A stretch of DNA of 48,180 bases from Alienimonas chondri (GTDB lineage Bacteria; Planctomycetota; Planctomycetia; Planctomycetales; Planctomycetaceae). Positions 1 to 48,180 of the stretch are shown here, in pieces (the first letter of the stretch is position 1; each line of letters begins with the position of its first letter). The stretch is taken from the NCBI RefSeq assembly GCF_013036045.1, contig NZ_WTPX01000021.1, forward strand, positions 1 through 48,180, read 5' to 3'. Below the pieces are notes generated by a model that worked only from the letters and a program-made list of their open reading frames with translations, was not told where the DNA came from and searched no databases. The translations under genes and the position numbers were made by a program.

Positions 1-226
1 TGGACACATCCGGCCCGGTCGGCGTCGCCTCGTGAGCGTGGCGGATCGGCCGAACCTCGTGGGCGATGGACGCCGACCGCCAGCGTCGCCGCGAATACTA
101 AAGAACCAAACGGGTACCCTGCCGGGGAGGGCGTGTCTCTCTAGTGCCCAATGAGGAACCCCCGCGAATAACGGCGGACGGAATATCATCGGCCGCCTTA
201 TTGGGGGACGTCGATGCGTGAAGCGC

Positions 227-829
227 TTATCGCCATTTAAGCTCTCCCTTGCGGCGGCCATCGCCCTCGTCGGGCAGAGGGTCGAAAATTGTTCGACAAC
301 GCTCTTCGTCAATACCGACTTCCCCGAACTCCGTTTCCACGCTCTCCACCGACGCGCAATAGCGGGTGCCCCCGTCTCCGAAAATGCGAAAGCTGAAAGG
401 ATATTCGGAGACCCTGTCGATTACCTTTATCTCTACCTGCCCGCCCGCCGGGATGCGGCTTAGCCGCACGATCTTGCGGCCGTCAATGCCGTCGGCGACA
501 GTCTTTTCGACGCTGCACGCGATTTCGGGGGCTTCGCTGATGGGATTGAAGACGACGGACACCTCCCGGGCCGGGGTGTCGGCGGAGTTGTTGATAAAGA
601 CGGCCAACGTGCCGGATTCAGGGCGGCTATCGGTCGTGAGTTTATTCTTTTTCACGAAGTGATAGGACAATTGCTCTGGCTGTGCGTAGTAATAGGGACT
701 GCTGGATTTGGCGTAGTAGGCAGCCCAAATTGAGACGGTCAGCGCGAAGGCGGAAAGCGCGTGGGGCGTCCACTCTTTCACGATCGCCCATTTGCTAGGC
801 TTCGGTGCGGCGGTCGGTGCGGCGGTCAT
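227..829 (-). CDS. Hypothetical membrane-anchored protein
   Basis: I do not recognise the family. From the ATG at 829 the product is about 200 residues: a short cytoplasmic tail rich in Ala/Pro/Lys, one membrane segment (around HALSAFALTVSIWAAYYA), then a predicted extracytoplasmic domain of beta character ending in a Cys- and acid-containing tail. The open frame continues upstream to a GTG at 976, but those extra 49 residues are Pro/Arg-rich and look like non-coding sequence, so the ATG is preferred. No clear ribosome binding site is seen. It lies downstream of, and on the same strand as, the polymerase-like gene, across a 440-bp spacer with two GC hairpins, so co-transcription is uncertain. 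Coding status is inferred from the long frame and the sensible membrane segment. Confidence 0.55.
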   Translation of the reverse strand: MTAAPTAAPKPSKWAIVKEWTPHALSAFALTVSIWAAYYAKSSSPYYYAQPEQLSYHFVKKNKLTTDSRPESGTLAVFINNSADTPAREVSVVFNPISEAPEIACSVEKTVADGIDGRKIVRLSRIPAGGQVEIKVIDRVSEYPFSFRIFGDGGTRYCASVESVETEFGEVGIDEERCRTIFDPLPDEGDGRRKGELKWR

Positions 830-982
830 CGGTTTTGCGGGTAGGTCGGACGGGCGGAGCGCGGACGGATCGACCGCGGGGCGGAGCGCCGCCCGGGGAG
901 AATAACGCAAGACGGGCCAGATCGGTTCACGGTTATTCGGTGCAAGCGGGAAGGTTATTGTGCTTTTGCACGTCACGCGCTC

Positions 983-1010
983 CGGCCCCGGCCCTTGGGG
1001 GGCCGGGCCG
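983..1010. repeat. GC hairpin 1 of a pair
   Basis: An inverted repeat that folds as an 11-bp stem with a single bulged C and a TTGGG loop. It shares its loop sequence and its upstream CTTTTGC with a second hairpin about 70 bp further on. Function unknown; no T-run follows on either strand. Confidence 0.5.
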
Positions 1011-1053
1011 TCGCTGCTATTGCATATCGGACTGATTCGGTTTTGTCTTTTGC

Positions 1054-1077
1054 GCCGCCGGCCTTGGGGCCGGCGGC
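1054..1077. repeat. GC hairpin 2 of a pair
   Basis: A perfect 10-bp inverted repeat, GCCGCCGGCC with its complement, closing a TTGG tetraloop. It lies downstream of the end of the polymerase-like gene (minus strand) and may stabilise or mark the 3' end of that transcript. On the minus strand it is followed by A-rich rather than T-rich sequence, which argues against intrinsic termination. Confidence 0.55.
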
Positions 1078-1269
1078 AGCGTCGAATCGGAATAAGGTTT
1101 GAGTCGGGACGGGTTATTCAGTTCGGTCGAATATCTCTCTGATCGCGACAGTTTGTTTTTCTGCTCTATTTGCGCAGCGAGAGCACCCCAACACCGGCCG
1201 CTCCCCCATACACCCGGAAGAGTTGGCCGTAAGCCGTTGTGCCAGAAGGCTTTGCGGCTGAAAAATCCG

Positions 1270-2925
1270 CTACCCCAGAACGGGGTCGAAATCGAACCGT
1301 TCCCGGTACTTTCCGACCATGAGAGAACGCGCCAAATCGGCGTCGCCGACCTTCGTGATAATCGAATCGTGCACCGACAATGCGTACGATCCGCGGTCCA
1401 GAAACGCCGTCAGAATATCGCGAATCAGGGCGCCGTCGGCACATTGCAATTCCAGTCCGACGCCGCTTCCGAAGTGATCCGCAATATCCCGGTGCGCCGA
1501 TCGGATGCGGTGTAGCATGTCAGCCGCGGTCATCCCGTAGAGGCGGCAAGCGTCGCCGACCGTCGGCCCTTCCTTCGCGTTCCCGACGAGGTTGAAGCCG
1601 ACTCCGTCGTCGTTCCCGATCGCGCCCACGGCCGAGCGTTCGGTGCGAGCGTTCAGGGCGATATTGGTCCAGACCTTCACGGCCCTACGCAGGTCCGCGA
1701 ACGCCGGGGCGTCCGGGGCGCCGCACAGTTCGGGCAGGATGCGGCGGGTGCGGTACAGGTCTCGCGCCCGTCGATCGATCCCGGCCCGGTGATAAAGGAT
1801 GCGGATGTGAAACGAGGCGTAGTCGAGTTCGACGGTCTCTTCGCCGTCGATCGTGATCGTCTTCCGCCAATCCTGTTTGATATTCGTGTGCCCGTCCGGC
1901 GTGAGGGAATAAAGCCGGCCGCCGCGGTCGAAGGTTTCGTTAAAGATCGCTTGCACGTTGACGAGCAATTGCCGCCGCGTCGCCCGCCCGGTTTCGTCGG
2001 TGCGCGTGTAGCCGAGCGCGTGATCCGCGGCGGCCTCGTTTAACCGGAGCACCTGTTCTTCGTCGGCCCGCACACGTTTGAGCGTCGCGGCCGTCTGCCT
2101 TCCCCACGTCACGGGGTTTCTGTCCTTGTCACGCAGGATCACCGGGGCGAATTCCGCAAACGGCGCCGGCCGGCCCCTCCGGGCGAGCGTGCGGCGGTCC
2201 CCGGATGCGGGGGGCGTCGGCTTGGGCGAGACGATGCGGCGAAGGGTCATATCGGTATCGTCTAGCAAGGTGCGGAGAGCGGCCGAAGGTGCGTAGCGGG
2301 TGACGAGGCGACTCCGTTCGCTCCCTTTGCAGATCTCCGCCAATCCGGCGGCCACGAGGGCGTCCCAAGCCTTCACGCGCTTGGCGCCGGGCGTCCCGTT
2401 CGTCCGGGAGTCGCTGACGACGACGCCGGCCGCGTGGGCGAGCATCAGCGTCGCCCAGCACAGCCGGGCCGCGGCGCGGGCGGCGTCGCGGGTCCGGGGA
2501 GTGTCCGGCAGCGCCGTGAGGAGCGGCAGCACGTCCGCGTCGAACCGTTCCACGAATTCGTCGGCAAGCGGGTAGCCCCGCACCGGGATCGACATCGCCT
2601 CGTCCCACGCCCCCGCCTCGTCGTTCCAGTGGAAACGTAGGGCGTTCGGGTTTTGCTCGCGGAGTCGTCGGGCCGCGTCGCGGACCGCCGGCGGAGCGAT
2701 TCCCCGCAAGTTGGGCCACGGGCCGGGTATAAATACGAGCGTGCCGGCGTAAAGCCGCAGGCATCCGTGAGGATATTCGGTCGTCATTGAAGTATTCCCA
2801 TTGAAAACGACCGCCCGACCGTCGCGGCGGGAATAAAACCGCGACGGTCGGGGGCCGAAAGAGCCGGCGGTAGCAACTCCGCCGTCGACCATCATGCCCC
2901 CGTTTATATTCCCCGCAAGCTCCAA
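1270..2925 (-). CDS. Divergent family-A DNA polymerase-like palm protein
   Basis: The 551-residue product is not a standard DNA polymerase I but carries, in the right order, motifs resembling its catalytic core: VELDYASFHIRILYHRAG at 365-382 (compare motif A, the DYS.IELR block with a metal-binding Asp), RRAVKVWTNIALNA at 413-426 (compare motif B, K...N in the fingers helix), a Gln/Asp-containing helix at 492-507, and ALSVHDSIIT at 515-524 (compare motif C, VHDE). The usual acidic residue after HD is Ser here. The N-terminal 300 residues match no 3'-5' exonuclease or 5' nuclease that I can see. An ATG at 2787 (residue 47) is an alternative start. By family knowledge, proteins with 'ELDYS.LHPRMLY'-type motifs occur on bacterial mobile elements; polymerase activity here is inference. 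Confidence 0.7.
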   Translation of the reverse strand: MELAGNINGGMMVDGGVATAGSFGPRPSRFYSRRDGRAVVFNGNTSMTTEYPHGCLRLYAGTLVFIPGPWPNLRGIAPPAVRDAARRLREQNPNALRFHWNDEAGAWDEAMSIPVRGYPLADEFVERFDADVLPLLTALPDTPRTRDAARAAARLCWATLMLAHAAGVVVSDSRTNGTPGAKRVKAWDALVAAGLAEICKGSERSRLVTRYAPSAALRTLLDDTDMTLRRIVSPKPTPPASGDRRTLARRGRPAPFAEFAPVILRDKDRNPVTWGRQTAATLKRVRADEEQVLRLNEAAADHALGYTRTDETGRATRRQLLVNVQAIFNETFDRGGRLYSLTPDGHTNIKQDWRKTITIDGEETVELDYASFHIRILYHRAGIDRRARDLYRTRRILPELCGAPDAPAFADLRRAVKVWTNIALNARTERSAVGAIGNDDGVGFNLVGNAKEGPTVGDACRLYGMTAADMLHRIRSAHRDIADHFGSGVGLELQCADGALIRDILTAFLDRGSYALSVHDSIITKVGDADLARSLMVGKYRERFDFDPVLG

Positions 2926-3117
2926 TCGCAGGTTCGCTTTATGAATGCCTTATAGCGGTCGATAAAGTTTCTGCGGCGGTTTCGTCCGCAGCGCCTCGTG
3001 CACGCTATCGGACGTCCGGGAGAGGTGAACATCCGGGCGATGTGAACGCTTGTGCTGATCGCGGGAGCCGATTAGCGTTTGCAGTCTCGTTATTCCGCCG
3101 GCACACCGCGAATATCT

Positions 3118-3543
3118 ATGTCGACTCCCGCCATCGCGTCCGCCCAATCCGGCGACTTCAAAGGCACCGTCGCCATCGACGGATTCGACCGGAGACTTCT
3201 CGACAAGCTCCGGCCGAAATGCAATCTGCCGGGCGGTTACACGCCGATCGGGTTCAGCCTCTATCGCGGCGGAACGGCCGGCGGCGCCCCGCCGCGGTGG
3301 CAGGTCCGCGTCGTCTGCGTCGATGCGAGCATTGCCGGGGTGCTGCCCGTCACGGTGAGAGCCTACGCCGACGGCGAAGAGGAAATCCCCGCCTTCAGTT
3401 TCGCGACCGATCTCACCCTTGAGGACGTTTTGGAACACGCAAAACGGTTCAACCTGTTCGCGTTCGATCGGCACATGATCGGCGGCAAGCCGGTTCGCAT
3501 CGTGGAAGAGGTCGCCAGCGTCGCGACCGACGAGGAAGAGTAA
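3118..3543 (+). CDS. Hypothetical protein, 141 residues
   Basis: I do not recognise this family. The ATG at 3118 (MSTPAIASAQSG...) is preferred over one at 3079, which only adds a short basic leader. The product has no signal peptide or membrane segment; it is a compact alpha/beta sequence with an acidic C-terminus (DEEE). It is transcribed divergently from the polymerase-like gene across about 190 bp, which places it in the same accessory-looking left part of the window. The competing minus-strand frame over the same interval has an Arg-rich, low-quality translation and is taken as a shadow. Confidence 0.6.
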   Translation: MSTPAIASAQSGDFKGTVAIDGFDRRLLDKLRPKCNLPGGYTPIGFSLYRGGTAGGAPPRWQVRVVCVDASIAGVLPVTVRAYADGEEEIPAFSFATDLTLEDVLEHAKRFNLFAFDRHMIGGKPVRIVEEVASVATDEEE

Positions 3544-3779
3544 CCCCGGTCCCTGCCGCCCCCCCGCGGGGCGTGAGGTTGCCCCCGGCCGGCAGCGCCG
3601 TCGGCGGTTGGCCGTTCACTCCGTCCGCAGTTCGCCCCAAACGGTGCTCGTCTTACCCGTCGCGACGAACGCCAGTGTGTGACGCCAATTGCTTGGCGGA
3701 GACGACGAGGTACACGGGCGGACGAACGATCGGCGGGACGGCGGGCGAGGGTCGATCCTAGTCGCCCGCGCTCCGCCGA

Positions 3780-4709
3780 TCAGCCGAAGCGGCCGGTGAC
3801 GTAGCTGTTCGTTTCGTCCAGCTTGGGGTTGGTGAAGATCGCCTCGGTCGGGCCGTACTCCATCAGACGGCCGAGATACATGAACGCCGTGTACTCGCTG
3901 ATGCGGCTCGCCTGCTGCATGTTGTGGGTGACGATCAACACGCTGTACTCGCCCTTGAGCCGCTGAATCAGGTCTTCGACCTTCCCGGTGGCGATCGGGT
4001 CGAGGGCGCTGCATGGCTCGTCCAACAACAGAACTTCCGGCTCCGCGGCGATGGCGCGGGCGATGCACAGCCGCTGCTGCTGACCGCCGGACATGCCGAG
4101 GGCCGATTCCTGCAGGCGGTCCTTCACCTCGTCCCACAACGCGGCGCCGCGGAGGGAGCGCTCGCAGACCTCGTCCAGCACCCGGCGATCCCGTTCGCCG
4201 TCGATGCGGAGGGGATAGACGACGTTTTCGTAGATGCTCATCGGGAACGGGTTGGGCTTCTGAAAGACCATCCCCATCCGCTTGCGAAGCTCGATCACGT
4301 CCACGTCGCGGGCGTAGATGCTGTCGCCGTTGAGGGTCATATCGCCCTCGATCCGAACGATGTCTAATAAATCGTTCATGCGATTCACGCACCGTAACAG
4401 CGTGCTCTTGCCGCAACCGGACGGGCCGATCATGGCCGTGACCTGCCCCTTCGGCACGTCGAGGTTCACGTCGAACAGCGCCTGCTTCTCGCCGTACCAC
4501 AGTTTGAGGTTCTGCACCCGAAGCACATGCTCTTCGGTCGCCAGTTCCGGGTGCACTTCCGCGGGGATGACCTCCCCGCGGGAGATCGCGGCGAGTCGGT
4601 CCGAGGGCGGTTCCCTGGGCGGAGCGCCGGCCAGAATGACTTCATCACGGCCGCCCCCGGTCGAGCGGGCGGCACGGGCGTTCGGCGGGGCGAGCGGGTG
4701 GGCGACCAT
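3780..4709 (-). CDS. pstB: Phosphate ABC transporter ATPase PstB
   Basis: This is the cytoplasmic ATPase that powers phosphate import through PstCA. The 309-residue product has the Walker A motif GPSGCGKST, the Q-loop region [15 protein letters not shown], an ABC signature MSGGQQQR, Walker [14 protein letters not shown] and the switch His in VTHNMQQ, all with PstB-specific flanks. The N-terminal 60 residues are an Ala/Pro/Arg-rich extension before the usual PstB beginning ([14 protein letters not shown]), so a later start is possible, although the ATG at 4709 is the only obvious one. It is the last gene of a minus-strand pstSCAB operon, 51 bp after pstA. Unlike in Escherichia coli, phoU does not follow; it is about 18 kb away, next to phoB and phoR. 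Confidence 0.96.
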
Positions 4710-4760
4710 GAATTCTTTGGTAAGCGAGGGGCGTCCGCCCTCTGAAAGAGACAGGAGATT

Positions 4761-6593
4761 CTAAAACGATGCGGAGGTGAATCGGCGTCGCAATCGCGCC
4801 CGCAGCCACATGGCGGCGAGGTTCAACGTGGCGACCAGCGCAATCAACAGCAGCATCGTCGTGTAGACCATCGGCCGGGCGGCGTCTCCGTCCGGCGCCT
4901 GGAAGCCGAGGTCGTAGATATGAAAGCCCAGGTGCATGAAGCTGCGTGAGGGGTGCACGAACGGGGCTTCGAGGTCGACCGGCAGCGCCGGGGCGGTGTT
5001 CACGGCGCCGACCAACATCAACGGGGCGACCTCCCCCGCCCCGCGGGCCACCGCGAGGATCATTCCGGTCAGAATCCCCGGCAACGCCCGGGGCAGCACG
5101 ATCCGGCGGATCGTCTGCCATTTGCTCGCTCCGCAGGCGTAGCTGCCTTCCCGCATGCTGTTCGGCACCGCGGAGAGCGCTTCCTCCGTCGCCACGATCA
5201 CCACCGGCAGCGTCAGCAGGGCGAGGGTGAGACTCGCCCACAGCAGCCCGCCTTTGCCGAACGTCGGGTCCGGCAGGCGTTCGGCGTAGAACAGTTGGTC
5301 GACGCCGCCGCCGATCAGGTAGCAGAAGAACCCCAGCCCGAAGACGCCGAACACGATGCTCGGCACGCCGGCAAGGTTGTTCACCGCGACCCGCACGGCG
5401 CTGACGATCACCCCCTGCTTGGCGTATTCCCGCAGATACAACGCCGCGAGCACGCCGAACGGCACGACGAAGACGGTCATCACCAGCGTCATCGTGACCG
5501 TGCCCCAGATCGCCGGCCACACTCCGCCCGCCGTGCCGGCCTGTCGGGGCTCTTCGCTGAGGAACTCCCACCACCGCGACAGATACACGCCCAGCCGGCC
5601 CCACCAGGACAACGCGTTCGCCCGATAACCGCGGACGACCTCGGCGGTCTCGACCTCCACCTCCTGCCCGGAGGCGGTTCGCATGACGAGATACTCCGCG
5701 GCGTTCTCCGCGGACAGCTCGCTCATCGCCGCCAACCGCGGTGCGTCCTGAATGTCGTTTCTCCGTTCGAGCAGAACGTACTCTTCAATCGCTTCCCGCA
5801 GGTCCGCCGGCTTCTCGGCGAGTTCCGCTTCGAGCCGCGTTCGCTCCGAGGCGCTGAGGGCGGATTCGCTCAAGGCGCGGGCCAAGTCGCGGCCGTCGAC
5901 GCCCGTACGCATCTCCGCCGACCGCACCCGCAGTTCGGCTTCGCGGATCAGCACGCCGCCGGCGCCGCTTTCCTCCTCCAGTTCCTCCCGCCGCTCGTTG
6001 CGTTCGAGGGCGGCGGGGCGGAGCTTCTGAAACGCCTCCCAAGCCGCCTCCGGCCCCTCGTAGGTTTGCTCCGGCGTCACCAGACGGACCGGTTCGCCGA
6101 GGAACCGCCCCTGATCGGAACGTTCCAGTACCACCGCCCACGACGGCGTCGTCTTCGAGCCGGGTTGAACCTCGAACGCGTCGACGTAGGTGAACGTGGA
6201 GCCGCTCTCGCGGCGATTGTCGGTGCGGAGCAGTACGCGAACGGCTTCGATGGCGTCCTCGCCCTCCGGGAAGGCGGCGAGAGCGACCGGCCGGGCCTCG
6301 GCGGGCAACAACGGGACGGAGGCCCGCCGCAGTTCGTAGGTCTCCGTGCCGTACTCTTCGCCGAGCACGGCGGAGCCGTCCCGCAGCGTGACCCGCACCA
6401 ATTCGCCCGGCCAGAACGTGCCGATGCCGTTCCACAGGATCAGCGCCAGCAGTCCGCCGATCATCGCCAGACAGATCGCCAACGCGGCGCCGGAGAGCCA
6501 AACCGCCGGTTCTCCCCCCGCGACCACGCTGCGCGCCGGCCCGCCCCGCACGCGGCGGGCGGGAAGAGCGGCGGAGGTCGGGGAGTCAGTCAA
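4761..6593 (-). CDS. pstA: Phosphate ABC transporter permease PstA, extended form
   Basis: This is one of the two membrane subunits of the high-affinity phosphate importer. The C-terminal 260 residues form the standard PstA permease, with the EAA-like loop GASKWQTIRRIVLPRALPGILTGMILAVARGAGEVAPL contacting the ATPase. At 610 residues the protein is about twice the usual PstA length. After a first membrane helix (near residues 30-60) there is an inserted region of roughly 270 residues, including a Glu/Arg-rich stretch likely to form coiled coil (about 195-290), before the permease helices begin. Long PstA forms are also known in gammaproteobacteria, but the role of the insert is not established. 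It starts 66 bp after the end of pstC. Confidence 0.93.
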   Translation of the reverse strand: MTDSPTSAALPARRVRGGPARSVVAGGEPAVWLSGAALAICLAMIGGLLALILWNGIGTFWPGELVRVTLRDGSAVLGEEYGTETYELRRASVPLLPAEARPVALAAFPEGEDAIEAVRVLLRTDNRRESGSTFTYVDAFEVQPGSKTTPSWAVVLERSDQGRFLGEPVRLVTPEQTYEGPEAAWEAFQKLRPAALERNERREELEEESGAGGVLIREAELRVRSAEMRTGVDGRDLARALSESALSASERTRLEAELAEKPADLREAIEEYVLLERRNDIQDAPRLAAMSELSAENAAEYLVMRTASGQEVEVETAEVVRGYRANALSWWGRLGVYLSRWWEFLSEEPRQAGTAGGVWPAIWGTVTMTLVMTVFVVPFGVLAALYLREYAKQGVIVSAVRVAVNNLAGVPSIVFGVFGLGFFCYLIGGGVDQLFYAERLPDPTFGKGGLLWASLTLALLTLPVVIVATEEALSAVPNSMREGSYACGASKWQTIRRIVLPRALPGILTGMILAVARGAGEVAPLMLVGAVNTAPALPVDLEAPFVHPSRSFMHLGFHIYDLGFQAPDGDAARPMVYTTMLLLIALVATLNLAAMWLRARLRRRFTSASF

Positions 6594-6659
6594 TCGTTCT
6601 CTCTATCGGGCGCCCCGCTTCGCCGTCGCCGACAGGCGGCGCGCCGTCGGGGCGAGGGG

Positions 6660-9422
6660 TCATATCTGGGAAACGCGCTTGCGGAACCGCAACCGCACGA
6701 CCTCCGCGGCGGTGTTCACGGCGAAGGTGATCCCGAACAGCAGCAGCGCGGCGAGGAACAATGTGCGGTAGTGGGTCGTGCCGGGGGCGGCCTCCGGGAT
6801 CTCCGTGGCGATGTTCACCGCCAGCGTGCGGAAGCCGTTGAAGGGGTTCACCTCCGTGATCGCCGTCCCGCCGGCGGCCATCAGCACGATCATCGTCTCG
6901 CCCACCGCCCGGCCGAGTCCCACCATCAAGGCGCTGAACAGCCCGCTCATCGCGGCCGGCACCACGACCCGCACAGTCGTCTGCCATGTGGTCGCCCCGG
7001 CGCCGAGGCTGGCGCTGCGGAGGCTGTCCGGCACGCTGCTGAGGGCGTCGTCCGCCAGCGTGTACACGATGGGGATGATCGTGAACGCCATCGCGAAGCC
7101 CACGACCACGGCGTTGCGCTGCTGATAGGTGTCGACGATCTCCCCCCGCGGATCCCAGGCCGAACCGGCGATCGCGGCTCCCAGCTCCGTCAGCCCCTTC
7201 GCCGACGCCCACGCCAACCCCAGTACGAACATCACGCCGAGCAGAAACGTCGCCACCCGCAACAGGGCGAAGTGGTTTCGCTTCCAACCCCGCGCCCCGC
7301 GGACGATCCGCGGCGTCGCCACATAGGCGGATCCCAGCAGCGCCGCACCCGCGGCGATCGGCAGGGTGAGGAACATCCATGCCCCGACCGGCGTGCCGAT
7401 GCGGCCGTTCAGCCAAGCCTTCACGTTTCCGGCGAACAACGCTTCCTCCACCGCCGGGGCGACCGCGTTCGCGGCCAGCACGCCGATCGGCAGGCAGATC
7501 GCGCAGGCGATCAACCGCCAGCGCTTGTGCCGGAGCGTGAAGGTCTGCGGCAGCGCCTGCCACAGATAGGCGCCCAGCAGCACCGCGACGGGAACCGTCA
7601 CGATCCCGCACAGCACGGCGACCAGAAAGCTCTCCACGAACGGGGCGAACGCCACGGCGGCCAGGAAGCCCAGCACCACGCTGGGCAGTCCGGCCATCAC
7701 CTCAACCGCCGGCTTCACCTTCGCCCGAACCTGCTTGGAGAGATATTCGCCGGTATAGATTGCCGCGAGAATCCCCAGCGGGGCGGCGAACAGCATGCTG
7801 TAGAAAGTGGCTTTGAGCGTGCCGAAGATCAGCGGCCACATCCCGTATTTCGGCTCGAACCCGACGCCGGCGCCGGTGCTCTGCCACTTCGCTTCCGGCC
7901 CCGGGCCGCCCTCGTACCAGACGGGCAGGAACAGGCTCGCCAGCGTGGCGTCCGCCGCGCCGGCGTCGAAGGGCGCCCGACTCAACGCGGTCTTCTGCCC
8001 GCCTTTGTTCAAGGCGAGTTCGTGTTCGATCAACGCATAAAGAAACGAGCGATCCGTCCGCGGCGTGAGCGTCACGGCGGTCGCGGCGCCGGCGGGCGTC
8101 GTCTCGCCGGCGAGCGTCGTTTCGCCGACGACGCTTTCGACCGTCGTCTGAACGACGCGGGCGGTCCCGTCCCCGTAGGCCACGGCCGCGAGGCGATCGA
8201 CCGGGTGAGGACCGATCGCGGTGACCGCCGCGGCGCCCTGCGGGTACCGCTTGGCGAGGGTGAGAGAACGAGCGCCGCCGTCGGCGTTCCCGCGGGAGGC
8301 GAACCAACCGGTCAGTGCCCCGGCATCGTCGCCCGCCAGCAGCGTGCCCCGGCCGGTTACCCATTCCAGCGCCGTCAACGTCCGGCCGTCCTCGACCAGC
8401 TGCAACGCCTCGGCGAACTTCGGATTTCTCGCGTTACGGGTGTTAAACCGTACCGCACGCCCGTTCGGCCAGGCGGCGATCACCTCGGAGGCCCGCGCCG
8501 CGACCCGCACGAACGTCGGCGGGCCCGCGGGCAGTTCGGTTCCCGCGGGGATCGTCAGATCCGCCACGTCGCGGGGGGTCAGCGTCGAACCGGATCGACG
8601 GAAGGGCAGGAACTTCAGCCCCTCGCCCTCCACCCACCCCGCGACCGCCGGGCCGCTGCGGGACTCGAACACGCCCAACGTCCGCACCGGTCCGTCGCCG
8701 AGCGAAAACGTTTCTTCGCCCAGCTCCGCCACGACCGTTTGCACCCGGAATCGCCCGCCGCGGGTGGCCTCTGCGACCGCTCCGACTTCGAACTCGCCGG
8801 ACGCCGGCACGGGAACCGTGTCGCCTTCTGCCATGTCTTGGGCGGCCGCGGGCAGCGACTCGGCGGACCGGAACGCTGAATCGAACCGCACCTCGCCGAG
8901 CCGGACGACCCCGTCCTCAAAGCCGACGACCACCATCACCCCGTCTGGAGCGGCGACGATCGACGTCGGCTCGACTTCGGAAAGCCGCTTCTCGCCCAGC
9001 GCCTGGCCGGTTCGAGCGTCGATCGCCCGCACAGCGCCGCTCGGATCGACGACCGCCGCGGAGACGGCGAACTCGTCCACCGCGAACCGCGCCGGCGCCA
9101 CGTCGCCGGGCGCCGCCGGGTCCCCGGCTTCGTTCGGCTCGATTTTGTTCGGCTCGATCACGGGGGCGTTCGCCGCGTCGATCCGCGGCGTCTCGCCCCC
9201 CGTGAACGTCGTGGGGGTCTCCAGATCGCCCGGAGTGAACAGCGGCACGACCTGCCAGACCAACACCAATCCCACGCCGAAAATCGCCAGGATCGTGCCG
9301 ACCCCGCCCACAGAAATCAGCGCGGACGCCAGCCGATCCGCCCATTTGACGGACGGCTTCGTCTTGCGATCCCGCCGGCGCCCCGTGAACGAGGCGCCAG
9401 CGGCTGGATTGGGGTCAGTCAT
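6660..9422 (-). CDS. pstC: Phosphate ABC transporter permease PstC with large propeller-like insert
   Basis: This is the second permease subunit of the phosphate importer. At 920 residues it is about three times the size of a minimal PstC. A first membrane helix (about 33-60) is followed by some 430 residues of repeated beta-strand sequence (about 110-500) with WD/PQQ-like blades such as VVVGFEDGVVRLGEV and AAVAYGDGTARVV; this would lie outside the cytoplasmic membrane. The permease domain runs from about 525 to 920 with the EAA-like loop GAGATTWQTTVRVVVPAA and an extra helical segment in its middle. Long PstC forms with an extracytoplasmic domain are known in gammaproteobacteria; calling this one a beta-propeller is inference. 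The gene begins 20 bp after pstS ends. Confidence 0.93.
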   Translation of the reverse strand: MTDPNPAAGASFTGRRRDRKTKPSVKWADRLASALISVGGVGTILAIFGVGLVLVWQVVPLFTPGDLETPTTFTGGETPRIDAANAPVIEPNKIEPNEAGDPAAPGDVAPARFAVDEFAVSAAVVDPSGAVRAIDARTGQALGEKRLSEVEPTSIVAAPDGVMVVVGFEDGVVRLGEVRFDSAFRSAESLPAAAQDMAEGDTVPVPASGEFEVGAVAEATRGGRFRVQTVVAELGEETFSLGDGPVRTLGVFESRSGPAVAGWVEGEGLKFLPFRRSGSTLTPRDVADLTIPAGTELPAGPPTFVRVAARASEVIAAWPNGRAVRFNTRNARNPKFAEALQLVEDGRTLTALEWVTGRGTLLAGDDAGALTGWFASRGNADGGARSLTLAKRYPQGAAAVTAIGPHPVDRLAAVAYGDGTARVVQTTVESVVGETTLAGETTPAGAATAVTLTPRTDRSFLYALIEHELALNKGGQKTALSRAPFDAGAADATLASLFLPVWYEGGPGPEAKWQSTGAGVGFEPKYGMWPLIFGTLKATFYSMLFAAPLGILAAIYTGEYLSKQVRAKVKPAVEVMAGLPSVVLGFLAAVAFAPFVESFLVAVLCGIVTVPVAVLLGAYLWQALPQTFTLRHKRWRLIACAICLPIGVLAANAVAPAVEEALFAGNVKAWLNGRIGTPVGAWMFLTLPIAAGAALLGSAYVATPRIVRGARGWKRNHFALLRVATFLLGVMFVLGLAWASAKGLTELGAAIAGSAWDPRGEIVDTYQQRNAVVVGFAMAFTIIPIVYTLADDALSSVPDSLRSASLGAGATTWQTTVRVVVPAAMSGLFSALMVGLGRAVGETMIVLMAAGGTAITEVNPFNGFRTLAVNIATEIPEAAPGTTHYRTLFLAALLLFGITFAVNTAAEVVRLRFRKRVSQI

Positions 9423-9442
9423 AAATATCGACGAAGGGCCGT

Positions 9443-10543
9443 TCAGTTCGCGTCCGCGGAGATGCCGGCGACCTCGAGTTGATCGGCGGCCTCCTCCGCG
9501 GAGATCGGGAAGTACCCCGCCTGGACCACCTTCTGCTGTCCCTGCTTGCTGAAGACGTACTTCAAGAACTCGCGGGGCAGCGGATCGAGATCCTGATCCG
9601 GCGCTTTGTTGACGTAGATCAGCAGGAAACGAGCGAGGGGATAGTCGCCCGTGTCGGCGTTCTCGACGGACGGCTCGAAGTACTCGCCGCCCTCATCGGC
9701 GGCCAGGGGGAGCGCCCGCACGCCGGCGATCGTGCCGCCGACTCCGCTGTAAGCGATGCCGGCCGCGTCGTCGGCGACCGCCTGCACGGACCCGCTGGTG
9801 CCGGACTGCTCCTTGACGGCGTTGCTGTAGTCGCCGTCGCCCAAGGCGACTTCCTTGAAGTAACCGTAGGTGCCCGAGGCGCTGTTCCGGCCGTACAGGC
9901 TGATCGACTGCTCGGCGAGCGGCCCGTCGACGCCGGCCTGCCCCCACCGAGTGATCGGCTCTTCCATACCGAGGTTCCGGTTGGCGCTGAAGATCGCGTC
10001 CACCTGCGGCAGGGTGAGATGTTCGACCGGATTGTCCTTGTTCACGAACACGGCCAGCAGGTCGCGGCTGGTTTTCAGTTCAGTCGGTTTATAGCCGTAC
10101 TTGGCCTCGAACGCCTGGATCTCACTGTCCTTCATCGGGCGGCTCATCACGCCGATCAGCGCGGTGCCTTCGATCAGCGCGGTCGGAGCGCTGCTGCTGC
10201 CCTTGGATTCCAGCTCCGTATCGACCGCCGGGTGAAACTCCTCGAAGCCTTCGGTCCAGTAGTCCATCACGGCCCGCATCGTATCGGACCCCTTGGAGGT
10301 GATCGTCCCGGTGACGACTTCGCCGCGCTCGTACACGGGGAGATCGGCATCGACGGGCACGGCGTCGGCCGAGACGACCTCGCCGTCGCCGCCGTCCGCG
10401 GGACGGGCCACCGGCGCTTCGGTGACGGACCCGGCGACGTCGCCGCCGGCGCCGCTGAGCGCATCATCGTTGGAGGAGCAGCCGAATGCCGTCAAACCGG
10501 CAAGCGACAGGGCGAACAGAACTCGGAGCGGCGGACGCGACAT
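9443..10543 (-). CDS. pstS: Phosphate-binding lipoprotein PstS
   Basis: This protein captures phosphate outside the cytoplasmic membrane and delivers it to PstCA. The 366-residue product starts with a lipoprotein-like signal peptide (LAGLTAFGC, lipidated Cys near residue 22), followed by an acidic linker. The PBP fold has the phosphate-contacting loops expected of PstS: SKGSDTM early, SKGSSSAPTALIEG, and GRNSASGTYGYFKE, whose Ser-Gly-Thr turn binds the anion. It is the first gene of pstSCAB. No match to the E. coli Pho box was found, but an 11-bp tandem array lies 170-230 bp upstream. No ribosome binding site is obvious before the ATG. Confidence 0.95.
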   Translation of the reverse strand: MSRPPLRVLFALSLAGLTAFGCSSNDDALSGAGGDVAGSVTEAPVARPADGGDGEVVSADAVPVDADLPVYERGEVVTGTITSKGSDTMRAVMDYWTEGFEEFHPAVDTELESKGSSSAPTALIEGTALIGVMSRPMKDSEIQAFEAKYGYKPTELKTSRDLLAVFVNKDNPVEHLTLPQVDAIFSANRNLGMEEPITRWGQAGVDGPLAEQSISLYGRNSASGTYGYFKEVALGDGDYSNAVKEQSGTSGSVQAVADDAAGIAYSGVGGTIAGVRALPLAADEGGEYFEPSVENADTGDYPLARFLLIYVNKAPDQDLDPLPREFLKYVFSKQGQQKVVQAGYFPISAEEAADQLEVAGISADAN

Positions 10544-10687
10544 CGGAGGCGGGCGCGGGGTGCGGGAGGGAACGCCTCAAACCCTACCCGGGCGGCCGAA
10601 ACGCGGGCACGCCTGCCGGTGAAGATCGTATGAAGACGCCCCCGCCGCCCGTCGCATCCGGTTCGACCGGCGTCGCCGGGGGCATCC

Positions 10688-10769
10688 CTCCGTCCCGCCG
10701 ACGCGGCATTCCCTGCTCCGTCCCAGCTCCGTCCCGGCTCCGTCCCGGCTCCGTCCCGGCTCCGTCCCG
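10688..10769. repeat. 11-bp tandem repeat array upstream of pstS
   Basis: Five uninterrupted copies of an 11-bp unit (plus strand GCTCCGTCCCG; the first copy ends in A) fill 10715-10769, with a further isolated copy of CTCCGTCCCG at 10688-10697. The array lies between pstS (minus strand) and the SRP RNA gene (plus strand). The 11-bp period equals about one DNA turn and is the spacing of PhoB half-sites in other bacteria, but the sequence itself does not match the E. coli Pho box. It may be a regulatory array or simply a slippage repeat. Confidence 0.75.
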
Positions 10770-10792
10770 GCTCGCCCGCCGTGCCGACCGGC

Positions 10793-10820
10793 TTGACCGT
10801 ACGGCGGGAAGGGTCACAAT
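10793..10820 (+). promoter_or_regulatory. Candidate promoter upstream of SRP RNA
   Basis: TTGACC at 10793-10798 and CACAAT at 10815-10820 are separated by 16 bp, close to the sigma-70 consensus. Transcription would start near 10827, leaving a leader of about 70 nt before the SRP RNA core; a hairpin (arms 10846-10853 and 10875-10882) lies inside that leader. It is a visual match only. Confidence 0.4.
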
Positions 10821-10897
10821 GCCCCTCCATTCGCATCACCCCGCCGGGCGACGCTGTTCGATCTCGAATCGAAGGCGTCGCCGCAGCGGGAGCCGGG

Positions 10898-10992
10898 AGC
10901 TCCCCCGGGTGCGGCGGGCACGTCGTGAACCGGGTCAGGCCTTAACCGGAGCAGCCCTAAGTTTCGTGTCCGGGTGTGCCCGGGGGCGCGTC
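10898..10992 (+). ncRNA. ffs: Signal recognition particle RNA (small bacterial type, 4.5S-like)
   Basis: This RNA pairs with Ffh to target nascent membrane and secreted proteins. The diagnostic domain IV is present: GTGAACCGGGTCAGG (from 10925) followed by GGAGCAGCCCTAAG (10948-10961), which form the conserved symmetric and asymmetric internal loops that Ffh binds. The flanks pair as a long helix, for example CCCCGGG near 10902-10908 with CCCGGGGG at 10979-10986, and GCACG with CGTGT nearer the loop. The ends are approximate. The apical loop reads CCTTAACC instead of the common GGAA tetraloop. An 8-bp perfect hairpin at 11016-11034 lies downstream but has no T-run. Confidence 0.9.
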
Positions 10993-11081
10993 CCCCCTTC
11001 TTCCCCCGTGGGTCGTTCGCCGGAATCCGGCGAAGCCTGTCACGGTAGGCGAGCGCCGCGTTCGCCCGTATCGTTTGGAGC

Positions 11082-11504
11082 ATGAGCGCTCCTCCCTCAC
11101 CGGCCGACGACGATCCCGGGAGCGATGGCCCGATCCCCATTGCGGAGGGCATCGCGATCTCGCCGAGCGGCGAGGTCCGCGTCGACGAGGGACTGACCGA
11201 GACTCTGTTGGACCTCGCGGAGGCGCTCGAAGAGCGAACCGGTCGTCCGGTCGACGTGGAACATGTGGTGGCCGCCGCGGTGCTGGCGAACCGGGCCGGC
11301 AAGATCGGGTCTGACCGACGCCTGCGAACCGGGGACGATCTGCTGCTCATGGCGCTGATTCCCCAGATCGACGCGGTCTTCACACGATACGGCGGGCTCG
11401 TTGCGGAACCCGACGGCGACGCGGAACCGGGCCAAGAAGCGGCGGGCACGAACGAAGCCCCCGACGCCGCCCCCGCCCCCCAAGACGAACCGGCTGACGA
11501 CTGA
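11082..11504 (+). CDS. Hypothetical acidic protein coupled to the MOSC gene
   Basis: The 140-residue product is unrecognised. It has a disordered Pro/Asp-rich N-terminus, a compact central region (about 25-105) with an Ala/Leu-rich helix, DVEHVVAAAVLANRAGKIG, that could be structural or nucleic-acid binding, and a low-complexity acidic Ala/Pro tail. There is no signal peptide or membrane segment. Its TGA overlaps the ATG of the following MOSC gene by one base, so the two are probably translationally coupled and may act together. A GGAG lies just before the ATG. Confidence 0.65.
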   Translation: MSAPPSPADDDPGSDGPIPIAEGIAISPSGEVRVDEGLTETLLDLAEALEERTGRPVDVEHVVAAAVLANRAGKIGSDRRLRTGDDLLLMALIPQIDAVFTRYGGLVAEPDGDAEPGQEAAGTNEAPDAAPAPQDEPADD

Positions 11505-12526
11505 TGACCGACGCCGCCCCCGGATCCCCCGCCGACGACGCCGCGGAAGCCGCCGCGGAAGTCCCCGGCCCGGAGCTGCGAGTCGGCCGCATCACCGTGT
11601 TCCCGATCAAGAGTCTAGACGGCGTCGATGTCGATGCCGCCGCCGTCCTCCCGAGCGGCTCGCTGGCGTGGGACCGCCGATTCGCCCTGTTCTCTCCCGA
11701 CGGGGCGGTGGTGAACGGGAAGATCGAACCGCGGGTCCACCGGGTCGCCGCGGAGTTCGACCTCAGCGGCGAATGCGTCGCCGTCGGCCCCCGCGCGGCC
11801 GCGACTCACGACTCGGAGGGCGGCGGTCCCGGCCCGGGTTGCCAAACGTTTTCGCTGCACGACGAACGGGAGGAACTGGAAGCGTTCCTATCGCGGCTTC
11901 TCGCCCGCCCGGTACGGTTGCGGGAGGATCTGCGGACCGGATTCCCGGACGACGCTCTCTCCCCCGGCCCGACGATCGTGACCGCGGCGACCATCGCCGC
12001 GATCTCGGAGTGGTTCGACCTCCCGCAGCAGGAGGTCCGCCGTCGGTTCCGGGCGAACCTCGAACTGACGGCCCAGGGGACCGGCACTGCGGAACCGTTC
12101 GCCGAAGACCTGCTGGTGCCCGGCCCGGACGAAGAGATCGAGTTTTGGGCCGGCGAGGGCCGCTTCGTGGGGACCGGCGCCTGTGAGCGATGCGTCGTGC
12201 CCTCGCGAGACAGCCGCACCGGAGCGGCCATGGCGGGGTTCCAGAAGGAGTTTGCGAACCTCCGCAAGCGGGAGCTGCCGCCGTTCGCCCCGAAGTCGGC
12301 CTTCGACCATTTCTACCGCTTGGCCGTCAACACCCGGCCGCTGGGGCGGAGCCGCGGCGGGGGGAACGGCGGGGTCGTGCGCGTCGGGGACGCGGTGCGG
12401 ATCATCGGACCGCGTCCGGCGGAGCCGCCGGACGAACCGGCCGCCGACTCTTCGCAACAGGAGCGATCCGCCCGGTCGAGCGGCAAAACCGGCAGTTCCG
12501 CGTCCGGTCGCCGTCGACGACGTTGA
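11504..12526 (+). CDS. MOSC domain-containing protein
   Basis: MOSC proteins bind sulfur- or molybdenum-related ligands through a conserved Cys; the family includes the molybdenum cofactor sulfurase C-terminus and YcbX/YiiM. In this 340-residue product the MOSC N-terminal beta-barrel begins around residue 25 (RVGRITVFPIKSLDG, AWDRRFALF) and the MOSC domain follows, with RFRANL near 181 and the Cys motif ACERCVVPSRDSRTG at 226-240 (C230 is the likely active Cys). It ends in a basic, low-complexity tail and lacks the ferredoxin domain of YcbX. N-hydroxylated compound reduction or sulfur transfer is possible by analogy; the substrate is unknown. It is coupled to the gene upstream. Confidence 0.85.
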   Translation: MTDAAPGSPADDAAEAAAEVPGPELRVGRITVFPIKSLDGVDVDAAAVLPSGSLAWDRRFALFSPDGAVVNGKIEPRVHRVAAEFDLSGECVAVGPRAAATHDSEGGGPGPGCQTFSLHDEREELEAFLSRLLARPVRLREDLRTGFPDDALSPGPTIVTAATIAAISEWFDLPQQEVRRRFRANLELTAQGTGTAEPFAEDLLVPGPDEEIEFWAGEGRFVGTGACERCVVPSRDSRTGAAMAGFQKEFANLRKRELPPFAPKSAFDHFYRLAVNTRPLGRSRGGGNGGVVRVGDAVRIIGPRPAEPPDEPAADSSQQERSARSSGKTGSSASGRRRRR

Positions 12527-12623
12527 CTTGGGGCAACGCGTTCCGCCTCGCCCCGGGGGCGCGGGTAGATTGCTCTGCCGTACAATCTGCAAGAACGCCC
12601 GTCACCCGGGTTGTCAAGCAACG

Positions 12624-12629
12624 TATACT
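12624..12629 (+). promoter_or_regulatory. Weak candidate -10 element for csrA
   Basis: TATACT lies 51 bp upstream of the csrA start within the 154-bp gap after the MOSC gene. No good -35 hexamer sits 16-18 bp before it, so the call is tentative. Confidence 0.25.
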
Positions 12630-12680
12630 TTGAACGGCGAAGAACGATTCAAACCACCCGCCCCGCGAAAGGAGGCCCCG

Positions 12681-12869
12681 ATGCTGGTACTGAGCCGCAA
12701 GAAGGACGAGAAAATCATGATCGGCGACGACGTGACATTGATGGTGATTGAGATTCGCGGCGACAAGGTCCGCCTGGGCATCGATGCCCCAAAGGACGTC
12801 TCCGTGCATCGCGAAGAAGTGTTCATCGCCATCCGCCGCGAACGCGACGTCGCCCCCGCGGAAGTCTGA
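12681..12869 (+). CDS. csrA: Carbon storage regulator CsrA
   Basis: CsrA is a dimeric RNA-binding regulator that binds GGA motifs in mRNA leaders and alters translation or stability. The 62-residue product is typical in length and sequence: MLVLSRKKDEKIMIGDD, then IRGDKVRLGIDAPKDVSVHREEV, which contains the RNA-contacting C-terminal Arg (HREEV). This is one of the few genes in the window with a strong ribosome binding site (GGAGG at 12671-12675, 5 bp from the ATG). FliW, its common antagonist, and flagellar genes are not nearby. It is transcribed as a short unit ended by a strong terminator at 12901-12927. Confidence 0.97.
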   Translation: MLVLSRKKDEKIMIGDDVTLMVIEIRGDKVRLGIDAPKDVSVHREEVFIAIRRERDVAPAEV

Positions 12870-12900
12870 GCCGGAGATTCGATCTTCGCCGATCCGTGAA

Positions 12901-12927
12901 CGCCCCGATCGCCGATCGGGGCGTTTT
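12901..12927 (+). terminator. Intrinsic terminator after csrA
   Basis: A perfect 10-bp stem (CGCCCCGATC with its complement at 12914-12923), a 3-base GCC loop and a run of four T. It lies 32 bp past the csrA stop codon. Confidence 0.9.
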
Positions 12928-13063
12928 CGTGTGCGCGCTCGCGATTGCGGCCGTGTTACCGACGAACCTGGGTTGGACCGGCGCCCGGACGCGGGCAGTC
13001 CCCGACCGGCAAGTGACGCGAGGTCCGTAGGCTGCGGCCCCCGATCCCGCACTGCCCTCGCCC

Positions 13064-13726
13064 ATGAACGCCCCTCCCCCGACCGGACCATCCTCGGACG
13101 AACCGTCTTCGGACGAGCCGCTTTCCGAAGACTCGCATGCGGGGGAACGCTGTCGCGTCGCTCTGCTGTTGATCGACTTCGTCAACGACCTTGATTTTCC
13201 GGACGGGGAGGAGCTTCGTCCCCACGCGGAGGCCGCTGCGAAGAACGCCGCGGCGTTGAAGCGACAGGCTCGGGCCGCGGGCGTGCCGATAGTCTACGTC
13301 AATGACAACTTCGGCCGCTGGAGGAGCGACTTCTCCGCCACGCTCGCCCACGCCACGCGAGACGGGAGCCGCGGCAAAAGGTTGACGGAAACGATCGCTC
13401 CGGACGACGACGATTACTTCGTCCTCAAACCGCGGCACAGCGGCTTCTACCGCACCGTGTTGGAGGAACTCCTCGGCGACCTCGGGGCCGACACGCTGGT
13501 CCTGTGCGGCTTGGCCGGCAACATCTGCGTGCAGATGACGGCTCACGATGCGTTGCTGAGGAACTATCGCGTGATCGTCCCGAGGGACGCCGTCGCCTCG
13601 AACCGGCCGGAGTTGAACGCCGCGGCGCTCGAGCAGATGCGGTTGGTCTGCAAAGCCGACGTGCCGGCCGCCGCGGAAGTGGACTTCGAGTCTCTGAAGC
13701 ACGATCGCCGCGAAGCCTGCTCGTGA
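13064..13726 (+). CDS. Isochorismatase-family cysteine hydrolase
   Basis: This is a cytoplasmic hydrolase of the isochorismatase/nicotinamidase superfamily. The catalytic triad is visible: Asp38 in LLLIDFVND, Lys122 in VLKPRHSGF and Cys155 in GLAGNICVQMTA, with the cis-peptide-type GL.GN.C loop. The product of 220 residues is near family length after a Ser/Glu-rich N-terminal tail of about 28 residues. The substrate cannot be assigned; the lack of the nicotinamidase metal-site His pattern argues against PncA. It stands alone between csrA and a convergent azoreductase gene. Confidence 0.88.
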   Translation: MNAPPPTGPSSDEPSSDEPLSEDSHAGERCRVALLLIDFVNDLDFPDGEELRPHAEAAAKNAAALKRQARAAGVPIVYVNDNFGRWRSDFSATLAHATRDGSRGKRLTETIAPDDDDYFVLKPRHSGFYRTVLEELLGDLGADTLVLCGLAGNICVQMTAHDALLRNYRVIVPRDAVASNRPELNAAALEQMRLVCKADVPAAAEVDFESLKHDRREACS

Positions 13727-13739
13727 GGTCGGTTCGCTC

Positions 13740-14363
13740 TCAGAACGAAGCCGCCTTCGCCTTCGCGTCTTCGATCGCCGCTGTGCGGGCCTCAGCGGCG
13801 GCCTCCGGTCCCTTCGCAGCCGTGGGCTGAACGAGCAGCGAGTCCGCCGTCAGCCCGACGAAGCCGCACCAGAGGTTCATATACGGCGCCTGATAGTCAT
13901 ATCCCCCCGGCATGGACGGGTTGTATTCGCCGCCCCGGGCGCTGATCACCATGGTCGGGCCTTCGCACAGGCCGGAATAGTTCCCCGCGTCGTCGACGGA
14001 GAACAGCAGCCCCGGCTGGGTGATGACGTCGATGTAGTGCTTGAGGGCGTACGGAACGCCGAAGTTCCACATCGGCACGCTGAACACGTACTTATCGAAC
14101 GATTTGAACTTCTCGCCCGCCGCGGTCACGGCCTCCCACGCGGACTTCTGCTCCGGCGTGAAATCCTCGCCGCCCATCACGGCGTACTTCGCGGCGATCG
14201 TGTCGCCGTCGAAGGCCGGGAGCGTCTCCGTAAACACGTCCAGTTCCTCGACCGTATCCGCCGGGTTGGCGGCGCGGTAGGCGTCGAGAAACGCCCGGGC
14301 GACGGCGATGGAGTGCGACCGAGCCTTGCGGGGAGAGGCTTCGACGTAGAGCAAACGAGCCAT
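13740..14363 (-). CDS. azoR: FMN-dependent NADH-azoreductase
   Basis: This flavodoxin-like enzyme reduces quinones and azo compounds with NADH. The 207-residue product has the FMN phosphate loop near the N-terminus (YVEASPRKARSHS), the PMWNFGVP motif that stacks on the flavin near residues 95-102, and SARGGEY near 140. The ATG at 14363 (MARLLYVEAS) is chosen because family members begin at this point; the frame stays open upstream to 14474 but without homologous sequence. It converges with the isochorismatase-like gene, 13 bp apart. A detoxification role is inferred from the family. Confidence 0.9.
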   Translation of the reverse strand: MARLLYVEASPRKARSHSIAVARAFLDAYRAANPADTVEELDVFTETLPAFDGDTIAAKYAVMGGEDFTPEQKSAWEAVTAAGEKFKSFDKYVFSVPMWNFGVPYALKHYIDVITQPGLLFSVDDAGNYSGLCEGPTMVISARGGEYNPSMPGGYDYQAPYMNLWCGFVGLTADSLLVQPTAAKGPEAAAEARTAAIEDAKAKAASF

Positions 14364-14490
14364 GATCGGGGCGTTCGAGCGGAGCGGGTGGACCGGGCGG
14401 GAACGATATCCGTTGCCACGCACATCTCCACCGGCCCCCCAAACGGTCGCTCCGAAATCGCTTGGGCTGGACATGCCGACCGTTGGAGGC

Positions 14491-15867
14491 TCAGGCGCCG
14501 CGGGGGTCGAGCCGCCGGTTCGCTTCGTCCAGCAGCTCGGCGTTCGGGCCGTCGGTGAAGCGTTCCGCCGCGTCGTCCCAGGCGAACGTTTCGCCGTACC
14601 CGTCCTTCAAGCCGAGCGTCAGCGAACCGAGGTGGCACAGCTTCGCGGTGTAGTGCCCCTGCGAGAGCGGCGCGACCGGGGTCTCCCGCGTCTTCACGCA
14701 GCGGAGGAAGTCCGCGACATGGTTGTTCAGTCGTGAGCTGCCCTTCGGGTCCGTCAGCGACGGATGCGCAACGGAGGCGCCGATCGCGGGGACGAAGTCC
14801 GTCAGTTCTCGTTCGAGGGCGGGCGAGGAGGCGGAGTGCTTCCGGCTGGTGTGTTCGACCCAGCCTTTCGTGCCTTCGACCCGCAAGCCGAACGACCGTT
14901 CGTCCGTCTGGCAGGTGACCGGCACGCCGTTGGTGAAGTCCAACCGGTACTTGCTGACCTCCGCGGTGCTGAACAGCGATCCGGGCGCCGGCCAGGTCGC
15001 GGCGAGGGCCGTTACCGCCGCGGGGCGGGCCTCCGGCATGCACCAGCCGGCCAGGTCGTTGCTGTGGGCGCCGAAGTTCGTGATCTGTCCGCCGCTGTAG
15101 TCCGTGATGAAGCGGAAGCGGTAGAAACAACGATCCGGGTGATACGGCGTCTTCGGCGCCGGGCCGAGCCATGCGGCGTAATCGAAGCCCTCCGGGACCG
15201 GCTGCGGCTGCCAACCGGGCCCGGGGCCGACCTTGTTGTTGGGGGCGATGAAGGTGGTGATCCGCTTGATGTCGCCCACCCCGCCGGCCCGGACGAAGTC
15301 GACAAGCCGCACGGCGTTGGCGTCGCTGCGGTGATGGCTGCCCGTTTGCGCCACGCGGCCGGTGCGCGCGGCGGCGTCCGCCATCCGTCGCCCCTCCGCG
15401 ACGGACCAGCTCAGCGGTTTTTCGCAGTAAACGTCCTGGCCGGCCTCCAGCGCCGCGATGGCCAACCGCTCGTGGTGATGGTCCGGAACGACGATCACGA
15501 CCGCGTCCACGCCGTCCCGGCCGACGACCTTCCGCCAGTCGCTTTCCATGAAGCAGCCGTCGCCGCTCTCGCCGTAGAAGTCGTCGACCAGCTTCTTGCC
15601 CGGTTCGCGGCCGCAAAACTGCGACTCGTCCCGGTAGCCGCCGGACCCGCGGTTCACGTCGCACACCCCGACCACCCGGCAGGCGGGGTTGGCCAGAAAC
15701 GTTTTCGTGTCGAGGAACCCCTGATTCCCCAGACCGATTACCGCCACGTTGATCTTGTCCGCGGCGCTGGGCCGCCCGAACGCGAACTGACGACACACCA
15801 GCGGCCCGGCGACGGCGGTCGCCGCGGCGGCGCCAAGAAAGGAACGGCGGTTCGGAGCAGCGGGCAT
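14491..15867 (-). CDS. Tat-exported Gfo/Idh/MocA family oxidoreductase
   Basis: This NAD(P)-dependent sugar or cyclitol oxidoreductase has an export signal. The N-terminus has a Tat motif (NRRSFLGAAAATA), then the Rossmann dinucleotide loop VAVIGLGNQG and the family motif CEKPLSWSVAEG with the catalytic-site Lys. The C-terminal alpha/beta domain carries long insertions typical of planctomycete members. The ATG at 15867 is preferred; a GTG at 15888 adds seven residues. Such Tat-exported members are numerous in planctomycetes and are thought to act on extracellular or periplasmic sugars; the substrate is unknown. A second, related gene lies at 19306-20790. Confidence 0.9.
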   Translation of the reverse strand: MPAAPNRRSFLGAAAATAVAGPLVCRQFAFGRPSAADKINVAVIGLGNQGFLDTKTFLANPACRVVGVCDVNRGSGGYRDESQFCGREPGKKLVDDFYGESGDGCFMESDWRKVVGRDGVDAVVIVVPDHHHERLAIAALEAGQDVYCEKPLSWSVAEGRRMADAAARTGRVAQTGSHHRSDANAVRLVDFVRAGGVGDIKRITTFIAPNNKVGPGPGWQPQPVPEGFDYAAWLGPAPKTPYHPDRCFYRFRFITDYSGGQITNFGAHSNDLAGWCMPEARPAAVTALAATWPAPGSLFSTAEVSKYRLDFTNGVPVTCQTDERSFGLRVEGTKGWVEHTSRKHSASSPALERELTDFVPAIGASVAHPSLTDPKGSSRLNNHVADFLRCVKTRETPVAPLSQGHYTAKLCHLGSLTLGLKDGYGETFAWDDAAERFTDGPNAELLDEANRRLDPRGA

Positions 15868-16103
15868 CGGGGAGCTTTCGTCAGGCACTCGTCAGGCAGA
15901 AGACGCATCGGCGTCAGCTTACATGGAGCGTCGGCGTCGATGCGATCGTCGGCGAGGAGGGCGACAGTGGGGGTTCTCCCGGTCGGGAAAGCGATTCTTC
16001 TGGATAGGATATTGAACCGGCGGCGGACTGGCGTCGTTGTCCGTCTGTCGGTCCACCCTCGCGCCGCATCCTGTGTCCCGAATCCCCTCACTCAAGGTTC
16101 CGC

Positions 16104-17816
16104 ATGTCTCGCCCTCCGCTGCTTCGAATCTCGTTCGCAAGCCTGCTCGCCGCCGGGCTGTGTCTGGCGCCGTCGCCGGACGGCGCGGCGTACGCTCAAG
16201 ATGACGTGAAAACCGCCGGGGATGCGGCGGATCCGTTCATCGCGGACGCCGCCAAGCTGATCCCCGCCGACGCCGGGATCGTGGTGCGGATCGCCGATCC
16301 GGACTCCGCGCTGACGCACCTGACCGCCTTCGTGCGCAACGCCGCCCCGCAGTACGCCGCACAAATGGCCGCCGGTCGCGGCGTGCTCGGCATGAGCGTT
16401 CAGAACGTGACGCTGACCGGCGTGAACCTGAAGGAACCGTGGTACATCGTGGCGATTCCCCGCCCGGACGAGCCGCCCGCGACGGTCTTTTTGATGCCCG
16501 CCGCGAACGTGCAGGCGATGGAAACCGGCATCGGGCCGGGCATGTCCCTGAAGACGATCGGCACCTACGCCGCCTACACCGACGCCGGCGAAGAGATCCT
16601 CGAATCCTTCGGCGAAGGCGGCCGGTTCGCGTCGATGCTGCCCGGTTCCGCCAAGGAGATCGCCGCCGATCACGACATCGCGATCGCGATCAACGTGCCC
16701 CGCCTGCTGGAGGTGTACGGGGACCAGTTGAAGGAGGGACTGGAAGCGGCGAAGGAGCAGGCGGCACAGAACGCCGCCGCCGGTCCGGACGCCGCGGACA
16801 GTCAGGCCAAGGCGATCGATGCGTTCAGCGACCTGCTGGAGCAGTCGGGGATGACGGTCGTCGGCTTCAAAGCGACCGAAGATGCGTTGTCGTTCAAGAA
16901 AGTGTCCGCCTTCGAGCCGGGTTCGGACGTCGCCGCGGCCTTGGCGACGCAGGCTCCGAAGCCGTTCGCGTCCCTCGGCAAGCTGCCCGAGGGGATGGAC
17001 GGTTATATGGCGATGGAAGGCGACTTCGCCCCGCTGCTGGAGTTAGTGAAGGGACTCGCTCCCGGCGAGGAGCAGGCGCCGCAGCGCGACGTTCTGTCCG
17101 CGCTGATCGAATCCGGCCTGACCGCCACCGCCGGCGGGTTCCAACTGGGCGGGGACACGATGTTCTCCGGCGTGCAGGTCACCACGGTGAAGGACGTCTC
17201 CGCCGCCAAAACGGCGATCGAGAAATACCTCAAAGCCGCGGACGGGATGGAGCAGATGGGTCTGCGGACCACCATCGAAGACGCCGGCACGATGGAGGTC
17301 GGCGGGATCACGCTCCAGAAGTTCATCACCGATCTGGAAGCCACGGAGCAGACCGAGCAGGCGACCGCCGCCGTCAAGGCGTTCCGCACGCTGTACGGCG
17401 AAGCCGGCAACGAGCAGATGATCGGCTACACGGAGGACGCGCTCATCCAGATCAACGGCGGCGGCGACGACTTCGCCCAGGAAGCCGTCGAGCACGCCAC
17501 CGGCAAGAGCGCCCACTCCAACGAGGCGTTGGACGCCGTCGGCGCCGTGCTGCCCAAGCAGGGCAACCTGTTCGCCGCGATCGACCTGGCCTCGGCCATT
17601 CAAACCGGGCTGGCCGTCGCCGTGGAGAAAGAGCTGTTTCCGCCGCTCTTCTCCCCGGAGATGATTCGTGCGGTGCAGATCGACAGCAGCTACGCCGCGC
17701 TCGTCGTCACCGTCGAAGGTGACACGGTGGTTGCCGAGGGGCTCATCCCCGCCGAACAGGTCCGCAACATCGTGGACTTCGGCGAGGCGTTGCAGGGCGG
17801 CGCCGAGCGGTTCTGA
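16104..17816 (+). CDS. Secreted protein of unknown function
   Basis: The 570-residue product has a Sec signal peptide (MSRPPLLRISFASLLAAGLCLA, cleavage probably after AYA near residue 31), and then a long soluble sequence without membrane segments. It is rich in Ala, Asp and Glu, with two apparently related halves of alternating helix and strand, such as the ADAGIVVRIADPDS and KQGNLFAAIDLAS regions. I do not recognise a family with certainty; secreted planctomycete proteins of this design are usually annotated as hypothetical. It is a single-gene transcript bounded by a divergent oxidoreductase gene on the left and a strong terminator on the right. An extracytoplasmic location is well supported; the role is not. 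Confidence 0.85.
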   Translation: MSRPPLLRISFASLLAAGLCLAPSPDGAAYAQDDVKTAGDAADPFIADAAKLIPADAGIVVRIADPDSALTHLTAFVRNAAPQYAAQMAAGRGVLGMSVQNVTLTGVNLKEPWYIVAIPRPDEPPATVFLMPAANVQAMETGIGPGMSLKTIGTYAAYTDAGEEILESFGEGGRFASMLPGSAKEIAADHDIAIAINVPRLLEVYGDQLKEGLEAAKEQAAQNAAAGPDAADSQAKAIDAFSDLLEQSGMTVVGFKATEDALSFKKVSAFEPGSDVAAALATQAPKPFASLGKLPEGMDGYMAMEGDFAPLLELVKGLAPGEEQAPQRDVLSALIESGLTATAGGFQLGGDTMFSGVQVTTVKDVSAAKTAIEKYLKAADGMEQMGLRTTIEDAGTMEVGGITLQKFITDLEATEQTEQATAAVKAFRTLYGEAGNEQMIGYTEDALIQINGGGDDFAQEAVEHATGKSAHSNEALDAVGAVLPKQGNLFAAIDLASAIQTGLAVAVEKELFPPLFSPEMIRAVQIDSSYAALVVTVEGDTVVAEGLIPAEQVRNIVDFGEALQGGAERF

Positions 17817-17848
17817 ATCGCTCCCCCGTCGGTTGAATCAGTCGACGA

Positions 17849-17883
17849 ACGCCCCGTCCCCCGCTTGGGGGGCGGGGCGTTTT
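17849..17883 (+). terminator. Intrinsic terminator
   Basis: A GC-rich hairpin with outer arms ACGCCCCG (17849-17856) and CGGGGCGT (17873-17880), an inner C/G run and a T-run directly after. It lies 33 bp past the stop codon of the secreted-protein gene. Confidence 0.85.
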
Positions 17884-17925
17884 CTCGTCGACTCCTTTCG
17901 GTAAACGGGCTGCTATGGTGAGGAC

Positions 17926-19215
17926 ATGCCCGGCCCCGTCACCCTGTTTGAAGATCCGCGGTGGCTTCGGCTGCTGCCGCTGGTCTATTTAAGAAGCGTC
18001 GGCGAGCTGTTGTGCGGCTCGCAGACGCTACGGGAGCGGACCGAACGCCGCGTCGTCGCCGCCGGACTGAACGGCGAGTGCGGGCTGTGGGTTCGCCCGC
18101 ATCTCGCCGAGCTGACCCGCGAACGAACCGAGCGGCCGGTCAACGAATCGCTCGCGGCGGGTTCTCTTCTGCTCAGCGCCCGCGGGTGGTGGCGACGCCT
18201 GCCGAACAGGGATCGCCCGGCGCCGTGGGTCGGGACGGTCGGTTCGGCGATCGCCTGCGTGGCGGTCGACGAGGATCTTGCGGAGGCGCTCACGCCGGAG
18301 GCGTTGCTCAACGAGGTCCGCAGCGAGGCCCTACTGGCGGGGCTGCCGCGGGTGGACGTGTCGGAGGACGTTACGCTGATCGCCTACCCGTGGGATCTCG
18401 TCGCCCACAACGACGCCCTCCTGCGGGCCGACTGGGAGGAACGCGCTCCCGGCCGTGAGATCCTCGGCCACGTGCACGCCGGCTCGCACCTGCTGGGCGA
18501 GGACATTCACATCGGGGCCGGTACGAAAGTGCAGCCCTGCGTCGTGATCGACGCGACCGAGGGGCCGGTCTGGATCGGGAAGAACTGCACGATCCAGCCG
18601 CACAGCTTCATCGAGGGGCCGTGCTACCTCGGCGATCGCACGCTGCTGCAACCCGGCGCCGTCGTGCACGAGGGCTGCACCGTGGGGCACGTCTGCAAAA
18701 TCGGGGGAGAGCTGGAAGCGTCGATCTTCCACCCCTACAGCAACAAACAGCACGACGGCTTTCTGGGGCATGCCGTGGTCGGCAGCTTCGTGAACGTTGC
18801 CGCGGACGTGGTCGCCAGCGATCTGAAGAACACCTACGGCCAGATTCGCGTGCCGCTGGGCGGCCGCGAGGTCGACAGCGGACGGATGTTCGTCGGCCCG
18901 ACGATCGGCGATCACTCCAAGGTCGGCATCAACGTCAGCTTCCCGACCGGCGCCGTGATGGGCTGTTGCAGCAGCGTCGTCGGACCGGCGGCGCCGAAGT
19001 TCACCCCGTCCTTCGCCTGGATCGACGCTACCGGCGGAGCGGACGTGAAGTGGGACCGCTACGACGCCGACCGCGGCCTGGCGATCGCCAAGACCGTGAT
19101 GGCCCGCCGGAACCTGACGATGAGCGCCGCGGAAGAAGCGGCGTTCCTCGACGTCCGCACCCGGGCGCTGGCCTCGGAACATGCCTCGCAGGTGCGGATC
19201 GAGTCGGGCGGCTGA
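17926..19215 (+). CDS. GlmU-like sugar nucleotidyltransferase / hexapeptide acetyltransferase
   Basis: This protein combines an N-terminal sugar-nucleotidyltransferase-like domain of the alternative GlmU type (PVTLFEDPRWLRLLPLVYLRSVGELLCG resembles the 'Y.RPV..LR.GI.T..E' start of that family) with a C-terminal left-handed beta-helix of hexapeptide repeats (about 185-370: IHIGAGTKVQPCVVID, VWIGKNCTIQPHSFIEG, GCTVGHVCKIGG). The product has 429 residues, normal for the family. It probably takes part in UDP-sugar synthesis for cell-envelope glycans, but true GlmU activity is not shown by sequence. GGTGAGG precedes the ATG closely. A perfect hairpin encloses its stop codon. Confidence 0.85.
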   Translation: MPGPVTLFEDPRWLRLLPLVYLRSVGELLCGSQTLRERTERRVVAAGLNGECGLWVRPHLAELTRERTERPVNESLAAGSLLLSARGWWRRLPNRDRPAPWVGTVGSAIACVAVDEDLAEALTPEALLNEVRSEALLAGLPRVDVSEDVTLIAYPWDLVAHNDALLRADWEERAPGREILGHVHAGSHLLGEDIHIGAGTKVQPCVVIDATEGPVWIGKNCTIQPHSFIEGPCYLGDRTLLQPGAVVHEGCTVGHVCKIGGELEASIFHPYSNKQHDGFLGHAVVGSFVNVAADVVASDLKNTYGQIRVPLGGREVDSGRMFVGPTIGDHSKVGINVSFPTGAVMGCCSSVVGPAAPKFTPSFAWIDATGGADVKWDRYDADRGLAIAKTVMARRNLTMSAAEEAAFLDVRTRALASEHASQVRIESGG

Positions 19216-19226
19216 CCGCCCGACTC
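19201..19226. repeat. Perfect hairpin enclosing a stop codon
   Basis: GAGTCGGGCGG (19201-19211) and its exact complement (19216-19226) close a CTGA loop. The TGA in this loop is the stop codon of the GlmU-like gene. There is no T-run. A second short inverted repeat (CGCCGCT / AGCGGCG) follows at once. It may act as a shared 3'-end structure for the convergent genes. Confidence 0.7.
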
Positions 19227-19305
19227 GCCGCTGACGCCAAGCGGCGCGCCGCCCGAAGAACGCACGCCGCCTCACGGCGACGGCGAACCGGGCAAGACGC
19301 TCTCG

Positions 19306-20790
19306 TCAGCCGATCTCCGGCACGACGTAGCCCTTGCGGTATTCCCGCTTGAGGAAGCGGTTCGCCACGTCGGCGTGCTGGCCGGTGAACTGCTCGGTCT
19401 CCGGATCGTGGGCGAGCATCGGGCTGGAGGCGATCACGGCGTCGGACGGGGCGACGCCGAACCGGGCGAGTTGCGTCTTCATCTCGTCCAGCACGAGGGG
19501 CCAGGTGTCGAAGCCGACGTCCGAGGCGGCCCCGGCCTGGGAGGACATCTCGCGGCCGACGCGGTAACCGACGTTGGCCAGATTGCACCAGCCGGTCGAA
19601 TGGTGGCCGACTTCGATTTCGGCGTTGAGGGTTTCGTTCTTTCGCGAGCGAACCGCGTCGAGGAAGTTCTGGAAGTGCAGCTTGGTCATGTCGCCGCCCT
19701 TGAAGCTGCGAAGCTTCTTGCCGTCGCTGTCGTACGCCTGACCGAAGCCGCGGCCGCCGAGATAGACGCCGCCCTCGCACTTCACCGCATAGCCGGTGCT
19801 CGGACCGCCGACGATTCGACCGGCCTTCGAGGCCCATTGGCCCTTGCCGCTGTCCGGGGAGGCCGGCAGATTGCTCAGGGCGATGATCGTGGGGATCTTG
19901 CCGGTGTCGAAGTAGGTGTAGTGCACGTTCGGCGTGTCGCCGGCGTCGTCCCACCAGACGCGACCGCCGGTCGCCAGCACGCGGGTCGGGAGCGTCACGG
20001 AATCCTGGAAGACGACGTTCCGCACGTCGTCCAGCACGTGGACGCCCCAGTTGCCCATCTCGCCGCTGCCGGTGTTCCAGTCCCAGTGCCAATCGTAGTG
20101 CAGCGAGTTGCGGTAGATCGGCTCCTCCTGGGCGGGACCGAGCCAGAGGTCGTAGTCGACCTCCTTGTCGATCTCCAGCGGCGTATCCCGTTTGCCGATC
20201 TCGGCCCGCCGGCCGAACCGGTTGGCCTGCACGTATTCGATCTCGCCGAGGGCTTTCTCGTTGTGGAGATAGTCCTTGATCTGGGCCTGCATCGGATCGC
20301 TCCGCTGCTGGGTGCCCAACTGGCAGACGCGGTCGTACTTCCGGGCGGCCTTCACCACCTGCCGACCTTCCCACTGCGAATGGGAGAGCGGCTTTTCGAC
20401 GTAGACGTCTTTGCCCGCCTGCATGGCCCACACGGCGGCGAGGCAGTGCCAGTGGTTGCAGGTCGCGATGACGACGGCGTCGACCGCGGGGTCTTCCAAC
20501 AGCTTGCGCAGGTCGGTGTAGACGTTCTCGGCGTCGACGCTCTCCGCCGTCTTCTTGGCTCGCCGAATATCCGGATCGGCGACGGCAACGACGTTCACGC
20601 CGTCCAGCTTGTGAAATCCGCCGATGACCTGATTGCCCCGGCCGCCGGCGCCGATCAGGCCGAAGCCGATCTCATCGTTCGCCGCGGCGTGCCGCGACTT
20701 GGCCGAAGCGACCTGCGGACCGTACAGCGCGGCCGCGGCGCCCGCGGCGCCGGCCGACTGAATGAAGGACCGTCTCTTTAAACCGGACAT
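19306..20790 (-). CDS. Tat-exported Gfo/Idh/MocA family oxidoreductase (second copy)
   Basis: The 494-residue product has a Tat signal (LKRRSFIQSAGAAGAAAA), the Rossmann loop FGLIGAGGRGNQ, the acidic VAVADPDIRR strand end, the family motif YVEKPLSHSQWEG and a long C-terminal domain with a metal- or sugar-pocket-like NWGVHVLDD and GHHSTGWCNLAN. It is related to, but clearly different from, the gene at 14491-15867. The export signal places it outside the cytoplasm, probably in sugar or polyol oxidation. It converges with the GlmU-like gene and lies downstream of phoB on the same strand, but the 103-bp gap and its own leader suggest a separate unit. Confidence 0.92.
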   Translation of the reverse strand: MSGLKRRSFIQSAGAAGAAAALYGPQVASAKSRHAAANDEIGFGLIGAGGRGNQVIGGFHKLDGVNVVAVADPDIRRAKKTAESVDAENVYTDLRKLLEDPAVDAVVIATCNHWHCLAAVWAMQAGKDVYVEKPLSHSQWEGRQVVKAARKYDRVCQLGTQQRSDPMQAQIKDYLHNEKALGEIEYVQANRFGRRAEIGKRDTPLEIDKEVDYDLWLGPAQEEPIYRNSLHYDWHWDWNTGSGEMGNWGVHVLDDVRNVVFQDSVTLPTRVLATGGRVWWDDAGDTPNVHYTYFDTGKIPTIIALSNLPASPDSGKGQWASKAGRIVGGPSTGYAVKCEGGVYLGGRGFGQAYDSDGKKLRSFKGGDMTKLHFQNFLDAVRSRKNETLNAEIEVGHHSTGWCNLANVGYRVGREMSSQAGAASDVGFDTWPLVLDEMKTQLARFGVAPSDAVIASSPMLAHDPETEQFTGQHADVANRFLKREYRKGYVVPEIG

Positions 20791-20893
20791 CGCAATGCGC
20801 CTGATTGATGACTGAAAGGGATGTTTCCCTCAGCGTAATGGTCGCTGCACGGTCCCGCAAACTTCTGCCGATGGGTCGCGCCGATCGCGACGG

Positions 20894-21595
20894 TCAGGCG
20901 TCGGAGACGGCGCTTTCGTTGAACCGGTAGCCGACGCCGCGGACGGTTTCGACCGTCTCGGCCCGCTCGCCGAGCTTCTGCCGCAGGCTGCGGACGTGCA
21001 CGTCGATCGTGCGTTCCAGTGCGTTGGCGTCGCCGCCGCGGCTGGCGTCCATCAATTCATGCCGACTGAACGGGCGCCCGGGCTGACGCATCAGGGTCCA
21101 CAGCAACCGGAACTCCGTCGGCGTGAGGTTCAGATCCTCCCCGGCGGCCAGCGCGGTGTGCCGTTCGCGGTCGACCTCGATCCCGGCGCCGGTGACCTTC
21201 TCGGCCTCGGCTTCTTCCGCGTCGGGACGGCGGAGCAGGCTCCGCACGCGGGCCACCAACGGCTTCATCTTGAACGGTTTGGTGACATAGTCGTCGGCGC
21301 CCATGTGGAAGCCGACCAACTCGTCCACCTCCTCCCCCTTCGCCGTCAGCATCAGCACGCGAACGCCTTTGGTGCGGGCGTCGCTGCGAAGTTCGCGACA
21401 AACGGCCAGCCCGTCCATCACCGGGAGCATCAGGTCGAGAACCACGAGGTCCGGCAGCAGCGCCTTCGCTTTCGACAGCCCGTCGCGGCCGTCGCGGGCG
21501 ACGTGCACCTCATGGCCTTCCGACTCCAAGTTATAGGCGAGCACTTCGGCGAGGCTGCGTTCGTCCTCGACGATCAGAATGGTCCTGCGGGGCAT
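20894..21595 (-). CDS. phoB: PhoB-type response regulator
   Basis: This is a two-component DNA-binding regulator, by context the regulator of phosphate starvation genes. The 233-residue product has a receiver domain (acidic pair ED in ILIVEDERS, phospho-acceptor Asp54 in VVLDLMLPVMDG, Lys in YVTKPFKMKPLVARV) and an OmpR/PhoB winged helix (LTPTEFRLLWTLMRQPG, RTIDVHVRSLRQKLG). GGGAAG precedes the ATG. It follows phoU and phoR on the same strand, giving the order phoR-phoU-phoB; the usual order is phoB-phoR with phoU elsewhere. The predicted targets include pstSCAB at 3.8-10.5 kb. Confidence 0.92.
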   Translation of the reverse strand: MPRRTILIVEDERSLAEVLAYNLESEGHEVHVARDGRDGLSKAKALLPDLVVLDLMLPVMDGLAVCRELRSDARTKGVRVLMLTAKGEEVDELVGFHMGADDYVTKPFKMKPLVARVRSLLRRPDAEEAEAEKVTGAGIEVDRERHTALAAGEDLNLTPTEFRLLWTLMRQPGRPFSRHELMDASRGGDANALERTIDVHVRSLRQKLGERAETVETVRGVGYRFNESAVSDA

Positions 21596-21717
21596 CTTCC
21601 CAGCTTGAACGACCGATGCGGCCGGAGCGCGAAGAATCCGTGAAGGTTCGGAGAATCTTGCGACGCCGCCGCCCGGACGATCCGGTCAGGAGACGGGCCT
21701 GGTAATAAACGGGCGAC

Positions 21718-22515
21718 TCAGGAAACGCCGACGAGGTCCGGTTTGGGATGGGGGACGTCGACGTCGACTGGGCCGAAGCGTTCCTCGGCGGTCTCGCCGG
21801 CGCGGCGGTCCGGGAAGCGCTTGCTGTGCCGAACGATCTGTCCTTCGACCAGGTAGATCGCGTCCTTCGCGATGTTCGTGGCGTGGTCGGCGATCCGCTC
21901 GATGTGCCGGGAGACGCTGAACAGCCCGACGGCGGCTTCGACCGCGGCGGGGTTCTCCCGCATCAAATCGGTCACTTCGTTGAGGGTCTCCCGGTTCAAC
22001 CCGTCGACGATGTCGTCGTCGACGCACACCTTGCGGGCCTTGGCGGGGTCGAGGTCCACGTAAGCGTCGATGCTGCGACGCAGCATGTCCAACGCCACGC
22101 GGGCCGCCTGCCGGACGCGTTTGAGGGCGGGCAGGTCGCCCAAACCGACCGGATTCGATTCGCCGGCCTCACGGGCGGCGCGGACCGCGGCGGCGGCGTG
22201 GTCGGCCCGCTCCGCAATGTGCACGCCGAGATCCGCGACGCGTTCCAATTCCTTCGCAATCCGCAGGACGCTGACGACCCGTCGCAGGTCTTCCGCGACC
22301 GGGGCGTGCAACGCCAGCACCCGCAGGCAACGCTCTTCAACCTGCACGTCGTACCAATCGACGCGCTTGTCCGCGGCTTTCAATTCGGACGCGAGGTCAT
22401 GGGCTGCCCCGCCGAGACCGTCCACCGCGGCGCCGACCAACTCTTCGGTCAAAGCGCACATCGTGAGGATGTCCCGGTGGGTCTCCTCCATATCCCGACT
22501 AAGAGAGAGCGACAT
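21718..22515 (-). CDS. phoU: Phosphate signalling protein PhoU
   Basis: PhoU links PstSCAB transport status to the PhoR kinase and restrains signalling when phosphate is plentiful. The product from the ATG at 22515 has 265 residues, near the usual 220-240 with a C-terminal extension. It shows the two three-helix repeats of the family, with metal-site-like signatures in each half (ELERVADLGVHIAERADHA and HIERIADHATNIAKDAIY). The frame reads on to a TTG at 22536, but family proteins begin close to MSLSLSRDMEETHRDIL. It sits between phoR and phoB rather than after pstB. Confidence 0.93.
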   Translation of the reverse strand: MSLSLSRDMEETHRDILTMCALTEELVGAAVDGLGGAAHDLASELKAADKRVDWYDVQVEERCLRVLALHAPVAEDLRRVVSVLRIAKELERVADLGVHIAERADHAAAAVRAAREAGESNPVGLGDLPALKRVRQAARVALDMLRRSIDAYVDLDPAKARKVCVDDDIVDGLNRETLNEVTDLMRENPAAVEAAVGLFSVSRHIERIADHATNIAKDAIYLVEGQIVRHSKRFPDRRAGETAEERFGPVDVDVPHPKPDLVGVS

Positions 22516-22688
22516 CGAATGGTTCCGAACAGGCAATTGTGATCCGCCGCGGGCGGAGGGGCATCCTACGCCCCCGTCATCCGTGCATCATACAAGTTCG
22601 ATCAGTCTTTGGAGAAGATTCCAGGAAGGAGACCCCTCCAAGGGTGCACTTTCCGCCGCAGTCGTTCTCGCCACGGGGAACCCCCGCG

Positions 22689-24092
22689 TCATGCGGACGG
22701 TAAAGTCACTGTAAAGGTCGCGCCTTCGCCGACGACGCTCTCGACGGCGACCGATCCGTCGAACACGGCGAGCATCTGCTTGACGATCGCCAGCCCCAAA
22801 CCGGTGCCGCCTTTCTCGCGGCTGCGGGCCGGATCGACGCGATGGAAGCGCTGAAAGACGCGGCCCAGGTGCTCCGCGGGGATGCCTTCGCCGGTGTCGA
22901 TCACCCGGAGCTTCACGGTCGGGCCGTCCTCCCCGACTTCGGAACCGGCGTCGGAATTCCAGTCGACCGTGACCCGGCCCCCCGGCGGGGTATGGCGGAG
23001 GGCATTGGTCAGCAGGTTGTCCAACACGGTCGCGAGGGCGTCCGCATCGGCCCGAACGTACGCCGGTTGCGGCGGCGGAACGGCGGAGAGACGCACCTCC
23101 GCCTTCGTCGCGGCGGCCCGCAATCCTCGCAGGACGTCCTCCACGACCGGCCCGACCGGCAGGCGGCGGACGTCGAACACGTCTCGCCCGCTCTCTACCC
23201 GGGCCAGCCGGATCACGTCCACCACCAGATCGTGCAGGCGGTCGGCGTGGCCTTCGATATCCGCGAGGAACCGTCGCGCGATCGGCGGCCCTTCGAGCGG
23301 GCCGTCCAGCAACGTCTCCGCGAGCGCGCTGATCGCGGCGATCGGCGTCTTAAGTTCATGGGAGACGTTCGAGACGAAGTCCCGGCGGACCGATTCGAGC
23401 CGACGCAGTTCCGTTACGTCGCGGATCTGCAGCACCACGCCCGCGGCGCCTTTGAGAGCGGCGACGCCAGGCAACGGATCAGCGCGCAGCGCGAGCGTCG
23501 CGTGTTCGACCTCGAACTCCGCGTCATAACGGCCCTCCCCGCTCAACACCGTTTCGCAGGCATCGGTGACGGCGCTGCGACGCACCACCTCCCACACCGG
23601 CCGCCCCTTCAAATCGCCGCGGGGGAGCCGCAGCAGAGCGGCGGCGGCACGGTTCACCAGCAGCAATCGCTCGTCGCGGTCGACGGCCAGCACGCCCTCG
23701 CTCATCCCTTCCAACGCGGCGAACAGCCGGTCGCGGTCCTCGGTCAGTTCGAACAGCGCGGCGTCCAGCTGGTTCTTCCGCTCGAACACGGCTCGCACCG
23801 CGGCCCGCAGATCCGGCTCCGGTTCGCTCGGATCCAGCAGGGGCAACGGCGGGGCCGTGCCGCGACGCAGGTCGTTCGCCAGGTCCGCCAGTTCCCGGTC
23901 CCGTCGCGCCCGCCCCGCGATCTGCATCCAGGCGGCGATTGCCGCCCCGATCAGCAGCGCCGCCCCGGCCGTGAGCCGCAGTCCCGCCGAACTCGACGTC
24001 AGCCCCGCGATCCCCACGGCCACCGGCGCCAGCCAGGGCAGCAGCGCCGGCCATTCCGCCGCGAGCGGGCGCGGCGGGGTCGAATCGGACAC
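22689..24092 (-). CDS. phoR: PhoR-type sensor histidine kinase
   Basis: This membrane-bound kinase is the likely partner of PhoB. The product of about 467 residues has two N-terminal membrane helices (PALLPWLAPVAVGIAGLTS and GLRLTAGAALLIGAAIAAW) with almost no periplasmic loop, as in PhoR, then a linker, a PAS domain (near 110-220: LFAALEGMSEGVLAVDRDERLLLVNRAAAALL), HisKA with the phosphorylated His in NVSHELKTP, and a HATPase domain with N box DNLLTNALRHTPPGG, G1 DTGEGIP and G2 GGTGLGLAIVKQ. The frame extends to 24302 but would overlap the divergent EamA gene; the GTG at 24092 gives the expected start. No ribosome binding site is seen. Confidence 0.9.
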   Translation of the reverse strand: MSDSTPPRPLAAEWPALLPWLAPVAVGIAGLTSSSAGLRLTAGAALLIGAAIAAWMQIAGRARRDRELADLANDLRRGTAPPLPLLDPSEPEPDLRAAVRAVFERKNQLDAALFELTEDRDRLFAALEGMSEGVLAVDRDERLLLVNRAAAALLRLPRGDLKGRPVWEVVRRSAVTDACETVLSGEGRYDAEFEVEHATLALRADPLPGVAALKGAAGVVLQIRDVTELRRLESVRRDFVSNVSHELKTPIAAISALAETLLDGPLEGPPIARRFLADIEGHADRLHDLVVDVIRLARVESGRDVFDVRRLPVGPVVEDVLRGLRAAATKAEVRLSAVPPPQPAYVRADADALATVLDNLLTNALRHTPPGGRVTVDWNSDAGSEVGEDGPTVKLRVIDTGEGIPAEHLGRVFQRFHRVDPARSREKGGTGLGLAIVKQMLAVFDGSVAVESVVGEGATFTVTLPSA

Positions 24093-24225
24093 TGAGAGGT
24101 TCGCGAAGGGAACGCGGAGCGGAGCCGGTCTTGTCCTCACGGCGGTCCGCGACCGCAACCCCACCCCGAAGTCTTCACGGTTCACTCCCGGTTCGGCCGC
24201 GGAGTCGCTCGCAGTTCCTCCGGTC

Positions 24226-25290
24226 GTGCCTATCGTGCGTCGCTTGTCGACTCTCCCCCCGACCGCCGACGACGCCCCAGGCCGCGCGGTGCGGGTCGGC
24301 ACGGCGCTGGGGCTGTGCAGCGCCGTCGGCTACACGGTGGCGAACTCCGCCCTGCGGGACGTGAGCCGGCCGGACGACTTCGCCTGGTCGCTGTGGGTCA
24401 CGCTGTGCAAATCGGCGCCGGTCGCCACCGCGGCGTGGGCGATCGTCGCGGTGCGAGCCCTGCGGGGGCGGAAAGCGTTGCCCTCCTTCGCCGTCTGGCC
24501 GCGACTGATGGCGGCGGGCGTGCTGGCTCAGTTGGGCGGGAACCTGATGTTCCAGGAAGCGCTGGGCGTGCTGGGGCTGGCCCTCACGGTGCCCGTGACC
24601 TTTACGGGGATCATCCTGAGCGGCGCCGCATTGGGTCGGTTCGTGCTGGGCGAACCGGTGGGGCTGCGGCAGGGAGCGTCGATCGTCCTGCTGATCGCGG
24701 CGACCGCGTCGCTGGGCATGGCGGCGCCGGATGCGGCGGACGCGGTGATCGCCCAGGCCGTCGCGGGAGCGAACGCCGACCCGGCCGCCGTCGCGTTCGC
24801 CGTGGCCACCGCGCTGGCGGCCGGGTGCGCCTATGGGGTGATGGGCGTGGTCATTCGCGGGAACACGGCTCAGGGCGTGGGCGTGGCGGGAACGCTCGCC
24901 CCGCTGAGTCTCGCCGGCTTCCTCAGCCTCAGCGCGTTCCTGCTGCTGAAGACCGGAGAGATCCCGCTGACCTCCACGCCGCCCGAGGCCCGCCTGCCGC
25001 TGTTGCTCGCGGGGACGGCGAACGTCGTCGCGTTCTTCTGCATCGCCGCGGCTCTGCAACGGATTCCGGTCGTCCGATCGAACCTGTTGAACGCCTCGCA
25101 AGCGGCGATGGCGGGGGTGGTCGGCGTGGTCTGGTTCCGCGAGCCGCCGACCCTCTGGCTGCTGACCGGCACGGCCCTGACGATCGCCGGTTTGGCGCTG
25201 CTGGGATTGCGTCGGCCGCGGTCCATCAGGGCGAGGCTGAGTGGGCGACCGCGTGAAGAAACCTTTGCGGAGGCGGTTGAAACGGTGTAA
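24226..25290 (+). CDS. EamA-type (DMT superfamily) membrane transporter
   Basis: This is a predicted ten-helix inner-membrane permease of the drug/metabolite transporter superfamily. The product of about 354 residues shows the two-repeat EamA arrangement: helices such as TALGLCSAVGYTVANSALRD, the first repeat ending near TASLGMAAPDA, and the second with AVATALAAGCAYGVMGVVI and a final LTGTALTIAGLALLGL. No ATG is present at the start; GTG at 24226 or 24235 fits the divergent arrangement with phoR. The substrate is unknown. It ends nine bases before the haem-protein gene, which may be co-transcribed. Confidence 0.85.
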   Translation: MPIVRRLSTLPPTADDAPGRAVRVGTALGLCSAVGYTVANSALRDVSRPDDFAWSLWVTLCKSAPVATAAWAIVAVRALRGRKALPSFAVWPRLMAAGVLAQLGGNLMFQEALGVLGLALTVPVTFTGIILSGAALGRFVLGEPVGLRQGASIVLLIAATASLGMAAPDAADAVIAQAVAGANADPAAVAFAVATALAAGCAYGVMGVVIRGNTAQGVGVAGTLAPLSLAGFLSLSAFLLLKTGEIPLTSTPPEARLPLLLAGTANVVAFFCIAAALQRIPVVRSNLLNASQAAMAGVVGVVWFREPPTLWLLTGTALTIAGLALLGLRRPRSIRARLSGRPREETFAEAVETV

Positions 25291-25298
25291 ACTGATGG

Positions 25299-27839
25299 AT
25301 GCGCCGTCCCTCGGCGTCGCCCCGCAGCCCCCGCCTCACAACCTGTTCTCCCGTGGCCCTGATAGGCTCCTCCGTTCGCCGGTTTGCGCCGGTCTCGCTC
25401 CTCGCTGTCGTGGCGGCGCTGTGCAGCGCCGCCGTCGGTCAGGCCGCGGACGAGACGCCCGCCCCCGCGGAGGTTCGCGCCTATCTGGAAGCGAACTGCG
25501 GCGACTGCCACGCGAACGGCAGCGCCGAGGGCGGGTTCGAACTCTCTTCTTTGCCCGATGACCCCACCCTGCAAGACGCCGGGCGGTGGGATCGCGTACA
25601 CGATCGCATCCGCGACGGCGAGATGCCGCCCCCCGATTACGACGAACTGAACCGGTCCGAAAAGCGGGAATTTCTTTCGGACGTCTCCCGTTGGCTCGCC
25701 GCCAAGCAGCATCGCGAGATCGCCGAGGCCGGCCGCTCGCGGGGCCGGCGGTTGACCGCTCTCCAATTGGAGCGGTCGCTGCAATCCGTGTTGGGCATCG
25801 ACACGCCGCTCTCGCACCTCCTCCCGCCGGATCGTCGCCATCACGGCTTCACCACGGTGACCGAGGGCGGTCTGAGCCATCACGATCTGGCCGCGCACCT
25901 CGAAGTCGTCGACGCGGCGCTGGACGAGGCGTTCGCACGCGCGCTCTCCTCTGACGAAACCTGGACGAAAGAGCTGTCCGCCAAGGATCTCGCCCGCAGA
26001 AATCCCCGGAGCCGCACCCGCGAGCCGGAACTGTTCAAGGAGATGGCGGTCACTTGGCAGACGCGGTTGGTCTACGTCGGCCGTCTGCCGGTCACGACCA
26101 GCAGGGACGGCGGCGGCTGGTATCGGTTCACGTTCGACGCTGAGGCCCTCAAGGCGCCGCCGGAGGGGCTGTGGTGCACGGTGCGGACGGGTCAGTTGAC
26201 CTCCAGCGCCCCGACGATGGCGGACGTCGGCACGTTCCTCGTCACGGACCAGCGGAAAACCTACGCCTTCGAGGCTTGGCTGCCGGAGGGCCACATGTTC
26301 GAGGTGCGGCCGAACGACCAACGCCTCAAACAGGGCTCGACGCCCGGCGGACAGGTCGGAGCCGGCGAAATGCAGCCTCAGAACGTCGCCGGGCTGGGGA
26401 TTCACCATGCCACCCTGACCCGCTTTCACCGTGGCCTGGACGACGCCAGCGTTCGCGAGCGTCTCTTCGGCGATGTGGAGGTGAATTGGGTCAAAAACCC
26501 CCGCCGCGGGCGCGGCGAGCCGGCCGGTTCGTTCCAGCCCCAGCCGCGGAATGCACGGGGGGCGATCGCTTCGCTAATGCGGGCCTTCGCCGATCGCGCG
26601 TTCCGTCGCCACGTTGATTCCGCCGCCCTCGCCCCGTACATCGCCGCGGCCCAGAACGATCTGGCCGGCGGGAAGTCCTTCACCGAGGCGCTGCGGGCCG
26701 GCTATCGGTCGCTGCTGTGCAGCCCGCGATTCCTGTATCACGTCGAGGAACCGGGCGAGTTGGACGGTCCGGCGCTGGCGTCGCGGCTCTCCTATTTCCT
26801 CACCGGCGCCCCGCCGGACGCCGAATTGACGACGCTCGGCGAGAGCGGCGAAATCCTCAAGGACGACGTGCTGCGGGAGCAGACTGAACGTCTGCTGACG
26901 CAGACCGCCGAAGAGAACGACCGCTACGGTGTGAACGGTCTCGACCGGTTCGTCGAGGACTTCGCCCACGAGTGGCTGGATCTCTCCGAACTGGACGCCA
27001 CGGAGGTGACGAACCTCTATCCGAACTGGGATCCCACGCTGCAGATCTCCATGCGGGACGAGGCGCACGCCCTGCTGCGGACGATGCTCGCGGACGACCT
27101 GTCGGTGACGCACGTGGTCGACGGGGACTTCGCCTTCGTCAACGAGCGGCTCGCCGATCAATACGACCTGCCGCTCGAACAGAAGCCCGAGGCGTGGCGG
27201 CAGGAAAACGACGGCCTCACCCGGGTGGACCTGCCGTCCGACAGCCCCCGGGGCGGATTGCTCACCCTGGGAGCGATCCTGAAGCTGACCGCCGACGGCG
27301 CCGCCACCAGCCCGGTGCTGCGGGGGGTGTGGGCCTCCGAGCGATTGCTCGGCATCACCGTGCCCCCGCCGCCGGAGAACGTGCCCGCCGTCGAGCCGGA
27401 CACCCGCGGCGCCCGCACGATCCGGGAACAGCTCGCCAAACACCGCGCCGATCCCAGCTGCGCGAGCTGCCATGTGAAGGTGGACCCGGTCGGTTTCGCC
27501 CTCGAATCCTTCGATCCCGCCGGCGCCTACCGCGACAGCTACATGGCCCGACGGAAAGGGAAGATCGTGCCCCGGGCGCCGATTGACCCGAGCTACGACA
27601 TGCCCGACGGCCGGTCGTTCGAGGACATCGTCGGTTTCCAACAGCTGGCCGCCGGTCAGCCGGACGACCTCGCGGCGAACCTCGCCCGGCACCTGCTGAC
27701 CTACGCGACCGGGGCGCCGCCCTCCTTCGCCGATCGGCGGGCGATCGACGACATCGTCTGGAAGTCCCGCGACGACGGCTTCGGCACGCGTTCCCTGCTG
27801 CACGCCTGCATTCAAAGCCCGCTGTTCCGCAGCAAGTAG
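25299..27839 (+). CDS. Secreted DUF1592/DUF1588/DUF1587/DUF1585 haem protein
   Basis: This is a planctomycete-type secreted c-type cytochrome of the DUF1592 group. A signal peptide (RFAPVSLLAVVAALCSAAVGQAA) precedes an N-terminal haem-binding motif CGDCH around residue 65, then DUF1587-like (LTALQLERSLQSVLGI), DUF1592-like (RFLYHVEEPGELDGPALASRLSYFL), DUF1588-like (SPVLRGVWASERLLG, with a second CASCH) and a DUF1585-like C-terminal domain (LARHLLTYATG). A GTG at 25353 would give a shorter signal peptide and is a possible true start. Such proteins are always paired with DUF1552 proteins, as here. Electron transfer in extracellular polymer oxidation is proposed for the family but not proven. 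Confidence 0.9.
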   Translation: MRRPSASPRSPRLTTCSPVALIGSSVRRFAPVSLLAVVAALCSAAVGQAADETPAPAEVRAYLEANCGDCHANGSAEGGFELSSLPDDPTLQDAGRWDRVHDRIRDGEMPPPDYDELNRSEKREFLSDVSRWLAAKQHREIAEAGRSRGRRLTALQLERSLQSVLGIDTPLSHLLPPDRRHHGFTTVTEGGLSHHDLAAHLEVVDAALDEAFARALSSDETWTKELSAKDLARRNPRSRTREPELFKEMAVTWQTRLVYVGRLPVTTSRDGGGWYRFTFDAEALKAPPEGLWCTVRTGQLTSSAPTMADVGTFLVTDQRKTYAFEAWLPEGHMFEVRPNDQRLKQGSTPGGQVGAGEMQPQNVAGLGIHHATLTRFHRGLDDASVRERLFGDVEVNWVKNPRRGRGEPAGSFQPQPRNARGAIASLMRAFADRAFRRHVDSAALAPYIAAAQNDLAGGKSFTEALRAGYRSLLCSPRFLYHVEEPGELDGPALASRLSYFLTGAPPDAELTTLGESGEILKDDVLREQTERLLTQTAEENDRYGVNGLDRFVEDFAHEWLDLSELDATEVTNLYPNWDPTLQISMRDEAHALLRTMLADDLSVTHVVDGDFAFVNERLADQYDLPLEQKPEAWRQENDGLTRVDLPSDSPRGGLLTLGAILKLTADGAATSPVLRGVWASERLLGITVPPPPENVPAVEPDTRGARTIREQLAKHRADPSCASCHVKVDPVGFALESFDPAGAYRDSYMARRKGKIVPRAPIDPSYDMPDGRSFEDIVGFQQLAAGQPDDLAANLARHLLTYATGAPPSFADRRAIDDIVWKSRDDGFGTRSLLHACIQSPLFRSK

Positions 27840-27911
27840 CCCCCGCACACGACCGCGGCCAGCCAACGGCTCGCCGCTCTCCCCCGCATTCCCCCTTCCG
27901 TTCACATCCGC

Positions 27912-29258
27912 ATGCCTGCTTTTCGCCCCGCCCGTCGTCCCGGCGACGCCCTGCCCCGCCGCACCATGTTGAGAGCGGCCGGGGTCGGCCTGGCCCTGCC
28001 GTGGCTCTCCGCGATGGACGGCCGTTCCTCCGCGGTCGCCGGCCCGCTCGATGAGACGCCCTTGGCGCCCGAGCTGCCGGAGATCGAGCAACAGGACGGC
28101 CCGCCCCGCCGGTTCGTCGCCTTCACGTTGAGTCTCGGCCTGCTGGGCGAGAACCTGTATCCGGAGCAGACCGGCAAGGATTGGAAGCCGTCCCGCTATC
28201 TCGAACCGCTGACGGACCTGCGTGACCAACTCACGCTGCTCAGCGGCGTTTCGCACCCCGGCGTCCGCAGCGGCCACCGGGCGGAAGCGAGCCTGCTGAC
28301 CGCTAACCCCGCCGGCGGCAACGGCCGCGGCCGGAACACGATCAGCCTCGATCAGTACCTCGCCAAGCACCTCGGTGCGACGACGCGGTTCCCGTCGCTG
28401 GTGTTGTCCGGCGGCGGTTCGAACAGTCCCTGCTACACCGACGGCGGGGCGATGATCCCGGCTCAGGAAAGCGTCGAGGAACTCTTCGCCGACCTGTTCC
28501 TCGAAGAAGATCCCGACGTCCGCCGGCTGCACACCGCCCGCGCCGCCCACGGCCGCAGCGTGATGGACCTCGTGCTGGATGACGCGAATCGCCTGAGCCG
28601 CGAGGTCGGCCCCGGCGACCGCCGCCGCCTGGACGAGTACTTCTCCGGCGTCCGCGACCTCGAGGTGCGGATGGCCGCGGACGAACGCTGGGCCAAAGCG
28701 AAGAAGCCGCAGGTCGACGTGGAGCCGCCGGACGAGATCCGCGACGCGAACGAGTTCATCGCCAAACAGTCGCTGATGGCCTCGGTCGTCAAGCTGGCGT
28801 TGGAGACGGACTCCACTCGCTACGTCACCCACCACATCGGCGGATCAAACCGCACCGCGCCATTGCCGGGGGTGAACACCGGCTGGCACAGCCTGTCACA
28901 CCACGGCAAGGACGAGAAGAAGCTGGAGCAGCTCGCGATCGTCGAGGGCGCCCTGATCGCCAGCTGGGCCGACTTCCTGCGGAGCCTGTCCGAAGTGAAG
29001 GAGTCCGGCCGCAGCCTGCTCGACAGCACCACCGTGCTGCTGACCTCGAACCTCGGCAATGCCTCGAACCACGACAACCGCAACATGCCCGTGCTGCTGG
29101 GCGGCGGCGGCTACAAGCACGCCGGGCACCTCGCTCACGACCGCAGCGACAACGCCCCGCTGCCGAAGCTGTTCACCACGATCGCCAACCGTCACGGCCT
29201 CGCGATCGACCGCTTCTTCGGCGAACCGGGTACGCAGAGCGGGCTGGAACTGGCGTAG
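27912..29258 (+). CDS. Tat-exported DUF1552 protein
   Basis: DUF1552 proteins are exported partners of DUF1592 haem proteins, related in fold to alkaline-phosphatase/sulfatase-like DUF1501 proteins. The 448-residue product has a Tat signal (LPRRTMLRAAGVGLALPWL), then family-typical segments: RRFVAFTLSLGLLGENLYP, SGVSHPGVRSGHRAEASLLT, YVTHHIGGSNRTAPLPG and the C-terminal LLTSNLGNASNHDNRNMPVLLGGG, with several His that could bind metal. It starts 72 bp after the haem-protein gene and is probably in the same operon. Its enzymatic activity is unknown. Confidence 0.92.
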   Translation: MPAFRPARRPGDALPRRTMLRAAGVGLALPWLSAMDGRSSAVAGPLDETPLAPELPEIEQQDGPPRRFVAFTLSLGLLGENLYPEQTGKDWKPSRYLEPLTDLRDQLTLLSGVSHPGVRSGHRAEASLLTANPAGGNGRGRNTISLDQYLAKHLGATTRFPSLVLSGGGSNSPCYTDGGAMIPAQESVEELFADLFLEEDPDVRRLHTARAAHGRSVMDLVLDDANRLSREVGPGDRRRLDEYFSGVRDLEVRMAADERWAKAKKPQVDVEPPDEIRDANEFIAKQSLMASVVKLALETDSTRYVTHHIGGSNRTAPLPGVNTGWHSLSHHGKDEKKLEQLAIVEGALIASWADFLRSLSEVKESGRSLLDSTTVLLTSNLGNASNHDNRNMPVLLGGGGYKHAGHLAHDRSDNAPLPKLFTTIANRHGLAIDRFFGEPGTQSGLELA

Positions 29259-29286
29259 CTTCGAGGGGCTGCTTGACCAACTTGAA

Positions 29287-29335
29287 GCGCCCGCGAGGGA
29301 CACGGATGCCACTTAGGCTCCGCCCTCGCGGGCGC
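29287..29335. repeat. Perfect 13-bp inverted repeat after DUF1552 gene
   Basis: GCGCCCGCGAGGG at 29287-29299 is exactly complementary to 29323-29335, with a 23-base loop. There is no T-run. It lies between convergent genes and just before a second, longer inverted repeat. Confidence 0.7.
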
Positions 29336-29381
29336 CTCGCCTGTTGCATCCGATAGATCAATGTGGCGTTTGTCTGTGCGT

Positions 29382-29430
29382 CCGAAGCGAAAGCGAGGCT
29401 CAGAACCGCTCCGCCTCGCTTGCGCTTCGG
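29382..29430. repeat. 'SPKRKRG' REP-like inverted repeat
   Basis: CCGAAGCGAAAGCGAGGC at 29382-29399 pairs with 29413-29430 at 17 of 18 positions, leaving a 13-base loop. Read in one frame the arms encode (S)PKRKRG, a peptide string that recurs at the ends of many short hypothetical frames in planctomycete genomes. This marks a dispersed palindromic repeat rather than a gene; short frames over it (minus 29173-29436, plus 29361-29732) are artefacts. It may act as a transcript end between the convergent DUF1552 and fusion-protein genes. Confidence 0.7.
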
Positions 29431-29476
29431 GCTCACGGAGGGCTCCGCAGACCGCTGCAGTAAACCGTGGAAGGCA

Positions 29477-32398
29477 CTACCGCCCCGGTACGTCGCCGCT
29501 TTGCCACGCTTTCTGCAGGAACGTGTCGATGCGTTCCATCGTGGGCGTGAACCACGGTTCCCAGTTCCATTCGCCGTGCAGGCCGCCGGTGAGGACGAAG
29601 GTGTCCACGGTCACGTCAAGGTTCGACAGCTTGTCACGCAGGCTGTCGAACGAATCGAGCGAGTTCTCCCCGATCAGCAGCATCGGCGGGGCGTCCGCGG
29701 TCGCCCAATGGGCCGGCGAGGCGGCGGCGTAGCGCTCCGGCATTTCGTCGAACGAGCCGCCGAGGAACAGCTGGTAGTTGGATCCCGGTTGCCGGGACTG
29801 CTCGACGGCCCGTTCGCCCTCGGTGTCCGTCGGGCCGGCGACGACCACGGCGGCCTGCACCTTCGCGGAGACGGCGTCAACGCCGATCTGTTCGTCGGCG
29901 GGCGGGTTCATCGTCGCCAACAGCGCGGCGAGGTGGGCACCGGCGGAGAAACCGACCGCGGCGATGCGATCGTCGTCATAGCCGTACTGGTCCGCATTGG
30001 ACCGCAGGAACTTCACCGCGTCCCGCACGTCGTCGATCGCCGCGGGGAACTTCGCGGTCCCGGAGAGTCGATAGTCGATCGACGCCACGGCATAGCCGCG
30101 TTCGGCGAGCCATAGGCCCTTGTTCCGCTCGCCGGCACGGTCGCCTTTCTTCCAGCCGCCGCCATGGATCAGCACGACGAGAGGCGGAGCCGTGCCGTCG
30201 TCCGTCGCTTTCGGCAGGTACAGATCGAGCGCCAGCTCGCCGGTGTCCCGCGTCGCGAAGGTCACGCCGTCCTTTACCGTGACGCCGTCCGCCGGTTCCA
30301 ACGCCGGACGCACCACCTCGTAGCCCATCGGGGCGAGGGTCGCCTTGAGCTCGCGAAAGTTCTGCGGCTTCTGGCCTTCCGGCAGGTTCGGCGGCATCCC
30401 CTCGGCCGCGCCGCCGGCCGCCGGGGCGTCCCCTTCCCGCATCGCGGCGCCGGCCGTGCTCGGTTCCAAGCCCTTCAGATAGGCGAGCAACTCGAAGATT
30501 TCGTCCTCGGTGAACCGGTCCAGCAGCGCCTTGGGCATGAGCGAGGTGTCCGACTGGATCATGTCGAGAATGTCATCCCGCTTGATCACGTCCGGCTGTT
30601 TCGCCTCCGGGTTCTCGAGGATCGAAACGGATTCCTCATCCTCCGCGACCACCAACCCGGTGAGAACGCGGCCTTCCAAGGTCACGAGCTGGCGGACGGC
30701 GTACTTCGGATCGACGTGGGCGCTGGGGTCCAGCATCTCCCGCAGCACGATCCTGCCGTCCCCCTTCCAGCGCTCAAACACGCCCACCAGCGACGGGCCG
30801 ACGAGGCTCGCGGTGGAATCGGAGCGGTGGCACTGGGCGCAGGTGGCTTCGGTGAAGATCCGCTGACCGATCTCCGGCGAACGGCCGGCGAGCTTCCGTT
30901 CGAGCGGGTCGCCGTCGGCGGGCAACAGATCGTCGACCGTCCACTTCTGCACGAACTCCCGCGTGTTGCCGATCGGGTCTTCCGGCACGGTCGGATTCGC
31001 GAGGTAGGCGTCGAGGTCCGGGACGACGACCATCACCCCGTACATCCGCATCCAGTGGCGGGGAAAGGTGCAGACGTAGGGGTACTCGCCCGGTTCGCTG
31101 GGGGCGGTGAAGGTGAGCCGGGAGGAGGCGTGGGCGTCGACCAGTTCCGTCGCGAACAACACGTCCTCACCGTCCGGGACGTACGGGTTGCCGGCCGATC
31201 CGCCCTCCGGGCCGACTTCCATCCCGCGGGCGGCGACGTCGCGCAACTGCCCCGGTGAGGTGACGACGAGGTTGTGCGGCATCAGGTCTTCGTTCTCCAG
31301 CAGCACCTGCACCGGGCGGCCGGCTTCGACGGCGAAGTAGGGGAGGTCGTAGCGCATCTCCTCCTCCACGGTTTTGATGCGGACGACCCGGACCACGACT
31401 TCCCGCAGCCGGCTCCGCAGCGCCTTCGCCTCGGCCACCGGCATCCGGGCGAACAGCCCGTCGGCCAACGACATCGCGTTCAGGAAGTCGTCGGTGGTGC
31501 GGTCGGCGGCGGGGGTGTTCTCCGCCAACTCGACCAGCGATTCGGCGAGCGTCGCGCTGACGCCCGGGTCGCGGTCCTCCGCGGGGACGGTCGCCAGCGT
31601 GCGGACGACCGTCGATCGCAGCGCCTCATCCCCCAGCAGCGGGGCGAGACGCAGGAAGGTGTCCGCTCGCTCCGTCGGGATCGAGGCGAGCGCGGCGATC
31701 GCGGCCCTCTTCACCGGCTGCGACGTGGACTCCAACAGCGCCACGACGTTCTCCCGCTGGGTGCCGCGGAACTCCGCCGTCGGCACGAGGGGGATCGCCG
31801 CGAGCCAGTCCCGCTGGCTTTCGAGCGTCGGCTTGGCGAGTTCCCACGCCGTTTCAAAGTCTCCGGCGGCGATCAGCCCGGCATACGCGGCGATGCGCTT
31901 CGGCCGGTTCTCCGCTTCGGTCGCGGCCTTCAACGCGTCCAGTTGCTCCGGGACGTACGCGGCCGGCTGTTGGAGCAGCAACGTCGTCAATTGGCTCGCG
32001 GCCCGGCGATCGCCGCGGTCCTCTTCGCCGAGCGGTTCGAGGACCCGCAAGATCTCGGTCACGGCCTCGGTGCCGTTCAGTTCGACCAACCCCGCCAGCG
32101 CCGCGGCCCGTTCTTTCGGGGAGACGCCGGGTCGGGTGAGGATCGCCTCGTACACCGGGGCGTACTTGGGATCGGTGGTCTCCCGTTCGACCAGCAAGAG
32201 CCGTGCGTCGTCCAGCCGTTTCAACTGGAACTCAACGATCCGCGGACTTTTATCGAGGAAAATCGTGGGCGGCTCCGGCTTCTCTGCCGGCGCCATCCCG
32301 GGCATCGCGTGATCGGCGTGGTCGCCGTGTTCATGCTGGGCAAATACGGGGGAGGCGGCGAGGCCCAGAAGCAGGGCAAAGGATAAGCAGCGAGACAT
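29477..32398 (-). CDS. Secreted HEAT-like / azurin-type copper / cytochrome c / alpha-beta-hydrolase fusion
   Basis: This 973-residue secreted protein joins modules rarely found together. A signal peptide (FALLLGLAASPVFA) is followed by a His/Met-rich stretch (HEHGDHADHAMPGM) and helical HEAT-like repeats (about 50-340). A cupredoxin domain (about 345-460) has all azurin-type ligands: His375 in MPHNLVV, Cys443, His448 and Met452, with azurin spacing C-x4-H-x3-M. A haem c domain follows (CAQCH at 520-524, possible axial Met621). The C-terminus (about 700-973) is an esterase/lipase of the BD-FAE type with HGGG at 745-748, nucleophile Ser818 in GFSAG and His941 in GGLHGEW. The ATG at 32398 fits the signal peptide. 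It lies downstream of the haem-less dehydrogenase gene and could accept its electrons. Confidence 0.88.
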   Translation of the reverse strand: MSRCLSFALLLGLAASPVFAQHEHGDHADHAMPGMAPAEKPEPPTIFLDKSPRIVEFQLKRLDDARLLLVERETTDPKYAPVYEAILTRPGVSPKERAAALAGLVELNGTEAVTEILRVLEPLGEEDRGDRRAASQLTTLLLQQPAAYVPEQLDALKAATEAENRPKRIAAYAGLIAAGDFETAWELAKPTLESQRDWLAAIPLVPTAEFRGTQRENVVALLESTSQPVKRAAIAALASIPTERADTFLRLAPLLGDEALRSTVVRTLATVPAEDRDPGVSATLAESLVELAENTPAADRTTDDFLNAMSLADGLFARMPVAEAKALRSRLREVVVRVVRIKTVEEEMRYDLPYFAVEAGRPVQVLLENEDLMPHNLVVTSPGQLRDVAARGMEVGPEGGSAGNPYVPDGEDVLFATELVDAHASSRLTFTAPSEPGEYPYVCTFPRHWMRMYGVMVVVPDLDAYLANPTVPEDPIGNTREFVQKWTVDDLLPADGDPLERKLAGRSPEIGQRIFTEATCAQCHRSDSTASLVGPSLVGVFERWKGDGRIVLREMLDPSAHVDPKYAVRQLVTLEGRVLTGLVVAEDEESVSILENPEAKQPDVIKRDDILDMIQSDTSLMPKALLDRFTEDEIFELLAYLKGLEPSTAGAAMREGDAPAAGGAAEGMPPNLPEGQKPQNFRELKATLAPMGYEVVRPALEPADGVTVKDGVTFATRDTGELALDLYLPKATDDGTAPPLVVLIHGGGWKKGDRAGERNKGLWLAERGYAVASIDYRLSGTAKFPAAIDDVRDAVKFLRSNADQYGYDDDRIAAVGFSAGAHLAALLATMNPPADEQIGVDAVSAKVQAAVVVAGPTDTEGERAVEQSRQPGSNYQLFLGGSFDEMPERYAAASPAHWATADAPPMLLIGENSLDSFDSLRDKLSNLDVTVDTFVLTGGLHGEWNWEPWFTPTMERIDTFLQKAWQSGDVPGR

Positions 32399-32441
32399 GG
32401 GCGAGGCGGCGGCGGGGTGACGCGACGTGGGTGTCAAAAGA

Positions 32442-32473
32442 TAACGCGGAGGCCCCGCGGGGCCTCCGCGTTA
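32442..32473 (-). terminator. Perfect 32-bp palindrome, terminator of the dehydrogenase gene
   Basis: Bases 32442-32457 are exactly complementary to 32458-32473 (arms begin TAACGCGGAGG). On the minus strand the hairpin is followed by TCTTTTG, a short T-run, 26 bp past the stop codon of the dehydrogenase gene, which suits an intrinsic terminator between it and the fusion gene downstream. Confidence 0.75.
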
Positions 32474-32498
32474 CGGGCGGAGAGGCTCTTTACACGGG

Positions 32499-35219
32499 TT
32501 ATTCCAAGGCCCGGAGCGTTTCTTCCAACGTGTAGTTCAGGAACGTGTCCGGGTCTTCGTTCGACTCCAACACGCCGAGCGCCAGTTCGAGGGCTTCGTC
32601 CCCCTCCATGTAGCTCAACGCCCGGAGGGCCTCGGCCTGCACGCGGGGATGCTCGTCCGCGATCCGCGGGGCGAGCAGGTCCAGCGGAGCGTCGACCTCA
32701 TCCAACCAGAACGACAGCACCCGCACCGCGGCGGCCCGAGCGTGGTAGTCGTCGGCGTTCAGGAGTTCCTTCAACAGCGACTCGTTGACCTTTTGATGAG
32801 TCTGGTACTGCCAGAGGGCTTCGAGGCCGTGGTGGGTGAAGTTCTCGTCCTTCGGATCGAGAGCGTTCAGCCAGACGTCGACCGCGGCTAATACCTCGGC
32901 GCTGTCCCGGGCGGCAAGCTGCCGGCGGGCCATGTAGCGAGTCCGCAGCTCGGGAGCTTTCAACAGATCCAGCAGCGCCGGGATCGGTTCGCCGTCGATC
33001 TTGGGAGCCTTCACCAGCGGGCGATCCGGGTAGGTGACCCGCCAGACGCGACCGTGGGACTTATCGCGGTTGGGATCGCGGAGGTTGTGCTGCAGGTGGC
33101 CGATCAGAGCGTTGTGCCAGTCGACGATGTACAGCGAACCGTCCGGGGCGAACTGCATATCGATCGGGCGGAAGTTCCCGTCGCCGCCGGAGATCAGCAT
33201 CGGCCGCTCGGTCGCGGTGAACCCGGTGCCGTCCTCCTGCATGTCGTAGTGCAACAGGGCGCGGTCGCCGATGACGTTCGTCACCAGATAGTCGCCCTGC
33301 ACGTCCTCCGGGAAATGCCGGCTGGAGATGAGTTCGATCCCCGCAGACGGCCGGATCCGCTTCTTAAAGAACGGCGGATACGGGCGGTTCGGGTCGAGTT
33401 TCATCTCCTTGACGACGCGGTTCATCTGCGAGCCGCCGGGGTGCTTCTGCGGCCATTCGATCCGACCGGAGATCGGCGTGCCCCAGTAGTTTTCGCCGGG
33501 GGAGGCGTCGCCGATGAATTCCTGTCCCCACTTATCGAAGACATGCCCCCACGGGTTCGCGAAGGCGAAGGAGGTGTGCACGTCCACCGCTTCGGTGCGG
33601 GGGTTGTACCGCCAGATGCCCGCTTCGCTGAGCCGGTCCAGACCGTAGGGGTCTTCGACCTGGCTCATCTTGAAGGTGCCCTCCTGGAAGTAGAGATTCC
33701 CGCCCGGTCCCCACTCGAACGCGGCGATGCCGTGGTGGCTGTCGGCGGTGCCCAAGCCGGAGATCTGGCGAACGCGAACGTCCTTGCCGCCTTCGGTGAA
33801 CTCGCGGGAGACGTCGATGTGGTCGTCGCCGTCCGTGTCCTTGAGGAACAGGATGTCCGGCTGCTGGGCGACATAGACGCCGCCCATGCCGAACTCGAAG
33901 CCGGTCGGCTGATGCAACCCGCCGGCGAAGGTCACGCAGCGGTCGGTTTTGCCGTCGCCGTCGTCGTCTTCCAGGATCAGCAGCTTGTCGTCGAGCTCCG
34001 TTTTGGGCTTCCAGTGCGGATAGGACGGCATGACGGCGACCCACAGCCGCCCCTTATCGTCGAAGTTCAACGCCACCGGGTTCGCCAGTTCGGGGAATTG
34101 CTCCTCCGAGGCGACCAGTTCGACTTTGTAACCCGGCGCCAAATCGAACGTCTCAAGCTGCACCTGAGCGCTGGAATACTCGAGCGAGCCCAGCTTGCCG
34201 CGTTTGCGGTTCGGGTCGTCGTCGCCGCCGACGTTCGACTTGGGATTCAGGAACGGCAGCGTGTCGGAGTCGTCCACCTCGTCGGGGACGCTTTCGCCGG
34301 AGGCCACGGCCCAGACGCGTTCGTCGCGGTTGGCGCTCATCTGGTCGAGAATGGCCAACTCGCGGTTCATCACGTCGCGGTTGTTATAGGTGCCGTCCGA
34401 CCCCGCGTTGCCGCGCGGTCCCCAGATCGAATAGCCGTTGACGGCCCGATAGCGGTGCCACCAATGAAAGTTTTTATCGTTCAGTTCCGCGATGACCGCG
34501 GGGTTCGGCTCGCTCGGTCCGCCCTCGCCGAACAGGCCTTCCTGAAGGATCGGGGCGAGCGCCGCATACCCGGCCGCGTTCAGATAGGCGCCGTTCTTCG
34601 TCAACCGTTCGTCGCTTTGCTCGAAGAGCCGCAGCGTCGGACGGAACAGATCGACGAAGCCGACGTCCGTCGCTTCCGCAACGGCCTTCAGGCCGTCCGT
34701 GTACATTTCCAAACGTTGATTATGCGCCTTGCCGGTCGGAAGGTGCGGCTCGCCGGTGACCTCAAACGCGATCGGCGAGACCAGCACGATCCGCGGGGCG
34801 CCGTCGCCGCTGTAGTTCTTGGTCTTCGTCTCCTCGACCAGCCGGGTCATATCCGACTTAAAGTCTTCAAGACCCTCTTCTCCGGCGAACGATTCGTTGT
34901 AACCGAAGAAATAGAGAATCACGTCCGCTTCGACGTGCGTCAGGTGATCGTCCGGCGAGCCGAAGTCGCGGGTGCGGATGCGAGTGAACGGCTCGTCGCC
35001 GGGGAAGGCGAGGTTCCGAACGACCAGTTCCCGGTCCGCGAACCGCTGATGCAACAGCGCTTCCCACTCGTTGTGGTGCTGCAATCCCTCCGCGAGGGCG
35101 TTGCCGACCAGGGCGATATGGTCGTCGGCCTTTGGTTCTAACTCCGCCGCGTCGGCGGAGGTCAGCGAGACGGGTAGTACGCAGGCGAGCAGCGCCAGCG
35201 GGGATGTACGAATCATCAT
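32499..35219 (-). CDS. PVC-type membrane-bound dehydrogenase with degenerate SGNH domain
   Basis: The 906-residue secreted product has a signal peptide (PLALLACVLPVSLTSADA), an SGNH/GDSL-like domain (about 30-235), a six-bladed propeller of the planctomycete membrane-bound dehydrogenase type (about 355-720: LWVAVMPSYPHWKP, ILEDDDGDGKTDRCVTFAGGL, LKDTDGDDHIDVSREF), and C-terminal HEAT repeats (about 730-906). The SGNH block I reads VGNALAEG, where a catalytic enzyme has GDS, and the block V His is missing (NGAYLNAAGY), so this domain is probably non-catalytic. The usual C-terminal haem c is absent; the next gene downstream supplies HEAT-like, copper and haem domains. Sugar or alcohol oxidation is inferred from the propeller family. 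Confidence 0.88.
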   Translation of the reverse strand: MMIRTSPLALLACVLPVSLTSADAAELEPKADDHIALVGNALAEGLQHHNEWEALLHQRFADRELVVRNLAFPGDEPFTRIRTRDFGSPDDHLTHVEADVILYFFGYNESFAGEEGLEDFKSDMTRLVEETKTKNYSGDGAPRIVLVSPIAFEVTGEPHLPTGKAHNQRLEMYTDGLKAVAEATDVGFVDLFRPTLRLFEQSDERLTKNGAYLNAAGYAALAPILQEGLFGEGGPSEPNPAVIAELNDKNFHWWHRYRAVNGYSIWGPRGNAGSDGTYNNRDVMNRELAILDQMSANRDERVWAVASGESVPDEVDDSDTLPFLNPKSNVGGDDDPNRKRGKLGSLEYSSAQVQLETFDLAPGYKVELVASEEQFPELANPVALNFDDKGRLWVAVMPSYPHWKPKTELDDKLLILEDDDGDGKTDRCVTFAGGLHQPTGFEFGMGGVYVAQQPDILFLKDTDGDDHIDVSREFTEGGKDVRVRQISGLGTADSHHGIAAFEWGPGGNLYFQEGTFKMSQVEDPYGLDRLSEAGIWRYNPRTEAVDVHTSFAFANPWGHVFDKWGQEFIGDASPGENYWGTPISGRIEWPQKHPGGSQMNRVVKEMKLDPNRPYPPFFKKRIRPSAGIELISSRHFPEDVQGDYLVTNVIGDRALLHYDMQEDGTGFTATERPMLISGGDGNFRPIDMQFAPDGSLYIVDWHNALIGHLQHNLRDPNRDKSHGRVWRVTYPDRPLVKAPKIDGEPIPALLDLLKAPELRTRYMARRQLAARDSAEVLAAVDVWLNALDPKDENFTHHGLEALWQYQTHQKVNESLLKELLNADDYHARAAAVRVLSFWLDEVDAPLDLLAPRIADEHPRVQAEALRALSYMEGDEALELALGVLESNEDPDTFLNYTLEETLRALE

Positions 35220-35352
35220 TCTTGAGAAGAAGTTCCGGGAGCGGGCAAACCGGGCAACAACGCGACGAGCGACGGGATCCCGTCGCTCGTCGCCGATGCG
35301 TTCAGTGTACGCAGCGGCCCGGGGAGTTGGCGACCGTGCGATCGACGCGGGT

Positions 35353-36414
35353 TCAGTCCGTCTTCGCGTCGCCGGCGGGCGGGATCGGCGTGTCCCAGCC
35401 GGCCATGTCCGACGGTTTGACGCCTTTCACATGGCCGCCGAATCGGAACGTGTTCGGTTGATACGGCCCGACCAGCGACACGTTCATGTCCGGTTCGATC
35501 TTCTCCTCCAGCCCCGCGGCCCAGAAGCAGGCGTTGACCAGCATGCGGCGGAAGCCGTCGTTGCGGAGATCCTCGGAGGCGCCGTACGTTGTCGTGAACA
35601 CGCGACGAGACCCCGGATTCGAATCGGCCGGCCCCCAGGGGAGTTCGTACGTCCGGACCCAGGCCCCCGGCGCCGGTTCCTTGTCTTCCGCGGGCGGAGA
35701 GTCCGGCGTCATGCCCTGCAACGGCTGGGCGAAGGCCAACGTCGTGCTGTTCGGCATCGGGTCGGCCCAGTAGCCGCCGGCCTCGACCCACGGGTTCTTC
35801 ACGCCGCGCAGGATGGGGTGATCGAGTTGCTCCTCATTCAGATCGAGCCGGGTGCTCATCACGTGGTTCTTGCCGTAGTGCCCCGCCCAGGTCTCGCCGA
35901 GGATCTGACGCCCGAATCCGCCTTCGTAGCCCTGCTCCTTCGACTGGAAGCTGTACCGGCCGTACCCGCTGTCGCCGGACATCTTGAAGGCGTGCGTCGC
36001 CGTCCGCAGACCGACGACCGGCCCGCCGCGGCGGAGGTAGAGGTCGATGTGCCGCATCTGATCGTCCGGCAGATTTTTGAATCGCAGGAAGTTGACCATC
36101 AGGTCCGCGTCCTTCAGCGCCTCCAGCCCCGGGATGTCGTCCGCCGCCGGATCGATCTCCCCTTTTTTGTTCTGGCTGAACAGCACCGTGCAATCAAAGC
36201 CGTGCCGCTTCGCGAGGATCCGGGCGAGGGCAGGGACCGTTTCTTCGGAGCGATACTCGTGGTCGCCCGCGATCAGCACGACCTTCGTGCCGGCGCCCGG
36301 TCCTTCTTCGCCTTTGTAAACGAGCGGCCCGTCCGCGGCGGACGTCGTTGCGGAACTAACCGTGAGGGCGACGCCGAACGTGAGGACGGCGGCGAGAATC
36401 GGGAGCGGCTTCAT
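35353..36414 (-). CDS. Secreted ThuA-domain protein
   Basis: ThuA-like proteins have a class-I glutamine amidotransferase-like fold and are tied to sugar (trehalose) utilisation. The 353-residue product has a signal peptide (MKPLPILAAVLTFGVALTVSSATTSA), the ThuA start VVLIAGDHEYRSEETVPALARIL, the domain core LRRGGPVVGLRTATHAF, and a metal- or substrate-site-like ETWAGHYGKNH. The same frame runs open to 37515, but that part is antisense to the haem-protein gene, so the ATG at 36414, directly before the signal peptide, is the start. It is upstream of the dehydrogenase gene on the same strand (133 bp gap) and probably in the same functional unit. Confidence 0.9.
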   Translation of the reverse strand: MKPLPILAAVLTFGVALTVSSATTSAADGPLVYKGEEGPGAGTKVVLIAGDHEYRSEETVPALARILAKRHGFDCTVLFSQNKKGEIDPAADDIPGLEALKDADLMVNFLRFKNLPDDQMRHIDLYLRRGGPVVGLRTATHAFKMSGDSGYGRYSFQSKEQGYEGGFGRQILGETWAGHYGKNHVMSTRLDLNEEQLDHPILRGVKNPWVEAGGYWADPMPNSTTLAFAQPLQGMTPDSPPAEDKEPAPGAWVRTYELPWGPADSNPGSRRVFTTTYGASEDLRNDGFRRMLVNACFWAAGLEEKIEPDMNVSLVGPYQPNTFRFGGHVKGVKPSDMAGWDTPIPPAGDAKTD

Positions 36415-36564
36415 GAGGACTCGTCCGGGACGCGATGGAATCGGAGAATCCCAACGCATCGCCGGACCAAACGCCAGCGTCGACGGACTGACGGTGTTCT
36501 CTCGACGGACCATCGCATAGGCTGAATCCGATTCATCCTCAGCGAGCCTTCCCCTTTGCCGCCC

Positions 36565-36568
36565 GGAG
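36565..36568 (+). promoter_or_regulatory. Ribosome binding site deciding the start at 36574
   Basis: GGAG, five bases before the GTG at 36574, supports that GTG over the TTG at 36556 as the start of the second DUF1592-type gene. Confidence 0.55.
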
Positions 36569-36573
36569 TCCGC

Positions 36574-39042
36574 GTGACGTATCGCCCCGCATCGACGGCG
36601 CTTGTCGCGGCGCTCTGCGGAGCGCTGGCCTCGATCGCTTCCGCGACCGAACCGGATGAATCCTCGACGACGGCGGACCCGGTCGCGGGGCTGCTGACGG
36701 CCTCTTGCCTCGACTGTCACGCCGGCGACTCGGCGGAGGCGGGGTTTGATCTGGCGTCGCTCGACGCCCGCTCCCCGGCGACGCAGGCCGCAGCGTGGGA
36801 AAAGGTCGTCCGCAAGCTGCGCACCCGGCAGATGCCGCCGGCGAACGCCTATTTCGACGACGAACCGCTCCGCGACGCCGCGCTCGCGCGGCTTGAACTG
36901 GCCCTCGATCAGCACGCCGCGGAGTTCCCCAGTCCCGGCCGTACGGCGACGTTCCGCCGGCTCACCCGGACGGAGTACGCCAACGCGGTGCGCGATCTGC
37001 TGGGGGTGAAAGTCGATGCTTCCCTCTGGCTGCCGAAGGACGAATCGAGCCACGGGTTCGACAACGTGACCGTCGGCGACCTCTCGCCGACCCGCATGGA
37101 CCGCTACGTCACCGCCGCCCGGTCGATCGCGCGGCAGGCGTTGGGGCGACCGGGCCGCGGGCCGTCGGGTCGCACGGTGCGTCTGCGGCCGGACCTCACC
37201 CAGGAGAACCACCTCGACGGCCTCCCGCTGGGCACGCGGGGCGGAGCGCTCCTCTCCCACCACTTCCCACGGACCGGCGACTACGAGATTCGCGTTCGGC
37301 TGATGCGCGATCGTAATGAGGAAGTCGAAGGGCTGAGGGGCCGCCACGAACTCGACCTGCTGCTCGACCGCGCCCCGATCGCCCGGTTCGAAGTCAAACC
37401 GCCGCGACGCGGCAAGGCCGGCGACGGCGGGGGCGACGACGGCTGGGAGGCCGCCACCCACGCGGACGTCGACCTGCACCTCGCGAAGCGGGTGAACGTG
37501 ACCGCCGGTTCGCACGAGGTGGGCGTCGCGTTCCTCAAGGACGACGCTTCATTGGTCGAGACGGCCCGCCAACCCCACGAGGCCCGCTTCAACTTCTACC
37601 GCCATCCCCGCCGCACGCCGGCGGTGTATGAGGTGACGATCACCGGCCCCTACGGCGATCCGGCGGCGGATTCCTCGCCGGGCGACTCGCCGAGCCGCGA
37701 ACGCATCCTCACCCACACGCCGGACGGTCCCGAGCAATGGGCTGGGTCTACGCACGCGATTCTCGCCCCATTGCTGCGTCGGGCGTATCGACGGCCGATC
37801 ACGCCCGACGATCTCGCCAAGCCGCTCGCGCTGTTCGAAGCCGGGGCAGCGGTTGAGGGAAGCGACGCGGAGCGGTTTGAGGCGGGGATCGAACTGGCCC
37901 TCGCCGGCGTGCTGGTGAACCCCAACTTCCTGTTTCGCGTCGAACGCGACCCCGTCGATCTGCCGCCCGCGACCGCCTATGCGGTGGACGACGTCACGCT
38001 GGCGTCGCGGCTATCGTTCTTCCTCTGGAGCGCCCCGCCGGACGACGAATTGCTGACGCTCGCGGAGCAGGACAAATTGGGCGACCCGGCGACGGTGGAC
38101 GCCCAGGTCCGCCGCATGCTGGCCGATCCGCGGGCCGCGGCGCTCGCGACGAACTTCGCCGGGCAGTGGCTGCACCTGCGGAATCTGGAGGGCATCACGC
38201 CGGACATGCGGGCGTTCCCGGACTTCGACGACAACCTCCGCACCGCGTTTCGCCGCGAGACCGAACTGCTGTTTGCGGAGATGGTCGAGGAGAACCTCCC
38301 GGTCACCCACCTGATCGCCCCCGGGCATGCCTGGCTGAACGAACGCCTCGCCGCCCACTACGGGATCCCGCACGTCCGCGGGAGCCATTTTCGCCGGGTG
38401 AACCTGCGTCGGGTCGATCTCGGAGCCGACCCGGCCCGTGGCGGTCTGCTGCGGCATGGCAGCGTGCTGACGGTCACCTCCTACGCGACCCGCACCAGCC
38501 CGGTGCTGCGGGGGAAGTGGGTATTGGAGAACCTCCTCGGCACCCCGCCCAAGCCGCCGCCGGACGATATCCCGGCTCTCGAAGAGAACACCGTCGCCGC
38601 GGGTCTGTCGGTCCGCGATCGCCTCTCCGCTCACCGGGCGCACGCGGCGTGCGCCTCCTGCCATGACCTGATCGACCCGCTGGGATTCGCCTTCGAGAAC
38701 TACGACGCCGTCGGTCGCTTTCGGACGTTGGAGGACGAACTCCCGGTCGACCCGAGCGGCGCCTTCCCCGGCGGGGGGGAGTTGTCCGGCGTCGCCGATC
38801 TGGAGCGGGAACTGCTCGCCCGGCCGGACCTGTTCGTCACGACCCTGACCGAAAAACTGCTGACGTATGCTTTAGGTCGCGGCCTCGATCACCGCGACGC
38901 CCCCGCCGTCCGCGGCATCGTGCGACGGGCCGCGGAGGACGATTATCGGTTTGCCTCCCTGATCGCCGCAATCGTCGACAGCCCGCCGTTCCGTCAACGG
39001 ACCGCGGCGCCGCCCGTCTCTCTCTCGGAGAACTCGAAATGA
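36574..39042 (+). CDS. Secreted DUF1592/DUF1588/DUF1587/DUF1585 haem protein (second copy)
   Basis: This is a paralogue of the gene at 25299-27839. From the GTG at 36574 the signal peptide is short (ASTALVAALCGALASIASA). The haem motif CLDCH comes next, then the DUF1587 domain (RRLTRTEYANAVRDLLGV), a carbohydrate-binding-like beta insert (about 190-350), DUF1592 (LVNPNFLFRVERDP, LASRLSFFLWSAPPDDELL), DUF1588 (VLRGKWVLENLLGTPP) with CASCHDLIDPLGFAFENYD, and DUF1585 at the end. It is closer to the family consensus than the first copy. Its TGA overlaps the ATG of the DUF1552 gene, so the two are translationally coupled. It is probably a periplasmic or surface electron-transfer protein. Confidence 0.93.
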   Translation: MTYRPASTALVAALCGALASIASATEPDESSTTADPVAGLLTASCLDCHAGDSAEAGFDLASLDARSPATQAAAWEKVVRKLRTRQMPPANAYFDDEPLRDAALARLELALDQHAAEFPSPGRTATFRRLTRTEYANAVRDLLGVKVDASLWLPKDESSHGFDNVTVGDLSPTRMDRYVTAARSIARQALGRPGRGPSGRTVRLRPDLTQENHLDGLPLGTRGGALLSHHFPRTGDYEIRVRLMRDRNEEVEGLRGRHELDLLLDRAPIARFEVKPPRRGKAGDGGGDDGWEAATHADVDLHLAKRVNVTAGSHEVGVAFLKDDASLVETARQPHEARFNFYRHPRRTPAVYEVTITGPYGDPAADSSPGDSPSRERILTHTPDGPEQWAGSTHAILAPLLRRAYRRPITPDDLAKPLALFEAGAAVEGSDAERFEAGIELALAGVLVNPNFLFRVERDPVDLPPATAYAVDDVTLASRLSFFLWSAPPDDELLTLAEQDKLGDPATVDAQVRRMLADPRAAALATNFAGQWLHLRNLEGITPDMRAFPDFDDNLRTAFRRETELLFAEMVEENLPVTHLIAPGHAWLNERLAAHYGIPHVRGSHFRRVNLRRVDLGADPARGGLLRHGSVLTVTSYATRTSPVLRGKWVLENLLGTPPKPPPDDIPALEENTVAAGLSVRDRLSAHRAHAACASCHDLIDPLGFAFENYDAVGRFRTLEDELPVDPSGAFPGGGELSGVADLERELLARPDLFVTTLTEKLLTYALGRGLDHRDAPAVRGIVRRAAEDDYRFASLIAAIVDSPPFRQRTAAPPVSLSENSK

Positions 39043-40406
39043 GCTTCGTCCCCCGTCGCGCCCTGCCGCGTCGCACCTTCCTGCGGGGAGCCGGCGCCGC
39101 CCTGTCGCTGCCGTTGCTCGATGCGATGGTGCCGGCGCTGACCGCCGTCGAACGCACGCCCGCCGCCCCGGCGAAGCTGCGGCGGCTGGGTTACGTCTAC
39201 ATGCCGATGGGCTGCGCCCCGGAGGCGTGGAAGCCCGCCGGGGGACTGACGCCCGGCGGCGATCCGCTGGGCGCCCTGCCCTCGACGCTCGAACCGCTGG
39301 AGGCCGTCAAGGACCGCGTCACGGCGATCGGCAACCTCGAACTTCGCAACGCTTACCCCGGCACACACGCCACCAGCAACGCCGCGTTCCTCTCCGCGGC
39401 GAAGGCCAAGCGGACCGAGTCCGCCGACTATCACCTCGGCACGACGGCGGATCAGATCGCGGCCCGTCAGCTCGGCGTCGACACGCGGTTGCCGTCGTTG
39501 GAGTTGGCGATGGATCTGATGTCGATGGTCGGCCAGTGCGACAACGGCTACGCCTGCGTCTATCAGAACAACCTCGCCTGGTCCTCGCCGACCACCCCGC
39601 TGCCCGCGGAGGCCCACCCGCGGTTGGTGTTTGAAACGCTGTTCGGCGAGGGCGGCACGCCGGCCCAGCGACGGGCCGATCTGTCGAATCGAGCCAGCCT
39701 GCTGGACAGCGTCACCGACGAGTTCGCCCGGCTCTCCCGCACCCTCGGCGCCGCGGATCGCACGCGGGTCAGCGGCTATCTGGAGAGCGTCCGCGAAGTC
39801 GAACGACGCATTCAGCAAGCGGAGGCCGAGACCCGCGACAACCCCCTGCCCGACCTCGATCGCCCCGTCGGCGTGCCCGCGAAGTACGCGGATCACGCCA
39901 AACTGATGTTCGACCTGCAGGCGTTGGCGCTGCGGGGCGACATCACCCGCGTCGTCACCTTCCAACTCGCCCGCGAGACCAGCAATCGGACCTATCCGGA
40001 GGTGGGCGTCGACGATCCGCACCACCCGCTCACCCACCACGGCAACGACCCGGCCAAGGTGGCGAAGGTCGCCAAGATCAACCGCTTCCACGTCGGCCTG
40101 TTCGCGGACTTCCTGAAGACGCTGCGAGACACCCCCGAAGCCGGCGGGAGCCTGCTCGATCATTCGCTGTACCTGTACGGCAGCGGGATGGGGAACCCGA
40201 ACGTCCACGACCACGTCGATCTGCCGATCCTCGTCGCCGGCGGCGCCGCCGGGAACATGCGCGGCGGCCGACACATCCGCTACGCCGAGCCGACGCCGTT
40301 GGCGAACCTGCACCTCACGCTGCTGAACAAGGTGGGCGTGAATCAATCCGCCTTCGCCGACAGCGACGGCGAGGTCGCCGACCTGTTCGATCCGCTGGGG
40401 GTGTGA
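39039..40406 (+). CDS. Tat-exported DUF1552 protein (second copy)
   Basis: This is the partner of the DUF1592-type gene that overlaps it by four bases. The 455-residue product has a Tat signal (LPRRTFLRGAGAALSLPLLDAM), the family start RLGYVYMPMGCAPEAWKPAGG, GTHATSNAAFLSAAKAKR, the conserved CDNGYACVYQNNLAWSSP and C-terminal YGSGMGNPNVHDHVDLPILVAGG. It differs from the first copy at 27912-29258, so the two pairs are old paralogues rather than a recent duplication. It is followed with almost no gap by an ankyrin gene. Confidence 0.94.
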   Translation: MSFVPRRALPRRTFLRGAGAALSLPLLDAMVPALTAVERTPAAPAKLRRLGYVYMPMGCAPEAWKPAGGLTPGGDPLGALPSTLEPLEAVKDRVTAIGNLELRNAYPGTHATSNAAFLSAAKAKRTESADYHLGTTADQIAARQLGVDTRLPSLELAMDLMSMVGQCDNGYACVYQNNLAWSSPTTPLPAEAHPRLVFETLFGEGGTPAQRRADLSNRASLLDSVTDEFARLSRTLGAADRTRVSGYLESVREVERRIQQAEAETRDNPLPDLDRPVGVPAKYADHAKLMFDLQALALRGDITRVVTFQLARETSNRTYPEVGVDDPHHPLTHHGNDPAKVAKVAKINRFHVGLFADFLKTLRDTPEAGGSLLDHSLYLYGSGMGNPNVHDHVDLPILVAGGAAGNMRGGRHIRYAEPTPLANLHLTLLNKVGVNQSAFADSDGEVADLFDPLGV

Positions 40407-40408
40407 CG

Positions 40409-41833
40409 ATGAGCGCCGCGTTCCTCTCCGCCCTGCTGTTCGCCGCGGCCCCGCCGGCCGACGCGCCGCTCGCCGACGCCGTCGAAACCCGCGACGCCGC
40501 GGCCATCGATCGGCTGCTGGACCGGGAAGAACCGGGGGTGAACCTCGCCCAACCGGACGGCATGACGGCCCTGCACTGGGCCGTGCGACGCGGAGAGGAT
40601 TCGATCGTCGCTCGGCTGATCAACGCCGGGGCAGACGCCACCGCGGAAACGCACTACGGAGTCACGCCGCTCGCGTTGGCCTGTGAACTAGGTGATGCGG
40701 GGATCGTGCGGCGACTGTTGGACGCCGGGGCCGATGCGAACGCCCGATTCCCGGACGGGTCGACGCCGCTGCTGAGCGCCGCCCGCACCGGTCGCCCCGC
40801 GGCTCTCAAAGCTCTCTTGGAGGCCGGGTCGAAGCCGAACGCCGCCGATCCCCGCGGTCAGACCGCGTTGATGTGGGCCGCGGCCGCGGGGCATGCGACG
40901 GCGATCGACGTGCTCGTCGCCGCGGACGCCAACGTGAACGCGACGCTGCCCTCCGGCTTCACCCCGTTCCTGTTCGCCGTGCGGGAGGGCGAGGTCGCCG
41001 CCGCCCGCCGGTTGCTCGCCGCGGGGGTCGACGTGAACGCCCCCGCGGAGGTGCGAAAGGGCGCCCGCAATGGACTCCGCAACGGCACGCCCCCGCTGGC
41101 GCTCGCCGTCGAAAACGGGCACTTCGAATTGGCCGCCGCCCTGCTGAACGCCGGCGCCGCCCCGGACGATCTCCGCTCCGGCTTCGCGGCGTTGCACGCG
41201 ATCAGCTGGGTGCGCAAGCCGATGCGCGGCGACGGCGACCCGGCGCCGACCGGCTCCGGTTCGCTAACGAGCCTGGAATTTGTGCGCGTGCTGATCGACG
41301 CCGGCGCCGACGTGAATCTGCGGTTGAAGGGGTCCCCGCCCGGCCATCCGGGGCTGAACAAGAAGGGAGCGACGGCGTTCCTCCTCGCCTGCGAATCGTG
41401 CGACGTGCCGCTGATGACGGCGCTGCTGGACGCCGGAGCTGACGAAACGCTGACGAACGCCGACGGGACGACGGCGCTGCTGGCCGCCGCGGGCGTCGGG
41501 GCGCTCGGCAGCGGCGACGAACCGGCCGCGACGGAGGCCGAAGCCGTGGAGGCAGTGCGTTGGTTGCTCGACCGCGGGGCGAAGATCGACCTGGTCGATG
41601 ACCGCGGTGAAACGGCGATGCACGGCGCCGCCTACAAGAACCGTCCGGACGTGGTCCGATTGTTGGCCGAGCACGGTGCCGACCCGGCGGTCTGGAACGT
41701 CGAAAACCGGTCGGGCTGGACGCCGCTGGAGATCGCCTCCGGCCAGCGTCGCGGCAACTTTCGCCCCTCCCCGGAAACGATCGCCGCGATTCAAGCCGTT
41801 CTCGCCCGCCCGTTCACGGTTCGCTCCGACTGA
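40409..41833 (+). CDS. Secreted ankyrin-repeat protein
   Basis: The 474-residue product starts with a signal peptide (AAFLSALLFAAAPPADA) and then consists almost entirely of ankyrin repeats, about ten, recognised by DG.TALHWAV, GVTPLALACELGD, GSTPLLSAARTGR, GQTALMWAAAAGHA, GFTPFLFAVREGE and GETAMHGAAYKNRPDVVRLLAEHGADP. One repeat is interrupted by a Gly/Pro-rich loop near 275-320. The ATG lies two bases past the DUF1552 stop; an overlapping GTG at 40403 is also possible. DUF1592-DUF1552-ankyrin neighbourhoods suggest that it acts as a scaffold for the exported pair. Confidence 0.92.
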   Translation: MSAAFLSALLFAAAPPADAPLADAVETRDAAAIDRLLDREEPGVNLAQPDGMTALHWAVRRGEDSIVARLINAGADATAETHYGVTPLALACELGDAGIVRRLLDAGADANARFPDGSTPLLSAARTGRPAALKALLEAGSKPNAADPRGQTALMWAAAAGHATAIDVLVAADANVNATLPSGFTPFLFAVREGEVAAARRLLAAGVDVNAPAEVRKGARNGLRNGTPPLALAVENGHFELAAALLNAGAAPDDLRSGFAALHAISWVRKPMRGDGDPAPTGSGSLTSLEFVRVLIDAGADVNLRLKGSPPGHPGLNKKGATAFLLACESCDVPLMTALLDAGADETLTNADGTTALLAAAGVGALGSGDEPAATEAEAVEAVRWLLDRGAKIDLVDDRGETAMHGAAYKNRPDVVRLLAEHGADPAVWNVENRSGWTPLEIASGQRRGNFRPSPETIAAIQAVLARPFTVRSD

Positions 41834-42210
41834 AGCGATCGAATCCATTTTCTTCAGGCGGCCCGAGACGGACTGAACGGCGATCAACCCGGGCGCTGAC
41901 GGGGGCACGGCCGACGTTGAAGACGGAGAGCGCTCCTCCGGAGCAAGGAGCCAGTCCGGGGTCGTTGGCAATACCCCCCGATTGAGAGGGGAGGAACCGT
42001 AGTCGAAACGACGGCGCGGTGACGCGGGTCTGACGACGGCGAACGCCGTCCGAGCACGACGTTTGCCTACTTTGCAGGCGAATTGTTCGTGCATTGGGTT
42101 CGGCACGGCCGCTGCATTCCTATCACGGGCGGTTTCCCCCGATCCGCCTTCCCGACCCGCGTCGAACTGCTACCGTACCCCGGTATCGACCGCTCCCTCG
42201 TGAGCTGACC
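41834..42210. other. Intergenic region upstream of metal-export operon
   Basis: This 377-bp stretch separates the ankyrin gene from the His-rich gene. It contains small GC inverted repeats (for example GCTCC/GGAGC near 41930), an AT-richer patch around 42060-42090 and a short palindrome TACCG-N5-CGGTA at 42171-42185. I see no gene, tRNA or known RNA in it. It presumably holds the operon promoter. Confidence 0.5.
42171..42185. promoter_or_regulatory. Candidate operator of the metal-export operon
   Basis: TACCG, five bases, CGGTA: a perfect palindrome 25 bp upstream of the first gene of the operon. Metal-responsive regulators often bind short palindromes here, but no regulator gene is in the window and the match to any known operator is weak. 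Confidence 0.25.
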
Positions 42211-42624
42211 GTGTTCCGCTTCGTCACCCCGCTGGCCACGCTCGCCGCCGTGCTGACGCACGCCGTGCTGGGGTGCTGCGTGCATCACGCCCATGCGGGC
42301 GAGGCGCTGGGACATGGGAACGGCGTCGTGGAAACGCACGCCCATCACGGCGATGAGCCGCACGACGGCAACCACGACGATCACGGGCACGAACGTCACG
42401 GGCAGGACGACGGCGGCGGGTGCCACGAGTCCGACTGTTCCTGGCTGACGGCGCCGTTTACGGCTCCGCCGATCCTTAATGCGGGCGGTTTCTCGGCCCT
42501 GCTCGACGCGCTGCGGACGAGCGACGTTCGGGCGGATCGCGTCGCTGCGTGGGATCGCGGGGATCGATCGGGGTTTCGAAGCGGTCCGGGCGACCGCCTG
42601 CGCACGCGGGTCTTCCTGCTGTAG
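42211..42624 (+). CDS. Small exported His-rich metal-associated protein
   Basis: From the GTG at 42211 the product has 137 residues: a signal peptide (FVTPLATLAAVLTHAVLG) with a Cys-Cys-His-His just after it, and then a His/Asp/Gly-rich stretch (HAHHGDEP, HDDHGHERHG) followed by Cys-containing ESDCSW and a basic tail. It has no known domain. Its position before the adaptor and pump genes, and the dense His clusters, suggest binding of copper, zinc or another metal outside the cytoplasmic membrane. An earlier ATG at 42094 would add a Pro/Arg-rich leader before the signal peptide, which is unlikely. Confidence 0.75.
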   Translation: MFRFVTPLATLAAVLTHAVLGCCVHHAHAGEALGHGNGVVETHAHHGDEPHDGNHDDHGHERHGQDDGGGCHESDCSWLTAPFTAPPILNAGGFSALLDALRTSDVRADRVAAWDRGDRSGFRSGPGDRLRTRVFLL

Positions 42625-42797
42625 CGCGTCTCTGCGCCGACCGTGACGTCGGCGGCGCCTCCCGGAACTGACGGTCTGAATCCTCATCCGTGACGGATGC
42701 GGAATCGCCCGCGTCGCCCGGTCTCTTTCTGCCCCCGGTCCCGCCGTTCGGCGCGGCCTGCGCAGTCGCTTCTTCAACCTTCTCCCTCGGTGCTGCC

Positions 42798-44303
42798 ATG
42801 CGCCTCGGCAAACGAAACGTCTCGGTTCTCAATCTCTCGCCAACGTGGCTGTCGATCGCGGCCGTCCCGGCCGTCGCGTTGGCTCTGTGGCTCTCCGCGG
42901 ACTGGTGGGGGCCGCCCGTCTCCGCGATGGTCTTCGGAACGCCCCCCGGCGAGACGACGGCTGAGGAGGCCCACGACGACCACGGGGCCGGCGCCGGGGC
43001 GAACGAAGAGATTCGTCTGTCCGAGCAGGCCCGCGGGACGATCGGGGTGCGGACCGCGGAAGTCGCGCTCACCGATTTCGACCGCACGATCACGGTGCCC
43101 GGCGTCGTCGCGGAGCGGCCGGGCCGCACGTCGCTTCAGGTCTCCGCCCCGATGACCGGCGTGGTGACGGACGTCTTCGCCACGGAGGGGCAGGCGGTTC
43201 GTCCCGGCGAGACGCTGTTCGTCATGCGGCTGACGCACGAGGACGTGGTGAACGCCCAGACGGAGTACCTCAAAACGCTCGAATCGCTCGATGTCGAGGA
43301 CCGCGAGATCGGCCGCTTGCAGACCGTCTCCCGCGGGGTGGTCGCGGGGAAGGTCGTGCTCGAACGACAGTACGAGAAGCAGAAACTGGAAGGGCTGCTG
43401 AAGGCCCAGCGCCAAAGCCTGCTGCTGCATGGGTTGGAAGAGGCGCAGGTGGACCGGATCGCCACGGACCGGAGCCTCGTGCGAGAGATTCGGGTCGTCG
43501 TCCCCGAGCCGCACGATCCAACCGCCGCGGGACATGACGAGCGCCATGATCCGACCGTTCGGGAGGCGGTTCGCGGCCTGCGGGCACAGGCGATCAGCTA
43601 TCAGCCGAGCGCGTCGGAATCACAGCCGCCGCTGACGCTCGAACGGCTGACCGCCCATGCGGGCGATGCGGTCCAGGCCAACGCGCCGCTGGCGGAGTTA
43701 AGCGACCTGTCCCTGCTGTACATCGAGGGCCGCGCCTTCGAGCGGGACGCCGCGTTCGTCGCCGCCGCGGCCCGCGACAACCGGCAGGTCGCCGCGCTCC
43801 CCACGGACGAACTCTCCTCCGGTCCGGGCAGAACGAGCGCCGATCCGGTGACGGGGTTGGAGATCGCCCACGTCGCCAATCGCGTCGCGGCCGAGAGCCG
43901 CGCCCTGCCCTTCTACGTCCTGCTGCCGAACGAGATCGTCCGCGACTCCCGGAGCGTTCCAGGCGGGAACGGCGGCGCGCGCTTCCTGACTTGGAAATAC
44001 AAGCCCGGCCAGCGGATGCGGCTGCGGGTGCCGGTCGAAACGTTCCGCGACGTGATCGTGCTGCCGGTGGCGGCCGTCGCGGAGGCGGGGGCGGAGCGGT
44101 TCGTATTCGTCGAGAACGGTTCGACCTTCGAGCGTCGGCCGGTGCGGGTGGAGTTTCGCGACGGCGGTTCGGTCGTGATCGCCGACGACGGCTCGCTGCT
44201 GCCAGGCGAGAGCGTCGCCGTCACCGCCGCTCACCAGTTGCAGATGGCGCTGATGAACGCCGCCGGCGGCGCCCCGGACCCCCACGCCGGCCACAGCCAC
44301 TGA
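42798..44303 (+). CDS. RND efflux periplasmic adaptor (CusB/CzcB type)
   Basis: This is the membrane-fusion protein linking the inner-membrane pump to an outer-membrane channel. The product of about 501 residues has an N-terminal membrane anchor (WLSIAAVPAVALALWLSADWW), a short His/Asp-rich linker, the barrel-sandwich/lipoyl halves (VSAPMTGVVTDVFATEGQAVRPGETLF and ERLTAHAGDAVQANAPLAELS) split by a coiled-coil hairpin (about 135-240, AQTEYLKTLESLDV onwards), a beta-barrel and a C-terminal domain ending in HAGHSH. The ATG at 42798 fits the membrane anchor; a GTG at 42690 is less likely. The pump gene follows after an inserted antisense gene. No outer-membrane channel gene is seen in the window. 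Confidence 0.92.
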   Translation: MRLGKRNVSVLNLSPTWLSIAAVPAVALALWLSADWWGPPVSAMVFGTPPGETTAEEAHDDHGAGAGANEEIRLSEQARGTIGVRTAEVALTDFDRTITVPGVVAERPGRTSLQVSAPMTGVVTDVFATEGQAVRPGETLFVMRLTHEDVVNAQTEYLKTLESLDVEDREIGRLQTVSRGVVAGKVVLERQYEKQKLEGLLKAQRQSLLLHGLEEAQVDRIATDRSLVREIRVVVPEPHDPTAAGHDERHDPTVREAVRGLRAQAISYQPSASESQPPLTLERLTAHAGDAVQANAPLAELSDLSLLYIEGRAFERDAAFVAAAARDNRQVAALPTDELSSGPGRTSADPVTGLEIAHVANRVAAESRALPFYVLLPNEIVRDSRSVPGGNGGARFLTWKYKPGQRMRLRVPVETFRDVIVLPVAAVAEAGAERFVFVENGSTFERRPVRVEFRDGGSVVIADDGSLLPGESVAVTAAHQLQMALMNAAGGAPDPHAGHSH

Positions 44304-44308
44304 AAGGG

Positions 44309-44336
44309 GTTGAAGGTCGAAGGTGGAGAGTTGAAA
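44309..44336 (+). repeat. Left heptamer array of the four-helix-bundle cassette
   Basis: Four consecutive 7-bp units fitting GTYGARN or one base off (first GTTGAAG, last GTTGAAA). The array starts five bases after the adaptor stop codon. The same unit occurs in the opposite orientation at 44748-44782, so the two arrays form an imperfect inverted repeat around an antisense gene. Confidence 0.8.
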
Positions 44337-44356
44337 GGCAGACCGCCGTTTCTCGT

Positions 44357-44713
44357 TCACGAAGCGCTCAATGACCGCCGCAGTCCGCTCAGCATTCGAG
44401 CCAGCTCCTCCGCTTCGGCATAGAGCGACTCGAAGCGTTCCTCAGTCAGAAAGCCTCGCCGGCGGGCGATGTGCAGTTGGGACGCCACCTCCATCAGCGA
44501 CCCGTACGCGATCCCAATGAAACGGATGAAGTCTTTGCTCGATCCCCGCCCGCTGCCCTCAGCGATGTTCGACGAGACGGAGACCGACGCCCGTCGCATT
44601 TGGTTCGTGAGTCCGAACCGCTCGTCCGCCGGAAAACCCGCCGTCGCGTCATAGACGGCGTCCGCCCAGTCCACCGCTTTTCGCCAGACCGTCAGCTTCT
44701 CGAATCCGAACAC
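44357..44713 (-). CDS. S23/IVP-type four-helix-bundle protein
   Basis: The 118-residue product belongs to the 23S rRNA-intervening-sequence / S23 four-helix-bundle family: FEKLTVWRKAVDWADAVYDATAGFP, then the conserved LTNQMRRASVSVSSNIAEGSGR, FIRFIGIAYGSLMEVASQL and a final helix. It has no catalytic residues; such proteins form pentamers and are thought to bind nucleic acid. The start is a GTG at 44713, supported by GGAG on the minus strand six bases upstream. It lies antisense between the RND adaptor and pump genes and is framed by inverted 7-bp repeat arrays, so it looks like an inserted cassette; it also has lower GC than its neighbours by eye. Confidence 0.92.
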   Translation of the reverse strand: MFGFEKLTVWRKAVDWADAVYDATAGFPADERFGLTNQMRRASVSVSSNIAEGSGRGSSKDFIRFIGIAYGSLMEVASQLHIARRRGFLTEERFESLYAEAEELARMLSGLRRSLSAS

Positions 44714-44719
44714 GGCACG

Positions 44720-44723
44720 CTCC
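44720..44723 (-). promoter_or_regulatory. Ribosome binding site of the four-helix-bundle gene
   Basis: GGAG on the minus strand, six bases before the GTG start. It supports GTG 44713 as the translation start. Confidence 0.5.
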
Positions 44724-44747
44724 GGTTTGAGGCGGAAAAGCCGGCAC

Positions 44748-44782
44748 TCTCAACTTCCGACCATCGACTCTCAACTCTCAAC
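44748..44782 (-). repeat. Right heptamer array of the four-helix-bundle cassette
   Basis: Five consecutive 7-bp units (plus strand TCTCAAC three times with two variants between, that is GTTGAGA on the minus strand). This array is inverted relative to the one at 44309-44336. It ends five bases before the ATG of the pump gene and therefore occupies the position of its ribosome binding site. Confidence 0.85.
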
Positions 44783-44787
44783 ACCCC

Positions 44788-47700
44788 ATGCTCAATGCCG
44801 TCATCCGCTTCGCCCTGCACAATCGCCTGCTGATTCTGGCGGGGGCGTTGCTGGCGTTGGGTCTCGGCGGGTGGCGGACCGCCGGTCTCACGATCGACGT
44901 CTTCCCCGACCTGAACAGGCCGCGGGTCGTCGTGATCACCGAGGCCCCCGGCATGGCGCCGGAGGAGGTGGAGACGCTCATCACCTTCCCGCTGGAGACC
45001 GTGCTGAACGGGGCGACCGGCGTGGAGGCGGTGCGAAGCAGCAGCGGCGTGGGCATCAGCGTCGTCTACGCGGAGTTCGCCTACGGAACCGATATCTACA
45101 CCGACCGACAGATCGTCGGCGAGCGGCTGCAACTCGCCGCGGAGCGGATGCCGGAGGGCATTCGACCGTCGCTGGCCCCGATCAGTTCGATCATGGGGCA
45201 GGTCTTAATGCTGGGGATGTGGAGCGAGGACGGCAGCACCGGCCCGCTGGAATTGCGGACCATCGCCGACTGGACGATTCGCCAGCGCCTATTGACGATC
45301 CCCGGCGTGAGCCAGGTGTTCACGATGGGCGGCGGACGGAAGCAGTTTCAGGTCCTCGTCGATCCGGACGCCCTGCGGGCCTACGGCCTGACGTTGGAGG
45401 ACGTGAAGCAGGCCGTCTCCGAGAGCAATCTCAACGCGACCGGGGGCTATCTGGACGAGCGCGGGCCGACCGAGCTGCTGGTCCGTGGGCTGGGCCGGGC
45501 GAAGTCCGCGGAGGATCTCGCCGGCGTCGCCGTGACGATCCGCGACGGACGCCCGGTCACGCTGGCGGATCTCGCCCGCGTGGTCGAAGCGCCGCAGGTC
45601 AAACGGGGCGACGCGGCGGCTCGGGTGAAAACCGAGGACGGCGAGAGCGGCGGGCCGGCCGTGGTTCTCACCATCGCCAAGCAGCCCGGCGCCGACACCC
45701 GGGCCGTCACCGACGCCGTCAACGCGGCCCTCGCCGACCTCGCTCCAGGCCTGCCGGACGACGTGCGGGTCCGCACGACCTACTCGCAGCGGAGCTTTAT
45801 CGATCGCAGCATCGAGAACGTCGTGGAAGCCCTCGCCGACGGCGGGGTGCTGGTCGTCGTGATCCTGTTCGCCTTCCTGCTGAACTTCCGCACGACGTTC
45901 ATCACCCTGACGGCGATCCCGCTGTCGATCGTGGTCACGGCGCTGGTCTTCGCGGCGTTCGGGCTGGGCATCAACACGATGACGCTCGGCGGCCTCGCCG
46001 TGGCGATCGGCGAGCTGGTCGACGACGCGATCGTCGACGTGGAAAACATTTTTCGCAGGCTCCGAGAGAACAAGCAGCGACCGGCCGCCGAGCGACTGCA
46101 CCCCCTGATCGTGACGTTCCGGGCCAGCACGGAGATCCGCAGCTCGATCGTGTTCGGGACGGCGATCGTGGTGCTGGTGTTCCTGCCGCTGTTCGCCCTC
46201 GGGGGGATGGAAGGACGGCTGTTCGCTCCGCTGGGCGCCGCGTACGTCGTGTCGATCCTGGCGTCGCTGGCGGTCTCGTTGACGGTCACGCCGGCGCTCT
46301 GCTCGCTGCTGCTGGTCGGCAACCGCGGTTGGCACGTCGTCTCCCCGCTGCTGGGGCTGGGGATGAGCGCGGCGACCTTCTACTGGATCGCCCCCCGAGC
46401 CGCGGAGATTGTTCACTGGGACGCCCTGCACCCCACGCACCCGCTGTGGTGGACGCTGGCCCTCGCCCCGGCGTTCTGGATCGCTGTGGAGGCGCTGGAC
46501 CGCTTCACCTCCGGCGGCGAAGAAGAAGGGCTGTTCCTGCGAGGGTTGCAGTGGGCGGCGGGCGGGCTGATCCGCGGGGCGACGCTGTTCGCCTGGCCCG
46601 TGCTGCTCATCACGGCGATCGCGGTCGCGGCGGCGGGGGCGAGGTTGTCCACGCTGGACCGGGACTTCCTCCCGCCCTTCAACGAGGGCGCCGTGCAGGC
46701 GAACGTGATTCTCGCCCCGGGCACGTCGCTGGAAACGAGCGACGAGATCGGCGCGATGGTCGAACGGCGTTTGATGCAGATCGACGCCGTCACCGCGATG
46801 GTCCGCCGCACCGGCCGGGCCGAACTCGACGAGCACGCCGAGGGGGTAAACGTCTCCGAAATCGTCTTGGACATCGATCCGAACGCCCCGCAATCCCGCG
46901 AGGAAACGCTGGAGGAGATCCGCGAGGCGCTCGCCGACGTGCCCGGCGTCGTGGCGTCCGTCGAACAGCCGATTTCGCACCTGATCTCGCACATGCTCAG
47001 CGGGGTGAAGGCGGACGTGGGCATCAAGCTGTACGGCGACGATCTGGACGTGCTCCGTCGGGAAGCTCAGCGGATGAAGGTCGCCGTCGCGGACGTGCCC
47101 GGCCTGACGGACCTGATCGTCGAACCGCAGGTGGTCATTCCCCAGCTGCGAATTGAGGTGGACCGCGACGCCCTCGCCGCGAACGGCCTGCGACCGGCCG
47201 AGGTGATGCGCTACGTCGGCACCGCCATGAACGGCGAGGTGGTCTCCGAGGTGCTGGACGGTCAGCGCACCTTCGATCTGCTGGTGCGGCTGGACGAGCC
47301 GTTCCGCGAAGACCTGGACGCCCTCCGTCGTCTCGCCCTGACCACGCCGGAGGGCGGACAGATCCCGCTGTCGTCGGTGGCGCAGGTCTACGAGGGCGGC
47401 GGTCCAAACACAATCAACCGGGAGAACGTCCGCCGTCGCATCGTCTTGCAGGCGAACGTGACCGACCGCGGCGTGGTGGAGGTCGTCGCGGACGTGAAGG
47501 CCCGTCTCGCCCAGCTCGATCTGCCGCCGGGGTACTACATCGAGTACGGCGGCCAATTCGAGAGCCAGCAGAGCGCGACCCGCGTGTTGGGCGCCCTGAC
47601 GGCGGTGTCGGTGCTGGGGGTGTTCCTCGTGCTCTATACGCTGTTCGGATCGGCGAACTTCGCCTTACAGGTGATGGCCGCGCTGCCCACCGCGTTCGTC

Positions 47701-48144
47701 GGCGGGGTGATCGCGCTGGTCGTCACGGACCAAACGCTGACCGTCGCGGCGCTGGTCGGGTTCATCTCCCTTGCCGGCATCGCCAGCCGCAACGGCATTC
47801 TGTTGCTGAACCATTACCTGCACCTCGTTCGGCATGAGGGCGAGGACTGGACCCGCGGCATGGTCGTGCGAGCCGGCCGGGAACGGCTGGCGCCGGTGCT
47901 GATGACGGCCCTCACCAGCGGCATCGGCTTGGTCCCGCTGGCGCTGGCCGCCGGCGAGCCCGGCAAGGAGATCCTCTACCCGGTCGCCACGGTGATCATC
48001 GGCGGACTGCTGACCAGCACCGCCGCGGAGTTCGTCGTCCGTCCCGCACTGTTTTGGGCGATCGGCCGCCCCGCCGGCCGGCGACTGGCCTCGTCATCCG
48101 GCGGCCCCGTGAAGCTGACGGAAGAGTCCGAAGCCCACGCCTGA
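44788..48144 (+). CDS. Heavy-metal RND efflux pump (CusA/CzcA family)
   Basis: This is the inner-membrane proton-driven metal exporter. The 1118-residue product starts [19 protein letters not shown], has the family porter start [20 protein letters not shown], the membrane helix 4 motif [25 protein letters not shown] with two Asp (the AIG..VD.AIV form resembles CusA more than CzcA's DFG form), and the second transmembrane block [19 protein letters not shown] followed by [17 protein letters not shown]. An unusual extra pair of helices with a long loop lies near residues 510-620. Sequence cannot settle whether copper/silver or divalent metals are exported. It is full length, but its translation start follows the inserted heptamer array directly and no ribosome binding site remains. 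Confidence 0.94.
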   Translation: [1118 protein letters not shown]

Positions 48145-48180
48145 AGCGTTCCCCGGGCGCCGGCCCCCCCGCCGCCCACT

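Follow-up and report, generated by a model that had tools for sequence, protein, structure and literature searches.

Why would a single secreted protein carry a copper site, a haem site and an esterase? The question is raised by a gene of Alienimonas chondri that occupies positions 29477..32398 on the minus strand of the window, that is, of the whole 48,180-nucleotide stretch of DNA analysed here. It forms an uninterrupted open frame encoding 973 amino acids followed by a stop codon; the plus strand of the same interval is interrupted by stops. The original prediction had read from this frame one secreted protein made of HEAT-like helices, an azurin-type copper site, a cytochrome c and an esterase, and this four-module layout is borne out by the profile searches, which were run on the full protein, the AlphaFold2 models and the signal peptide, all of which agree. 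We hypothesize, with a probability of about 0.6, that the protein serves a PVC-type (TIGR02604) dehydrogenase as electron-transfer subunit, with a once-separate partner esterase joined to it, and that the system would act on an acylated, probably sulfated algal glycan.

Modules of the fusion protein

The signal peptide (residues 1-20, MSRCLSFALLLGLAASPVFA; 32339..32398, minus strand, as for all features of this gene), read from the sequence, has a hydrophobic core and a typical signal-peptidase end without a lipobox Cys. It is followed by a His/Met-rich mature N-terminus (residues 22-35, HEHGDHADHAMPGM; 32294..32335), recognized in the alignment of relatives, in which His22 is present in 43 of 52 proteins and His24 in 47 of 52, and which has a mean of 3.1 His per 32 residues, where 0.46 would be expected. 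The His-rich character that had been pointed out for this stretch is thus conserved among relatives, and it fits a putative role in copper capture. The next module (residues 52-332; 31403..32245) is an all-helical solenoid in the AlphaFold2 model, extending from about residue 52 to 332 with pLDDT values mostly above 90, and Foldseek searches with it lead to repeat solenoids. The helical part of the prediction therefore stands, while its assignment to HEAT repeats is less secure, since the profile search of the 973-aa protein gave a weak HEAT_2 (PF13646) match at residues 219-288 that lies below the cut-off (18.0 versus 27.7 bits). In the same model the solenoid is followed by a beta domain (337-459), a cytochrome region reaching to about residue 643 and a break in confidence at residues 650-679, where pLDDT falls below 50. 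At the fusion point, this break covers a linker rich in Ala, Gly and Glu (residues 650-676; 30371..30451), delimited by pLDDT, by conservation and by the fact that relatives end here. The full-length model was used for residues 1-650 only, and the esterase was modelled separately from its own alignment.

The beta domain (residues 337-460; 31019..31390) belongs to the plastocyanin/azurin superfamily, with a Copper-bind (PF00127) match at residues 341-458 of 32.8 bits against a cut-off of 21.2. The azurin equivalog TIGR02695 is not reached (33.4 versus 105.1 bits), and on fold comparison the domain is closest to auracyanin (Foldseek: 6kol, 35% identity, TM 0.82; 2aan, TM 0.87). Hence, the predicted type-1 copper site holds with its four ligands, but the site is nearer to auracyanin than to azurin. 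The cupredoxin fold, the four type-1 ligands and up to 35% identity are shared with the auracyanins 6kol and 2aan, from which the Alienimonas domain differs in being one of several domains of a secreted protein from an organism that is not phototrophic. Azurin-like cupredoxins inside large dehydrogenase proteins are abundant in Planctomycetes. A published survey describes azurin as practically absent from this group, with one suspected contaminant (PMC8779525).

The cytochrome c domain (residues 496-645; 30464..30913) is a member of the TIGR02603 haem family, with a match at residues 511-642 of 71.6 bits against a cut-off of 68.15 and a CxxCH motif, and Foldseek relates it to the diheme cytochrome c Kustd1711 of Kuenenia. 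Conservation of the metal ligands was counted over 52 aligned homologues, and every homologue having the column keeps all copper and haem ligands: the copper ligand His375 (31274..31276) is present in 51 with one gap, Cys443, His448 and Met452 (CTFPRHWMRM; 31043..31072) in 52 of 52, as are both Cys and the His of the haem-binding CAQCH (residues 520-524; 30827..30841), and Met621 (30536..30538), which is the likely distal haem ligand, in 51 with one gap. The residue numbers originally given for the copper ligands are correct. A ResB cytochrome c maturation protein is encoded in the genome.

Residues 677-973 (29480..30370) form a BD-FAE esterase module, with a PF20434 match at residues 724-909 of 161.1 bits against a cut-off of 26.8. 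Its separate model is an alpha/beta-hydrolase (pLDDT 75.7) that superimposes on the lipase 6nkf_B (VIA Z 27.3, rmsd 3.0 over 255 residues) and on 6tkx (Z 26.1). The oxyanion motif HGGG (residues 745-748), the nucleophile Ser818 (GFSAG; 29945..29947) and the catalytic His941 (GLHGEW; 29576..29578) are invariant across ten members of the esterase clade, in line with the claim that the hydrolase motifs are intact. The claim left out the catalytic acid, however, which is away from its usual position: after beta7 the module has GENSLD instead of GExD/GxxD, with an invariant Glu911 and with Asp, Glu or Ser at position 915 in the clade. Glu911 (29666..29668), at which the core strand 245-250 of the esterase model terminates, is a candidate for this role, the usual acid being either displaced or replaced. 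The altered motif means that the esterase might be weak or changed in activity. Known BD-FAE carbohydrate esterases (PF20434; 6nkf Lip_vut4, the gut carbohydrate esterases 6tkx/6xyc, Thermogutta Est2 and the GH43-CE protein 6mly) have the fold (Z 25-27), HGGG, GxSAG and the final His in common with the Alienimonas module, which in contrast is only 22-28% identical to them, has a changed acid motif and is joined to an electron carrier.

A partner dehydrogenase and its relatives

No TIGR02604 dehydrogenase-type domain was found in the profile search of the 973-aa fusion protein, so that any oxidation would have to be carried out by a separate, neighbouring dehydrogenase. Such a gene lies directly upstream on the same strand (32499..35219, minus strand) and is adjacent in most relatives. 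According to the profiles, it encodes 906 aa comprising an SGNH/GDSL domain, a TIGR02604/DUF7133 dehydrogenase-type domain (TIGR02604, 217 bits, cut-off 122.2) and C-terminal HEAT repeats. Block I of the SGNH domain reads GNA or GNE, never Ser, in all 37 aligned relatives; the domain is therefore probably a dead hydrolase in the partner, which suggests that it may be a pseudo-hydrolase or binding domain in PVC-type dehydrogenases of this clade. With no serine nucleophile in the partner, the fused module would be the sole active esterase of the complex. Further upstream lies a gene for a secreted ThuA-domain protein (PF06283 profile; 35353..36414, minus strand), giving the order ThuA, dehydrogenase, fusion, and a ThuA gene also adjoins the system at other loci (L038, L102/L039 and L088). 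The cluster is flanked by two genes for PSD/PSCyt planctomycete cytochromes (25353-29258 and 36556-40406), each followed by a DUF1552 gene. In a profile search directed at the PQQ cofactor, in which the controls also gave no signal, no PqqE above the cut-off and no PqqC were detected, and no solved structure related to the TIGR02604 dehydrogenase domain was found.

Read together, the partner and the fusion gene amount to an ordinary fused PVC-type dehydrogenase plus an esterase. The usual form of this enzyme (TIGR02604 Piru_Ver_Nterm + TIGR02603) is a single fused protein of about 1500-1800 aa with the order GDSL, dehydrogenase, HEAT, cupredoxin and cytochrome c. The two Alienimonas genes contain all of these modules in the same order and with conserved ligands, and differ in being split in two and in having an active-looking BD-FAE module at the C-terminus of the second. 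A split two-gene form, with the same break in the HEAT region, is also found in other planctomycetes, among them Pan216, Fuerstiella and Mariniblastus MAGs, where the second gene is about 42-58% identical over residues 1-645; unlike in Alienimonas, it ends right past the cytochrome, and an esterase is absent from the gene and from the flanks examined. At the KatS3mg111 locus (L084 2223-4947) the GDSL and dehydrogenase parts lie in separate overlapping frames (2223-3257 and 3139-4947); either the system is split once more here or a sequencing error has shifted the frame.

A scan of GTDB contigs, resting on six short peptide patterns and possibly omitting genomes near the window, returned 50 ORFs from other genomes with the copper and cytochrome parts: the esterase is missing from all of them, the dehydrogenase is joined on in four and encoded by its own ORF at the locus in 35, and all those uncut by a contig end terminate just past the cytochrome. 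The family genomes show the same pattern of a copper-haem part without esterase, with 84 of 150 matching the HEAT-copper-haem part at E<=1e-60, and the more distant members are mostly single open frames of about 1650-1750 aa. Azurin-cytochrome fusions are thus common in planctomycete dehydrogenases, as had been stated at the outset, and TIGR02604/TIGR02603 proteins have tens of candidate places per planctomycete genome. For the cytochrome-esterase half, no spanning match was obtained outside Alienimonas in samples of 397 genomes of the class and 392 of the phylum at strict E-values. Similarly, tblastn searches with the esterase over the neighbourhoods of the relatives returned nothing except A. 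californiensis and Planctomycetales bacterium 10988, and since the other two-subunit relatives lack a nearby esterase of this clade, the system can do without it. In the copper-haem tree, the two Alienimonas rows group together with full support, placed among rows with split genes. The fusion is a variant, specific to this genus, of a planctomycete system that is itself known and common, and our literature searches, limited to open-licence papers, returned no description of its architecture.

Conservation of the fusion in two species

A. californiensis (G007), whose genome is closed in a single contig, encodes a full-length copy of the fusion that is 78% identical across residues 8-972, and the two sequenced Alienimonas species share the same fusion junction. 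Between the two, dN/dS (Nei-Gojobori, own script) is 0.13 for the copper domain, 0.19 for the cytochrome, 0.29 for the esterase and 0.39 for the solenoid, placing every folded module at 0.13-0.39, and 0.58 for the linker, of which residues 651-676 are 46% identical. Because of this second copy and these ratios in the folded modules, the observation is confirmed: the fusion is real and is maintained by selection, and it is not a decaying accident. A frameshift or assembly artefact joining two genes was considered and is ruled out by the closed second genome, the lack of an internal stop and the purifying selection in every module. An accidental event of either kind would agree with the restriction of the fusion to two species in everything searched, but set against the shared junction and the other evidence just given it has a negligible probability. 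The motifs do lie in one intact frame, as predicted. The question whether the module order recurs in other genomes has a mixed answer: it is present in A. californiensis and confined to Alienimonas in everything searched, so that an accidental fusion is answered by conservation in a sister species and not by wide distribution.

Esterase relatives and proposed function

Relatives of the esterase offer clues to its origin and substrate. In Planctomycetales bacterium 10988 (L088), a dehydrogenase-copper-cytochrome gene, a ThuA gene, a free esterase 49% identical to the fused module and sulfatase genes lie on one strand. The parts found in Alienimonas (dehydrogenase, cupredoxin, cytochrome, ThuA and an esterase of the same clade) are hence neighbours in this cluster as well; in contrast to Alienimonas, the dehydrogenase is fused to the copper-haem part, and the esterase is free and has its own signal peptide. 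The fused esterase begins like a mature free esterase (MPPNLPEGQKPQNFRELKATLAPMG versus LPPNFEGKPPKNFRELGERLKPMG) without a signal peptide. The simplest explanation would be that genes for ThuA, dehydrogenase, copper-cytochrome and esterase were neighbours in an ancestor and that the last two were joined via a new Ala/Gly-rich linker; since 10988 is not the sister of Alienimonas in the tree, two independent associations are also possible. In free clade members from marine MAGs (L108, L111, L112), the esterase gene lies no more than about 10 bases behind a sulfatase gene of the same orientation. Genes for a GH16 laminarinase-like protein, an AraC regulator and a sulfate permease are close by at L111, and L108 is also near a GH16-like gene. 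A free esterase of the clade at another locus (L105) lies by a PSD1/PSCyt cytochrome gene. This gene context suggests that the substrate of the esterase may be an acylated, sulfated glycan.

Under the preferred reading, the neighbouring periplasmic or secreted dehydrogenase would oxidize a sugar-type substrate, and electrons would pass from it to the type-1 copper, on to haem c and then to an outside acceptor. The helical solenoid could dock the dehydrogenase subunit, which itself has HEAT repeats at its C-terminal end, and the esterase would strip acyl groups from the same glycan, enabling its oxidation or degradation. The original prediction had gone further in proposing one protein that both removes ester groups from a polysaccharide and accepts electrons from its oxidation. 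Of this, the coupling finds indirect support in the neighbouring genes of 10988, whereas the protein itself contains no recognized dehydrogenase domain and the polysaccharide is deduced from gene context. In the strongest version of this idea, one secreted complex would remove acyl groups from a sulfated algal glycan and immediately oxidize the freed hydroxyl, with electrons leaving via copper and haem; we regard this as tentative and rather unlikely.

Two other functional readings have to be weighed against this one. The two halves of the chain may perform unrelated tasks, with the electron-transfer half serving the dehydrogenase and the esterase riding along as a general secreted hydrolase, on the premise that BD-FAE modules are often C-terminal on secreted planctomycete proteins. 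With partners read from the sequence rather than by profile except at L053, such modules are found on sulfatases (L053, L120, L122), SMP-30-like propellers (L121, L124, L125) and another hydrolase (L118), and the linker is long, disordered and fast-evolving. Against this, the fused esterase falls in a small clade apart from the sulfatase-fused type (43% identity, compared with 49% to 10988), and in 10988 a member of this clade neighbours the same dehydrogenase and ThuA genes; we regard unrelated jobs as doubtful. Less probable still is that the module serves in binding or docking, as the partner SGNH domain appears to do. Its acid is off the canonical position, with residue 915 varying between Asp, Glu and Ser, and the loss of the nucleophile in the partner is a precedent for dead hydrolase domains in the system. 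A docking role is nevertheless hard to reconcile with the invariance of HGGG, Ser818, His941 and also of Glu911, which sits at the end of the strand normally preceding the acid, and with free relatives that adjoin sulfatases, as in degradative loci. Apparent sulfatase-BD-FAE fusions (L120, L122) and propeller-esterase fusions (L121, L124, L125) belong to other planctomycetes, and A. chondri itself encodes a 909-aa sulfatase with a C-terminal BD-FAE module (G000:C57:27869-30598; L053 2870-5599).

Conservation of a gene fusion strongly suggests that the joined parts share a function, and the present fusion links an esterase to a dehydrogenase family common in planctomycetes, hinting at what that family acts on. 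We know of no established substrate for any TIGR02604 protein. Together, the fusion, the separate genes in 10988 and the sulfatase-adjacent free esterases point to acylated, sulfated algal glycans as a candidate substrate class, in agreement with the isolation of A. chondri from a biofilm on the red alga Chondrus crispus (PMC8541047). A. californiensis is from a kelp forest in Monterey Bay, according to the title of a reference cited in PMC7734314. If the coupled complex were true, hydrolysis and respiration of a polysaccharide would take place on one scaffold, and acylated, sulfated glycans would be a substrate class of TIGR02604 dehydrogenases. The protein is compact and has built-in spectroscopic reporters (blue copper and haem c), which would be useful for substrate finding.

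The dehydrogenase and fusion genes are separated by a perfect palindrome followed by TCTTTT (32442..32473, minus strand), a possible terminator. A hairpin with a compensatory change is found at the same spot in A. californiensis and could end or attenuate transcription; with this hairpin between the genes in both species, their co-transcription is not assured. A near-perfect, G+C-rich palindrome, CGCNGAGGCCCCGCGGGGCCTCNGCG, has 38 copies genome-wide whose substitutions are symmetric and compensatory, compared with 0 in a control read backwards. By their look, the members of this family, the one at 32442..32473 included, are repeated terminators or REP-like hairpins, and one is also seen at about 7297-7330 of L038.
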